Shown here in pieces: positions 1-64,000 of a stretch of 64,000 nucleotides of DNA. The notes beneath the pieces are model-generated. The model saw only the letters and a list, made by a program, of their open reading frames with translations. It was not told where the DNA came from and did no database searches. Numbering within the stretch: the first letter of the stretch is position 1; the number at the start of each line of letters is the position of its first letter. Source of the DNA: Sabellastarte sp. h YS-2021 (lineage: Eukaryota; Annelida; Polychaeta; Sabellida; Sabellidae). The stretch spans positions 114,127,793 through 114,191,792 of the forward strand of contig OZ024929.1 of the NCBI GenBank assembly GCA_964017235.1. Direction: 5' to 3'. The translations under genes were made by a program, and so were the position numbers.

Positions 1-429
1 TATTGGGGGCTATTTGTAGCTGGACACCATCTGGCTGAAACCAGTATTCAGTGCTGAATACATGGCTTCACTACTGGACACCTTGTGGCTGCTAATTGTG
101 GCTCCTGCTTATTTTGTCTTCCTCCTGGCTGCTTTCTTCCTCAATGTTGAATGTAGAATTTATTACTAAATTCTGAGAATTATGACAGACAGTTTCCCAG
201 TCCTAGCATTATGGAGTTTTTGCATGTAATACAATTTACCATATCTATCTCTGAAAAAGAGTTATAATTTTTGTTTCATTAATGTGTATTTGTTGTTATA
301 TTTTGTAATGATTGTTGTATGAAGATGTGTTTTACTGTAACAATAAATATATGTGTGCTTTCAAATGATTTTGACTTCATTAAATTTTACCCCCACACCA
401 TTGAAGTTAAAAGTTATTTGGACTTTGGC
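1..429. other. No gene recognised
   Basis: AT-rich sequence. I see no convincing exon, RNA gene or repeat boundary here. Short open frames exist but have no recognisable motif. Confidence 0.5.
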
Positions 430-672
430 CGACAGAGAGGTTTGAACATTCTCTCTTGGAATTCAAACTTGTTTGTGCTGCGAATGACAGAGAGGTGTGA
501 GGGTTAGAATTCTTCCCCTGTGGAGTGCAAACATGTTTGTGCTGTGGATGGCAGAGAGGTGTTTGGATCAGAATCCTCCCCCACTGAAATGCAAACTTGT
601 TTGTGCTCTGGATGACAGAGATGTGTGAGGCTTAGAATCCTCCCCCATTGAAATTCAAATTTGCTTGTTTTG
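430..672. repeat. Short tandem repeat, about 3 units of ~84 bp
   Basis: The phrase GACAGAGAGGT, then AATTCAAACTTGTTTGTGCT or close variants, recurs about every 84 bp. Units differ by substitutions and small indels, so this is an old array. The open frame across its start is not taken as coding. Confidence 0.6.
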
Positions 673-779
673 AGGCGAGGGTTTTATTGTCACCATTGAG
701 ACAGGTGGAAGGTTTTAAACTATGGACTGTTTGACTTTTGGGGGGAGGAGGGGGGGGCAAGGTGATTATGAGGGTTTGA

Positions 780-1190
780 ACTCAGGACTATTTTCTCTGT
801 TCGGGTGTTTGGGTATCATTTTCACCCATGGTGTCTGGATGTGCATTCAGGTGGGCAGTCAGGTGGTGGGAAAAGTTTGTCAAGGCTGTATCGCAGAAAT
901 TGTAAGGTGTAGGAAGTTGATACTTGGTAGGGACATTGGTTGAGAGGTAAAACTCATGGTGTGACCTTGATTTAACCTTTCACCTTGACCTTTAAAATCT
1001 TTTCCAGTCTATTTATCAAAAACTATAAGGTGAAGGAAGTTGATTTTTGGATGGATCATTGGTTGATGAGTGTAGGTATGCTAGGTCATGGTATGACCTT
1101 TAACCTTGTCTCAGCCAAAGTGTGTTCACCTGCCAAGGCTGCCATACATATTTCTCTTATCACAAAGATATATGGATTGTTGTAACCAAT
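780..1190. repeat. Diverged copies of the GTAAGGTGTAGGAAGTTGATAC repeat family
   Basis: This contains 'TTTTCACCCATGGTGTC', 'TAAGGTGTAGGAAGTTGATA' and 'GGTGTGACCTTGATTT' in the same order as the array at 41190-41815. About two and a half degenerate units are present. A single partial unit of the same family lies near 8925-9075. It looks like one family of array scattered through the locus. Confidence 0.65.
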
Positions 1191-1372
1191 GGTTATATGT
1201 ACTTTTTACTTAATTGGGCCCTTTCCATTGACAGCTATACGTCAATTACCTTGTTTTAATTCTATATCTTTACATTTAGTGTCTCTCTCATAAACATTAT
1301 TTGGACATTTATATAAAACAAAATGGCTGCCAAGCCTGCCATATCACATGTTTAATGGAAAATAGATGCTCT

Positions 1373-1648
1373 GGACATAAACTGGTCAGATCCCAGCAAT
1401 CTTTCTCTCCTGCAGCTCTCCTTCACAGGATGATCCAGAAAATACATCAGTGCAGTAGCCCCATAATCCTGTTAGCTCCAGGCTGGCCAGCCATGTCCTG
1501 GTTTTGGGACCTATTCCAGGTCTCAATGAAGATCCAACTCCAATTGCCAGTGTCAACAACAAGCAGTCCCACAACATTTACAACAACCCACAACATCTGA
1601 ACATTCATGCCTGGTTTCCAGGAGTGGATAGCTCCAAGGACAAGGCAG
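1373..1648 (+). pseudogene. DIRS fragment: end of RT/methyltransferase-like domain
   Basis: The segment aligns by eye with 57900-58190 of DIRS-D. It shares 'GCTCTCCTTCACA', 'CCATGTCCTGGTTTTGGGACC' in diverged form, and 'CTCCAATTGCCAGTGTCAAC' in variant form. In one frame it reads an APGWP...WFWDL motif typical of the region downstream of RNase H in DIRS elements. Both ends are truncated and frames are broken. It is a dead fragment of an element closer to D than to A or C. Confidence 0.75.
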
Positions 1649-1649
1649 G

Positions 1650-1725
1650 GGGCCTCGGTGGTACAGTGGTGACACACTCACCTCCCTTCTCTGAGGTCTG
1701 AGGTTCAAACCTAGGACCACAGAGT
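1650..1725 (+). repeat. tRNA-like SINE head (Pol III A and B boxes)
   Basis: TGGTACAGTGG at 1659-1669 fits the Pol III A box. GGTTCAAACCT at 1702-1712 fits the B box, about 33 bp further on, a normal tRNA spacing. The sequence starts exactly where the DIRS fragment stops. No clean cloverleaf was confirmed, so I prefer a tRNA-derived SINE or pseudo-tRNA to a functional tRNA gene. Confidence 0.55.
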
Positions 1726-2224
1726 TGCTTCTAGGACGTGTTTTATGCGGTATCTCGCATTAATTTGCTTTTGCTCGCAGATTTCATTGAAGTATGCGGG
1801 GACAAGATTATAAAAAAACACATTCAGCACAAGGCAATGCGGGATATATATACGAAGCAAAAAAGACGAGAGATCAAGGAAATCGAAACGATGCGTGGAG
1901 CGAGAGTTTGTCGAGGTTTTGATTTTTCCGTCAAAACATTCTTTGAATAATGCATGTTGACGATGTAGTTTTGTGATCGTTTACATATGTACAAGAACTC
2001 AAATATATTATGTGCTACAGACAGTATTTAGACATATTGTACCCAAAAACATGAAATTACGCTTAAAGTGGGTGGTTATATGGAAAATGGCGGCAAGAAA
2101 AGCGACTGACAGTAAACTGGATTGTTACCACAACAGAGTCGGTGCTGACCCTAGAGTGCGTATCTGTGGGGTCTTCAAACAATGTATGTGTAGAAAATAT
2201 TTCACTTGAAGATCAAAATTCACG
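1726..2224. other. No gene recognised; CpG-richer patch
   Basis: 1740-1930 has more CpG than its surroundings and one 70-codon open frame with many Lys, Arg and Glu. I do not recognise the product. It could be an unrelated exon or a repeat fragment. Nothing else can be supported. Confidence 0.35.
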
Positions 2225-2420
2225 GACAACTCATTAATATTAATGAGGTCACAGATTTTCATAATGGTTTCCTAACAATATGCAAATAGTAGATGGACCA
2301 CAGACCTCATGAATATTCATATATGTGTAGAAAATATTGACAATTTCATGGGATTTTTTAACAATATTTTACTTGAAGTATTTGTGGACTACTCATTAAT
2401 ATTCATGAGGTCACAGGTTT
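2225..2420. repeat. Direct repeat with AT-rich palindromes
   Basis: 'CTCATTAATATT(A/C)ATGAGGTCACAG' occurs twice about 165 bp apart, at ~2230 and ~2393. CATGAATATTCATG at ~2308 is a perfect palindrome. Related phrases occur near 5420 and 7040, so this is a low-copy dispersed repeat. Confidence 0.55.
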
Positions 2421-3076
2421 TCTGTGGGGTTTTCCAACATATTTCCCACTTATATTTCTTCAATACAATAGAGGTCAAGGACAAATGCTTCTGTAAGTAA
2501 ACTAAATGACTGTTCACTGGCATAAAATGAATGATAATCGATGTAATTTGTCAAAATACATAGCTTTAAAGCAGGTATTATCAGACGTACAACTGCTAAT
2601 TATACCGTATCTATCAATTAGTATTCTGGTACAATTACGTTATAATCAAAGCATGTTAATAGAATTTAAAATGTTACTTATTTAATTAATTTGAAAGTAT
2701 TAGCTAAAAGGTGGGTGTTCAATGGTAGATAACCACTACTTATTGGGTAGCCAAGTGGCCTTGATCACTAATTAATGGAAGTCCACTTAAAATGTCTAAA
2801 TAAACTGAAAAAGTATTTTTCATTAGTTTAAACTTTATCATAAAGTCGTCCCCCAGAATTTTTAGCCCCTCCCCCACATTTTGTGCAGTGGTGGGGGATC
2901 GCCCCCACTTTTTGAAATTCCTAGAATCAACACTGGACCATAAGTGGGAAAGTTGGTAGTTTTTTAACAATGGTCAGAAGTTTACAGTACACAACCTTCA
3001 CCAAATTCCCCATTGTGGTATGCCTATTCAGTGTTGAAACCTATATTAAAACCCAAATAAAATATGAGTTCACAAA
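2421..3076. other. No gene recognised
   Basis: AT-rich sequence with a short C-rich stretch near 2850-2910. I see no coding, RNA or repeat feature here. Confidence 0.5.
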
Positions 3077-3212
3077 ACAGTAACAGATCTCAACCTAAAA
3101 ACAGCCTTTCTGCTAGCTGTGGCCTCCTCCAGCTGCAGCGAAATCCAAGCCCAGGTTGCAAACAAAGTGTCGAATTGAGGCCAGTGGATAAAGGTAGCTC
3201 TCTTCACCATGT
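3077..3212 (+). pseudogene. DIRS fragment: part of tyrosine recombinase
   Basis: It matches DIRS-D 58572-58710, with shared 'TTTCTTGCTAGCT', 'GCAGCGAAATCCA' and 'GCAAACAAAGT'. This is the recombinase segment holding the first catalytic Arg region (SGKxRSEIHAW in the better copies). Both ends are lost. With the fragment at 1373-1648 it indicates an older D-type insertion near the window start. Confidence 0.75.
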
Positions 3213-3424
3213 AGGATGAAAGACAATACTTTAAATGTAAATAAACCAAGTTTCAGTAACACAGATATGAAGAAAAAAACTTCTACGATTCATTTTCGTA
3301 TGGGTACAACATGCACGTGCGTTTGTTTACACTCCAAAACCAGTGCTCTCGATACAGATCAATATGGCCGTGGAACCGTGTTTGCATGCATAAGCGAATT
3401 CACAGTTTCAATATGCCTAGTTTT

Positions 3425-3505
3425 CGCAAACGGCCTTGTAAGGTCAAGTGGGTAAAAAGTTAAAAACAAACACGTCTGTGACAGAAGAACCAGGAAGTAG
3501 CGAAA
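3425..3505. repeat. Left arm of a diverged inverted repeat pair
   Basis: 'GGTCAAGTGGGTAAAAA...AACCAGGAAGTA' here is the reverse complement of 5770-5845 ('TACTTCCTGGTT...TTTTTACCCACTTGACC'). The arms are ~2.3 kb apart. They may be remnants of the ends of one element or two opposed copies of a dispersed repeat. Confidence 0.5.
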
Positions 3506-3860
3506 ATCAATTTCTGTGGATACTGTATATAAACAGTTAAACACATATATATTAAGAAAATTATTACTGGAAATAGAGGAATAAATTATATAAATTAGTT
3601 CTGTATGCACTATAGAATTTCTGAAAATTACATGCAGCAGTTTTGAGACAATATCTCCTATTTTCGCCCACTACCAGTTGTCAAGTTAGTGTTATCAACA
3701 AGTGCCAATTTTTCTTTGATATTTCTGAAACTTAAAGATGTATTACATACCTCAATAGAGAGGAATTTGTACAGAGCTTCTGTTCGTTTTTTGCTGTATC
3801 AAAATCCAAAGAAATGGATGAGAAATCGCAGTTTAAAACCTAATTTTACATATTCATTAA
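3506..3860. other. No gene recognised
   Basis: 'CCTATTTTCGCCCA' near 3657 recurs at ~5618 outside the second inverted arm, so this stretch probably belongs to the same old repeat. I see no gene. Confidence 0.4.
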
Positions 3861-3962
3861 TACCTGGATTAGAACTCTGACGGTCACCCATCCAAGTACT
3901 AACCAAGCCCAGTGCTGCTTAACTTCAGTGGTGAGATGGATACTCCTCACGCTATACCATAT
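3861..3962 (-). repeat. 5S rRNA-derived sequence (pseudogene or SINE3-type head)
   Basis: On the minus strand this reads through 'CACTGAAGTTAAGCAGC', then 'GGTTAGTACTTGGATGGG' and 'TGACCG', the central and 3' parts of eukaryotic 5S rRNA, including the A-box and C-box of its internal promoter. The 5' portion and the terminal stem are diverged ('CAGAGTTCTAATCCAGGTA'), so it is not a functional 5S gene. It could be a 5S pseudogene or the head of a 5S-derived SINE. Confidence 0.75.
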
Positions 3963-5769
3963 AAGCAGATTTCCAAATTAAAATCATGGACTTTTTATGG
4001 CACTTAATCTCTATTTCAAAGATGAACATTATGTTAACTGGGTTAGATTCCCAGGGCAAAGGTTTCAGCTTTTTTCATGATATTTACTGTACTTTTTATT
4101 TTTAATTATAATGGTGCCAGTAAAATTTTTTTTTAAATTTCAAAGGATTTTTATCATTGTATTCAAAAGCAGTATTGGAGGTGATGAACCTTGGTGGAGG
4201 TATGTTTGCTCTGAGTACTCAGCATTTACACCATTGAACCAATATTGGCTATTGGTCACTTATGGTCAGCAGTTTTTGCCACCCTTGGGTCAACATATTG
4301 GGCCAAATATAGCCACCTTTCAAACCACTATTCAAGCTGCACATCTCTAGATTTGACCTCATTGGGCCAATGTTGCAATGCTCTCTCTTTTTGCTGCATC
4401 TTCAGTTGAATAGGTAATTATGTGCACAATATAACAATGACGTTCTTTTTGTGCATTATTGTGTGAAATTTCTTTAAAGTTTCTGAAACAACCAACAGCT
4501 AGATAGCATAAAAACTAGGCCAGTCTACTTCCATAAATCAACACACTCTCAAAGGTCAGAGGTCAAATTACTCAGTACCACTTTCATCGACAAAAATCTT
4601 TGAAACAGCCCAAGCATGCATTTATCTATTCAGAAATGTCAAAGGTCAGGCAACTAAAGCCCATAGCATTTATAATCTTAGCCCAAGAAGGCTGTATTTA
4701 ACATCTGATAAATTCTAAAATTCCTTTAAATATGAAACCCCAACAATCACAAGGGCAGCAAAGACTTAAATTCGAACCCAAGACCCAGAGGTCACATAAA
4801 GGTTATATGTGCTGATATAAACTTATATATGCTTATATATGAGGCTTTTTGTAAACCAACCCAAATTTTCTTTGGATAGAGAAACACAAAAGCCACTAGG
4901 CCAGCAATGACCTCAGATTCAAACCCACGACCTGGAGGTCATGCAAAGGTCAATTTGAATCACTTTATAGTCCATCCCTAAGCTGTTCTATGCCCTCACA
5001 AGGTCATGTATCTAGCACAAACCATAGCATCCATCAGTTCAAGTTCAAGCCCAGAACCCCCAAGTTCTCAAAGCCAGGTAGAGTAATGCATTAGTAATTT
5101 AGTATCAGCATATGAAAGATGTGACAACCAGAGCTACAGAAATAAAATAATGTTTTTACTTTGGACATTTATTTCTTCAATTCATCATACTTGATATTTT
5201 AGTAATATTAGTACAAACTGTAACATATTTACAAACATGGTTCAAAAATAAATGGGGCTGTCCCAAACAATAAATTTTTTTTTTTTTTTTTAAATATGGG
5301 TTGCAGGGTGGGTGGGTAAATCCTGCCTATGTGTCTGAATAGAATAACCCAGGTCTCTTCTCTACACAATTAACAAAAAAAAAAAAAAATAGTTAAATTA
5401 CTCCAGACACAAATCAGCCTGACCTTCGTGAATATTCATTAGTTCACTATGAAAGTTCCTCACAACCATGGCACCAGACCAAAACTCCTGCATATTCATG
5501 ATTTAATACTATAACACCACTCGATCAGTGCATGTACTGGCAAATCCAATAATAAAATAATAATAATAAGTTAATAACTGGTACCTGTTCATGCATTTGT
5601 AATGCTGTTCGAATCCCCTATTTTCGCCCATCTTAGATGGCTTAAAACAATATTTTAAAATATCATTTCCTGGTGGCAAAATACTATTTCATAGATTTAT
5701 ACGTATATTTTCAATAGAAATTCACTTTAATATGTGTTATGCAAGGAAACACATATTATTGTCATTTTT
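3963..5769. other. No gene recognised; low-complexity runs
   Basis: Poly-T (~5275-5291) and poly-A (~5374-5388) runs and scattered AGGTCA words are seen (4560-5000). No long open frame, RNA gene or clear array was found. Confidence 0.45.
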
Positions 5770-5845
5770 CACCATTTAAAATTTACTTCCTGGTTTAATT
5801 TTCTACGTTTGTTTTTACCCACTTGACCCTTCAAGGACGTTTGCA
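5770..5845. repeat. Right arm of the diverged inverted repeat pair
   Basis: Reverse-complement partner of 3425-3505. The outer sequence after this arm (5846 on) shows no recognisable element end. Confidence 0.5.
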
Positions 5846-7314
5846 TGAGCATGTGCAGACGAAACCGTGATTTGGCTTATTGCATCTTATCCTCAACCAC
5901 CGGTTACCGTGCACCTAACAGAAAAAGTACTAATATTGAGCAAAGAATTGACACCACATGCTTCAGTTTGCTTTAGTATCACACACTGTCAATACATCTC
6001 TTTTAAGAGCTTGTGAAGTTTGTACTTGAAAGAAACTGTTTCAATCATTTTTTAGCATCCTCAAAATTGGTCATATCTGTTATCACTAGAGAGGGCACTT
6101 CCTATTACCGTGCATGTGAAGAATTTTATTCTTATATTTATGGTAACCCTAAAGTCCGATTTCAAAGCAAACAACAAATAAGTAGGTATAATACTTTTTG
6201 GATCAATTTAAAATATAACAAATCAGGAGTGCAAATTTAAACTTTGATCTTGGGGTTATAAGATCTACATAGCCTAACTATTAAGAGATTTTAACTAATT
6301 TTATAAAATACCTTTTTCTATCCGATTTATCAACACAAACCAGAAAAAATATAACATGATTTATGTTTGGCACATGAACTTAATGTATTGTGACAAAAAT
6401 TGGTCCATTAACACTTGATAAACAAAGACTAGATGGGTGCACGATAATAGGAAGTGTGACAATAATATTCTTAATGTAGCAAACGGCCATTTTGATGGTT
6501 GTTGGTGTACTGCTTCTGGGCACAAGTTGGCCGCCATCATTATATTTTGAAGTTTCTATAAGTCTAAAGGCCTGTATCATTCTTGAATGGTCTCTTATAA
6601 TAAGATTTATGATAAGTACCACTTTTAAACCCTGTGCAACCACACATTTGTCTGTTTGACATATTCAAATGAGTGGCAGCCAAGTTATGCCTAGAAGCAA
6701 TATCGTTCCTGTCACCAATTTTGTAACGTTTATATTGTTTTTGTTTTTTTTTCGTGACACTTAAAGGAATTAATGATAGTTGTATTTGAGGTGCCTCTCG
6801 GAAAACTAAAGATCTCCCCCCTCGACCCATGTTTTAACTGCGTCTCGACGGTGTCGAGAGATTTCACTCCCATTATATGGAAGTATTTATTCCAAAGAAG
6901 GTTTTTCTAGTAATTCTTCACCACTTCGTCATTTATTCAACAGACATTGAATTTCACCATTATTAGGAATGATCTTTGCAGATGTAGATCTTTGTTGAAG
7001 CATCTGTTTCCTTGAAGGACAAATACTTCAAATTCATGCACTTGTACAACTCATTAATATTCATGTATGCATGTAAACTATGAGGTTACGCATTTCCAAG
7101 GGGTTTCCTGCAATATTTGATAAAGAGAAGTGCTGTTTGAAGATGTAGTTCATTACATATAACAATTGTTTAGTTGAAGATCAAATACTCCAAAAGCGAA
7201 ATATATGGAGCGAAACCTCCAATAAAGTGAAGTAAAGGCTCCTGAGTTCATTTTGACGCTCCCTCTAAACACTGTTCGGGGCCTGACACAGTACTATCTG
7301 CACGGTAAACATGC
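5846..7314. other. No gene recognised
   Basis: Several open frames of 75-90 codons occur but lack recognisable motifs, and one overlaps a poly-T/poly-A stretch. Near 7040-7130 there is a diverged copy of the 2225-2420 repeat. Confidence 0.4.
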
Positions 7315-7570
7315 GGAGTCACTTTTATGTAGATTAAGTTGTATAAACACAAGAATCGAATTTTTGGGAGTCACCTTTATATAGATAGAGTTGTATAAAC
7401 CCCTGAATTGATTTTTGGGAGTCTCTTTCATATAGATGGAGTTGTAGAACGCCCCAGAATCAATTTTTTTATGGGAGCCTCTTTCACATAGATGGAGTTG
7501 CAGAAACCTCAGATTACACTATTTTGCGAGTCACTTTTATGTAGACTGAGTTGTAGAAGGCCCAGAATAT
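7315..7570. repeat. Tandem repeat, ~5 units of ~60 bp
   Basis: 'GGAGTCACTTTTATGTAGAT..GAGTTGTA' variants recur at about 7316, 7368, 7417, 7470 and 7525. Units are well diverged. There is no coding reading. Confidence 0.65.
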
Positions 7571-7865
7571 ATTTTTGGTGGACAATAAGAATACATTTAA
7601 ATAATGGTTTTGTTAACAATATAATAATTACTCTTTGATACAAAAACAAATGAAGTTGATGAGCAGTATGTCTATTCTTCTTTGTTGTATGTATACAGCT
7701 GTTCTTTGTTAAAACAGTGAGTGTCCTGAGTTCGCAACATGCTTAATAATCATCCAATCTGAGCCATTTTTAGGCTATGAAATGTATGTTTTATGTCTAC
7801 TATGTTTTATTCATTTTAAATCTTTATGTCATAATATTTTTATATAAAATATTATAATAGCCTGT

Positions 7866-8022
7866 GCAAAGGAATAAAGAATAAAAATTCTGGACCTCTG
7901 CAATACCCTAAGCATTTATCTCCACAATGTAGCAAATTAGCCTTTAGAAAGGAATAAAGAATAAACGTTCTGGACCTCAGCAATAACCTAAGCGTTTATC
8001 TCCACAGTGTAGCAAATTAGCA
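7866..8022. repeat. Direct duplication, 2 units of ~83 bp
   Basis: 'AGGAATAAAGAATAAA..TTCTGGACCTC' through 'TCTCCACA.TGTAGCAAATTAG' occurs twice in immediate succession. The two copies differ at only a few positions. Confidence 0.75.
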
Positions 8023-8474
8023 ACGTTCAATTTTTCATGATATGTCCAAATTTTGTAACAATTTTATACATATTTCACAATATTAGGTCTTTTGGTATTC
8101 AGGTTACTTCTTTGAGAGCTGATAACTTTGCATACAAAGCACTTTTAGGAGTATTTAAATCTCCGCACGTTTTCCATCTGGAGATACTGTGTGGAGCCTC
8201 TGCATGGTGTTTAATGGGACTCTGTTTCGATTGAATGCACTTCTCTCTTCACTTTAGCCTTTAGCTTTATCGTTACTATACCCTTTATAATTCTTTATTA
8301 ATCTTGGATGAATATTGTTTAGCAAATTGTTACATTGTTCGTGCTGCTTTTAGGGATAAGGAAGTGTGTGAAAGTGTGTCGATAACTGCGTGTGTTAACC
8401 AATGAATTAGACTGGAACCTTGAGTAGAGTGCGGTTCAAGCTGGTGTATAAGTGCATTATGATCACCGCACCTA
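8023..8474. other. No gene recognised
   Basis: AT-rich sequence with a 65-codon open frame of no recognisable family. I see nothing else. Confidence 0.4.
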
Positions 8475-8765
8475 CTGTGGAACTACAAATGGAAAATCTA
8501 GCAGTATTTTACAAATAAAATATCAAATGCTTGTCCTTGTATACATGCACACTTAAGAAAATATGAGGCCGTGTTGGGATTTCTGGCTTTACAAACAGAA
8601 GATCTAGCAATATTTTACTCTTACCACACCCACTGTTGAAGTTTCCTAGCAATATTTACAAATAGAATATCATATGCTAGTACTTCCACACACAGACTTG
8701 AGGAAGTATGCGGCCACGATGGGGTTTCTAGCCATATTTCACAAACAGAAGATTTAGCCAATTAG
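8475..8765. repeat. Direct duplication, 2 units of ~165 bp
   Basis: The order 'ACAAATAGAATATCA.ATGCT', 'GAGGCCGTG/GCGGCCACG', 'ACAAACAGAAGAT.TAGC' is repeated twice. It is a diverged pair, probably an old tandem array. Confidence 0.5.
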
Positions 8766-9284
8766 TGTAGTTTTCATCTGTAATCTGGATTAATTTAATT
8801 AACCATTGAAAACAATTGTCACTGAATGCCTCACTCGAGACAATGTTCTGGAGTGCAGTAATCTGTACAGACTACTGCAGCATATGTACGTGCAAATGTA
8901 CTGCAGCCACACCCTTGACTTTATGGTAATGACCTTGACCTTTAAAATCTTGTCTGGGCTATATCTCAGAAACTGTAAGGTGTAGGAAGTTGATGATGGG
9001 TGGTTAATGGTTGTATTGGTTGACAATGTAAGTGTGTAATTGTGTGATCTTTATGCGACATTTGACCCTGGGTCTGATGGAATGTTTGTTACATTTGGAT
9101 TGATACATAATTCTCTTATCACAGAGCGATGTATTGCTGCAACTGATCAGTAATATGGGTATAAAACGCATTCCATGCGTGCGTGCGTGAGTGTGCGTGT
9201 CACTGGTTGTTTTATGACCTTATTGCTTATGTCTTTTCATTTGATGCTGTTTTTTCAGACCTAGGTCCATAGCTAAGTGAGTAA

Positions 9285-11035
9285 TAGCAATGGTGGCTAC
9301 TTCGAGTAAAGTGCTCATAACTCCAAAATGACTGCATTTAGAGCATTTCTGTAAAATACGTTGTTCAGCTACTTTCTCCATGCCTACAAGATGGTACCAT
9401 TTTTAGGGGTCTATCTTGATAGCTAAGTGAGTAATAGCTATTTTTTGTTTTTAACAATGACCAAAATGAGTAAGTTGCTTTTATCCTTGTAACTGTTACT
9501 TACAATATTGGTCTCAAATATGTTGTTGAACAACTCCTTCATGTACTATATCATGGTGAGGTTTCCAAGGTGTAGCACCATAGCTAGCTGAGTAATAGCT
9601 ACACTAAGTTTAACATTTGACCATTGTGCAAGACACTTATAACTCAAAAACTATTGAATATAGAGGATTTTGTCAAATATGTTGTTCACCTACTTTTTGA
9701 TGTACTGTGTCGTGGTTAATTTTCAGAGCTGTAAGTCCATAGCTAACTGAGTAATAGCTACTTTGAAATTTCTTAATTTCAACATTGAGTAAATCACTTA
9801 TAATTCCAAAAGTATTGAATTTAGAGAATTATTGTGAAATATGTTGTTCACTTACTTTTTGATGTTCTGTGCCGTGGCAAAGTTTCAGAGCTATAAGTCC
9901 ATCGCTAACTTTGATTGTTTTCCATTGAATAAATCACTTATCACAGCAAAAATGTTGCATTTAAAGGATTTTTGTCAAATATGTTGTTCACCTACTTTAT
10001 GATGTACTGTGTAATGGCAAATTTTGAGAGCTGTAGGTCCATAGCTGAGTAATAGCTACTTTGATGGTTCTCCATTGAGTAAATCATTTATAACTGCAAG
10101 ACTATTACATTTAGAGGATTTTTGTCAAATATGTTGTTCACCTACTTTTTAATGTTCTGTATTGTGGCAAAGTTTCACAGCTGTAAGTCCATAGCTAACT
10201 GAGTAATAGCTACTTGGATTGTTTTCCTTTCAGTAAATCACTTTTAATGGCAAAACTTTTGAATTTAGAGGATTCTTGTCAAGTATGTTGTTCACCCACT
10301 TTTTGATGTACTGTGTAATGGCAAATTTTGAGAGCTGTAGGTCCATAGTTAACTGAGTAATAGCTACTTTGATGGTTCTCCATTGAGTAAATCACTTATA
10401 ACAGCAAAACTGTTGAATTTAAAGGATTTTTGTCAAATATCCTGTTCACCTACTTTTTGATGTACTGTGTAATGGCAATTTTGAGAGCTGTAAGTCTATA
10501 GCTAACTGAGTAATAGCTACTTTGATGGTTCGCCATTGAGTAAATCACTTAGAACAGCAAAACTGTTGAATTTAAAGGATTTTTATCAAATAATTTTTAT
10601 GTTGTTCACCTACTTTTTGATGTACTGTGTAATGGCAAATTTTGAGAGCTGTAGGTCCATAGCTAACTCAGTAATAGCTACTTTGATGGTTCTCCTTTGA
10701 GTAAATCATTTATAACTGCAAAACTATTACATTTAGAGGATTTTTGTCAAATATGTTGTTCACCTACTTTTTGATGTACTGTGTAATGGCAAATTTTGAG
10801 AGCTGTAGGTCCATAGCTAACTGAGTAATAGCTACTTTGATGGTTCTCCTTTGAGTAAATCATTTATAACTGCAAAACTATTACATTTAGAGGATTTTTG
10901 TCAAATATGTTGTTCACCTACTTTTTAATGTTCTGTATCGTGGCAAAGTTTCAGAGCTGTAAGTCCATAGCTAACTGAGTAATAGCTACTTTGATTGTTT
11001 TACTTTGAGTAAATCACTTTTAACAGCAAAACTTT
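9285..11035. repeat. 155-bp satellite array (GAGTAATAGCTAC family), ~11 units
   Basis: 'CCATAGCTAACTGAGTAATAGCTAC' (split here only for description) recurs at about 9266, 9420, 9590, 9733, 10188, 10340, 10497, 10657, 10812 and 10966, a spacing near 155 bp. Each unit also holds 'TTGAGTAAATCACTTATAA' and 'AATATGTTGTTCACCTAC'. Related arrays lie at 30240-31110 continuing at 37438-38155, and at 62900-63675. Confidence 0.9.
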
Positions 11036-11164
11036 TGCCCGGGAGATTATAAAACGCAGATATTTAACACATATATATGCCCTCTATAAGCATGCAGACA
11101 TTTGACCTTGAAGCTCTTCGTTCAAGGTCATCCACAGACTGCCAAAGTACCCTACTTACCTGAT

Positions 11165-11745
11165 TTTGCCCAAACTTAAAAGTGCCTATATCTCGCTTAT
11201 TATTGGTCCTACAGGTTTGGGATGTGAAACCAACCTATAGGAAATCATGTTCTGCGAATCTTTAGATGTGGTAAGATTTGACCTTGAGCCCCTTGTTCAA
11301 GGTCAAACGAGGATGGCCAAACTTAAAAGTGCCTATATCTTGCTTATTATTGGTCCTAGAGGTTTGGAATGTGTAACCTACCTATAGGAATTCATGTGCT
11401 GGGAATCTTTTGCTGTGGTCAGATTTGACCTTGGACCCCTCGTTCAAGGTCAAACTGCTGTGGCCAAACGTAAGAGTGCCCATATCTTGCTTATTATTGG
11501 TCCTAGAGGTTTGGGATGTGAAAACAACCTATAGGAAAACACGTGCTGGGAATCTTTTGATGTGGTCAGATTTGACCTTGGGTCCCTTGTTCAAGGTCAA
11601 ACGACGATGCCCAAACATAAAAGTGCCTATATCTCGCTTATTATTGGTCTTACTATTGGTCAAACGAGGATGGCCAAGCTTAAAAGTGCCTATATCTAGC
11701 TTATTATTGCTTCCCGAGGTTTGGGATGTAAAACTCACTTTAAAC
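11165..11745. repeat. ~145-bp satellite array with TTTGACCTTG...CAAGGTCAAA hairpins, ~4 units
   Basis: 'AAAAGTGCCTATATCTCGCT' and 'TTATTATTGGTCCTA.AGGTTTGG' recur with ~145-bp spacing. Most units contain TTTGACCTTG and CAAGGTCAAA as perfect 10-bp arms around a ~10-base loop. A second array of the same family is at 38340-38850. Confidence 0.85.
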
Positions 11746-11757
11746 AGCACATTTTTG

Positions 11758-11802
11758 CTTCCCGGCGGGAGATCATAGCACTGCAGTGAGGTCTTGTTTT
11801 TA
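11758..11802 (+). other. Helitron-like 3' end: hairpin then CTTG|T
   Basis: TCCCGGCGGGA is followed by 'GATCATAGCACTGCAGTGAGGT', then CTTG and TTTTT. A very similar block, ending CTTG, lies at 17850-17883, also just after an array. The hairpin-spacer-CT(A/T)G-T layout matches other candidate ends in this window. The matching 5' end upstream is uncertain. Confidence 0.4.
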
Positions 11803-12035
11803 CCTAATTGTGCTATATCCATTGACAGATACACTTCAATTAATAAATAGATCAGTGAATAATTTTTGCAGTTTCAATTGTCTTGTTTCAATACTAACAC
11901 AGCCCATTTTAAAGCCACCTTTATTCTTTTTCACATGGTCTGTATGTCATGGTGTCAAACACTATTTAGTATTTTCCCAGGTTCTTGGGTACCAGCATCT
12001 CTGTTGTTAGTTTTGTTGTATGATGTCAGTTAATT
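11803..12035. other. No gene recognised; shares a dispersed repeat with 48910-48990
   Basis: 'TCTGTATGTCATGGTGT' ... 'TATTTTCCCAGG' ... 'GGTACCAGCATCTCTG' has a close relative at 48910-48990, between element B and DIRS-D. Confidence 0.45.
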
Positions 12036-13954
12036 AAGCGTCCCTGAAAGGGCGCTTATTTGTTTTTGCCTCAGTTTCCTCGCCGCCGCATTATCATCTC
12101 CCTTGAATATTTCCCTTATTATTAGAAGGATTCAAACCATATTTGGCAGTTATATACCTTAGGCGTGGGAAAATTTTTTTGCATGCTTAAATTTGACCTT
12201 TGACCTTTATGAAGGTCACATGATCAAAAACAATTTTTTGAAGTACACCCCCACCGTCATCGCAGTTCAGGAAAAACTACTTACTACACAGCCTTATAAT
12301 TTGACACACCTGTTCATACTATCGAAAACACGAGCTGATTAGATTTTGGGAGCAATCCCTTGAAAAATGTCTCATTTATGAGTGATTTTCTGACACCTTC
12401 CAATCTGAAAGCCTTAAATTTAGGTCAACCCCCCTATTATCTTCTTAAGTATTGCATTTAGAGCCATAAAATGTAGTGGGAGGTAATAGGAAACCATATG
12501 TGGGGAGTCTAAACAGCCGGTCAGTTTTACCCCCCAGCCCCCCCTTATGGGTCAAACTGGGGTCATAAAATAGCTGATTTTGAGTTTTTGCCTTATATCT
12601 CCTTTGTTGTTGCTTTTATAGCTTCAGAATGTATTAAGAGGTCTTGGGAAAGCATATGTGGAGAGTCTAAATAGCCGGTCAGTTTTACCCCCTGGTCCCC
12701 CCTTATGGGTCAAACTGGGGTCATAAAATAGCTGATTTTGAGTTTTTGCCTTATATCTCCTTTATTGTTGCTTTTATAGCTTCAGAATGTATTAAGAGGT
12801 ATTGGGAAAGCATATGTGGAGAGTCTAAATAGCCGGTCAGTTTTACCCCCTGGCCCTCCCTTATGGGTCAAACTGGGATCATAAAATGCTGATTTTGAGT
12901 TTTTGCCTTATATCTCCTTTATTGGTGCTTTTATAGCTTCAGAATGTATTAAGAGGTATTGGGAAAGCATATGTGGAGAGTCTAAATAGCCGGTCAGTTT
13001 TATCTCTCAGCCCCCCCTCATGGGTCAAACTGGGGTCATAAAATAGCTGATTTTGATTTTTTGCCTTATATCTCCTTTATCGTTGCTTTTATAGCTTCAG
13101 AATGCATTAAGAGGTATTGGGAAAGCATATGTGGAGAGTATAAATAGCCGGTCAGTTTTACCCCTGACCCCCCTTATGGGTCAAACTGGGGTCGTAAAAT
13201 AGCTGATTTTGAGTTTTTGCCTTATATCTCCTTTATTGTTGCTTTTATAGCTTCAGAGTGTATTAAGAGGTATTGGGAAAGCATATGTTGAGAGTCTAAG
13301 TAGCCAGTCAGTTTTACCACCCGACCCCACCTTATGGGTCAAACGGGGGTAAAAAAATAGCTGTTTTGGAGTTTTTACCTGATATCTCATTTATTGCTGC
13401 TTTTATAGCTTCACAATATATTAAGAGGTATTGGGAAACCATATCTGGACAGTCTAAATAGCTGGTTAGTTTTACCTATTAACTTCATTTCCATTTTACA
13501 AAAAAATCACAAATAACTTTATTTCGCCTAAAATGGCTTCTTTAATAAGATATTTTAAGTTTAGCCAATATTTTTAATCTTTCAACAATTCAGAAATACA
13601 TTTCCAGTAGTCACAACCTCTTTTTCCAACGTTGTAAATAACTTGTCTCCAGTTTATGGTCTAATGATGTATGCACTGATCTTTTCAACATGCAATTACT
13701 TCCTAGTGATATATAACAAACCATAAATGGGGACTCTGAGGAGTTCATAACATTTCCTCATCCCTTCACGCACAAACAAGTGCGATAAAATACAAATATT
13801 TACACTACCCACTCTCTTCTTTTCCTTTGCTTTTACCTTTTGCTGTACGGTTCAGCTTTGTGCATTCTTAGCTTTACAGCATGCTTATTAAAACCACAAA
13901 GCATTTTAAACTTTCTGGGACGTTTCGCTTTTGTTAGCAAAAGCATTCATCTAG
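12036..13954 (+). mobile_element. Hel-4: Helitron-like element carrying a 157-bp array
   Basis: The 5' end is a hairpin, AAGCGTCCCTGAAAGGGCGCTT in two arms (12036-12057). The 3' end has GCTTTTG-TTAG-CAAAAGC (13927-13944), six bases, then CTAG (13951-13954) followed by TTTT. A 3' hairpin just upstream of CTRR and no target duplication are Helitron features. Short related 5' and 3' sequences suggest the Helitron2 or bivalve 'pearl' type. No Rep/helicase gene is present, so it would be non-autonomous. Confidence 0.5.
12440..13485. repeat. 157-bp satellite array inside Hel-4, ~7 units
   Basis: 'TAGCCGGTCAGTTTTACC' recurs at about 12516, 12673, 12832, 12988 and 13146, then diverges at 13302 and 13460. 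Each unit includes 'TTATGGGTCAAACTGGGGTC' and 'CCTTATATCTCCTTTATTG'. The last copies are the most diverged. Confidence 0.9.
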
Positions 13955-14439
13955 TTTTAACAGACATTCGGAAAACCCATTGCAGTTGCCAAAAGAGGGA
14001 AAGGTTTTGACTTGAAGAACAATACATTTTAGTCTTCATGTAAACTATTTTTAAGGGACGCTTGTTTGTGTATGGGAGAGCTTCAGGCTCCGCCAGCTCC
14101 GCCGGCTCCGCATTTTGTTTTCCTTATAACTCTGTAACCGTTAGGCGGATTCTTTTCAAATTTAGCAGGTTTAGGCAGTAGCCTTGGGGAATTTTTTTGA
14201 ATATGCTGCAGTGACATTTCAACCAATCAGAGAGGTCACATGACCAAAAATGTCTTTTTTCGATGGGGAGGCTTGTCTGCATGATAACTTGAAAGGAATT
14301 TTATCAATTCACCTGAAACTTGGCAAATACATTCATTCTATTAAAATCTGGAAATCATTAGATTTTAGCATTGATTGGTCAAGAAATGGCCGAGTAATTA
14401 TTGATTAATTAATCATTACGAATTTTCCAAATAAGGAAA

Positions 14440-15375
14440 ACACAAAAATGCTTATATCTCGAAAACCGTGCCAGATAGAGCGATTTCGACGAAATTTTTA
14501 ACCCACAGGGTATCTCTGCGGAGTAGTTTTCCCAATTTGCAAAAAATTTTTCTCTCGCCCAAAATGGCGGCCATTTTGAATTTTCGAAATTTTCGCAAAA
14601 ATTGCAAAACACAAAAATGCTTATATCTCAAAAACCGTGCTAGATAGAGCAATTTCGACAAAATTTTTGACCCGCAGGATATCTCTGCGGAGTACTTTCC
14701 CCAATTTTCAAAAAATTTTTATCTCGCCAAAAATGGCGGCCATTTTGAATTTTCGAATTTTTCGCAAAAATTGCAAAACATAAAAATGCTTATATCTCGA
14801 AAACCCTGCAAGATAGAGCGATTTCGACGAAATTTTTGACCCACAGGGTATATCTGCAGAGTAGCCATGCCAATTTTCAAAAAAATTTTATCTCCCCAAA
14901 AATGGCGGCCATTTTGAATTTTCAAATTTTTCGCAAAAATTGCAAAACATAAAAATGCTTATATCTCGAAAACCCTGCTAGATAGAGCGATTTCGACAAA
15001 ATTTTTGACCCGCAGGGTATCTCTGCAGAGTAGCCATGCCAATTTTCAAACAATAAATTTCTCGCAAAAAATGGCGGCCATTTTGAATTTTCGAATTTTT
15101 CGCAAAATTGCAAAACACAAAAATGCTTATATCTCGAAAACCGTGCTAGATAGAGCGATTTCGACGAAATTTTTGACCCACAGGGTATCTCTGCAGAGTA
15201 GCCATGCCAATTTTCAAAAAAATTTTCTCTTGCCAAAAATGGCGGCCATTTTGAATTTTCAAATTTTTGCGCAAAAATTGCAAAACACAAAAATGCTAAT
15301 ATTTCGAAAACCGTGCTAGATAGAGCGATTTCGACGAAATTTTTTATCTTCAGGGTATCTCTGCAGAGCAGCTAT
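14440..15375. repeat. 168-bp satellite array, ~6 units (relative of the 169-bp satellite)
   Basis: Each unit carries AAAATGGCGGCCATTTTGAA, 'AAATGCTTATATCTCGAAAA' and 'GATAGAGCGATTTCGAC'. The unit is clearly homologous to the 169-bp satellite at 22085-22682 and 24057-28990 but differs at many fixed positions. Open frames on both strands are by-products of the repeat. Two more units follow the 134-bp insertion at 17885-18160. Confidence 0.9.
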
Positions 15376-15379
15376 CCCA

Positions 15380-17883
15380 AAGAGCTTTCACTTGGTGAAG
15401 TTTCAGACCCATAGCTAATTGCTCACCTACTCAAAAAGAGTAAATGCGAATTACCTCTAAAAGTTTTGCAGATGGCCAATTTTTCTCAAATAACTCATTC
15501 AATTACTTTTGGAAGAGCTTTCACTTGGTAAAGTTTCAGACCCGTAGCTAATTACTCACCTACTCAAAATTGAGTAAATGCTAATTATCTCAAAAACTAT
15601 TGCGGATACCCAATTTTTATCAAATAACTCATTCATGTACTTTTGGGAGAGCTTTCACATGGTGAAGTTTCAGACCCGTAGATGATTACTCACCTACTCA
15701 AAATGAGTAAATGCGAATTATCTCTTAAAAGTATTGCAGATAGCCAATTTTTCTCAAATAACTCATTCACCCACTTTTGGAAGAGCTTTCACATGGTGAA
15801 GTTTCAGACCCATAGCTAATTACTCACCTACTCAAAATGAGTAAATGCGAATTATCTCTAAAAGTATTGCAGATAGCCAATTTTTCTCAAATAACTCATT
15901 CACCTACTTTTGGGAGAGCTTTCACATGGTGAAGTTTCAGACCCGTAGATGATTACTCACCTACTCAAAATGAGTAAATGCGAATTATCTCTTAAAAGTA
16001 TTGCAGATAGCCAATTTTTCTCAAATAACTCATTCACCCACTTTTGGAAGAGCTTTCACATGGTGAAGTTTCAGACCCATAGCTAATTACTCACCTACTC
16101 AAAATGAGTAAATGCGAATTATCTCTAAAAGTATTGCAGATAGCCAATTTTTCTCAAATAACTCATTCACCTACTTTTGGGAGAGCTTTCACATGGTGAA
16201 GTTTCAGACCCATAGATAATTATTTACCTACTCAAAATGAGTAAATGCTAATTATCTGTAAAAGTATTGCGGATACCCAATTTTTATCAAATAACTCATT
16301 CATCTACTTGTGGGAGAGCTTTCACTTGGTGAAGTTTCAGACCCATAGCTAATTACTCACCTACTCAAAATGAGTAAATGCGAATTATCTCTAAAAGTAT
16401 TGCAGATAGCCAATTTTTCTCAAATAAATCATTCACCTACTTTTGGGAGAGCTTTCACTTGGTGAAGTTTCAGACCCATAGCTAATTTAACTCACCTACT
16501 CAAAATGAGTAAATGCGAATTATCTCTAAAAGTATTGCAGATAGCCAATTTTTCTCAAATAACTCGTTCACCTACTTTTGGGAGAGCTTTCTCTTGGTGA
16601 AGTTTCAGACCCATAGCTAATTACTCACCTACTCAAAATGAGTAAATGCGAATTATCTCTAAAAGTATTGCAGATAGCCAATTTTTCTCAAATTAATCAT
16701 TCACCTACTTTTGGGAGAGCTTTCACTTGGTGAAGTTTCAGACCCATAGCTAATTACTCACCTACTCAAAATGAGTAAATGCGAATTATCTCTAAAAGTA
16801 TTGCAGATAGCCAATTTTTCTCAAATAACTCATTCACCTACTTTTGGCAGAGCTTTCACTCTGTGAAGTTTCAGACCCATAGCTAATTATTCACCTACTC
16901 AAAATGAGTAAATGCGAATTATCTCTAAAAGTATTGCAGATAGCCAATTTTTCTTAAATAACTCATTCACCTACTTTTGGGAGAGCTTTCACTTGGTGAA
17001 GTTTCAGACCCATAGATAATTATTCACCTACTCAAAATGAATAAATGTGAATTATCTCTAAAAGTATTGCAGATAGCCAATTTTTGTCAAATTAATCATT
17101 CACCTACTTTTGGGAGAGCTTTCACTTGGTGAAGTTTCAGACCCATAGCTAATTACTCACCTACTGAAAATGAGTAAATGCGAATTATCTCTAAAAGTAT
17201 TGCAGATAGCCAATTTTTCTCAAATAACTCATTCACCTACTTTTGGGAGAGCTTTCACTCTGTGAAGTTTCAGACCCATAGCTAATTACTCACCTACTCA
17301 AAATGAGTAAATGCGAATTATCTCTAAAAGTATTGCAGATAGCCAATTTTTCTCAAATAACTCATTCACCTACTTTTGGGAGAGCTTTCACTTGGTGAAG
17401 TTTCAGACCCATAGCTAATTACTCACCTACTCAAAATGAGTAAATGCGAATTATCTCTAAAAGTATTGCAGATAGCCAATTTTTCTCAAATTAATCATTC
17501 ACCTACTTTTGGGAGAGCTTTCACTTGGTGAAGTTTCAGACCCATAGCTAATTACTCACCTACTCAAAATGAGTAAATGCGAATTATCTCTAAAAGTATT
17601 GCAGATAGCCAATTTTTCTCAAATAACTCATTCACCTACTTTTGGGAGAGCTTTCACTTGGTGAAGTTTCAGACCCATAGATAATTATTCACCTACTCAA
17701 AATGAGTAAATGTGAATTATCTCTTAATAGTATTGCAGATAGCCAATTTTTCTCAAATAACTCATACACCTACTTTTGGCAGAGCTTTCACACACGAAAA
17801 TGAAAAATTGTGAATATCTCGGAAAAGCTATTTCTTTTGTTTTAATGCTCGGCGGGAGATACACACCGCGGCAGTGGTCTTGA
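15380..17883. repeat. 134-bp satellite array, ~18 units, nested in Hel-3
   Basis: 'GAGAGCTTTCACTTGGTGAA', 'CAGACCCATAGCTAATTACT' and 'AATGAGTAAATGCGAATTAT' recur about every 134 bp. The block ends with 'CGGCGGGAGATACACACCGC...GGTCTTG' (17850-17883), the same 3' end as at 11758-11797, after which the 168-bp repeat resumes. The same 134-bp family recurs at 62103-62850. Confidence 0.9.
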
Positions 17884-18295
17884 CAAAAATTTTTGTCTCC
17901 CCAAAAATGGTGGCCATTTTGAATTTTCAAAGTTTTTGCAAAACACAAAAATGCTTATATCTCGAAAACCGTGCTATATGGAGTGAACTCAACAAAATTT
18001 TGGACCTGCTGGGTATCTCTGCAGAGTAGCCATGCCAATTTTCAAAATATTTTTGTCTCGCCAAATATAGCGGACATTTTTAATTTTTTGATTTTTTGCA
18101 AAACACAAAAATGCTTATATCTTGAAAACTGTGCTAGATAGAGCAGACTGCGCTGACTTTGGTTGCCACAACAGTATAAGGCTAGAAACGAAGCATTTTC
18201 TTAATACTTTAGCACTCACCTTTATATCCTTTTCGGGACGCTTTGTTTTTGCTATGCAAAAACATTATCTTTTTTTTTTGCGAGCGATCCTCTAG

Positions 18296-18562
18296 TTTTA
18301 TTTTTTTTTTTACTTTATAGGAGATATCATAAGACATCTCTTCAAGTCTATACCTCTGTACGAACATACAGAATTGATCCAATCATAATCACTAATAGAT
18401 AACTTAAGTTTCTTTGATGCACATTGACTTTGCTTAGTGGTTTGATGTAGAAATTGTGTTGTTCCTGAAAAACTCTTGAGATTATTCATTGGCAGACAGA
18501 GTATTGTATGCACAGTTTAATTTCTGGGAGAGTATTAACACTGTTTTTCTCTCTCATTTTAG
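18296..18562 (+). other. Intron sequence upstream of the first visible LYPLA1-like exon
   Basis: Unique-looking AT-rich sequence ending in a pyrimidine-rich tract and TTTTAG at the exon border. No other feature is seen. The preceding exon was not found in the window. Confidence 0.5.
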
Positions 18563-18594
18563 GTGATATTTCTCCATGGATTAGGTGACACAGG
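18563..18594 (+). CDS. LYPLA1: Acyl-protein thioesterase exon (LYPLA1-like), VIFLHGLGDTG
   Basis: A 32-nt exon bounded by TCATTTTAG and GTGAGT reads VIFLHGLGDT plus two bases of the next Gly codon. This is the strand and oxyanion-loop segment (LHGLGDTG) near the N-terminus of acyl-protein thioesterases, alpha/beta hydrolases that remove palmitate from cytosolic and membrane proteins. The partial Gly codon is completed by the exon at 40456, giving an intron in phase 2 of 21,861 bp. The catalytic Ser-Asp-His lie beyond the window. The upstream exon with the start codon was not identified. The match is closer to LYPLA1 than LYPLA2. Confidence 0.88.
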
Positions 18595-18669
18595 GTGAGT
18601 AATAAATTTTTGGATTGAAACCATAACAGGAAGTAAAGTTTAATACAACAAAACATGGCAGTTTTTGTG

Positions 18670-21600
18670 TCACCAGCATTTATGCTGAGTGGCATATAGG
18701 GATCGCTTTGTCGTCCAATTTTGTGGCGTCGTCGTCTGTCGTTGTCACACTTTGTATTCCGGACAGTATCTCAAAAATGGCTTGTCAGATTTCATTCAAA
18801 TTTGGTATGTGGATGTAACTGGTCCTGGGGGTGTGCTGTATAGTTTTGTGACCTTAAACTCCCACTAGTAAAATACTTAAACTCAATTTAAGTTTTTTCG
18901 TTTCCGGACAATATCTCAAAAATGGCTTGATGGATTCAATTCAAATTTGGCATGTGGTTGTAACTAGTTTTGAAGGTATGCCCTATTTTAAGGTGACCTT
19001 AAACTCCCTTATATAAAAAATTTATGTCCAGTTTACGTTTTTTCTTTCTCCATGGAGTATACTTAAAGTAACTTCAGAAATTTCATTCAACTTTTGGAAT
19101 TATATATAACTGGCCACACAATAGGTAAGTGCCACACAATAAGGTGACCTTAAACTCCCATTAATAACAGAATTATTTCACTTTAAGTTTGCTAACTTTT
19201 GAACAATATTTCAAATATTGTGCAATTCTAGGCGTTTCAGTTGTGGATGTAACAAACCTTGAACAAAACTTTCAAGAAAAGATTACCTTAACCTTGCTAA
19301 CATACAGCAGTGCAAACAAACTTTGAGTTTAAGGTTGGGACAATATTTTTGGTGTTTAGAAGATATTTGATATGCTAATTAGGACTTTTTACATCGATAT
19401 TCATCATGTACATATATATCCACCAAAAATGGTCTCTTTTGTGAGGTTATAGTAAGTTGCTGATATTTTATAAACTAATGAGTTTAAGGTTGCATTATTT
19501 TGTGTCACTAACAGCTTTGATGGAAGACATACATGGTCAGAGTAGTTTTCACACTTACTTTCCAGAGAGTATCTCAAAAATGTCTTGATGAGTTAAATTC
19601 CAATTTGGCATATTGATGAAACTTTTCCTCAAGGTGTGCCCTATTTAAGGTGACCTTAAACTCACAGTAGTAAGATTCTTATATTGATTTGAAGGTTTTT
19701 TGTTTCCGGACGGTATCTCAAAAATTTGTTGATGGATTCAATTCAAATTTGGCATGTGCTTGTAACTGGTTTTCGAGGTGTGCCTTACTTTAAGGTGACC
19801 TTAAACCCTCATGTATTAAAAGGTTATATTGAGTTTACATTATTTTTTAATAGATTATACTGGAAACAACTTGAGAAATTTCATTCAAATTTTGCATGTA
19901 TATGTAACTGGCCACAGGTAAGTGCATTTCAATAAGGTGACCTTAAACTCCCAGTAATAACCAAATTATATTCACTTTAAGTGTGGCAATTTTTCAACAG
20001 TATTTCAAACACTGTGCAATTCTAAGCATCTTTCAAGTTGTGCATGTAACAAACCATGAACAAAACCTACGGGAAAAGATTCCCTTAAACTCTCTCACAT
20101 CTGCAAACTAACTCTTTGAGTTTAAGGTTGGGACAATTTTTTGGTTTTTAAAAGATATTTGATGTGCTAATTAAGACTTTATTCTTTGATATTCATCATA
20201 TATATCTGTTTACACCATAAAAGTTCTTTTGTAAGGTTATAGTAAATTCCTGATATTTCATAAACTTTTCGAGTTTAAGGTTGCATTTCTTTTGTGTCAC
20301 TAGCAGCTATGTTTGAGGACAAGTATGGTCAGTGCCGTTGTCACACATCCTTTCCAGAGAGTATCTCAAAAATGACATGATGGATTAAATTCCAATTTGG
20401 CATGTGCATGTAACTGGTTCTCAAGGTGTGCCCCATTTTAAGGTAACCTTAAACTTCCAGTAGTAACATACTTATATTGAGGTTAAGGTTATTCATTTCC
20501 AGACAGTATCTCAAAAATGGGTTGATGGATTCAAATTCAAATTTGCCATGTGGTTGTATCTGGGTTTCAAGGTGTGCCCTATTCTAAGGTGACCTTAAAC
20601 TCATACATATTAAAAAGCTATTTGTTAAGTTTACATTTTTTATTTTTCCATAGATTACACTGAAAATAAATTAAGGAATTTCATCCAAATTTTGCCTTGT
20701 ATATGTAACTGGCCATAGATAAGTGTCATACATTAAGGTGACCTTAAACTACCAGTAATAACAGAATTATATTCACTTTAAGTTTGACAATTTTTAAACA
20801 GTATTTCAAATACTGTGCAATTCTATGCATGTTTCAGTTGTGGATGTAACAAACCTTGAACAGAACCTTCAGGAAAAGATTACCTTAAACTCCTTACCTT
20901 AAACTAACATTGACTCTAAGGTTAGGACAATTGTTTTGGTGTTTGGAAGATATTTGATGTGCTGAGATTTTTTCATCGATATTCATCATGTACATATATT
21001 TAGACCAAAAAATAAGTCTCCTTTGTAAGGTTACAATAAATTGCTGATATTTTAGAAACTTATGAGTTTAAGGTTGTAACAGTTTGGTGTCACTCAGCTG
21101 TGATGGATCACCTATAGGACCAGCATCGTCATCACACTTTGTTTCTGGAAAATATGTCAAAAATTGCAAGTAGGATGAAATTCAAATTTGGCATGTGGGT
21201 GTTGTCGGTCATCGACATGTACCCTATTTTAAGATGACCTTAAACTCCCATTTATAACACATTTATATTGAATTTTACTTTTGCGATTTGTGGGCAATAG
21301 CTTAAAGATGGCTTCACAGATTCAAAACAAATTTTTTTTTTTTTCAAAACAAATTTGGTACGTGGATGTAACTGGTCAAGGTGTGGCCCACTTTAAGGTG
21401 ACCTTAAACTCCTAGTGATAATATAACTATATTGAATATAAGTTTTTCAATTTCTGGAGAGTATTTCAATTCTGCATGACAGATTTAATTTAAATTTGGT
21501 ATGTTGATGTATCTAGTCCTGAAGGTGTGCCCTATTTTAAGGTGACCTTAGTCTCCCATGTGTAAAAGAATGTTACTGAGCTCAACTTACTATGATTCCA

Positions 21601-21720
21601 CAAAGTATACCAAAATGGCATGACATATTTGATCTATATTTTACAGGTACATGTAACTGATGTTGCAGAAATGCCCTGAGACTACATTGAGGTGACCTTT
21701 AACTCTCAGTAATGGCATAA
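18670..21720. repeat. Higher-order array, ~793-bp period (AAGGTGACCTTAAACTC family)
   Basis: Subunits of ~150-160 bp carry 'TATCTCAAAAATGGCTTGAT' and 'AAGGTGACCTTAAACTCCC'. The same order of subunits returns about every 793 bp; for example the GATATTTGATGTGCTAATTA phrase is at ~19363, ~20155 and ~20948. At 18674-18687 CAGCAT-TT-ATGCTG resembles a Helitron-like 5' hairpin. The array is interrupted at 21722 by module M1 and resumes at 22907-23240. Confidence 0.85.
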
Positions 21721-21722
21721 TT

Positions 21723-22906
21723 ATGTCCACCCAGTGGGGGGTGGACATATTATTTTTGCTTTTTCCGCTGTCCGCCATCCCACTTGGTTTCCAGACATTT
21801 TAGGCAACAGTTCTTATCCTATCTTTACCAAATTTGGCATGCAGGTTTATTGGGTTAATAGCTTGTATGGGATTGCTTTTGGTGATGATAGCTCTATAGC
21901 TGAGTAATAGCTACTTTGCTACTTTTGAGTATCTCTTTCATTTCCAGACATTTTAAGGAATGCTATTAAGCCTATCTTTCTGAAATTTGGTATGGAGGTT
22001 CATTGGGTTAATAGCTTGTATAGGATTGCTTTTGGGGGTAATTGCTTCATAGATGAGTGAGTAATTAATTAAATAAATGAGTAATTGGCTATTTTTGAAT
22101 ACTGAAAAATGCAAATGTGCTCATATCTCCTAAACCGTGCGAGATAGAGCGATTTTGTCGAAATTTTCGACCCTCAGGGTATCTAAGGAATGTACTCTTT
22201 GCTATTTTCAAAAAATTTTCCCCTCCCCAAAAATGGCGGCCATTTTGAATTTTCGAATTTTTGCCAAAAGTGGCAAAACACAAATTTGCTTCTATCTCCT
22301 TAACTGTGCGAGATAGAGCGATTTCGTCGAAATTTTCGCCCACTGGGTATCTAAGGAATGTAATCTTTGCAGTTTTCAAAAAAATTTTCCCCTCCCGAAA
22401 AATGGCGGCCATTTTGAATTTTCGAATATTTGCCAAAAATGGCAAAACACAAATTTCCTTCTATCTCCTTAACCGTGCGAGATAGAGCGATTTCGTCAAA
22501 ATTTTCAACCCATAGGGTATCTGAGCATTATACTCTTGGCAATTTTTAAAAAATTTTCCCCTCCCCAAAAATGGCGGCCATTTTGAATTTTCGAATTTTT
22601 GCCAAAAATAGAAAAACAGAAATTTGCTTCTATCTTCTAAACCGTGCAAGATAAAGTGATTTCGTAAAAATTTTCGACCCAACCAATGCAAAAAGCATGA
22701 AGCTGAAATAATTTACATGTACACTAATAAATATTTAACCATCATTGATATATTCCACAAATGAAACAGGGTCTTGTAAGACTACTGTACAATTTTGGCA
22801 AAAGGTTCATGGGGTGGACATTACACATGATAATGTGTGTTCTTCTATGCTATCCTGTTTCTATTCATATGTCGCAGCTACTATCAACAGGGCGTCCTAT
22901 TTCTAG
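21723..22906 (+). mobile_element. M1: Helitron-like module carrying 169-bp satellites
   Basis: It begins ATGTCCACCC with a hairpin GTCCACCC...GGGTGGAC (21725-21746) and ends CTAG (22903-22906) before TTATAA. The flanks rejoin as one continuous unit of the 793-bp array ('GGCATAATT' with 'ATAATTACTTTTC'), so the borders are well supported. Inside are a 5' region with GTCCGCC words, ~3.5 copies of the 169-bp satellite (22085-22682) and a ~220-bp tail shared with M2. Confidence 0.6.
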
Positions 22907-23242
22907 TTATAATTACTTTTCTTTTAAAATTTTGGATAATATCTTAAATTATGTGCAATAGATTTTAAGCACATTTAAATTTTGGCTATACGTAACCTTG
23001 AACAGAGTCTACATGGTTAACATGACCTTAAACTCTTAACATTTGCATTGACTTACATTCAGTTTAAGGTTAGGACAAATTTCTGTGATGTTTTGGCAAT
23101 ATTAAAGTGATAGTTTAGAGTTTTTCATTTAAATTAAACATGTACATGTGTCTAGACCAAAACAGGATCTTTATTGTAATGTTACCATAAAAACCTGAAA
23201 GTTAAAAAAGTAAGTTTAAAGTTACAACTTATTTTAATCATT
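22907..23242. repeat. Continuation of the 793-bp higher-order array
   Basis: 'GTAACCTTGAACAGAGTCTAC' and 'AACATGACCTTAAACTC' follow the order expected after the point where M1 inserted. This stretch shows the array existed before M1 arrived. Confidence 0.7.
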
Positions 23243-23400
23243 ATATCCATCCTACTGGACATGGATATTATTTTTATTTTCCATCTGAATCACCCTTCAT
23301 TGCTGCTCATTTACAGGTACAGTATTTTATGTGTCTCAGCTAAATTTGGTGTGGAAGTTTAATGGCATGAGAGTTTGTGTGTGATTGCTTTCTTGGCAAT
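23243..23400 (+). mobile_element. Hel-6 5' region: hairpin and shared 5' sequence
   Basis: ATATCCAT-10 bases-ATGGATAT (23243-23268) is followed by TATTATTTTTATTTTCC and 'AAATTTGGTGTGGAAGTTTA', which parallels the 5' parts of M1 and M2. The element appears to continue through the RFX-palindrome array and, after two large nested insertions, to about 39510. Its 3' end is not clear. Confidence 0.45.
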
Positions 23401-23572
23401 ATCTGGCAACAAGTGTTGCCGTGGCAACACATTTTCATGTTTCTTGGGCTTTAATATCTTTTGGGGAGTTCTTAGCATTCCAAACCCCTGCATGGATTGG
23501 AGCTGATTAGTTTTATAATGATAACTGGCAACAGGTGTTGCCATGGCAACACTTATTTCTGTTTCTTGGACT
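23401..23572. repeat. ~120-bp array with RFX-type palindromes (first part)
   Basis: Units hold GTGTTGCCATGGCAACAC or a near copy (23413-23430 with one mismatch; 23535-23552 perfect), then 'TTTCTGTTTCTTGG' and 'CCCTGCA...GAGCTGATTAG'. The array continues at 29627-29852 and 39131-39510 after inserted elements. Confidence 0.8.
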
Positions 23573-23621
23573 TACCGTAAATGACCTATTTAGCGCACAG
23601 TGCGCTAAGCAAAGTCTATTT

Positions 23622-26600
23622 ATGTCCACCCCCCTGGGGGGTGGATATATTATTTTTGCTTTTTTCGCCGTCCGATGTCCGATGTCCGGCGTCCGGCGTC
23701 CGGCGTCCGATGTCCGGCGTCACGCATGGTTTCCGCTCATTTAAAGGAAAAGTATTAGAGCTATTGTCACCAAATTTGGTATGCAGGCTTATTGGGTCAG
23801 TAGCTTGCTTGGGATTGCTTTTGGCTGTTGTACCTCTTTTGCTTACTGAGTAATACTTAAGTACAGCTATTTTCAGTACCCATTGGTTTCCGTGCATTTA
23901 AGCCAAAATAATTAAAGATATTTTACTACAATTTTGAATACAAGATTGTTATGTCCATAGCTCGCTTGGTATTGCATTTGGGACTGATAGCTTTGTCAGT
24001 ACATGAGTAATAGCCATTTAGGTACTTCATTGTGTATTTTCAGTACTACTTTTGAGTAATTTGCTTCTATCTCCTTAACCGTGCGAGATAGAGCGATTTC
24101 GGCAAAATTTTCGACCCGCAGGGTATCTGAGGAGTGTACTCTTTGCAAATTTCAAAAAATTTTCCCCTCCCCAAAAATGGCGGCCATTTTGAATTTTCGA
24201 ATTTTTGCCAAAAATGGCAAAACACAAATTTGCTTCTATCTCCTTAACCGTGCGAGATAGAGCGATTTCGTCGAAATTTTCGACCCACAGGGTATCTAAG
24301 GAATGTAATATTTGCAATTTTCAAAAAATTTTCCCCTCCCCAAAAATGGCGGCCATTTTGAATTTTCGAATTTTTGCCAAAAATGGCAAAACACAAATTT
24401 GCTTCTATCTCCTTAACCGTGCGAGATAGAGCGATTTCGTCGAAATTTTCGACCCACAGGGTATCTAAGGGATGTAATATTTGCAATTTTCAAAAAAATT
24501 TCCCCTCCCCAAAAATGGCGGCCATTTTGAATTTTCGAATTTTTGCCAAAAATGGCAAAACACAAATTTGCTTCTATCTCCTTAACCGTGCGAGATAGAG
24601 CGATTTTCGGCAAAATTTTCGACCCACAGGGGATCTAAGGAATGCAATCTTTGCAATTTTCCAAAAATTTTCCCCTCCCCAAAAATGGCGGCCATTTTGA
24701 ATTTTCGAATTTTTGCCAAAAATGGCAAAACACTAATTTGCTTCTATCTCCTTAACTGTGCGAGATAGAGCGATTTCGGCAAAATTTTCGACACACAGGG
24801 TATCTAAGCAATGCAATCTTTGCAATTTTCAAAATATTTTCCCCTCCCCAAAAATGGCGGCCATTTTGAATTTTTGCCAAAAATGGCAAAACACAAATTT
24901 GCTTCTATCTCCTTAACCGTGCGAGATAGAGCGATTTCGTCGAAATTTTTGACCCACAGGGTATCTAAGGAATGTAATATTTGCAATTTTCAAAAAATTT
25001 TCCCCTCCCCAAAAATGGCGGCCATTTTGAATTTTCGAATTTTTGCCAAAAATGGCAAAACACAAATTTGCTTCTATCTCCTTAACCGTGCGAGATAGAG
25101 CGATTTCGTCGAAATTTTCGACCCACAGGGTATCTAAGGAATGCAATCTTTGCAATTTTCCAAAAATTTTCCCCTCCCCAAAAATGGCGGCCATTTTGAA
25201 TTTTCGAATTTTTGCCAAAAATGGCAAAACACAAATTTGCTTCTATCTCCTTAACCGTGCGAGATAGAGCGATTTCGTCGAAATTTTCGACCCACAGGGT
25301 ATCTAAGGAATGTAATATTTGCAATTTTCAAAAAAATTTCCCCTCCCCAAAAATGGCGGCCATTTTGAATTTTCGAATTTTTGCCAAAAATGGCAAAACA
25401 CAAATTTGCTTCTATCTCCTTAACCGTGCGAGATAGAGTGATTTCGGCAAAATTTTCGACCCACAGGGGATCTAAGGAATGCAATCTTTGCAATTTTCCA
25501 AAAATTTTCCCCTCCCCAAAAATGGCGGCCATTTTGAATTTTCGAATTTTTGCCAAAAATGGCAAAACACTAATTTGCTTCTATCTCCTTAACCGTGCGA
25601 GATAGAGCGATTTCGGCAAAATTTTCGACACACAGGGTATCTAAGCAATGCAATCTTTGCAATTTTCAAAATATTTTCCCCTCCCCAAAAATGGCGGCCA
25701 TTTTGAATTTTTGCCAAAAATGGCAAAACACAAATTTGCTTCTATCTCCTTAACCGTGCGAGATAGAGCGATTTCGTCGAAATTTTTGACCCACAGGGTA
25801 TCTAAGGAATGTAATATTTGCAATTTTCAAAAAATTTTCCCCTCCCCAAAAATGGCGGCCATTTTGAATTTTCGAATTTTTGCCAAAAATGGCAAAACAC
25901 AAATTTGCTTCTATCTCCTTAACCGTGCGAGATAGAGCGATTTCGTCGAAATTTTCGACCCACAGGGTATCTAAGGAATGCAATCTTTGCAATTTTCCAA
26001 AAATTTTCCCCTCCCCAAAAATGGCGGCCATTTTGAATTTTCGAATTTTTGCCAAAAATGGCAAAACACAAATTTGCTTCTATCTCCTTAACCGTGCGAG
26101 ATAGAGCGATTTCGTCGAAATTTTCGACCCACAGGGTATCTAAGGAATGTAATATTTGCAATTTTCAAAAAAATTTCCCCTCCCCAAAAATGGCGGCCAT
26201 TTTGAATTTTCGAATTTTTGCCAAAAATGGCAAAACACAAATTTGCTTCTATCTCCTTAACCGTGCGAGATAGAGTGATTTCGGCAAAATTTTCGACCCA
26301 CAGGGGATCTAAGGAATGCAATCTTTGCAATTTTCCAAAAATTTTCCCCTCCCCAAAAATGGCGGCCATTTTGAATTTTCGAATTTTTGCCAAAAATGGC
26401 AAAACACTAATTTGCTTCTATCTCCTTAACCGTGCGAGATAGAGCGATTTCGGCAAAATTTTAGACGCACAGGGTATCTAAGCAATGCAATCTTTGCAAT
26501 TTTCAAAATATTTTCCCCTCCCCAAAAATGGCGGCCATTTTGAATTTTCGAATTTTTGCCAAAAATGGCAAAACACAAATTTGCTTCTATCTCCTTAACC

Positions 26601-29213
26601 GTGCGAGATAGAGCGATTTCGTCGAAATTTTCGACCCACAGGGTATCTAAGGAATGCAATCTTTGCAATTTTCAAAAAATTTTCCCCTCCCCAAAAATGG
26701 CGGCCATTTTGAATTTTCGAATTTTTGCCAAAAATGGCAAAACACAAATTTGCTTCTATCTCCTTAACCGTGCGAGATAGAGCGATTTCGTCGAAATTTT
26801 CGACCCACAGGGTATCTAAGGAATGCAATCTTTGCAATTTTCCAAAAATTTTCCCCTCCCCAAAAATGGCGGCCATTTTGAATTTTCGAATTTTTGCCAA
26901 AAATGGCAAAACACAAATTTGCTTCTATCTCCTTAACCGTGCGAGATAGAGCGATTTCATCGAAATTTTCGACCCACAGGGTATCTAAGGAATGTAATAT
27001 TTGCAATTTTCAAAAAAATTTCCCCTCCCCAAAAATGGCGGCCATTTTGAATTTTCGAATTTTTGCCAAAAATGGCAAAACACAAATTTGCTTCTATCTC
27101 CTTAACCGTGCGAGATAGAGCGATTTCGGCAAAATTTTCGACACACAGGGTATCTAACCAATGCAATCTTTGCAATTTTCAAAATATTTTCCCCTCCCCA
27201 AAAATGGCGGCCATTTTGAATTTTTGAATTTTTGCCAAAAATGGCAAAACACAAATTTGCTTCTATCTCCTTAACCGTGCGAGATAGAGCGATTTCGTCG
27301 AAATTTTCGACCCACAGGGTATCTAAGGAATGTAATATTTGCAATTTTCAAAAAATTTTCCCCTCCCCAAAAATGGCGGCCATTTTGAATTTTCGAATTT
27401 TTGCCAAAAATGGCAAAACACAAATTTGCTTCTATCTCCTTAACCGTGCGAGATAGAGCGATTTCGTCGAAATTTTCGACCCACAGGGTATCTAAGGAAT
27501 GCAATCTTTGCAATTTTCCAAAAATTTTCCCCTCCCCAAAAATGGCGGCCATTTTGAATTTTCGAATTTTTGCCAAAAATGGCAAAACACAAATTTGCTT
27601 CTATCTCCTTAACCGTGCGAGATAGAGCGATTTCGTCGAAATTTTCGACCCACAGGGTATCTAAGGAATGTAATATTTGCAATTTTCAAAAAAATTTCCC
27701 CTCCCCAAAAATGGCGGCCATTTTGAATTTTCGAATTTTTGCCAAAAATGGCAAAACACAAATTTGCTTCTATCTCCTTAACCGTGCGAGATAGAGCGAT
27801 TTCGGCAAAATTTTCGACCCACAGGGTATCTAAGCAATGCAATCTTTGCAATTTTCAAAATATTTTTCCCTCCCCAAAAATGGCGGCCATTTTGAATTTT
27901 CGAATTTTTGCCAAAAATGGCAAAACACAAATTTGCTTCTATCTCCTTAACCGTGCGAGATAGAGCGATTTCATCGAAATTTTCGACCCACAGGGTATCT
28001 AAGGAATGCAATCTTTGCAATTTTCCAAAAATTTTCCCCTCCCCAAAAATGGCGGCCATTTTGAATTTTCGAATTTTTGCCAAAAATGGCAAAACACAAA
28101 TTTGCTTCTATCTCCTTAACCGTGCGAGATAGAGCGATTTCATCGAAATTTTCGACCCACAGGGTATCTAAGGAATGTAATATTTGCAATTTTCAAAAAA
28201 TTTTCCCCTCCCCAAAAATGGCGGCCATTTTGAATTTTCGAATTTTTGCCAAAAATGGCAAAACACAAATTTGCTTCTATCTCCTTAACCGTGCGAGATA
28301 GAGCGATTTCGTCGAAATTTTCGACCCACAGGGTATCTAAGGAATGCAATCTTTGCAATTTTCCAAAAATTTTCCCCTCCCCAAAAATGGCGGCCATTTT
28401 GAATTTTCGAATTTTTGCCAAAAATGGCAAAACACAAATTTGCTTCTATCTCCTTAACCGTGCCAGATAGAGTGATTTCGTCAAAATTTTCGACCCACAG
28501 GGTATCTGAGCATTGTACTCTTGGTAATTTCTAAAAAATTTTCCCCTCCCCTAAAATGGCGGCCATTTTGAATTTTCAAATTTTTGCCAAAAATGGCAAA
28601 ACACAAATTTGCTTCTATCTCCTTAACCATGCGAGATAGAGCGATTTCGTCGAAATTTTCAACCCACAGGGTATCTAAGAAATGTAATCTTTGCAATTTT
28701 CAAAAAATTTTCCCCTCCCCAAAAATGGCAGCCATTTTGAATTTTCGAATTTTTGCCCAAAATGGAAAAACACAAACTGGCCTTAACCGTGCAAAATAGA
28801 GTTATTTTGTTGAAATTTTCGACCCATAGGGTATCTAAGAAATGTACTCTTGGCAATTTTCAAAAAAATTTCCTTTTCCCAATAATGGCGGCCATTTTGA
28901 ATTTTCAAATTTTTGCCAAAAATAGAAAAACAGGAATTGGCTTCTATCTTCTTAACCGTGCAAGATAGAGTGATTTCGTCAAAATTTTCAACCCAACCAA
29001 TGCAAAAAGGCATGAAGCTGAAATAAATTACATCTACACTATCAAATATTTAAGCATCATTGATATATTTTACAAATGAAACAGGGTCTTGTAAGACTAC
29101 TGTACAATTTGGGCAAAAGGTTCATGGGTGGACATTACACATGATAATGTGTGTTCTTCTATGCTATCCTGTTTCTATTCGCATCTACTATCAACAGGGC
29201 GGCCTATTTCTAG
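23622..29213 (+). mobile_element. M2: Helitron-like module with a ~29-copy 169-bp satellite array
   Basis: It starts ATGTCCACCC with the near-perfect palindrome CCACCCCCCTGGGGGGTGG (23626-23644), then a GTCCGGC/GTCCGAT microrepeat (23668-23720). It ends with the tail 'CAACAGGGCGGCCTATTTCTAG' at 29192-29213, followed by TTTT. 5' and tail sequences match M1; the main difference is satellite copy number (3.5 versus ~29). There is no protein gene. It sits inside the TA/TIR element. Confidence 0.55.
24057..28990. repeat. 169-bp satellite array, ~29 units
   Basis: Units read 'AAATTTGCTTCTATCTCCTT', 'AACCGTGCGAGATAGAGCGA', 'TTTCGTCGAAATTTTCGACC' and AAAATGGCGGCCATTTTGAA. Central units are near identical, edge units diverged, as expected from unequal exchange. 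The block 24811-25647 is repeated almost exactly 837 bp downstream (25648-26484). Every frame of 74, 80 or 104 codons here is an accident of the repeat and none is annotated as a gene. Confidence 0.95.
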
Positions 29214-29603
29214 TTTTATTCAATATTTGTTGGGAAAAAATGTCCCTTTTAGCACACCCATCATGAAACACTTTCCGGGATGAAGTTTCGGTCAATCCGG
29301 TAGAAAAACGGTGTTTCGACATTTAGAAATACCCACTTCCTGTAAATATGGCGGTAGATGAAAACAAACTCGAAAGTCTTGATAAAAATGTTAATTTATT
29401 AAGTAAAAATACGTAAATTATATAGAAAAATATTTGGATATTGAGAAAAATTAAGAAAGGTAAGATTTAAGATGAATAATCGATCATTAGTAACCTTTTA
29501 TAACCAACCGCAATTGTGCACTGTCACTGTCTGATCGGTCACCCACTAGAAGTTGCCAAGCATATTGCTTTGAAAAGAGATAGGGTGCGGTTACAAGGGC
29601 GGA
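29214..29603. other. Interior of the TIR element, right of M2; no gene
   Basis: About 390 bases of AT-rich sequence with no recognisable coding capacity. It ends in the right TIR. Confidence 0.5.
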
Positions 29604-29626
29604 TGCGCTAAATAGGTCATTTACGG

Positions 29627-29852
29627 TATAAATATTTTATGGGTTCTTTGCTTTCCATACCCCTGCACAGACTGGAACTGATTAGTCTTTCGGCAAACCT
29701 GGCAACAAGTGTTGCCATGGCAACACTTTTTTATGTTTCTTGGACTTGTAAATATTTTTATGGGTTCTTTGCTTTCCATACCCCTGCACAGACTGCAGCT
29801 GATTACTTTTTCGGCAACACCTGGTAACAAGTGTTGCCATGGCAACACTTTT
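29627..29852. repeat. RFX-palindrome array, middle part
   Basis: Two units with perfect palindromes GTGTTGCCATGGCAACAC at 29709-29726 and 29831-29848 and the phrase 'TGGGTTCTTTGCTTTCCATA'. The array is cut at ~29853 by Hel-2 and resumes at 39131. Confidence 0.85.
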
Positions 29853-30239
29853 TATGTCACTCTGCGGCGTGGGCGTACGTGTCCGCGTCCGCGTGAACAA
29901 CTTCTTCTCCAAAACTACAAGGCCTAGAGACATGCTGTTTTTTTTAAAAGATACCTTATCTATCGAGGATGAAAAATTGTTCAAGGCATGCAAATCTGTC
30001 TGTTCGTCTATTTGCTAGAGACATTACAAGGGGGTACCCCCACCAAAAGTGTGAAAATTTCAACTTTTTATCACAATTTTCTCAGTGACTATTGCAGGGA
30101 TTTCTCTCATATCTTGCATATATGTACTAGGCCAGAGGTAGATTCTCTTGTGTGAGTATGATACCTGGATCTGTCTTACTTTTTTTTTAATAAATTTTTT
30201 TAATAATTTTTAATGCATTAAAATTCATGAAATCATGCA

Positions 30240-31108
30240 CTAAATCACTTATAACTTCAAAAGTGTTGCATTTACAGCATTTTGTGAAAATATGTTGTTC
30301 AGCTACTTTTTTCATAGCTACAATATGGTGAGTAAGTTGGGTGTCTGTCTCAATAGCTAAGTGAGTAATAGCTACTTTTGGGCTTTTCAGTAACTTCCAT
30401 TATGAGTAAAATCACTTGTAACTTAAAAGCTATTGCATTTAGAGAATTTCGTATATATATGTTATTCAGCTACTTTTGGGACAGCTATAACATAGTGAAA
30501 TTTCAGACCTGTAGCTCATGGCATAGCTGAGTAATAGCTACTTTTAGGTTATCACTGTTGAGTAAATCGCTTATAACTTGAAAACTATTGCATTTAGAGA
30601 ATTTCGTATAAATATGTTATTCAGCTACTTTTGGGTCAGCTATAACATAGTAAAATTTCAGACCTGTAGCTCATTGCATAGCTGAGTAATAGCTACTTTT
30701 AGGTTATCACTGTTGAGTAAATCACTTATATCTTGAAAAGTGTTGCATTTAGAGCATTTTGTTAAAATATGTTATTCAGCTACTTTTTTCATAGCTACAA
30801 TATGGTGAGTAAGTTGGGTGTCTGTCTCAATAGCTAAGTGAGTAATAGCTACTTTTGGGCTTTTCAGTAACTTCCATCATGAGTAAAATCACTTGTAACT
30901 TAAAAACTATTCCATTTAGAGAATTTCGTATAAATAATTATGTTATTCAGCTACTTTTGGGCCAGCTATAACATAGTAAAATTTCAGACCTGTAGCTCAT
31001 GGCATAGCTGAGTAATAGCTACTTTTAGGTTATCACTGTTGAGTAAATCACTTATAACTTGAAAACTATTGCATTTAGAGTATTTTGTTTCAATATGTTA
31101 TTCACCTA
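30240..31108. repeat. 155-bp array in Hel-2, left of DIRS-A
   Basis: 'CATAGCTGAGTAATAGCTAC', 'GTTGAGTAAATC.CTTATAAC' and 'GGTCAGCTATAACATAGT' recur at ~154 bp. DIRS-A is inserted between 'TTCACCTATTTT' and 'GGGGTCAGCTATAACATAG', splitting one unit. Confidence 0.9.
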
Positions 31109-31121
31109 TTTTATTGCGTTA

Positions 31122-31299
31122 ATACATCCTATCCAATGGACAATTGCTTTACCGGTCGGCGCGACCGGTCCCGCCAAACGTCAGAAAAAGACGTCCTGTA
31201 TATACTACAGGCAGGACCGGTCACAGAGTGTGCATTCGCCAGGTGGCGCATCGTACTTCATTTCCTGTTTACCTATTGACATCATAGTATCTTTTTCGT
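31122..31299 (+). repeat. DIRS-A left inverted terminal repeat
   Basis: About 178 bp from CATCCTATCCAATGGAC to CTTTTTCGT. It is the reverse complement of 37220-37396 with a few mismatches. It probably carries the element promoter, but no TATA box stands out. Confidence 0.92.
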
Positions 31300-31422
31300 T
31301 TGGCGCGAAAGAGTGTGCAGAAGATTTTCTTCAGAGATACGTTTTTGAAGTTTTACAACGAACTCTTCCAAGTTTCTTGTTTTTTATTAGTATGGAGTAA
31401 TTCTACAACGTTACTGATCATT

Positions 31423-33438
31423 ATGTCGTCTCCTGGACAGAAACGAGGTTCTTGCGGGCACGTTATGGCCCTTTTCGACAACCACCAGAAATGCGCGCGT
31501 TGTCGTGACAAGGGGGTGGGAGACGACCCCTGTGTTAAAAAGCTGGATTGCCAGATCTGTAAGTCTTTTACGCCTGCGCAGATCCACCAGTTAGCAACTC
31601 CGACCTACAAGGAAAGGAAAGAACGTTCTGAGCAGAAGAGGGCTGACGGTAATGCAAGCACGACCCCCACTCTCGTGGACCCTTCAGAAGTTACACTGTT
31701 GGGACGGGTTAGCTGTGACAAGTCCTCCCCTGTTGATTCTACTCCAAAGAAGAAGAAGCGTTCTGATGGCTCCCCAAGGTCGAGTAAACGGAAGCATAGC
31801 AGCAAACCTACTTCAGACGACCTCAAGTCCCTTGAAGACAAGTGGAGTGAGAGATTTTCACGTCTAGAAGCTATGCTGATTAACCAATCCTTTGCTGTTC
31901 CGGTGAGACCGGTGACCTCTGCCTCTGTGGTGCCCAGAGAACACCCTTTCTTTGATCCGGGTGCTTCTACAAGTGTTTTGTCTTCTGAGGGCACTGGTGA
32001 CGTTGCTACGCAGTTGACGGCTACCCAACCTCCACTGGGGGTTCCCGGTACTGAGGCTGAGAGAGATGGTGTTGAGAGTGCTACCCACCCTGTTCAGGGC
32101 CCCGGTACCTCTACAGTGTTAGCCACCCAACCTTTACTGGTTCCCGGTGCAGGGACGGCCACCCAGCCTTCACAGGCTCCTGGTGCGGGTCCTGCTGGTG
32201 TTGAAACTACGCTGCATAACCAGTCGCCTCCCATTGGCCAGGAATCTGACGTTGCTAGGCAATCAGATAGTAAGGCTGAGTTGGATGGGGAACCGTCATC
32301 TCCGGCTAGTATTCACTGCCAGGGTGATTTACCGGACACAGCTACAGATCAGGACCTCTCTGAAGACGCCAATTACAGGGAAACTATTAGAGGGGTTAGA
32401 AGTTTCATGAACTGGCATCACATCCTGGATTATGACAACTTTACTGCCTCTATGGATGATAATCCTTTTGCCGGTTCTAGAGTGAAGACTACCGGTAAAG
32501 TGTCAGTTAAATTGCCGGTTGATGAATGGCTTTGCAAAAAAACTGGAGAAACTGAATGTAACTATTGCTGAAGGTTATCCAGCTAGAAATTCTGAAACCA
32601 GTGGACTGCTACGTGACCAGTTTGTAAAGACTCCACGTTCTTCCAAGTGGTACGAAATGCAAGCAGTTAAGAAGGGCGACGCGTCTACCCAGGCTGTATC
32701 CCACTGGTCTCCGGAACCGGCAAAGCTGAACAGCATGTTCTCTAGGGTCGCAAGAAGAAGTTTACCTTCTGTTCCAGCTTCCCGTACATTCAGCCAAGAT
32801 ACCCTTAGAAGGTGGGAGAAGGCATTCAGGGAACAATCCGTGATGTGTAATCACGCTGCTGGTTTATCTAGATGCCTTACTAAAGTGCAGGATTCAATGG
32901 TTACCCAGCTGAAGTCTCTCCGGTCAGATCCATCAAAGGGCAAGAGTGCTGAGAGAACCCAGCAAGCTATTGAAGAACTTGAATATCTGGTGACCTTTAA
33001 CCGGTCAATCTCCCAAGCTATGCAGCGCACCATGCAGGATCTCTCAGAGGGAGTTTTTATCAGCATGGCCAACCTCACTCTGGCACGTCGGGATAGCTAT
33101 CTGGAGTTTATCCGTGGTGGAGTTAAACCTGACACCTTAACTGCCTTCGTACATCTCCAGTCCACTTACTCTCACTGTTCCCGGACAGCTTACTGGTCAA
33201 GGCAGAAGATGAGATTTCCCGTAGTGAGGAGAGGCGTTCTATGGGTAACACACAGAGGAAACCCGGACGTTTTCATCCGTACGTTCCCTCCAGTACTAAA
33301 CCTTCACACCAGCCGGACCGGAAACCCACTACACCGGCTTGGAAACAAATCAGAGACCGGCAAACTGGTCAGAAAGGTGGGGGTAAAGCCTCAAACTTCA
33401 ACCAGAAGCCGGCCAAAGGGTTTAAGAAGCATAAATGA
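31423..33438 (+). pseudogene. DIRS-A gag-like protein, two compensating frameshifts
   Basis: The start is ATG 31423 (MSSPGQKRG); the frame is open further upstream only through non-ATG codons within the ITR border. The N-terminus has a C/H cluster (CGH...H..C..C, then GDDPC and C..C) shared with elements C and D. A long Ser/Thr/Pro-rich middle and a C-terminal Lys-rich tail follow. The frame moves by one base at the A7 run 32536-32542 and returns by a one-base loss near 33146, so ~200 residues are read out of frame. The C-terminal part has the DIRS gag phrase L.DQF..TPRSSKWY. It ends at TGA 33436-33438. Confidence 0.85.
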
Positions 33439-33444
33439 CAATTA
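33432..33444 (+). promoter_or_regulatory. Candidate stop-codon readthrough site TAAATGACAATTA (DIRS-A)
   Basis: The gag stop TGA (33436-33438) is followed by CAATTA, which fits the type-I readthrough context stop-CAR-YYA known from tobamoviruses. The frame stays open after the stop for 1,080 codons. DIRS-C has the identical 13 bases at its gag stop. Function is inferred, not shown. Confidence 0.55.
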
Positions 33445-36400
33445 TTGTGTTTCAAATGTGGTCGGATTGAAGGACTCTGTAATTGTATCCGACAAGATGG
33501 AGGGTTTGAACCCACCACCAGTGACAGATCAGAAGAACAGCAAATTGACTTTAAATGTAGACTCTCATGTTGCAAATGCTCATATTGTCACTGGGTTGCC
33601 ACAAAGGAAAGGTGTAAATCCCAATATATGTCAATTGTACACAGAAATAAAATATGTGAAAGATGTTTCTTGTGTAGGTCAATTACCTTCTCTAAAGCTT
33701 GTCACCAATGCCCAACATGCTGTTTTAGATCCCCCTGTAGGGGCGAGGTTAAACCAGTGTTGGCAGAAATGGGAAACCCTGGGTTCAAGTCCAAAAGTGG
33801 TAAACATACTGAGGGAGGGTTACACTCTCCCCTTCCGGTTCAGACCCCACTTGACAAGGTCACCGACTGTAATAAGCAACTACCACAATCCAACCAAACA
33901 GTCCTTCCTTATAGAGGCACTGTATCAGCTGATAAACAAAAATGCAGTCGAACCGGTGGACAATCCAAATTCATTGGGGTTTTACAACCGGCTATTTTTG
34001 GTACCCAAACCCAACAACCGGTGGAGACCCATCCTAGACCTGAGCACCTTGAACACCTTTTTAAACACAGGGTCGTTCAAGATGGAGACCCCAGAGACCA
34101 TAAGAACCTCCCTCCAAGTAGGGGAGTGGGTCACATCCATAGATTTCAAAGATGCATACTTCCATATACCCATTCACAGTCAGTCCAGGAAGTACATGCG
34201 TTTTCACCTCCAGGGTCGGTCCTATCAGTTCAAAGCCCTTCCCTTTGGCCTTTCCACAGCTCCCATGGAGTTCACAGTGGTGGCCAAAGAGGTCAAACTC
34301 ATGGCCCTTCAGAAGGGTATAAGGATCCACCAGTACCTAGACGACTGGCTGGTGAGAGCCTCTACCCTCCATACCTGTCTCCAGCATACTCAAACCCTGG
34401 TCACACTTTGTCAGGAACTAGGGTGGCTGGTGAACAAGGAAAAGTCAGAACTGGCACCCAAACAGGTCTTCAACTTCGTAGGTTACCAGTTCGACCTGAA
34501 AGAGGGCAAGGTCAGACCAACAGAAGAACATTGGCAGGCCTTGACAGACAAGATCAGATCAATGATGTCGGATCCGGTATGTCCGGTCCGGAAATTCATG
34601 TCCCTCATAGGTCTCCTCACAGCAACAGAAAAACAAGTCCACTTAGGGCGACTCCACATGAGACCCATACAGTGGCACTTGAAAAACAATTGGAGGGTCC
34701 CAGAGTCACTGGAAAAGGTGATCCCGGTCCCCAAGTCCCTCCACCCCCATCTAAGGTGGTGGCTGGAGGAAAGCAATGTGCTACTAGGTCAACCATTACA
34801 CCCTCTAAAACATGCTCTGCAGATCTTTACAGACGCATCAAACGAAGGATGGGGCGCTCACTTGGACGACCACACTGCAAGGGGAACTTGGTCCCTTCCA
34901 GAGAGCAAGTTTCACATAAACCACTTAGAGCTAAAAGCAGTTTTTCTAGCTCTAAAGGAGTTTCGAACCCTGGTCTGCAACAAGACTGTGTTGATAGCTA
35001 CAGACAACACAACAGTGGTTGCCTATATCAACAAAGAAGGGGGGATGAAGTCGGGGTCACTGTGTGCCCTACTGTGGAGAATCCTGTCCTGGTGCACCAG
35101 ACAGCAGGTAACCCTCAGGGCACGTCACATCCCCGGCCGGCTGAACGTGATAGCAGACAAGCTATCCAGACTTGGCCAGACCATTCAAACAGAGTGGTCA
35201 CTTCATCCAGCAGTATTCCAAGCTGTATGCGCAAGGTGGCACCAGCCACAAGTGGACCTGTTTGCCACCAGGTTCAACAACAAACTGCCCCAGTTTGTGT
35301 CACCGGTGCCAGACCCCCAGGCTTGGGCAGTGGATGCACTCAGTCTCTCCTGGGAGGACCTGGACCCATACGCCTTCCCACCGGCAGCCATCTTGGGCAA
35401 AGTGGTGGAGAAGCTCCAGGACTACCCCTGCAACAGAATAATCCTGATTGCCCCAGGGTGGCCCAACATGCCCTGGTTTTGGGACCTGGTAGCAATGTCA
35501 AGCCAGATCCCACTGTGTCTGCCCAACCTACCCAACCTAGTGTCTCAGCCATTCAACCAGGTCCTTCACAGGATCCTGTCAAATCTGAACCTACATGCCT
35601 GGCTCCTAGAGCCTCAGCAATCAAGGAGCAAGGCTTCTCTGAGGCAGTGTCAGCACGAATTGAGGCTCCTCAAAGAAGATCAACCAGATCTGTCTATGAG
35701 GCAAAGTGGACCATTTTTACAAAGTGGTGCCTCAGTAATCAGGTGGACTTCAGGGCACCACCTCTGAAAGCCATTGCTGACTTCCTCCTGCACTTGTTTC
35801 AGGACAAGAAGTTACAACCAGGCACTATTGATGGCTACAGATCCGCCATTGCTGACAAACTGGGCAATTCCACCATTAATGTCAGCAAAGATGAGAATCT
35901 CACTCGTCTCCTGGATAGTTTCCATAGAGACAGACCTAAAGGCAGGAGGGGCATCCCCTCCTGGAACCTTTCACTGGTTTTACATCAGCTCACAAAGGCT
36001 CCTTTTGAACCCCTGAAAGAGTCCTCCTTGAAACATTTGACTTTCAAGACTGTTTTCTTGCTGGCTTTGGGTTCAGGTAAACGCAGGAGTGAGATCCATG
36101 CTTGGTTACATAAGAACATCAGACACCAGTCAGACTGGTCTAAGGTGTCCTTGTACCCCTCACCCAGCTTCCTATCCAAGAACCAGCTGGCTAAGGAAGG
36201 TCCAGATAGTGTGGCGCCAGTGGTCATCCCAGCCCTGGCACCATCTCTGGATAGGTCACTCAAGGGTGACAGGTCCCTATGTCCAGTTAGAGCCCTGCGC
36301 TACTACTTGGACAGGACTGCAGACCTCAGGCAGAATAAAGAGTTAGCCTTTGTCTCCTTCAAGAAGGGTTTTGATAAAGACATCTCACCTGCCACCATCT

Positions 36401-36681
36401 CCTCATGGATCAAACAGACTGTGGTTCTGTGCTATGAGCTCTCTGACCAGGAGGCCCTCACCTTACATCAGGTTAAAGCCCATGATGTTAGGGCCTTTGC
36501 TGCTTCTAAGGCCTTCCAATCAGGGATCTCCTTAGATCAGATCTTGTCAGCCTGCCACTGGAAATCTCACAACACCTTCACCCAATTCTATTTGAAGGAT
36601 GTTGCCTGGGCTGACTCAGAGCTTTTCCACCTGGGACCTGTAGTGGCTGCCCAGCAGGTGCACCACCAGGCCCAGAAGTGA
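33439..36681 (+). CDS. DIRS-A Cys-rich/tyrosine recombinase frame
   Basis: Open from the codon after the gag TGA, in the gag frame, to TGA 36679-36681. The first ~105 residues are Cys-rich: C-x2-C-x6-C-x-C, then C-x3-CC-x-C-x2-C, C-x2-C-x2-C and C-x2-C-x2-CC, suggesting zinc binding. The next ~600 codons overlap the RT frame and read as Pro/Ser/Gln/Arg-rich sequence. From ~35590 a tyrosine recombinase follows, with Arg in GKRRSEIHAW (36079-36108), HDVR (36481-36492), CHW (36553-36561) and Tyr at 36589-36591. It would integrate the circular DNA. There is no good ATG at the 5' end, so expression by readthrough is inferred. Confidence 0.75.
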   Translation, partial: QLLCFKCGRIEGLCNCIRQDGGFEPTTSDRSEEQQIDFKCRLSCCKCSYCHWVATKERCKSQYMSIVHRNKICERCFLCRSITFSKACHQCPTCCFRSPCRGEVKPVLAEMGNPGFKSKSGKHTEGGLHSPLPVQTPLDKVTDCNKQLPQSNQTVLPYRGTVSADKQKCSRTGGQSKFIGVLQPAIFGTQTQQPVETHPRPEHLEHLFKHRVVQDGDPRDHKNLPPSRGVGHIHRFQRCILPYTHSQSVQEVHAFSPPGSVLSVQSPSLWPFHSSHGVHSGGQRGQTHGPSEGYKDPPVPRRLAGESLYPPYLSPAYSNPGHTLSGTRVAGEQGKVRTGTQTGLQLRRLPVRPERGQGQTNRRTLAGLDRQDQINDVGSGMSGPEIHVPHRSPHSNRKTSPLRATPHETHTVALEKQLEGPRVTGKGDPGPQVPPPPSKVVAGGKQCATRSTITPSKTCSADLYRRIKRRMGRSLGRPHCKGNLVPSREQVSHKPLRAKSSFSSSKGVSNPGLQQDCVDSYRQHNSGCLYQQRRGDEVGVTVCPTVENPVLVHQTAGNPQGTSHPRPAERDSRQAIQTWPDHSNRVVTSSSSIPSCMRKVAPATSGPVCHQVQQQTAPVCVTGARPPGLGSGCTQSLLGGPGPIRLPTGSHLGQSGGEAPGLPLQQNNPDCPRVAQHALVLGPGSNVKPDPTVSAQPTQPSVSAIQPGPSQDPVKSEPTCLAPRASAIKEQGFSEAVSARIEAPQRRSTRSVYEAKWTIFTKWCLSNQVDFRAPPLKAIADFLLHLFQDKKLQPGTIDGYRSAIADKLGNSTINVSKDENLTRLLDSFHRDRPKGRRGIPSWNLSLVLHQLTKAPFEPLKESSLKHLTFKTVFLLALGSGKRRSEIHAWLHKNIRHQSDWSKVSLYPSPSFLSKNQLAKEGPDSVAPVVIPALAPSLDRSLKGDRSLCPVRALRYYLDRTADLRQNKELAFVSFKKGFDKDISPATISSWIKQTVVLCYELSDQEALTLHQVKAHDVRAFAASKAFQSGISLDQILSACHWKSHNTFTQFYLKDVAWADSELFHLGPVVAAQQVHHQAQK
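33440..35767 (+). CDS. DIRS-A reverse transcriptase / RNase H / MT-like frame
   Basis: It runs one base ahead of the gag frame and ends at TGA 35765-35767. The RT has LVPKPNNRWRPILDLSTLN, LPFGLSTAPMEFT and the catalytic YLDD (34334-34345). RNase H has Asp at 34832, Glu at 34928 and Asp at 35003, plus HIPGRLNVIADKLSR. Downstream, DLFATRFN...YAFPP and APGWPNMPWFWDL correspond to the methyltransferase-like domain of DIRS elements. All key residues are intact. The start is unclear: homology begins ~33745, and the frame is open upstream into gag, so frameshifting or internal initiation are both possible. Confidence 0.85.
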   Translation, partial: NYCVSNVVGLKDSVIVSDKMEGLNPPPVTDQKNSKLTLNVDSHVANAHIVTGLPQRKGVNPNICQLYTEIKYVKDVSCVGQLPSLKLVTNAQHAVLDPPVGARLNQCWQKWETLGSSPKVVNILREGYTLPFRFRPHLTRSPTVISNYHNPTKQSFLIEALYQLINKNAVEPVDNPNSLGFYNRLFLVPKPNNRWRPILDLSTLNTFLNTGSFKMETPETIRTSLQVGEWVTSIDFKDAYFHIPIHSQSRKYMRFHLQGRSYQFKALPFGLSTAPMEFTVVAKEVKLMALQKGIRIHQYLDDWLVRASTLHTCLQHTQTLVTLCQELGWLVNKEKSELAPKQVFNFVGYQFDLKEGKVRPTEEHWQALTDKIRSMMSDPVCPVRKFMSLIGLLTATEKQVHLGRLHMRPIQWHLKNNWRVPESLEKVIPVPKSLHPHLRWWLEESNVLLGQPLHPLKHALQIFTDASNEGWGAHLDDHTARGTWSLPESKFHINHLELKAVFLALKEFRTLVCNKTVLIATDNTTVVAYINKEGGMKSGSLCALLWRILSWCTRQQVTLRARHIPGRLNVIADKLSRLGQTIQTEWSLHPAVFQAVCARWHQPQVDLFATRFNNKLPQFVSPVPDPQAWAVDALSLSWEDLDPYAFPPAAILGKVVEKLQDYPCNRIILIAPGWPNMPWFWDLVAMSSQIPLCLPNLPNLVSQPFNQVLHRILSNLNLHAWLLEPQQSRSKASLRQCQHELRLLKEDQPDLSMRQSGPFLQSGASVIRWTSGHHL

Positions 36682-36885
36682 GGGGATGTTGTATATATGT
36701 AAATATGTACATATTGTAAATATGTTAGATATGTACATAATGTAAATATGTTGAGTGTACATATATTTTCAAAAAAACAAAAACAAAAAAAACTGTGACT
36801 TGCTTCCTTTGGGAAGTTTATTTCTTCTGGGACTGAACTCAGCCCCTCTCTCTCTCTCTATCTTTCCCTTCTCAGACCATCTCTG

Positions 36886-36907
36886 GAAGGAAAGAAAAAG
36901 GGGGGGG
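36886..36907 (+). promoter_or_regulatory. DIRS-A purine tract (GGAAGGAAAGAAAAAGGGGGGG)
   Basis: An all-purine tract ~205 bp after the recombinase stop and ~155 bp before the internal complementary region. Tracts of the same A-then-G form occupy the same place in DIRS-C and D, after 'CTCAGA(C/G)CA'. It could prime plus-strand synthesis; role inferred. Confidence 0.5.
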
Positions 36908-37063
36908 CAACGTCGGTAGGCTCCCGGTTAACCGGTGAGTTAGTGGCCGACCCTGACCTTTCAGGTTTCTCTGACCCTAGGTCAAATGGGCCTGTTCAAA
37001 TTTGTTGTTTGAGTTCACGTAAGTCCCTAGCTGCTTACCCGCCTACCAAGCGGTAGTTATTCA

Positions 37064-37159
37064 GCAATTATCCATTGGATAGGATGTATTAACGCAATAA
37101 AATTGCAAATTTAATAAGTAAATTAAATTTTTATAAGTTAATACCCTATCCAATGGACA
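37064..37159. repeat. DIRS-A internal complementary region
   Basis: The left half is the reverse complement of the left terminus (CCATTGGATAGGATGTATTA). The right half is the reverse complement of the unique right terminus (TAAGTTAATACCCTATCC on this strand). They meet at GCAATAAAATTGC (37094-37105), the circle junction; AAAA at 37099-37102 matches the TTTT found at both borders. Confidence 0.9.
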
Positions 37160-37219
37160 GGCAAGGCCCACCCAACCGGCCCCGCTATCAGCTTACTAGG
37201 GGTCTTACTAGGATTAGAC

Positions 37220-37396
37220 ACGAAAAAGATGCTATGACGTCAATAGGTAAACAGGAAATGAAGTACGATGCGCCACCTGGTGAATGCACACTCTGTGACC
37301 GGTCCTGCCGGTAGTATATACAGGACGTCTTTTTCTGACGTTTGGCGGGACCAGTCGCGCCGACCGGTAAAGTAATTGTCCATTGGATAGGGTATT
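37220..37396 (-). repeat. DIRS-A right inverted terminal repeat
   Basis: Reverse complement of 31122-31299, followed by ~37 bases of right-end-only sequence to 37433 that is mirrored in the internal complementary region. Confidence 0.92.
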
Positions 37397-37437
37397 AACT
37401 TATAAAAATTTAATTTACTTATTAAATTTGCAATTTT

Positions 37438-38155
37438 GGGGTCAGCTATAACATAGTGAAGTTTCAGACCTGTGGCTCATTTCATAGCTGAGTAATAGCT
37501 ACTTTGAAGTTCTCACTGTTGAGTAAATCAGTTATAATTGGAAAACTATTGCATTTACAGAAATTTGTGCAAATATGTTATTCAGCTACTTTTGGGTCAG
37601 CTATAACATAGTGAAATTATAGACCTATAGCTCATGGCACAACTGAGCAATAGCTATTCTCAGGTACTGACTGTTGAGTAAATCAGCTATAACTTGAAAA
37701 ATATTGCATTTGGAGTATTTTGTTAAAATATATTGTTCACCTACTTTTGGGTCAGCTATAACATAGTGAAATTACAGACCTATAGCTCATGGCATAGCGG
37801 AGCAATAGCTATTTTCAGGTTCTCACTATTGAGTAAATCAGTTGTAGCTTGAAAACTATTGCATTTACAGTAGTTTGCTTAAATATGTTGTTCACCTACT
37901 TTTGGGTTAGCTATAACATAGTAAAATTTCAGACATGTAGCTCATTGCATAGCTGAGTAATAGTTCCTTTGAGGTTCTCACTGTTGAGTAAATCAGTTGT
38001 AACTTGAAAACTATTACATTTAGAGTAATTTGTTAAATATGTTATTCACAGAATTTTTGGTCAGCTATAACATAGTGAAATTGCAGACCTCTATGTCATG
38101 GCATAGCTGAGCAATAGCTACTTTCAGGTTCTCACTGTTGAGTAAATCATTGTAT
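37438..38155. repeat. 155-bp array in Hel-2, right of DIRS-A
   Basis: It resumes in register at 'GGGTCAGCTATAACATAGTG'. About 4.5 units have 'CATAGCTGAG(T/C)AATAGCT' spaced ~155 bp. A block with a different origin follows from 38156 to 38339. Confidence 0.9.
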
Positions 38156-38339
38156 CCACTGGATAGCCGCAGTGTGTAGAGAGAGATTTCACCATTACTG
38201 CTCTGATGAAAAAAAATATTATAGCTAGCTTTCTTAAGTTTGCAGGATATATTAATAACCATAAAATGTTGTCTGGGAATATTTTTGGCCTCATTTTGAG
38301 AAACAAGATGGCCGCCACAGGTGTTTTTTGTCAGTCATG

Positions 38340-38850
38340 AAAAGTGCTTATATCTCCCTTATTATTGATCCTAGAGGTTTGGGATGATAAACCAACCTGT
38401 AGGAAATCATGGGCTGGGAATCTTTCGGTGTGGTCAGATTTGACCTTCAATGACCCCTCCTTCAAGGTCAAACAAGGATAGCCAAACTTAAAAGTGCTTA
38501 TAATCTGTTGATATGGTCCGATTTGACCTTGGAACCCTCCTTCAAGGTCAAATGAGGATAGCGAAAATTGAAAGTGCCTACAACTCGCTTATTATTGGTG
38601 ACAGAGATTTGGGATGGTAAACCATCCCATAGGACATCATTGGCTCGGAATCTTTTGGTATGGTCAGATTTGACCTTTGGACCCCTCCTTCAAGGTCAAA
38701 TGAGGACAGCCAAGCTTAAAAGTGCTTATAACTCATTTATAATTGGTCCTAGAGGTTTGGAATGGTAAACCATAGGAAATCATGGGCTGGGAATGTATTT
38801 GTGTGGTTAGATTTGACCTTGGACCCCTTCTTCAAGGTCGAACGAGGATA
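38340..38850. repeat. ~145-bp array with TTTGACCTT...AAGGTCAAA hairpins (second locus)
   Basis: Same family as 11165-11745 ('AAAAGTGCTTATATCTCCCT', 'AGAGGTTTGGGATG'), three to four diverged units. After it, the 155-bp repeat resumes at ~38850 ('ATTGCATTTGTAGTATTT'), so this array appears nested. Confidence 0.8.
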
Positions 38851-39130
38851 TTGCATTTGTAGTATTTCTTTAAATATGTTTTAACCTATTTTTTACACTT
38901 AAACAATTACCTTGTTATTTTCCTTCATAATACCATTTACAGGGCACAACTTTTTTATCCTTTTCTTCTGTCAGCTTCGGAATTTCTTTCGAACTTGCTG
39001 TTCAGTTGCCATTTACTGTATTTCTGTACAGCCCTTTTCCTGATAATTATTCTGTCCTGTAATCACCTTCACAAATCAAAAACACTCAAGTCAGCTGACA
39101 CAGTGCCCGTTCACGGGCACTCTCCTCTTG

Positions 39131-39510
39131 TTTCTGTTTCTTGGGCTTATAAATATTTTATGGGTTCTTTGCTTTCCATACCCCTGCACAGACTGCAGCT
39201 GATTAGTTTTTCGGCAACACCTGGTAACAAGTGTTGCCATGGCAACACTTTTTTCTGTTTCTTGGGCTTATAAATATTTTATGGGTTCTTTGATTTCCAT
39301 ACCCCTGCACAGACTGGGGCGGATTAGTTTTTCGGCAAACCTGGCAACACTTTTTTTCTGTCCTCATTCGGCAAACCTGGCAACACTTTTTTTCTGTTTC
39401 TTTGACTTTTATTCCTGTGGATTTTTTGCATTCCAAACCCCTGCATGAATAGGAGCTTGTTAGCTTCTTCAGCAATATCAGGCAGCTAGTGTTGCCATGG
39501 AAACAGTTTT
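39131..39510. repeat. RFX-palindrome array, last part
   Basis: Units with GTGTTGCCATGGCAACAC at 39231-39248 and a degenerate copy at 39489-39506, plus 'TTTATGGGTTCTTTG'. It includes uninterrupted junctions that serve as empty-site controls for the two elements inserted upstream. Confidence 0.85.
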
Positions 39511-39579
39511 ATTCTGTTTCTCCGTTATACATATAAAAAGTCCTGAAGAAACCTGTATGGTAAAGTGACCTAACACTCC

Positions 39580-39945
39580 ACAAGATTAGACAATGCTCGT
39601 TTGCTGTCCCACAAAGTGGTGGACAAATAGCTGTCCTACTTTCCTCAATGAAGAGACGAGGCAGACAAGACATGCCCCATCTTGTACAATGCATTTACAT
39701 GTATTATGACTAGCTGAGCATGCTTTACTAGTGGATTATCAGTGCAGAATTGATAGACAATGATCTTGCTTGTTTGCTCTCCCACAAAATGGCGGACAAA
39801 TATAAGCCCTTCTTTCCTCTATGAAGAGAGGAGTTGAACAAATAGAAGTCCTTCTTTGCTCCATGAAGAGGGGAAGCAGACAAGACAGGACATCTTGCAC
39901 AATGCATTAATTTGTATGGTCATATGACTAGCAGTTTAAGTTATA
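39580..39945. repeat. Direct duplication, ~180 bp unit
   Basis: 'TTGCTGTCCCACAAAGTGG.GGACAAAT' through 'GACAAGACA..CC.CATCTTG.ACAATGCATT' is present twice (from ~39598 and ~39772). The second copy has an internal expansion ('CCTTCTTT.CTC.ATGAAGAG'). Confidence 0.65.
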
Positions 39946-40455
39946 TTTTTCAACAAGGTGGGGCTTCACCATGACTCAGTCCTTCTGAAAGATGGTCTGG
40001 ATTTGCAAAAATGCTGCACGTCAACTATTTTTGTCTACCTGTCATAAGTTATGTCCTTTCGAATTTCATCTGCTTCAGTCTTTAACCAAAGCTGGTGACA
40101 CAGTACAATTCTGTTGAATTCTTGTGATGAAAAAGCATTAAAATCTACAGAAAAAATATATAAGTTTATAATGTCTTGAGATTTAGGGCTTATTTCAAAT
40201 ATTTTAAGCGTATGTTATACATATAATGCCAATTTTCATATATGCAGTTCTACATCAATTTCAGAACACTCTCTCAAAGCAATAGAACTTATTTGCATAT
40301 CTTGTGTCAACTCAACTCCGTATTATTCATCACGGTACCTTGGAGAAATATTTATTTTATTTCAAAAGAATGTTTTTCTTGCAGAATGACTTGATCAACA
40401 GGCTAAAACCATTAGTACATAATTAAGTCTTTTTGTATTATATATATACTTTTAG
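39946..40455 (+). other. Intron sequence before the second visible LYPLA1-like exon
   Basis: Low-copy AT-rich sequence with no recognised element, ending in a TATATATACTTTTAG acceptor. Confidence 0.5.
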
Positions 40456-40521
40456 TCATGGTTGGGCTGAAGCTTTCCGTGCAATCAGACAACCTCACAT
40501 CAAATACATTTGTCCTACTGC
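40456..40521 (+). CDS. LYPLA1: LYPLA1-like exon, GHGWAEAFRAIR...IKYICPTA
   Basis: 66 nt between TTTTAG and GTAAGT. The first base completes Gly, then it reads HGWAEAFRAIRQPHIKYICPT and two bases of Ala. This follows VIFLHGLGDTG directly in the family, as here. Both flanking introns are phase 2, so the exon is 22 codons long and could be skipped without a frameshift. The downstream intron is 19,834 bp and contains elements B, C and D. Confidence 0.93.
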
Positions 40522-41180
40522 GTAAGTACAGTATACAATTTACTCTTTGTGTTGACAATAAATGGCATCAAAAATTAATGCTGTGAATTATTTTAGAATT
40601 ATTGTTTCATTATTGTTGTCTCTAAAGACTAACAAACTTTGATAATCAAAGGTCAATCAAATTTGAACATCTGACTAATGTTTTCAAAACCTATAAAAAT
40701 ATATTGTCTGTAGATATTTTTGGGTAAGTTTCACCACATTCTCAATAGAATACATGTATTAAAGTTGGTGAAAATGGTATCTTTTATGCAGTGTTATTTA
40801 TTTCTACACATTTTTGCCAAATCGAATTTCAACTGAACTTTCATTTTCAGGTGAGTAAGAAACCTCTACAAACATGTCGCAAGACTATTAAAAATATAAT
40901 ATTTATCAACTCATTTGAACTGCAATAATAATTTTAGCATTATTTTTTGTATATTATTTAGTTCTGAATTTAGTTTGATCAGCTATACAGTATAGTGATC
41001 TGTTGATTGAATATTGGTTAAACACAGAATGTCTTTTGGGTAAATACAGTACACTCTTGCCAGGTGATAATAGGTGATTATGATAAAATCTATATATTTA
41101 CTTAACCAGATATCATGAAGGCCATTACATACATCTATTTACTCCAGTTCCATGATCAGATTGATCTACCACCTTTTTAC
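40522..41180 (+). other. 5' part of intron 2; candidate recursive splice site at 40850/40851
   Basis: AT-rich low-copy sequence. At 40841-40856 TCATTTTCAG is directly followed by GTGAGT, a juxtaposed acceptor and donor. No gene is seen. Confidence 0.45.
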
Positions 41181-41183
41181 CCC

Positions 41184-41815
41184 ACAGCCCTTAAGAGCTG
41201 TTGGGGTATTGTTTTCACCCATGGTGTCCGGATGGGCGGGCGGTGGGAAAAAGTTTGTCCGGGCTGTATCTCAGAAACCGTAAGGTGTAGGCAGTTGATA
41301 CTTAGTAGGGACATTGATTAGGGGGTGTAGGTGTGCAACATCATGGTGTGACCTTGATTTGACCTTGCCGCAGTGACCTTGAGTTTGAAAATCTTGTCCG
41401 GGTCATATCTCGGCAACCATAAGGTGTAGGAAGTTGATACTTGGTAGGGACATTGGTTAGGGGGGTAGGTGTGCAACGTCATAGTGTGACCTTGATTTCA
41501 CCTTTGACCTTGCCGTAGTGATCTTGACCTATAACATCTTGTCCAGGCTATATCTCGGAAACAGTAAGGTGTTGGAAGTTGATACTTGGTAGGGATATTG
41601 GTTAGGGGTTGTAGGTGTGCAGCATCATGGAGTGACTTTGATTAGACCTTTGATTTTGCAGTGGTGACCTTGACTTATAGAATCTTGTCCGGGCTATATC
41701 TTGGAAAACGTAAGGTGTAGGAAGTTGATGCTTGGTAGGGACATTGGTTAGGGGGTGTAGATGTGCACATTGATGGTGTGATCTTGATTTGACCTTTGAC
41801 CTTGTGGTATTGACC
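41184..41815. repeat. ~150-bp array (GTAAGGTGTAGGAAGTTGATAC family), left part
   Basis: Opens with ACAGC...GCTGT (41184-41201) and TTTTCACCCATGGTGTCCGG. Then ~4 units carry 'GGGACATTGGTTAGGGGGTG', 'GTGTGACCTTGATTTGACC' and 'TTGTCCGGGCTATATCTCGG' in variants. It is split by the TIR element that follows and continues at 42789-42892. Confidence 0.85.
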
Positions 41816-42788
41816 CAGTGTTCGCTCTCGTCAAAAATGAATGCGAGACGGACTGTCTTCCTTCACTTGAAAAGGCAAGACAACTGTGAACAAATGTGAG
41901 ACATGTTTTGCGTCAAGATATTTTGAAATATTTAGTTCCAATTTGGGACTGCATAAAATCTTCTTTATTTAAATAATAAGAAATAGATGCTAAACTAAAA
42001 GTTCAAATAAATAAAATATTTAATTCTGTTTTTATTTGTCTTTTATTTTTTTTTAAAATTTCACTTCTAAACCACATCTTAATGGCCTAATGGCTGGGTG
42101 CTACTGGTTTTTTAAAAATTTTTTTTATATTACTGTTATCTGGATTCATCAAATAAATAAATAAGTTGCATTTCTTCTCTTTTCTTTGAAGAAATATATA
42201 TTTTGTCTCTTCTGATAATAGACGAATTTCTTTGGTCAGTAGTTATTTCGATTGTTTCGCCTGTGACACAATATGCAGAAGACGAGTTAAAAAATAGACA
42301 TAAAGCACGGAAATCTCGTGAGAATACCCGAAATCTCGCGTGAATTACTGTTAGCTGGATGTATCAAATAAAATAAACTCACTTTCATGTCTTTCTCACC
42401 TATTTCTATGAGGAAATATGTACGTCGTCGCTTCCGATAATAGACGAATTTCTTTGGTCAGTAGTTGTTTTGCCTGTGACACTATAAGCAGAAGACGAGT
42501 TTAAAAATCAACAAAAAGCACGGAAATCTCGCGAGAATACCCGAATTCTCACGTGAATTACTGTTAGCTGGATATATAAAGTAAAATAAACTGCTTTTCA
42601 TGCTTTTCTCAAACATTTCTATGAGGAAATATGTACGTTGTCGCTTCCGATAATAGACAAATTTCTTCCGTCAGTGTTGAGTGTTTCGCCTGGTAGCGAC
42701 AGCACAGACGCGTTGGTGAGTTGGTTTTACAACAACTCGCCCCAGAGTGTGTACAAACTCGCGAAATCACGCTCGAGAGCGAACACTG
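41816..42788. mobile_element. Non-autonomous TIR element, hAT-like, 973 bp
   Basis: Ends CAGTGTTCGCTCTCG and CGAGAGCGAACACTG form a 15-bp terminal inverted repeat. ATTGACC flanks both sides (41809-41815 and 42789-42795), a 7-bp duplication, or 8 with one mutation. It holds three ~215-bp internal repeats ('GATAATAGACGAATTTCTT' at ~42215, ~42439 and ~42651). CAG ends and a 7-8-bp duplication suggest hAT. No transposase. Confidence 0.75.
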
Positions 42789-43450
42789 ATTGACCATGAG
42801 TTTGAAAATCTTTTGCGGGCTCTTGAATTCTGTAAGGTGTAGAGGTTGACACTTGGTAGGGACATTGGTTAGGAGTGTAGGTGTGCATCATGCAGTCCCC
42901 ACTCCCCAAGACAGTAAGACACTCAGTTGCGGGTACTAGGTATTTTTATTTTATAATATACATAGTAATAGTTACTAAAATTATTTACAAATCGATAAAA
43001 GTTACACATAAGATCATTTAAGCAATGTCAATATATATATCTAGTCAGTATATTACAGTTCTGTACAGTTCATAAGTAATGACTAGAATAAGAAGTGAAT
43101 ATATATAGTACAACTCCAGTCTAAAGTTAGAGTCCATTAGAGTCCAAAAATATGCAAATACTGGAGTTACAAAATACTGTAAAGAATAAAATACAATAAA
43201 ATACAGTGTAAAATTATACCCTGGAGGAAAGCTAAGGTGAGGCAGTGTAGACCAAAGGCCCCCCACAAAATTTTGCTGGTAACCCCCCAACCCTGTGAGG
43301 CTTAAGTTGATGAGCCGAAAGGTGGAGGAGGGAACTGCCACACAAGAGGAAACCCCCAGGGTTTACAATAGAGGAAAAATGGGTGTCAAAAATTTGTTTT
43401 TATGAAGCATATGAAAACCGCCAAGCCCAACACTTAGGGAACATAGCAGC

Positions 43451-44416
43451 TTAGGGGCATTTATGAGCAATGGTGGAAGCTAGAGACTTAGCAAGCTTTT
43501 CACCAGAGGCATGATCACTCTGAATATAAGACCAGACACACTCAGAGCTCCAAGTCCCGTGTCTCTTAATGTCCTGGATGGGGACATGAGCTTTAAAGGC
43601 AAATGTCGCCCCCGACCTGCGCAAGCTGTGGAAAGTGAAATGGTGAGGGTTCAAACCCAAGGCTACATTGAGATCTGATAAAGATTTTCGCACTATAGAG
43701 TCAATCAGGGGAGCCCAACCCGAGGAAGTGTGAATTTGGAACAGGGAAGTGGTAGATGACATTTGATAACATTGAAACAAACATTTCAGGGCTAACCAAG
43801 GACAGATGGATGTGTCTTTTAGTTTTGGTAGAGTTATAATATGGGCCTTGTCCCTGGTTTGCAAGGTTTTTGACCACTTGAGTAATATTTTAACGTAATC
43901 CTGTGTGAAAAATACATCAGAACCAGTTAAGTGTCGAGAGGGGTCAAATCAAGTTTTAGAATGAGGGGCCAAGTTTGACAGACGAAGGAAGCCAAAGAAG
44001 CCAACAAGTACAATGGCTTTTATGACCTTCCCAAGCTTGAGATTAGCTGTTTTTGAGATCAATGCACGAAGCATTTCCAGATCAATCACATTGTGTGATT
44101 TCAGACACAAAGGTCTGGAAATTTTTACAGATTTTATAAAATACTTTATTTTGACACTATTGCAAACATGATATTTTAAATCATACATGATACATTGAGC
44201 TTTTATTGCTGACACATAATTGCATAGCACTACAACTGACACATCATTAGCTATGAGGCACTCCAGGAAGGCCAACAGGATCTCGACAGAGAGATGATGA
44301 AGGGAGACGCCCATGAAGACACAGAAGGCCACGAACACTTTGAACATGGCAAAGTAGGCCCTGCTTGTCTTGGGCCTGAAGGCCTGGTGCAGCCTTGATG
44401 AAGCCTTTCCAGCCAA
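43451..44416 (-). pseudogene. Element B tyrosine recombinase with an in-frame TGA
   Basis: One frame of 322 codons, interrupted by a single TGA at 43949-43951 just after LRLSNLAPHSKT; the remainder continues in frame. Catalytic features: Arg in GFLRLSNL, HSLRRSGAT (H-x2-R), HGTW and Tyr in WSYIQ. Only the stop makes this copy inactive. It lies downstream of RT after ~255 bp of non-coding sequence. Confidence 0.85.
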
Positions 44417-44671
44417 TGAACTATATTTCTGTGTGCCTACAACAAAGTATAGTATCTTTAAGCTTCAACACTATGATTATTACAGCCCCTGCCCCGGGAC
44501 TATATGACATTACAAAATAAAGTGACATATATAAATTACTTCAATTTGGCCCTGTACGGGCACCATACTTTCTCATGAATTAATTATGATTACTACCAAC
44601 CCCCTTTTATCATAGATGACACGCAAATTCACAAAAGCACAATGGGAAACAGAGGGGGACGAGAGTCAAAC

Positions 44672-47031
44672 CTATAAATCAGGATGGAAGGACAACATGT
44701 CCTCGTTCACACTGATCCACCAAGGGTGGGGGACCCATTGCAAGAGGTTTTCCCAATCCTGGGTATTTCCTTTCCATCTGGATAGCAAATCTGCTACCTT
44801 ATTTTCTGAACCTTTGATATGTGTGAAAGTGACATCAATGTCATAGGTGGCAGCACAGTACCAGATATTCCTAGCACAAGCCGCCAGGAAGGGGTCTCGC
44901 GTCTTCCCGGATCTGAGTACAGTGACCACAGCATAATTATCACATCTAACCAAGATCTTTTTGGTAGACCAGAGGCGCCAAAATAGCCTCATGGCCAACA
45001 AAATGTTAACCATCTCCAGTTGAACTATCCCACAATTTGCATAACCATGTGCCAAAGGGAGATGATACACAAATCTCCCAACACAACCACCTAGGCCCGT
45101 GAGACAGGCATCCAGTTCAATGATATGGTCAACGCTTCTGTGATCATAGTAGTTGACGCCATTGTAGGATGGCAAGAACTTTGCAAACCATTGAAGGTCG
45201 CGTCGAAATTCTGACGTCAAAGATATGAAATTGCTGCCATGGGCAGCCCTGAGAAGTTCTAACATTCGATTCAGGAAAATGCGAGCAGGCTTGACGCATT
45301 TGTGAATATATAACAGCAATCCCAGCAGGGATTGAAGTTGACGCCTAGTGCATGAACGCTTTTCAAGCCATTGGTGAACTGTTTCACTAATTTGAGTCAA
45401 TTTTTCAGGAGGTATTGAAATGGTACCTGCGTCAGTGTCTATAAGTACCCCCAAACAAGTAACACGAGTACTAGGGGAAACCAGCTTCTTCTGGCTGACG
45501 GATAGACCTAGACGTTCCATCAGATCTAGCAAAAAGTGATATGACGCATGCGCGACGCTCGGGACGCCCACGCCAACGTAATCATCAATGTAATCGATGA
45601 CAGGAAAGCCTTCCTGACGCATCATGTAACGCACTGCGTCGCTTATACGTTGAAAAATCTGGCTTCCGTGACGCGTCCCGAACGGAAGACACGTATCAAC
45701 GTACGCCCCGTACCATTCAAGGCCTAAGAGGTCATAGTCACCAGGATCCACCTTGACGTGGCGGAACGCGCGGCTGACGTCCACTTTATAAAGCAACGCC
45801 CCCCTGCCAATACGTTTGGCTTCCTCAGTGATATGATCAATGGAGGGGAAGTTCAAATCAAACTGGCTTCCCAGGTAGGTGTTTTTGTCAATGCCTGCAT
45901 TAACAGATTCGCCTATTGGCCAACTCAAATCGACGATTACACGCCGCCTGTCAGAATTTGGCTTACTTCTGGTCATGAAAGGTGATTGATGACCCCCAGG
46001 AATGGGATTTTTGGAGAAAGGACCCAATATTGCCTGGTGTTCAGTTTCTTCCTTAATGTAGGCTTCCACATCATTTGGGTACTGAATAGCAGAACTGTGA
46101 TTTTTGTTGTCACATATTAAAGGGCAATTTCTATTAAAATCCAGAGGGAAGCCAAATTCCAAAAGCTGAAGCAACTGCTGGTCCCAATAGTCGGTTAGTA
46201 GTGACTTCCAGGTATCTACATTTAATTGAGAGGGAACAGGGAGCCTAGCTTCCATGTAGTTGGGTTTTCCAGTGGCTTTTACGAGAGCATGGGCAGTAAA
46301 AGGAGAAAAGCCATCCAGACAATGCACTACATTAGTGTTGGGCATAACCTGGTCATCAATAGGTATGTAGCCAAAAGGGAAGTCAGACTGGGCTTGCCAC
46401 TTTCTGAAAAGGGCTGACTGATGGTCAATGGGGGCATTATTCTTCTTAGTACTTTCATTTAGTATAGAACTAATGAACTTGTCCTCAATACCACTGTGAT
46501 TCTCATCATAATCAGATTTGTTTGTGATTTTAGGGGGAGCTTGGTTAGCCGGCGGTGAAGAAGCCATGTTCTCAGTGACGCGAAACGACGCCATATGTAC
46601 TTGACTCTCACCCCCCCCTGTGGCAAGCCTAGAGTTGCCACTATCATGTCACAATTTGGGATACTACTTGTATTTGTAAGGTCAAAAGCAGTATTTTGAG
46701 TATTTGTACAATCATTTTCAGGATTACATTTTTCTTCTGGTGGTATGACCACCTCAGGTATAGCAGAATGACCCCTTGTGAAAACCATTGATTTGACCAC
46801 TCTTTTGTCAATAAGTTTTTTATGCTTTTTGCCTTTATTTGCCAAAATAGCTTCAATGTCGGGTGGTTTTACGTTTGAGTTATAGAACAACCTTGTTTTG
46901 TAACCAGAGGCACTGGGGATCATTCTGTCAGAGCCACCAACTGCTACGGGACTACCAACGACATGTTTACACTTGACACTTTGAACTTTACTGATATTTA
47001 CACTAACTGCTTCAACACTTTGGTCCAACAA
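44672..47031 (-). pseudogene. Element B RT/RNase H, frameshifted at a G8 run
   Basis: The main open part (44672-46594) has a Ngaro-type RT: LSWPIGESVN, KVDVSRAFRHV, LPFGTRHGSQIFQR and YIDD (45581-45592). The RNase H has ELDACLTGLGG, LEMVNILLAM, RCDNYAVV and HIKGSENKVADLLSRW. An N-terminal ~140-codon extension lies in another frame (46620-47031). The frames meet at a run of eight C on the + strand (46610-46617), so a one-base indel there split the ORF. All catalytic residues seen are intact. Confidence 0.82.
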
Positions 47032-47051
47032 ATTTCTCTGGCTGACCAGCC

Positions 47052-47560
47052 CTAGTGACTGGCAGCCCCTGCATCGTTTTTTGACGCATTTTTCTTGTGG
47101 GCACAGTCCTTTTCAGCTTGACCTAATTGCCTACCTGTTGACAAGCAGTATGCACAAATGTGCCTGTGTAGCCTACCATTTGATTCATGAACTTTCTGAA
47201 AACCACAGGTGCCAGACTGAAAACTTTTGCAAAACCAGGGTTTTTTACCGGTTTCATTTGATTTTACCCAATTTTGTTTTCCCGGAACCACATGTTTTTG
47301 TGCATAGGCTCTGCGTATACGGTCAATACGGTCCTGATCACCCCAGTCAACCTTCCCCCTCTCCATCTCGCAGAGTAAGACGGCATGAGCCGCCTTAGCC
47401 CCCTGCCAACTAAAATCCGAAGCATCCTCCATGAGGTCTCCCATGTAGGACACCATAGCATCTCTACGACTGACCGAAGGTTCATCTAAGATATTCTTGC
47501 AGAAACCATTGACCCATTGGGTCAGGGACAATTGATCATAATTGATACGCTGTCTACTCG

Positions 47561-47601
<41 letters not shown>

Positions 47602-48162
47602 GATCGTTTCATGTGGCCAGGCTACTTTCTTTTTAACTGTGACATCTATATTTCCCCCCCTTTTTGACTTGATTTTCCCACATGAATCCATACCTGGACA
47701 GTGTGAACTATGTGTTAATTCCCTAATTCGCCTGTCAACACGTTTCTGCAGTTGGGGAGATCTCAACACATCAAGACTAGGAGTGTCACTATCAGAGGAC
47801 GAATCAGTATATACACATGACTTTCTTTTACTTTTTACTTTTCTAACAGAGGACATAACACTGGAAGTACTTAACTTTGATGTACTCAACTTCTGAGGCG
47901 AGGCTGGAAATACTGTGGTCATCCGATCCTCCACCTTGTCCAACCGCTTGGTCACCTTCTCCAATTGCTGTAAGATCTGTAACTGGACTCGCTGTCCGTC
48001 AAAGGCTATCCCACTAGCCTCACTGGATACGGCAGCATCTCTGAACAGTTCATCAGAATTCACATTGTCTTCCTCCACTGTCTCCACTGCAATTTTACAG
48101 TTCCTCCCCACAGGTGGTATGTGTTTAGCATCACATTTTTTACAATGCTTTTTGTTGGGCAT
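47052..48162 (-). pseudogene. Element B gag-like protein, split at a 39-base homopolymer
   Basis: It starts MPNKKHCKKCDAKHIPPVGRNC (Cys motif), has an acidic/coiled middle, then reaches a run of 39 C on the + strand (47561-47599) that reads as poly-Gly. After the run the frame differs by one base. The C-terminal half has a C/H cluster (CKSFQSGTCGFQKVHE, RHICAYC, DCAHKK) as in Ngaro gag proteins. It ends at TAG 47052-47054. The length of the run decides whether the frame is open. Confidence 0.75.
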
Positions 48163-48826
48163 TATGCCAGATTTTTAAAGTCAATGTTCACTGAAAGTAC
48201 ACAAGGAACTCAGAATTTTTAGTGGTCGGCAAGTCAGGAAATAGGCTTCAATTTCAGCTTGAAGGCTAATACTAGCGCAGAATGATGTAAAAATATAGGT
48301 TAGACCGTCCCTCTTAGCCTGAAACATAAAGCCTGTTTGAAGACTCGATGACCACAAAATTCTGACAGATGAGTTCAGCCTTAAACTCAGTTCCGTGCAA
48401 ATGAAAGTCTTTGACACCATACAGTCCACATTCCTCTAATAATAAAACTAGTTTCACACTAAAGGACCGTCCATGTATAAACATATGTACAGATTAAAAG
48501 CCTAAGATTTGATAAAACACTAAAAGAATCATTGTAAAAGTAAATATTTTTCCATGTCTCTCGCTCAAAGTCAAATTTAAAAGTGAGGAACAATGACCAA
48601 GAACCCAACAACTGAAAGGTGACAGCCAATTATATAATTTGTTTACAAATTACCCCAGAAACTAAGCATAAATACACAGGTAACCATGTAAAGTACACAG
48701 GAATTCCTTCTGATGTCATAAACTGACCATTAGACTGGTCACCACATGACAACTAAGGTAGACAAGTAATTTCTAAGTGACTGCCTTGGGGCAGGACTGA
48801 CACCTGGGACGCCTACACGCCCTAGA
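48163..48826 (-). other. Element B 5' region; no gene
   Basis: Presumed leader of element B. At 48780-48799 ACTGCCTTGGGGCAGGACTG resembles the reverse complement of the other border (CAGTCCCCACTCCCCAAGAC at 42896-42915), perhaps a degenerate terminal repeat. Confidence 0.35.
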
Positions 48827-49080
48827 AGAGTGTGACCTTTAACTTTGGTTCTTATTTATATAACTGACAGTTCTCTGAAAGTATCCCAATCTTTGTACTG
48901 TTTCACTACTTCTGTATCTCATGGTGTTGTAAAATATTTTCCAGGCTGTGGGGTACAGACATCTCTGATGCCATTTTTGTGATTTACATTTAAAAGACAA
49001 GTAAGACATCTTGGAAGAAATGTCAGTGAAGTAGGAACATATGTTTTTGCTTAAAGTCAGCTTTTTATTACGCTACAATA

Positions 49081-49227
49081 GCTTACCATGTGGGACTTAA
49101 TGCTGTTCTCGTGTTGCCACACCGGGGCCAACGTCTTAGAAAAAAAGATCGTTCTTGTTAGCCACCGGATATACTGGTATTTGTCATCACGTGATAACTT
49201 CTGACCAATCGCCCTACTTTCTCGTTG
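49081..49227 (+). repeat. DIRS-D left inverted terminal repeat
   Basis: GCTTACCATGTGGGACTTAA to CTTTCTCGTTG, ~147 bp, the reverse complement of 59906-60054 with few differences. It is unrelated by eye to the terminal repeats of A and C. Confidence 0.9.
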
Positions 49228-49453
49228 GCCACGATTGACTGGTAGCAGTTTGTAAATATACAGACATTTTCATTTATTTCTCAGACTTTACTTATTGTTG
49301 GAGGCTAATATTTGCATATTTCTTGTAACATATATCATAGATCATTCTGTAAAAATTTAATTTTCACAGGATAAGTATTTTTCTTGCTTTCGCGTGTTTT
49401 GAGTTTTTCCTCGGTACAGGCAATTATATTGTACGTCTTTTATTGCATATAAA

Positions 49454-49601
49454 ATGTCTCTCCATCAAGCAAATAAAGACAAACCGAGAGCTCAGAAATG
49501 CCGCCACTTTTGCTTTAGTTTCGACCTACACAACTATTGCCCTACCTGTAGGGAGGCTGGCAAGGGAGACGACCCCTGTGTCACCTTCGAAACTCCCTTT
49601 T
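49454..49601 (+). pseudogene. DIRS-D gag, 5' fragment
   Basis: ATG 49454 opens MSLHQANKDK and a C/H cluster with CPTCREAGKGDDPC, matching the gag N-termini of A and C. It is cut at 49601 by DIRS-C; the rest is at 54827-56472. Confidence 0.75.
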
Positions 49602-49610
49602 CATTGCGTT

Positions 49611-49790
49611 AATACATCTTACCTACCAGACGATAGCTATAGCCCGGCGCCAGCCGGTCCCGCCAAACGAAAGAAAAAGACGTCCCGGGTTTCACCCCCG
49701 GCAGGACCGGCACACTACAATCCACTCGCCAGGTGGCCTAGTTCCTGCCTCACTCGCCAGAGGGACGTGACGTCATAGCATCTTTTTCGT
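49611..49790 (+). repeat. DIRS-C left inverted terminal repeat
   Basis: ATACATCTTACCTACCAGAC to ATCTTTTTCGT, reverse complement of 54608-54785. The inner ~100 bp resembles the DIRS-A repeat (for example CCGCCAAACG.AAGAAAAAGA), showing common descent. Confidence 0.92.
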
Positions 49791-49903
49791 TTGGCGCGAT
49801 ATTTAAAGTTGTGGATTTTTATCTGTGAACTTTTTAGTTTCATTTTTGTGTTATATCTGTTTAATTTGTGTCGGAATTGTTGCCATTAGTTGACTGTTCT
49901 ATC

Positions 49904-50891
49904 ATGGCATCTCCAGGACAGAAAAAGGGTGCGTGTGGCCATATTATGGCTTCATTTGACAAACATAGTAGGTGTGTGCGTTGTCGCGAGAAAGGACAGG
50001 GTGATGACCCTTGTGTTCAAAATCTGCAGTGTGACTTTTGCAGTGTCCTTACCCCGGAGCAAGTGCTCAAGTTAAGTACTCCTACCTATAAACTCAGAAA
50101 GGAAAAGGCTAAAGCAAAGGAGGTGTTAGTCGATCCGTCTTCTGTGGTAGTACTTGATACCCAGCCTGAACAAGAACCTGCTGTTTCTGTTTCTTCTGCT
50201 CCGGATTTGTCCCTTCCTGTGCCTCAGTTTAAGAAAGATCTTCAAGAACTGGACGAAAAGTGGGCCACTCGTATGGCCAGGCTTGAGGCACTTATTACTT
50301 TAGGACATCGCTCCTCACCTTCTGTGCAACAAAATCCAACATTTTCTCCGGTCAAAGTACCGGTCTCTCATGCTGCTCCAGCAGGTGCTCTTTCCCAGAC
50401 ACCCTTTTTTGTCTCTACTTCGGCTTCTTCCGGCCCAGCCGGCCCGGCTGTTGGCCCGGATGAGCCTAGAGATCAGGATTTTTCCTTTGCTGACAGACAA
50501 TCTCCACTTCAAAACCTCTACCCGGAAGCAGAACCTATGTTTAAACACCCTGCTCCGGTGGCTACTGTTTCGTCAGCTGCTATGTCTGCTTCCTCTCAAT
50601 CTGCATTTCAACAACCTTCTTCCGGCTCCGGGCCGGTCACCTTCCGCGATGTCAATCCTCAGGAAACATTTGAAGAGGGTGAGTTATCTGACGCAGAGGA
50701 ATCCCCAGACTTGGAAACCTCAGACCCGGACCGGGTCCTCAGTGAAGATCAAAAAAACAACTTCTCAAGCCGGGAAGGAACTACCAGCTTGGAAAGCGTT
50801 TGGTTCCCGCAATAGAGGCCGGGGCAGAGGCCGGGGTGGTCAGCCCGGACGTGGTACCAAGATGGCTCATGAGAAGACACAGTATAAATGA
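49904..50891 (+). pseudogene. DIRS-C gag with a large internal deletion
   Basis: ATG 49904 gives MASPGQKKGACGH, homologous to DIRS-A gag: the C/H cluster, GQGDDPC and LTPEQVLKLSTPTYK. The middle is Ser/Pro/Ala-rich. Near 50756 it jumps, relative to A, from the SEDQ region to the tail, losing ~0.9 kb including the SKWY domain, and changes frame. The Arg/Gly-rich tail (RNRGRGRGRGG) ends at TGA 50889-50891. Confidence 0.82.
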
Positions 50892-50897
50892 CAATTA
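50885..50897 (+). promoter_or_regulatory. Candidate readthrough site TAAATGACAATTA (DIRS-C)
   Basis: Same 13 bases at the gag stop as in DIRS-A, although flanking gag and downstream bases differ. The gag frame stays open after the TGA for 228 codons, to 51575, and through the recombinase if the A-run insertion at 51504-51509 is discounted. Confidence 0.55.
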
Positions 50898-53800
50898 CTG
50901 CAAGTCAAGTCCGGTGCCGGTGGTCCGGCCAGTCAGTTCTGTGAAAAGTGTCGTAACAAGAAACTCTTTTGTATCTGTTCCAACAAATGTTTCTTATCAT
51001 GTTGTATGTCGTGTACCTACTGTAACAAGGTGGCAGTCACAAAAGAAAGACGTAAGGCCAAAATCAAAGATCAAAAGTCAAATAAAGTGTGTGAAAAGTG
51101 CTTCTTTTGTCGGTCACTTTGTTTCTGCTCCAAATGTTCCAAATGTCCCCAATGTTGCAAGTGTCCAACCAGTGGGGGGACGTCTTCAGAGTTTTTGGGA
51201 AATATGGGCTCACAAGGGTGCAAACCCAAAAGTAGTGTCCATATTAAAGGAGGGTTATGTTCTTCCCTTCAAAGTAAGACCTCCCTTAGTAAGGGATCCC
51301 CTGATAGTAAGTGGCTATGCAAACCCCATCAGAGACTCCCACTTGCAAGCAGCTGTACAAGCTCTGATCGAGAAAAAGGCAGTAGAGAGGGTCAGGGTTC
51401 AAACCTCACTAGCCTTTTTCAACAGACTGTTCATTGTCCCAAAGCCGAACCACAAGTGGCGGCCAATCTTGGATCTCAGTACTCTAAATCAGTTTTTATG
51501 CGTAAAAAACATTCAAAATGGAGACTCCAGAGACAATCCGGACCTCTCTACAACAAGAGGAGTGGGTGTCATCGCTAGACTTCAGCGACGCCTACTTCCA
51601 CATTCCAATTCACTACACATCCCGAAAATTCCTCAGGTTCCACTTTCAGAACCAGTCGTACCAGTTTCGGGCACTTCCCTTTGGCCTGTCAACAGCTCCC
51701 ATGGAGTTCACTGGTGTGGTCAAAGAGGTCAAGTTAATGGCTCAGTCACAGGGTATAAGAATCCACCAGTACCTAGACGACTGGTTGATTCGAGCCCCTA
51801 CCAAAGAATCTTGCCACCAGGGAACCCAGTCCCTCCTAGCCCTTTGCCAGGAGTTGGGCTGGATGGTAAACATGCAAAAGTCAGAACTGGAACCCCAACA
51901 AGTCTTCGACTTCGTAGGCTACCAGTACGACCTACTCAACGGAGTAGTCAGGCCTACTCAAAACCGTTGGGAAGCCCTTCAACAAAAAATAACAGTGCTT
52001 TTACAGAACAGATCTTGCCGAGTGAGAACTTTCATGTCTCTTATAGGTCTTCTCACTGCGACAGAAAAACAGGTGACCCTAGGCAGACTGCACATGAGAC
52101 CTATTCAGTGGCACCTCAAGAAACACTGGAGAGTCCCAGAATCTCTGGAAAAGGAGATCCCAATTCCGAGGTCTCTCCATCAGTACCTGCAGTGGTGGAC
52201 CCAAGAGGAAAATGTCCTAAAGGGTCAGCCCTTACACCCCCTTCGACACGCAGTTCAAATCTTTACAGACGCCTCAAAAGAAGGCTGGGGTGCTCACTTA
52301 GGCGACTTCACAGCAAGCGGTACTTGGTCAGTGCCCGAAAGCAAGTTGCACATAAACTTCTTAGAACTAAAAGCCGTGTTGTTAGCACTAAAAAGATTCC
52401 AACATTTAGTGCAAGGAAAGGTCGTCCTGATTGCCACAGACAACACTACGGTTGTAGCATACATCAACAAGGAAGGAGGTATGAGGTCAGGCTCACTCTG
52501 TGCCCTTCTTTGGCGGCTCCTATGTTGGTGCAGCCTCAATCAAATAGTACTGAAGGCCAGACACATTCCAGGCCGTCTGAATGTAATTGCAGACAAATTG
52601 TCTCGCCAAAGGCAGGTCATTCAGACGGAATGGTCCCTCCATCAAGAGACCTTCGACCTTCTTTGTCAAACCTGGCATTATCCCCGAGTGGACATGTTTG
52701 CAACAAGGTACAACTGCAAGCTAGTTCAATTTGTGTCCCCAATTCCAGACCCAAGGGCCTGGTCAGTGGATGCTCTGACATTGTCCTGGGAGGACCTGGA
52801 CATGTACCTCTTCCCCCCAGTGTCTCTGATGGGGAAGGTGGTCAGCAAGCTGTCAGATCACTGGTATCGCAGAGCAATCCTGATTGCCCCGGGATGGCCC
52901 AACATGCCTTGGTTTTGGGACCTAGTGGAGCTATCTGCGAGGGTTCCTCTTTGTCTTCCACACCACCCAGATCTAGTGACCCAACCTTTCAACAAGGCAC
53001 GTCACAGGGATCTGACAAACCTAAATCTCCATGCCTGGCTCCTAGAGCCCAGACAATCAAGGAGCAGGGGTTCTCTAGCCCAGTGGCGTCAAGAATTGAG
53101 GCGCCTCAAAGACGTTCAACCAGAACAGTCTACGAAGCGAAGTGGGCCGTTTTTGTCAGATGGTGCGAAACAAGTCAGGTGGACTTCAGGAACCCATCTA
53201 TAAAACAAATAGCAGATTTCCTCCTGCACCTTTTCCAGGAGAAAAATCTCCAGCCCAGCACTATTGAAGGTTACAGGTCAGCCATTGCAGACAAACTGGG
53301 AAATACCTCGATTAATGTCGGCAAGGATGACAATTTGACTAGACTGTTAGACAGTTTTCACAGGGATAGACCCAAAGGACGCAGGGGGGTTCCTGCTTGG
53401 AACCTCTCCCTAGTTTTACACCAGCTTACAAAAGCACCTTTTGAACCCCTCAGAAAGGCTTCTCTGAAACACCTTACTTTCAAAACTGTTTTTCTCCTAG
53501 CCCTGGCTTCAGGAAAACGCAGAAGTGAGATACACGCTTGGTTAAACAAAAATATCAGACACCAAGCTGATTGGTCCAAAGTTTCCCTCTACCCATCACC
53601 AAGTTTCTTGGCGAAAAATCACTTGGCAAAAGAGGGACCAGAGTGCGTGGCCCCTGTGGTCATCCCGGCCTTAGCCCCCACTCTGGATAAGTCTTTAAAG
53701 GAAGACAGATCCCTTTGCCCCGTTCGGGCTCTTCGATACTACCTGGACAAAACACAGGATCTAAGAATGAGAAAGGAGTTAGTTTTTGTTTCATTCAAAC

Positions 53801-54105
53801 GAGGGTTTGACAGGGACATTTCTCCTGCCACTATCTCGTCCTGGATCAAACAAACAGTAGTGTTGTGTTATGATCTCTCTGACCAGGAGTCCTTGACCTT
53901 ACATCAGGTCAAGGCCCATGACGTTAGGGCCTTTGCGGCCTCCAAAGCTTTTCAAGGTGGCATATCTCTGGACCAGATTCTAGCAGCATACCACTGGAAG
54001 TCCCACAACACCTTTACACAGTTTTACCTTAAGGATGTTGCCTGGGCAGATAAGGAGCTTTTTCACTTGGGTCCTGTGGTGGCGGCCCAGCAGATCCACC
54101 ACTAG
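50892..54105 (+). pseudogene. DIRS-C Cys-rich/tyrosine recombinase frame, one-base insertion
   Basis: After the gag TGA the same frame has CEKCRNKKLFCIC (C-x2-C-x6-C-x-C, the spacing of A), then C-x3-CC, CEKCFFCRS and CSKCPQCC. At the A6 run 51504-51509 one extra base moves the frame. From there the shifted frame is open to TAG 54103-54105 and encodes the recombinase: GKRRSEIHAW, KAHDVRAFAASKAF, YHWKSHN (His-Trp) and QFYLKD (Tyr). The recombinase part is intact, with CHW of A replaced by YHW. Confidence 0.75.
50893..53203 (+). pseudogene. DIRS-C RT/RNase H/MT-like, one frameshift
   Basis: The N-terminal part (to ~51505) and the rest (to TGA 53201-53203) are in frames one base apart, separated by the A6 run 51504-51509, one A more than DIRS-A alignment predicts. 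The rest has FKMETPETIR-like residues, LPFGLSTAPMEF, YLDD (51770-51781), RNase H FTDAS, ATDNTTVVAYINKEGG and HIPGRLNVIADKLSR, then DMFATRYN and APGWPNMPWFWDL. Catalytic residues are all present. Confidence 0.85.
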
Positions 54106-54311
54106 TCCCCTAAGCTTCTTTGTATATAATTATATATAGTGTACATACTAGTTAGTTTTAGGTGCAGGCTCACTTTTGGCCTATGCCTTGGCTTCTCAAA
54201 GTTTTTTACTTCAGAGTAATTCTCTGGGTATAGGACTTTCCCTACTCTTCCAGGTTAACCGTGGGAATCATGGACTTGAACTCTTGCTCTCTTCCTCCCC
54301 TCAGAGCAGTC

Positions 54312-54328
54312 AAAAAAGGGGGGGGGGG
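54312..54328 (+). promoter_or_regulatory. DIRS-C purine tract (A6 G11)
   Basis: Follows CCCCTCAGAGCAGTC, ~205 bp after the recombinase stop, as in DIRS-A and D. Possible plus-strand primer; inferred from conserved position only. Confidence 0.5.
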
Positions 54329-54457
54329 TGCAGGTAGGTCTAGATATCCTTGAGACTAACATGTCTCCTCAAAGGACTAGAACCTCACACCTAAGTATAA
54401 TAAGAGTTCTTTCCAATCCTCAAAAGGCTGCCCTCCTTCCACTGGGTAGTTATTCTA

Positions 54458-54554
54458 GCTATCGTCTGGTAGGTAAGATGTATTAACGCAATGAAATTGC
54501 AAATTTTAATTAGTAAATTAAATTTTTATTAGTTAATACCTTACCTACCAGACT
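54458..54554. repeat. DIRS-C internal complementary region
   Basis: Mirrors the left terminus (ATCGTCTGGTAGGTAAGATG) and the right terminus (AGTTAATACCTTACCTACC), joined at GCAATGAAATTGC (54488-54500), the predicted circle junction. Confidence 0.9.
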
Positions 54555-54607
54555 GGAAATTCCCACCCGGCCTTCCCCGCTTCCAGCCTCATCATTCAAT
54601 CTTAGGG

Positions 54608-54785
54608 ACGAAAAAGATGCTATGACGTCACGTCTCTCTGGCGAGTGAGGCAGGAACTAGGCCACCTGGCGAGTGGATTGTAGTGTGCCGGTCCTGCCGG
54701 GGGTGAAACCCGGGACGTCTTTTTCTTTCGTTTGGCGGGACCGGCTGGCGCCGGGCTATAGCTATCGTCTGGTAGGTAAGGTATT
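54608..54785 (-). repeat. DIRS-C right inverted terminal repeat
   Basis: Reverse complement of 49611-49790, then right-end-only sequence to GCAATTT (54826). Confidence 0.92.
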
Positions 54786-54826
54786 AACTAATAAAAATTT
54801 AATTTACTAATTAAAATTTGCAATTT

Positions 54827-56472
54827 CATTGCGTTGGAAGCGTTTCAGTCACTCTGAGAGAAGTTGGCCACAAAAAAGAAAGTCGAGGTAGAATCCTCGC
54901 TTCCTGCTTCCAAACCTGGCTCGTCCAGTAACAATGCTGCCCATCTGGATTTACACCCTCCGAGATCTAGTACTAACATTCAGACCGAGGCAATGGATGT
55001 GGACTACGGTCCAGCACTCCCTCCTCGTCTAGTACTCAACCAAGATACCTCGGATCAGTACGTTGCCCCCTCTGAGGGTCATCCCGAAGAGGTCTCGTAC
55101 TCTCACAAAAAGCAAAGCCATAGGCAGCCAGTTGACCCGAGCTCTGCCTCGGACCAACTACATGAGGAGTCCAACCAACCTCGGATCCCTTCTTCTAGAC
55201 CTAAAAAACACTCTGACAAGAGCAAACACAAATCAAGGTCTAGATATGTGTCTTTTTCTTCAGAGGAAGATCAGTCCCCTGTAGCCAGACACAGGTCTTC
55301 TAAGCCCTCTAGGGCTCAGCCCTCAGGAGCAGCTTCTGATCAAGACCTCCCACAACATGATCCAGACCCCCCTTATTATAGGGAAGTAGCTCTGTCTGAC
55401 ATACCCTCACAATACTCTGAAGAAGTAGACACCTTCAGGCGTATTCTCTCTCTCCCTGATCCCAGGGAATCTATGCCTAGGTCTTCAACTTCAGTATTGG
55501 GTCTGGATGATGAAAAAGGCCGTCAAGAACTCAGACCTAGAGGTCCTTCCTCTATTCTACCCCTTAGCTCAGTTATCAAGGACGCCTTTGATAAATTTCA
55601 ACATGACTTTAAGGCTGCCAATTTATCTGAGGGCAAATATGTCAAGCCTCCTCCTTCCACTTCTAAGTGGTACAAGGTGGGACAGCCCACATTTCAGGAT
55701 AAAATTCAGGAGTTGAATACAGACTTTGCCAAGATCTGTATTACTCCTAGACCTCCTGCGGCCCCAGTAGCCAAAGTTCCCCTGCCAGTTCTCAAGGAGC
55801 TGGAACACCAGGCTAGACAAAATATCTCAACCCTCAACTTCACCGCTGCATTTGCCAAAACTTCTTCTTCTTGCAATGCTTCCTTGGAAAAATGCCAACA
55901 TAGCATTAAGTCAACTGTCAAGAAGATAAAATCTCAGATTCAGAAAGCTGCCAATCCTGAGAAAGCAGCAAAGCGCGGATATGAGGAAGTCGCTGAGTAC
56001 ATGGATTTTTGGAACAAGACAGTCCTTGTTCAACATAGGGCCCTCACCTGTCTCAGCAAATCTCTAGCCCATATTCTCCAGAGGGAGTTATATTCTATGG
56101 CTAATACCGGCTTGCTTAGGCGCGAAGCTGAGATGACTCTATTACATCCACAGTTAGGGGAAATGAGACGTCAAGAAGTTAGGAACTCGTCCTCTTGGGG
56201 CTCTTCCTTGTTCGAGTCTCAACTCGTGAAGGAAGGTGAGGACTTCCTTCTCAAAAAAGGCACCTCAAAAGATTCTCAGGGTTTCGCACCCTACCAGAAT
56301 AAGCCCTTTCGTGGTCCCCACAAGAAAAGAGGCTCCCTATGGGGGCAATACCTCTCAAAGCAGTAACCAGTCCTTTCCCTCGGGAAGAGGAAAACCCAAC
56401 TTCAGAGGCTCCAGGGGTCGTTTTCGACCCCACAATAGGGGAAGGGGGCGTGGAAACCCCTCTTCCCAATGA
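54827..56472 (+). pseudogene. DIRS-D gag, 3' part
   Basis: After the DIRS-C border the gag frame has a TGA at 54855, then is open from 54858 to TAA 56364. It is rich in Ser/Pro/Lys with an RPKKHSDKSKHKSRSR basic stretch, the SKWY motif (STSKWYKVGQ) and a helical C-terminal half. The RG-rich tail (GSRGRFRPHNRGRGRG) lies in another frame, reached near 56335, and ends at TGA 56470-56472. That stop is followed by CTCCTC, not CAATTA. Confidence 0.8.
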
Positions 56473-58319
56473 CTCCTCCAAAGCCTCACTCAGTCCACCA
56501 GTAGAAGGTCGCCTCCGTTCTTTCAGGAGAGACTGGCTAACAAACAAATGTTCTCAAAACGTGTTAAACATTATCACCAATGGCTACGTTCTGCCATTCC
56601 GTTCAAAGCCAAACTTGATCAGATTTCCTCTGATTCTGTCAGAGTACAAGGCCCAACAAAAAGACCAAGCCTTGGCTACTTGTATCCAGTCTCTCCTGTC
56701 AAAGAACGCTATCGAAAGGGTGGAAAATGTAAAATCTCTCGGGTTTTACAGTCGCCTGTTCCTAGTGCCCAAGCCTCACCAAATGTGGAGGCCAGTCATA
56801 GACTTAAGCAGGCTCAACACTTTTCTACACGTAGAAAGGTTCAAAATGGAAACTCCAGAGTCCATCAGGACTTCCCTGATTCCAGGGGAGTGGGTATCGT
56901 CGATAGATCTGTCGGACGCTTACCTACACATCCCCATCCACCCAAACTCAAGGAAATACCTAAGGTTTTGCTACAAGGCTCAGGTGTTCCAGTTCACCTC
57001 CCTCCCGTTCGGGCTGGCCACAGCCCCCAGGTCTTTACAATGATCGTAAAGGAAGTGAAACTAATGGCCCTCTCAAGAGGACTCAGAATTCACCAATACC
57101 TGGACGACTGGCTGATCAGGTCCCAGTCTCAGGAGGAAGCCCAAGTGAACACACAGGCAGTGGTAGACCTAACTCAGTCCTTGGGGTGGATAATAAATCA
57201 GGAAAAATCAGAACTGAAACCTACTCAGGCTTTTCGTTTGTGGGCTACGAATACCACCTAGATTCAGCCCTTGTAAAACCCACTCAAGAGAGATGGCTCA
57301 AACTTCAGGATTTGATCCTACGACTCAAGTCAAAACATGTTTTGACTGCAAGATGCTTGATGTCTCTAATTGGGTTGCTAGCCTCAACGGAGAAAATGGT
57401 CCCGGAGGGACGCCTTCACATGAGGCCCTTTCAGTTTCATCTCAAGGAGCACTGGAGATATCCTCAGTCGCTGGACAACCTCCTTCCTTGGACAGAAGCC
57501 ATTGCAGCCCACCTAGATTGGTGGCAAAATCCCCCAAACGTGATGAAAGGTGCAGACCTTCATCCCAAAGACCACAGTATCCAACTCTTTACCAGCGCCT
57601 CAAACAAAGGTTGGGGCGCTCACTTAGATCAAAACTCTACAAAGGGTCTATGGTCAGATCGGGAAAAAAGGCTCCACATAAATGTCCTAGAATTGAAGGC
57701 AGTCTCCCTGGCCCTACTGTCCAGGTCCAACCAAGTGCAGTCAACAGAATGGTCTCTGCACCCACAGGTGTTCAAACAGATCTGCCAGAAGTGGTTCACA
57801 CCTCATGTAGACTTATTTGACACCCACCTGAGCCACAAGCTCCCACTGTACGTGTCTCCTATCCCAGACCCAAGGGCCTGGGACATAGATGCTCTAAACA
57901 TAGATTGGACCAACCTCACGGCCTATGCTTACCCTCCTACGGCTCTCCTTCACAAGGTGATGCAAAAGATCAAGCAATACCATTGCCTGATCATCGTGAT
58001 AGCCCCAGGCTGGCCAGGGATGCCCTGGTTTTGGGACCTAGTGCAGCTCTCAACAGAGATCCCACTACAACTCCCAGTGTCAACGACCCTACTCAAACAG
58101 TCCCACAAGTATGTGTTCCACAACAACCCCCAGCAGCTGAACCTCCACGCCTGGTGTCTAGGAGCGGACAACTCCAAGAACAAGGCTTCTCTGTGGAGGT
58201 GGCAGAGAGATTTGCTGCCCCTCAGCGGTCATCAACAAGGACCATCTACAAGTCAAAGTGGGCCCTATTTGAAAAATGGTGCAGAGAAAATTTGGTGGAT
58301 TTCTCCACTCCATCTGTGA
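56473..58319 (+). pseudogene. DIRS-D RT/RNase H/MT-like, two frameshifts and an RNase H deletion
   Basis: RT homology begins ~56504. One-base losses near 57030 (inside the LPFGLATAP segment) and near 57235 split it into three frames. YLDD is intact in the middle piece (~57102-57113). In RNase H the first Asp is Ser (AGC 57594-57596, FTSAS), and ~205 bp holding the DNTTVV and HIPGRLN parts are missing at ~57718. The MT-like end (YAYPP, APGWPGMPWFWDL) remains, ending at TGA 58317-58319. Confidence 0.85.
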
Positions 58320-59355
58320 AACAAATCTCAGATTTTTTCATGTACCTGTACCAAGACCTAAACAGGCGCCCCTCGACCATTGATGGTTACAGGAATGCAA
58401 TTGTTGACACTTTGGGCCCAACGGCCCACCATATTGCACATAACGCAGACCTTCATAGGTTACTCTCCAGTTTTCACAGGGATCGTCCCAAAAGTTCCAG
58501 AAATTTACTAAGTGGAACCTTTCTGTTGTCCTCAACGAGCTCACAAAAGCACCATTTGAGCCCATGAAAGACACAGACCTCAAACATCTTACTCTCAAAA
58601 CTACTTTCTTGCTAGCTTTGGCCTCCGGCAAGTGCCGCAGCGAAATCCATGCCTGGGTCGCAAACAAAGTATCTAATCTAGGCCAATGGGAAAAGGTTGC
58701 CTTGTTCCCTTCTGATTTCATAGCCAAAAACCAACTAGCAAGAGAAGGTTCTCAAAGTGTGTCTCTGGTGACTATTCCTGCTTTGACTACCATTGTAGAT
58801 AGACAATTTAAAGAAGACAGGACCCTGTGTCCCGTGCGGGCCCTGAGGTTTTATTTGGACCGAACAAAAGACCTGAGAGGGTCTCGGTCTCTCCTTTTCA
58901 TCTCCTTTAAGAGAGGACATACCTCAGACATCAGACCTGCTACATTCTCTTCATGGTTGAAACAAACCATTCTACTTTGTTACAAACAAGCAGATCAACA
59001 AGCCTTGGACTTGGTCCAAGTCAAAGCGCATGACATCCGGGCCTTCGCGGCCTCTAAGGCCTGTTACAGTGGGGTATCGGAACTATCGGTGGACCAAATC
59101 ATGCAAGCCTGTCACTAGAAAGCTCACAACACATTTACAAATTTTTACCTAAAAGACCTTACTTGGTCGGACCCCGACAACAATATGTATCTGGGACCCG
59201 TAGTGGCGGCACAACAAGTCCTAGATCCTTCCCCTCAGACCAGTTGTCCTCGGAAAGAAAAAAGGAGGGGGGGGGGGCACATCCGCTACAACCAAGTCTT
59301 CAGGAGTCTCTCCCAGGATCTAGGTATTCCTTTACCTTCAAGATGTTACGGGTAA
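57905..59355 (+). pseudogene. DIRS-D tyrosine recombinase, frameshift and nonsense
   Basis: The recombinase reads from ~58140 (EQGFSVEVAERFAAPQRS) to a frame break near 58507, then in another frame with GKCRSEIHAW, KAHDIRAFAASKAC, and CH followed by TAG (59116-59118) where A and C have Trp. The downstream FTNFYLKD still holds the catalytic Tyr. The normal stop after VVAAQQV is lost; the frame runs through the purine tract to TAA 59353-59355. Confidence 0.85.
59252..59277 (+). promoter_or_regulatory. DIRS-D purine tract
   Basis: GGAAAGAAAAAAGGAGGGGG and further G, after CCCCTCAGACCAG. Same position and form as in A and C. Confidence 0.5.
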
Positions 59356-59741
59356 GGTCATTTTATTTTTTAGTTATCAAGTAATTTCTATTAAGGACTT
59401 ATTTAGTTGTCATTAATCTCATATTCAAGGTAAAAATTTATGAGATGTCCAACCACTGGGTTGGTCAGTCACACGTGAAGGGCCCTCAGGGTCCCTTAGA
59501 CCTCGAAGTGAGCACTGCTGCACTTCCGTCCTACAATCAAACATCTAGACAGTTTTAGCACTGTCTCTCATTTTACTTAGGTTTTTGGCTCCTTACAGGT
59601 CCGGTCTCCGGGATCGGGGCACTGTAAATGGGACTCAGACTGGTATTTCTGGCACTATTCTATACATATTAATTCAAATCTTAGAAAAAAATCACATATC
59701 TTCCAGTCTCAGCTGTAATCCCGCCACCGGGCGGTTGAATT

Positions 59742-59846
59742 CAGCATTAAGTCCCACATGGTAAGCTATTGTAGCGTAATAAAATTGAAAATTTTAATTA
59801 CTTAAATGTAGCTTTTATAAGCTACAAGCTTATCATGTGGGACTTA
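59742..59846. repeat. DIRS-D internal complementary region
   Basis: AGCATTAAGTCCCACATGG mirrors the left terminus. AAGCTACAAGCTTATCATGT and adjoining bases mirror the right terminus, with the junction GCGTAATAAAATTG at ~59773-59786. Confidence 0.9.
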
Positions 59847-59905
59847 GGAGAGTCCCACCCTGCCTCCCCGCTGTTTACAGCTGAGGGGTAGGTTTTAGAA
59901 AATTT

Positions 59906-60054
59906 CAACGAGAAAGTAGGGCGATTGGTCAGAAGTTATCACGTGACGACAACTACCAGTATATCCGGTGGCTAACAAGAACGATCTTTTTTTCTAAGAC
60001 GTTGGCCCCGGTTGTGGCAACCCGAGAACAGCATTAAGTCCCACATGGTAAGCT
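59906..60054 (-). repeat. DIRS-D right inverted terminal repeat
   Basis: CAACGAGAAAGTAGGGCGAT to ATGGTAAGC, reverse complement of 49081-49227, then right-end sequence to TTTTCAA (60096) and border TTT. Confidence 0.92.
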
Positions 60055-60355
60055 TGTAGCTTATAAAAGCTACATTTAAGTAATTAAAATTTTCAATTTA
60101 ATTCTTTGTTAAAAGTTGATAGGGATCCTGTAGGCCTGTTCAGATTATAAATGCAGAAGATATCTCACGCTAAAAGTGAATCCTGCAAGGAAAATGCACT
60201 GAAGTTTTACTAATTAATGTATTTCTAGCCACTTAATGGAGTTACTGTATATTTAGTTTTGAAAGTAAATTAGTTATATTATTACATATATATCTATATT
60301 GGCATTTTTTAATGTAATATCAAACGATCTTTAAGAAATATTAATAATTTTGTAG

Positions 60356-60403
60356 AAACGAAATGCCTGTATCCATAAATGGTGGATTCAAAATGCCATC
60401 TTG
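60356..60403 (+). CDS. LYPLA1: LYPLA1-like exon, NEMPVSINGGFKMPSW
   Basis: 48 nt between TTTTGTAG and GTAAGT. The first base completes Ala, then it reads NEMPVSINGGFKMPS and two bases of Trp. This matches the family segment with MPSWFD after the CPxA motif. Both introns are phase 2, so this is a frame-neutral 16-codon exon. It starts only ~260 bp after the end of DIRS-D. Confidence 0.92.
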
Positions 60404-61370
60404 GTAAGTTTTTTTTTATCACCCATTGAGTGTATCCTTGTACAGGTATGAGACAATGTCTCTGCTCCAGTATTACGTGCATTCTAAAGTCTTCTACCTA
60501 GTTCACACTGTCCCCTGCTAGCCATGGAAGCAATAATTGAGTCGAAAATATTTAACTCGTCTTGGCCTATTTGTGGCCTGATGCATTTCATGTTTTGGAA
60601 AAATCAGTCGGGTTTCACAATAAAATTAATGACAAGAGACATGACAAATGGTATAAAAATTTCGAAATATAAATAATGAACCAAGAATTTCCAACTGTAA
60701 ATACTTTTGTTTCCTCTTTTTGCAGAAACCTCATATCCATTGTTTACAAGTGGAGTAAGTTTTGATTGATGGGATGATATATTCTTAAATGAAAAAGTGT
60801 TTCTTTATCTATGAAAATGAAACAACATTAAAATGTTAGACATTTGGTTATCTGAGATGGACATTTGTATGTTACCACAAACTTTTGAAAGTGATAATTC
60901 CATTAAGTGCATCAAAAAACTTTGTTATAAAACCTCAGAATATTGTGAGAATAACTACTTCATAGGAAGTAAAATGTATTACACTTGTCCACGAAATGAC
61001 ACAATTGGATTTCATTGGATTCTTGTGGAAAATCTTTTAACTGCTCAAATCTCTGATATCCATTTTGTTAGAGTTTTACATATTCGACCAATGTTCACTC
61101 TATTTCATACCCTGACTCAGACTGACTGTTTTTAGTATCTTTTTGTGTAGGGTTCAGATTTACATTTAAAATTTGTTTGCCAATGATTTTACATTTTTAA
61201 GCATTCTAGGCTTCTGTTTCTAAATATGAGTGAGTACACTGTAATCGGAGCCAAAATAAAAATAGTTTGATATACAATTTAAAATGATATTATGCTTGAT
61301 TGGATAACAGTAACTGCAGTGTATTGAGATTACAAATTTAAAGTGATTTGATATGTGTGTATCACTAGTT
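60404..61370 (+). other. Intron 3, 5' part; candidate cryptic exon at 60726-60754
   Basis: Low-copy sequence. A strong polypyrimidine tract and TTGCAG (to 60725) are followed 29 bases later by GTAAGT (60755-60760). An open frame of 100 codons at 60833-61135 has no recognisable family and no splice context, and is not called. Confidence 0.45.
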
Positions 61371-63726
61371 GTATCCCCGGCGCGAAGCGGGGATACTGTG
61401 GATTCATCATCGTCCACGTCCGCAGAGATTTCTTGTTAGCGACCTACAGTCCACATTTCTTTCCAGATTTCTTTCATATTTGGCAGGTGGCTTGATATGG
61501 TGGAGGACTCGCCACCCTATCTTTTTGGTAGGCTTTATGTGTAAATTAGGCCTGTGGGAGACAAAAATGTCTAAAATGTGGAATATTGCTCGTTAGCGAT
61601 CAACACTCCACATTTCTTTCCAGATTTCTTTCATATTTGGCAGGTGGCTTGGTATGCCAGAGAACTCGCCACCCTATCTTTTTGGTAGGCTTTACGTCTA
61701 AATTAGGCCTGTGGTAGATAGAAATGTCTAAAGTGTGGAATATTGCTTGTTAGCGACCTACAGTCCACATTTCTTTCCAGATTTCTTTCATATTTGGCAG
61801 GTGGCTTGGTATGCTAGAGGACTCACCACCCTATCTTTTTGGTAGGCATTATGTCTAAATTAGGCCTGTGGTAGACAAAAATGTCTAAAATGTGGAATAT
61901 TGCTTGTTAGTGACCTACAGTCCACATTTCTTTCCAGATTTCTTTCATATTTGGCAGGTGGCTTGGTATGCTAAAGGACTCGCCACCCTATGTTTTTGGT
62001 AGGGTTTACGTCTAAATTAGGCCTGTGGTAGACAAAAATGTCTAAAATATTGCTTGTTAGCGACCTACAGTCCCATTTCTTTCATATTTGGCAGGTGGCT
62101 TATCGCTTAAAAGTATTGCAGATAGCCAATTTTTCTCAAATAACTCATTCATCTACTTTTGGGAGAGCTTTCACATGGTGAAGTTTCAGACCCGTAGATA
62201 ATTACTAACCTACTCAAAATGAGTAAATGCGAACTATCTCTTAAAAGTATTGCAGATAGCCAATTTTTCTTAAATAACTCATTCACCTACTTTTGGAAGA
62301 GCTTTCACATGGTGAAGTTTCAGACCCATAGCTAATTACTAACCTACTCAAAATGAGTAAATGCGAATTATCTCTAAAAGTATTGCAGATAGCCAATTTT
62401 TCTCAAATAACTCATTCACCTACTTCTGGGAGAGCTTTCACTTGGTGAGGTTTCAGACCCGTAGCTAGTTACTCACCTACTCAAAATGAGTAAATGCTAA
62501 TTATCTCTAAAAGTATTGGGGATACCCAATTTTTATCAAATAACTCATTCATCTACTTTTGGGAGAGCTTTCACTTGGTGAAGTTCCAGACCCGTAGGTA
62601 ATTACTTACTTACTCAAAATGAGTAAATGCGAATTATCTCTGCGAAGTATTGCAGATAGCCAGTATTTCTCAAATAACTCATTCACCTACATTTTGGAGA
62701 GCTTTCAATTAGTGAATTTTCAGATCCGTAGCTAATTACTCACCTACTCAAAATGAGTAAATGTCTATTATCACTGAAAGTATTGCAGATAGCCAGTATT
62801 TCTCAAATAACTCATTCACCTACATTTTGGAGAGCTTTCACATGCTAAAGTTTTTTAATGAATTTTTTAAATAATTTTTAATGCATTAAAATTAATGAAA
62901 TCATGCACTAAATCAATTATAACTTGAAAAGTATTGCATTTAGAGAACTTTGTTATTCAGCTACTTTTTCCATAGCTACAACATGGTGAGTAACTTGGGT
63001 GTCTATCTCAACAGCTAAATGAGTAATAGCAACTTTTGGATTTTTCACTTACTTCCATCATGAGTAAAATCACTTGTAACTTGAAAACTATTGCATTTAC
63101 AGAATTTTGTGCAAATATGTAATTCATCTACTTTTGGGTCAGCTATTACATAATAAAATTTCAGACCTGTAGCTCATGGCATAGCTGAGTAATAGCTACT
63201 TTTAGGTTATCACTGTTGAGTAAATCACTTATAACTTGAAAACTGTTGCATTTAGATTATTTAGTTTCAAAATGTTGTTCACCTATTTTGAGTTAGCTAT
63301 AACATAGTAAAATTCCAGACCTCTGGCTAATTGCATAGCGGAGTAATAGCTACTTTGAGGTTCTTACTCAACACTGTAACTTGAAAAGTATTGCATTTAG
63401 AGCATTTTGTTAAGATATGTTATTCAGCTACTTTTTTTCCATAGCTACAACATGGTGAGTAACTTGAGTGTCTATCTCAATAACTAAGTCAGTAATAGCT
63501 ATCTGTGGACTTTTCACTAACTTCCATCATGAGTAAAATCACTTGTAACTTGAAAACTATTGCACTTAGAGAATTTTGTGCAAATCTGTTATTCACCTAC
63601 TTTTGGGTCAGCTATAACATAGTAAAATTTCAGACCTCTAGCTCGTGGCATAGCTGAGTAATAGCTACTTTTGCCTTTGCCGGTGGATACATCTTGCATC
63701 TGGCCGCAGATGCGCCCTTGGTCTAG
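61371..63726 (+). mobile_element. Hel-1: Helitron-like element with three tandem repeat types
   Basis: It opens with hairpin GTATCCCC-10 bases-GGGGATAC (61371-61396) and CGTCCACGTCCGC. It ends with GCATCTG-GCCG-CAGATGC (63696-63713), nine bases, then CTAG (63723-63726) before TTC. Inside are ~5 units of a ~150-bp repeat ('TTAGCGACCTACAGTCCACA', 61438-62100), then ~5.5 units of the 134-bp family (62103-62850), then ~5 units of the 155-bp family (62880-63675). There is no gene. It ends 48 bp before the next host exon. Confidence 0.6.
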
Positions 63727-63774
63727 TTCTTTCCTAAAATGCCTTACGAAAGTTTAACATTGATCTCTGTGTAG

Positions 63775-63845
63775 GTTTGACATCAAAGGTTTGGGAGAAG
63801 GGAGTGAAGAAGACGAAGTGGGGATCAAGGCAGCATCTCAGTTAT
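63775..63845 (+). CDS. LYPLA1: LYPLA1-like exon, WFDIKGLGEGSEEDEVGIK
   Basis: 71 nt between TCTGTGTAG and GTGAGT. The first base completes Trp, then it reads FDIKGLGEGSEEDEVGIKAA and SQL, with one base of the next codon. It matches the family's WFDI.GL....EDE.GI segment. The intron after it is phase 1 and continues past the window. The nucleophile motif GFSQGG is expected in a later exon. Confidence 0.93.
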
Positions 63846-64000
63846 GTGAGTATGGTTCTTTCATGCTAAATGTCCAAATTTATTTGGTACCATTTTCTAT
63901 TAGCAATACATTAACACAGAAAATTTCATATTGTGTAAAAGACTTGTTCCCAACCAGTTATTTAATTGAAATAAACTGTATTTTTCTGTATGTTTGTGTT

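What the first reader, a model, noticed from the sequence alone, without database searches (positions are those of the whole stretch)
33432..33760. gag TGA-CAATTA followed by a conserved Cys-rich extension in DIRS-A
Seen: the gag frame stops at TGA (33436) followed by CAATTA, then stays open with Cys clusters C-x2-C-x6-C-x-C, C-x3-CC, C-x2-C-x2-C and C-x2-C-x2-CC. DIRS-C has the same 13 bases at its gag stop and the same Cys spacing, while the RT-frame reading of this ~300-bp stretch is poorly conserved between the two. So the gag-frame reading looks like the coding one. Known: stop-CAR-YYA drives type-I readthrough in tobamoviruses. Inference: these elements make a gag-Cys-recombinase fusion by readthrough.
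Basis: partly seen in the sequence, partly recalled or inferred. Interest (0 to 1): 0.86.

Follow-up and report, generated by a model that had tools for sequence, protein, structure and literature searches.

The report
Probable leaky gag stop in DIRS
In these retrotransposons the structural (gag) gene ends at a stop codon set in a known leaky context, and a conserved cysteine-rich stretch and the recombinase follow in the same frame, so ribosomes that pass the stop would make a gag-recombinase fusion, which could answer how these elements make their recombinase.

Summary
At 33433-33444 the gag frame reads AAA-TGA-CAA-TTA, then stays open for 1,080 codons through a Cys-rich stretch, across RT/RNase H (in the +1 frame), into the tyrosine recombinase. 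Of 22 junctions read from 13 clusters of related elements in this genome, 22 have AAA before the stop, 21 have TGA, 20 have TGA-CARYYA. In 13 sequences from 11 clusters the Cys core is under purifying selection in the gag frame (pN/pS 0.48) but not in the RT (0.95) or third frame (1.05). Over RT the gag/recombinase frame has no stop where synonymous shuffling gives about 17, never under 7. No start codon after the stop is conserved. UGA-CARYYA is published to give about 15% readthrough in mammalian cells. Best explanation: programmed readthrough makes gag-Cys-recombinase. Not shown: any protein or transcript. Limits: the 37 residues after the stop are unconserved; a Cys-less family has the same one-TGA layout but CTCCTC after it. 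The RT frame is also kept open through the Cys region, so the same stop may feed RT by a +1 shift.

The parts
31108..37437 (+). DIRS1-like element A as bounded by its repeats
   Evidence: inverted repeats: 31128-31299/37220-37391 (97%), 31108-31148/37063-37103, 37099-37159/37377-37437
31128..31299 (+). left inverted terminal repeat
37220..37391 (+). right inverted terminal repeat
37063..37159 (+). internal complementary region (two pieces complementary to the left and right ends, overlapping by 5 bases)
31423..33435 (+). gag of element A from its first ATG; frame changes near 32.53 and 33.14 kb in this copy
33433..33444 (+). junction AAA-TGA-CAA-TTA, the proposed readthrough signal
33445..33549 (+). 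rest of the linker after the stop, gag frame; holds the first Cys cluster (A and C types only)
33550..33744 (+). Cys core, gag frame, under purifying selection
33745..35520 (+). gag/recombinase frame held open over RT/RNase H; lack of amino-acid constraint was tested only for the first part after the core
   Evidence: openness (33773-35500); pN/pS
35521..36681 (+). tyrosine recombinase domain and its stop, same frame as the end of gag
33440..35767 (+). RT/RNase H reading frame, +1 relative to gag; amino-acid constraint seen only after the Cys core
50886..50897 (+). same junction in element C (AAA-TGA-CAA-TTA)
50982..51179 (+). Cys core of element C, gag frame
52963..54105 (+). tyrosine recombinase of element C (this copy has a frame change near 51.48 kb)
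56470..56472 (+). gag stop TGA (followed by CTCCTC) of a third DIRS element without Cys core; recombinase-overlap frame follows in the same frame

Best explanation
The gag stop is a programmed type-I-like readthrough site (UGA-CARYYA). Most ribosomes stop and make gag; a fraction insert an amino acid at UGA and go on in the same frame through a conserved Cys-rich, probably zinc-binding, domain, then through a spacer of about 590 residues encoded on the other frame of RT/RNase H, into the tyrosine recombinase. The product is a gag-Cys-recombinase fusion, which would bring the recombinase into the gag particle in a low fixed ratio, as gag-pol readthrough does in gammaretroviruses (that comparison is general knowledge). 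Shown: layout, conservation of the signal, selection on the Cys core in the gag frame, selection to keep the frame open to the recombinase, absence of a conserved start codon. Inferred: that readthrough happens, zinc binding, and packaging.
For: Layout: one TGA splits an otherwise open frame; six of the 115 listed matches across the junction have 1,787 to 1,854 codons with that one stop (hand count). Signal: in 15 representatives every position from -3 to +9 is 14 or 15 of 15 identical except +8, which is T in 6 and C in 9; 20 of 22 junctions TGA-CARYYA, 13 clusters; among near-identical copies 48 of 49 placed A-type and 30 of 30 C-type loci have TGA. Selection: gag frame 0.48 against 0.95 and 1.05, robust to alignment frame. 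Openness over RT: 0 stops against means of 17.7, 17.4 and 17.3 in 2,000 shuffles each (A window copy, C copies L063 and L070), minimum 7. No conserved ATG: six of the 21 sequences listed have no Met in the 131 or more codons read after the stop, a seventh (L089) has its first at codon 147. UGA-CARYYA gives about 15% readthrough in mammalian cells in the OPRL1 context, all six bases mattering (PMC4132726, passages); the review lists pomovirus coat extension UAG-CAA-UYA (PMC3542737, passages). No excess RNA structure in A or C: z -0.10 and -0.18.
Against: No protein, ribosome or transcript data. The roughly 37 residues right after the stop show no amino-acid constraint (pN/pS 0.83, 0.91, 0.90 in the three frames). 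Two of 15 representatives (L092, L100) have a frame-changing indel between stop and core, and L103 has a further stop in the linker. Some families do have a Met before the core or at its edge: codon 3 (L102, L103), 21 (L090), 30 (L091), 34 (L095, L096, L104), and L100 at codon 3. Parts of the gag end further upstream (-24 to -17) are also strongly conserved, and the junction bases are read in the RT frame too, so part of the conservation may have other causes. The Cys-less element has TGA-CTCCTC, not CARYYA. No family with the stop naturally absent was found: four apparent cases, checked, all had TGA.
Confidence: 0.74

Rival explanations
1. The stop is mainly a +1 frameshift site that feeds RT (AAA-UGA-C re-pairing to AAU-GAC), and the recombinase is made some other way.
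For: RT lies +1 of gag in A, C and the Cys-less element. The RT frame has no stop through the Cys region in 13 of 13 sequences, where synonymous shuffling gives 13.7 in sum, never under 6 (three of the 13, L095, L099 and L101, expect almost none and add nothing), so RT seems to be translated through it from at or before the gag end. AAA precedes the stop in 22 of 22 junctions. AAA before a stop favours a +1 shift, by proposed re-pairing to AAU, in Euplotes (PMC10235951, passages), and UGA_C weakens termination in favour of both readthrough and +1 shift (PMC9841425, passages).
Against: Leaves the gag-frame selection on the Cys core and its open frame to the recombinase unexplained; CARYYA is known as a 0-frame signal; no strong fold after the stop (pseudoknots not modelled). 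The Cys-less element has CAA before the stop.
Confidence: 0.1
2. Termination and reinitiation, or a non-AUG start, just after the stop makes a separate Cys-recombinase protein.
For: ATG at codon 3 after the stop in L100, L102, L103; TTG, CTG or ATT there in most of the others; other Mets in the linker of L090, L091 and L095 types. Five deposited gene models begin at that place (P0001-P0005).
Against: CTA (L097, L098) and CTT (L095, L106, L107) at that place are poor starts; the residue is simply aliphatic. There would be no need to keep CARYYA or the gag register.
Confidence: 0.07
3. A splice joins an upstream exon to the Cys-recombinase frame and removes the stop.
For: Deposited gene models cross frames, apparently by supposed introns.
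Against: No conserved AG near the junction in 22 sequences (by eye); a GT at +14/+15 is common but lies after the stop and could not remove it. Register with gag is kept although linker length varies, in 13 of 15.
Confidence: 0.05
4. UGA is decoded as selenocysteine.
For: 21 of 22 junctions have TGA and none another stop.
Against: No SECIS match in 31000-37500 at E up to 1; CARYYA is not needed for Sec.
Confidence: 0.02

Closest known systems
DIRS1-like retrotransposons with long ORF overlap (Dictyostelium DIRS-1; survey PMC3266345)
   Same: gag, RT/RNase H, tyrosine recombinase, inverted terminal repeats with internal complementary region; recombinase ORF overlapping pol, catalytic part in the 3' non-overlapping end (passages)
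   Different: no Cys extension and no recoding at the gag stop mentioned in the passages read
Type I viral readthrough signal (tobamovirus UAG-CARYYA; pomovirus coat extension UAG-CAA-UYA; PMC3542737, passages)
   Same: same hexamer CAA-UYA directly after the stop, A before the stop, no structure needed
   Different: UGA instead of UAG; in a retrotransposon; would give gag-recombinase, not replicase or coat extension
Gammaretrovirus gag-pol readthrough (listed in PMC3542737)
   Same: leaky gag stop to make a less abundant enzyme fusion
   Different: there UAG with a pseudoknot and the product is pol; here UGA-CARYYA, no strong fold seen, product is recombinase with RT in another frame
Candida Tca2 gag-UGA-pol (PMC2194720, abstract)
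   Same: single UGA between in-frame retroelement ORFs
   Different: LTR element with potential pseudoknot; its junction failed to drive readthrough in yeast, a warning for the present case
Zinc-finger gags of Pat1-like elements and VIPER (PMC4157794, PMC6681497, passages)
   Same: Cys motifs linked to gag
   Different: those lie within gag, in VIPER as CX2CX4HX4C; here 12 invariant and 2 nearly invariant Cys, no conserved His, after the gag stop, no Pfam family above cut-off

Membership tests
DIRS1-like retrotransposon | inverted terminal repeats plus internal complementary region | tested here: met
DIRS1-like retrotransposon | RT and RNase H | tested here: met
   RVT_1 79.2 bits (cut-off 29.6), RT_RNaseH 28.4 bits (cut-off 24.8)
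DIRS1-like retrotransposon | tyrosine recombinase | tested here: inconclusive
   Phage_integrase 16.4 bits, E 0.0082, below its cut-off of 27.1; position and conservation between three elements of the window agree
DIRS1-like retrotransposon | methyltransferase domain | not tested
   no dedicated profile run; none above cut-off
Type I stop-codon readthrough | CARYYA directly after the stop, conserved | tested here: met
   21 of 22 junctions CARYYA, 20 of 22 with TGA as well
Type I stop-codon readthrough | coding selection continuing in frame after the stop | tested here: met
   met for the Cys core; not met for the first 37 residues
Type I stop-codon readthrough | measured readthrough | not testable with these tools
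   UGA-CARYYA measured in another gene context only (PMC4132726, passages)
Retroviral (type III) readthrough | 3' pseudoknot or stem-loop | tested here: inconclusive
   110-base folds of A and C no better than shuffles, z -0.10 and -0.18; pseudoknots not modelled
Selenoprotein | SECIS element | tested here: not met
   Rfam scan of 31000-37500 at E up to 1: three matches, none SECIS

The most novel reading that the evidence does not exclude
One leaky stop with two exits: at AAA-UGA-CAA-UYA ribosomes either stop (gag), read through in frame (gag-Cys-recombinase) or slip +1 (gag-RT), so a single 12-base signal sets the ratio of all three DIRS products, and RT and the recombinase chain share roughly 670 codons of doubly read DNA after the Cys core.
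Probability: 0.28. Interest if true: 0.87.

Novelty: new variant of a known kind. Interest (0 to 1): 0.74.

Why it matters
How DIRS elements make their overlapping recombinase and RT is not explained in the papers and passages seen here. A short, conserved, experimentally known readthrough signal at the gag stop turns this into a direct bench test, would put type-I readthrough into the DIRS order of retrotransposons, and shows a Cys domain between gag and recombinase that no Pfam family covers.

Tried and rejected
Stopless families: one search listed Cys-core matches with frames of up to 1,799 codons and no stop inside, which looked like natural gag-Cys-recombinase fusions; four were fetched (L105-L108) and all four have TGA. 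The idea was dropped.

ATG restart: suggested by gene models starting MCFKC; the DNA of A copies has TTG there, so it was demoted, not excluded.

Structure: two AlphaFold runs gave mean pLDDT 49.5 and 51.1, unusable; no fold search was made. No PDB sequence match at E up to 1. Pfam: no family for the first of 15 core sequences, two of 15 weakly like DUF7410, best E 0.14. RNA folds unremarkable.

Openness of the RT frame upstream of the gag stop is uninformative: expected stops are 0 from the gag protein itself, so the point where RT translation enters its frame could not be placed.

Papers: 8 searches. No title or abstract listed reports readthrough in a DIRS element, but four lists were cut (30 of 56, 20 of 76, 15 of 96, 10 of 16), and Poulter and Goodwin 2005, cited in what I read, was not looked up; absence from print is not shown.
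Full report
OBSERVATION. The gag frame of element A ends at TGA 33436-33438 in the string AAA-TGA-CAA-TTA; the same frame is then open from 33439 to 36681, 1,080 codons, ending with the recombinase. RT/RNase H is in the +1 frame to 35767. The element is DIRS1-like by its repeats: terminal inverted repeats 31128-31299 and 37220-37391, 97%, and internal complementary pieces at 37063-37159. Element C, at about 49.9-54.1 kb, has the same junction at 50886-50897 and the same Cys pattern. The window copies themselves are damaged: A's gag changes frame twice; C lacks a middle part of gag (compare L062) and changes frame near 51.48 kb.

THE GENOME AROUND IT. A search with A's Cys stretch scored 150 of 15,160 candidates; 32 of the 150 have open frames of 1,000 codons or more, six of these counted through a stop inside the match (hand count). 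With C's stretch, 150 of 14,895 were scored, 81 of them with exactly 1,070 open codons (hand count). A more distant query gave many further families.

THE JUNCTION IS CONSERVED. In the 22 junctions read for comparison between families (two in the window, L089-L108; none of these dropped), AAA precedes the stop in 22 of 22, TGA is present in 21 of 22 (L101 has TCA), CARYYA in 21 of 22 (L093 has AAA-TCA), both together in 20 of 22. With L041 these sequences form 13 clusters at 90% identity, 10 at 80%, 5 at 70%. In 15 representatives positions -3 to +9 have pair identity 0.87 to 1.00 except +8 (T or C), while positions -9 to -4 and +16 to +31 lie between 0.22 and 0.74. Other well conserved places exist: -24 to -17 apart from -19, which codes for gag residues, and +11, +13, +15 (0.87-1.00). 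Position +8 varies only between the two pyrimidines that the published consensus allows. The junctions were located by a pattern that already asks for much of this context, but each of the 20 fetched loci matched it. Of A-type loci 48 of 49 placed have TGA (L057 CGA; L029 was not placed by that script), C-type 30 of 30; these are near-identical copies and add little. In one search, 108 of 115 listed matches that cross the stop contain a TGA (hand count; the table does not give its position, and the list is cut).

THE CYS CORE IS A PROTEIN IN THE GAG FRAME. In 15 aligned cores 12 Cys columns are invariant and two more nearly so, with no conserved His. In 13 sequences from 11 of the 13 clusters (L100 left out for a frame-changing indel, L103 for a stop in the linker), pN/pS over the core is 0.48 in the gag frame (0.35-0.65), 0.95 in the RT frame (0.74-1.29), 1.05 in the third (0.81-1.36). 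Building the alignment in any of the three frames leaves 0.46-0.53 for the gag frame and 0.88-0.92 for RT. Directly after the core the picture flips: RT 0.29, gag frame 1.44. The first 37 residues after the stop show no constraint in any frame: 0.83, 0.91, 0.90 (13 of 15 representatives, L092 and L100 dropped). That is a result against a functional protein directly at the stop, though it fits a free linker. Extra stops after the TGA occur in single copies: L045 after 15 codons, L053 after 64, L103 after 13.

THE FRAME IS HELD OPEN TO THE RECOMBINASE. Shuffling synonymous RT codons 2,000 times gives 17.7 stops on average (minimum 7) in the gag/recombinase frame over 33773-35500; observed 0. Two C copies: 17.4 and 17.3 expected, minimum 7, observed 0. 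The third frame shows no such depletion (A: 47 observed, 40.0 expected). So core and recombinase are most likely made as one chain. Its start is not a conserved ATG: of 21 sequences listed, six have no Met in the 131 or more codons read, L089 has its first at 147, A at 64, C at 39; but L102 and L103 have one at 3, L090 at 21, L091 at 30, L095, L096 and L104 at 34.

RT IS ALSO READ HERE. In 13 of 13 sequences the RT frame has no stop from the gag stop to the end of the core; shuffling gag-frame codons gives 13.7 in sum, minimum 6. Three of the 13 (L095, L099, L101) expect almost none, and the families are related, so these are not 13 independent tests. RT thus seems to be translated through the Cys stretch although its residues there are free. 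With no ATG shared by A and C in that frame, a +1 shift near the gag end is likely, and the junction is the natural place; this is inference.

A CYS-LESS FAMILY SHARES THE LAYOUT. The third element of the window has no Cys core; its gag stop is TGA at 56470-56472 followed by CTCCTC. In the genome, 150 of 150 scored matches (of 26,980 candidates) across that junction contain a TGA, with frames up to 1,802 codons (these are 94-100% alike, so one family). The layout gag - UGA-C - recombinase, RT at +1, is therefore wider than the CARYYA motif.

MECHANISM. UGA followed by CARYYA gave about 15% readthrough in the OPRL1 context in mammalian cells; UGA and UAG were alike and UAA much weaker; all six bases appeared to matter (PMC4132726, passages). 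CARYYA acts on UGA too, and pomovirus coat extensions use UAG-CAA-UYA (PMC3542737, passages). No unusually stable fold follows the stop in A or C, as for type I signals. I judge readthrough the most likely route, 0.74. The Tca2 case, where a gag-UGA-pol junction did not read through in yeast (PMC2194720, abstract), shows why a reporter test is needed.

KNOWN AND NEW. Overlap of recombinase and pol ORFs in DIRS is known (PMC3266345, PMC5633606, PMC6681497, passages). In the passages read and in the listings of eight searches no recoding at the gag stop of a DIRS element appeared. No Pfam family reaches its cut-off for the Cys stretch or core and no PDB sequence matches it. Hence: a new variant of a known kind, both for DIRS expression and for type I readthrough.

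Noticed in passing
30183-31112 and 37435-38154, also 9266-11038 and 62851-63672: Element A sits inside a tandem repeat: the same repeat (copies offset by roughly 155 bases) flanks it on both sides and recurs elsewhere in the window.
   Followed up: no
genome C1:165911273, 165918358, 165925443; C3:113961013, 113967799, 113974591: DIRS copies in threes at nearly constant spacing (7,085 bases; about 6,790 bases), as if in tandem arrays.
   Followed up: no
G000:C8:2617043-2617417: One C-type copy is reported with an open frame of 1,751 codons and no stop inside the match; sequence not read, and the same column proved misleading elsewhere.
   Followed up: no
49901-50891: Gag of element C in the window lacks a middle part that sister copies such as L062 have.
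   Followed up: partly
44672-47621, minus strand: A different RT-bearing element, only about 23% like the RT of A.
   Followed up: no
P0001, P0003, P0040 and others: Deposited gene models pass between the Cys frame, RT frame and recombinase frame, apparently by supposed introns; likely annotation artefacts of overlapping frames.
   Followed up: partly
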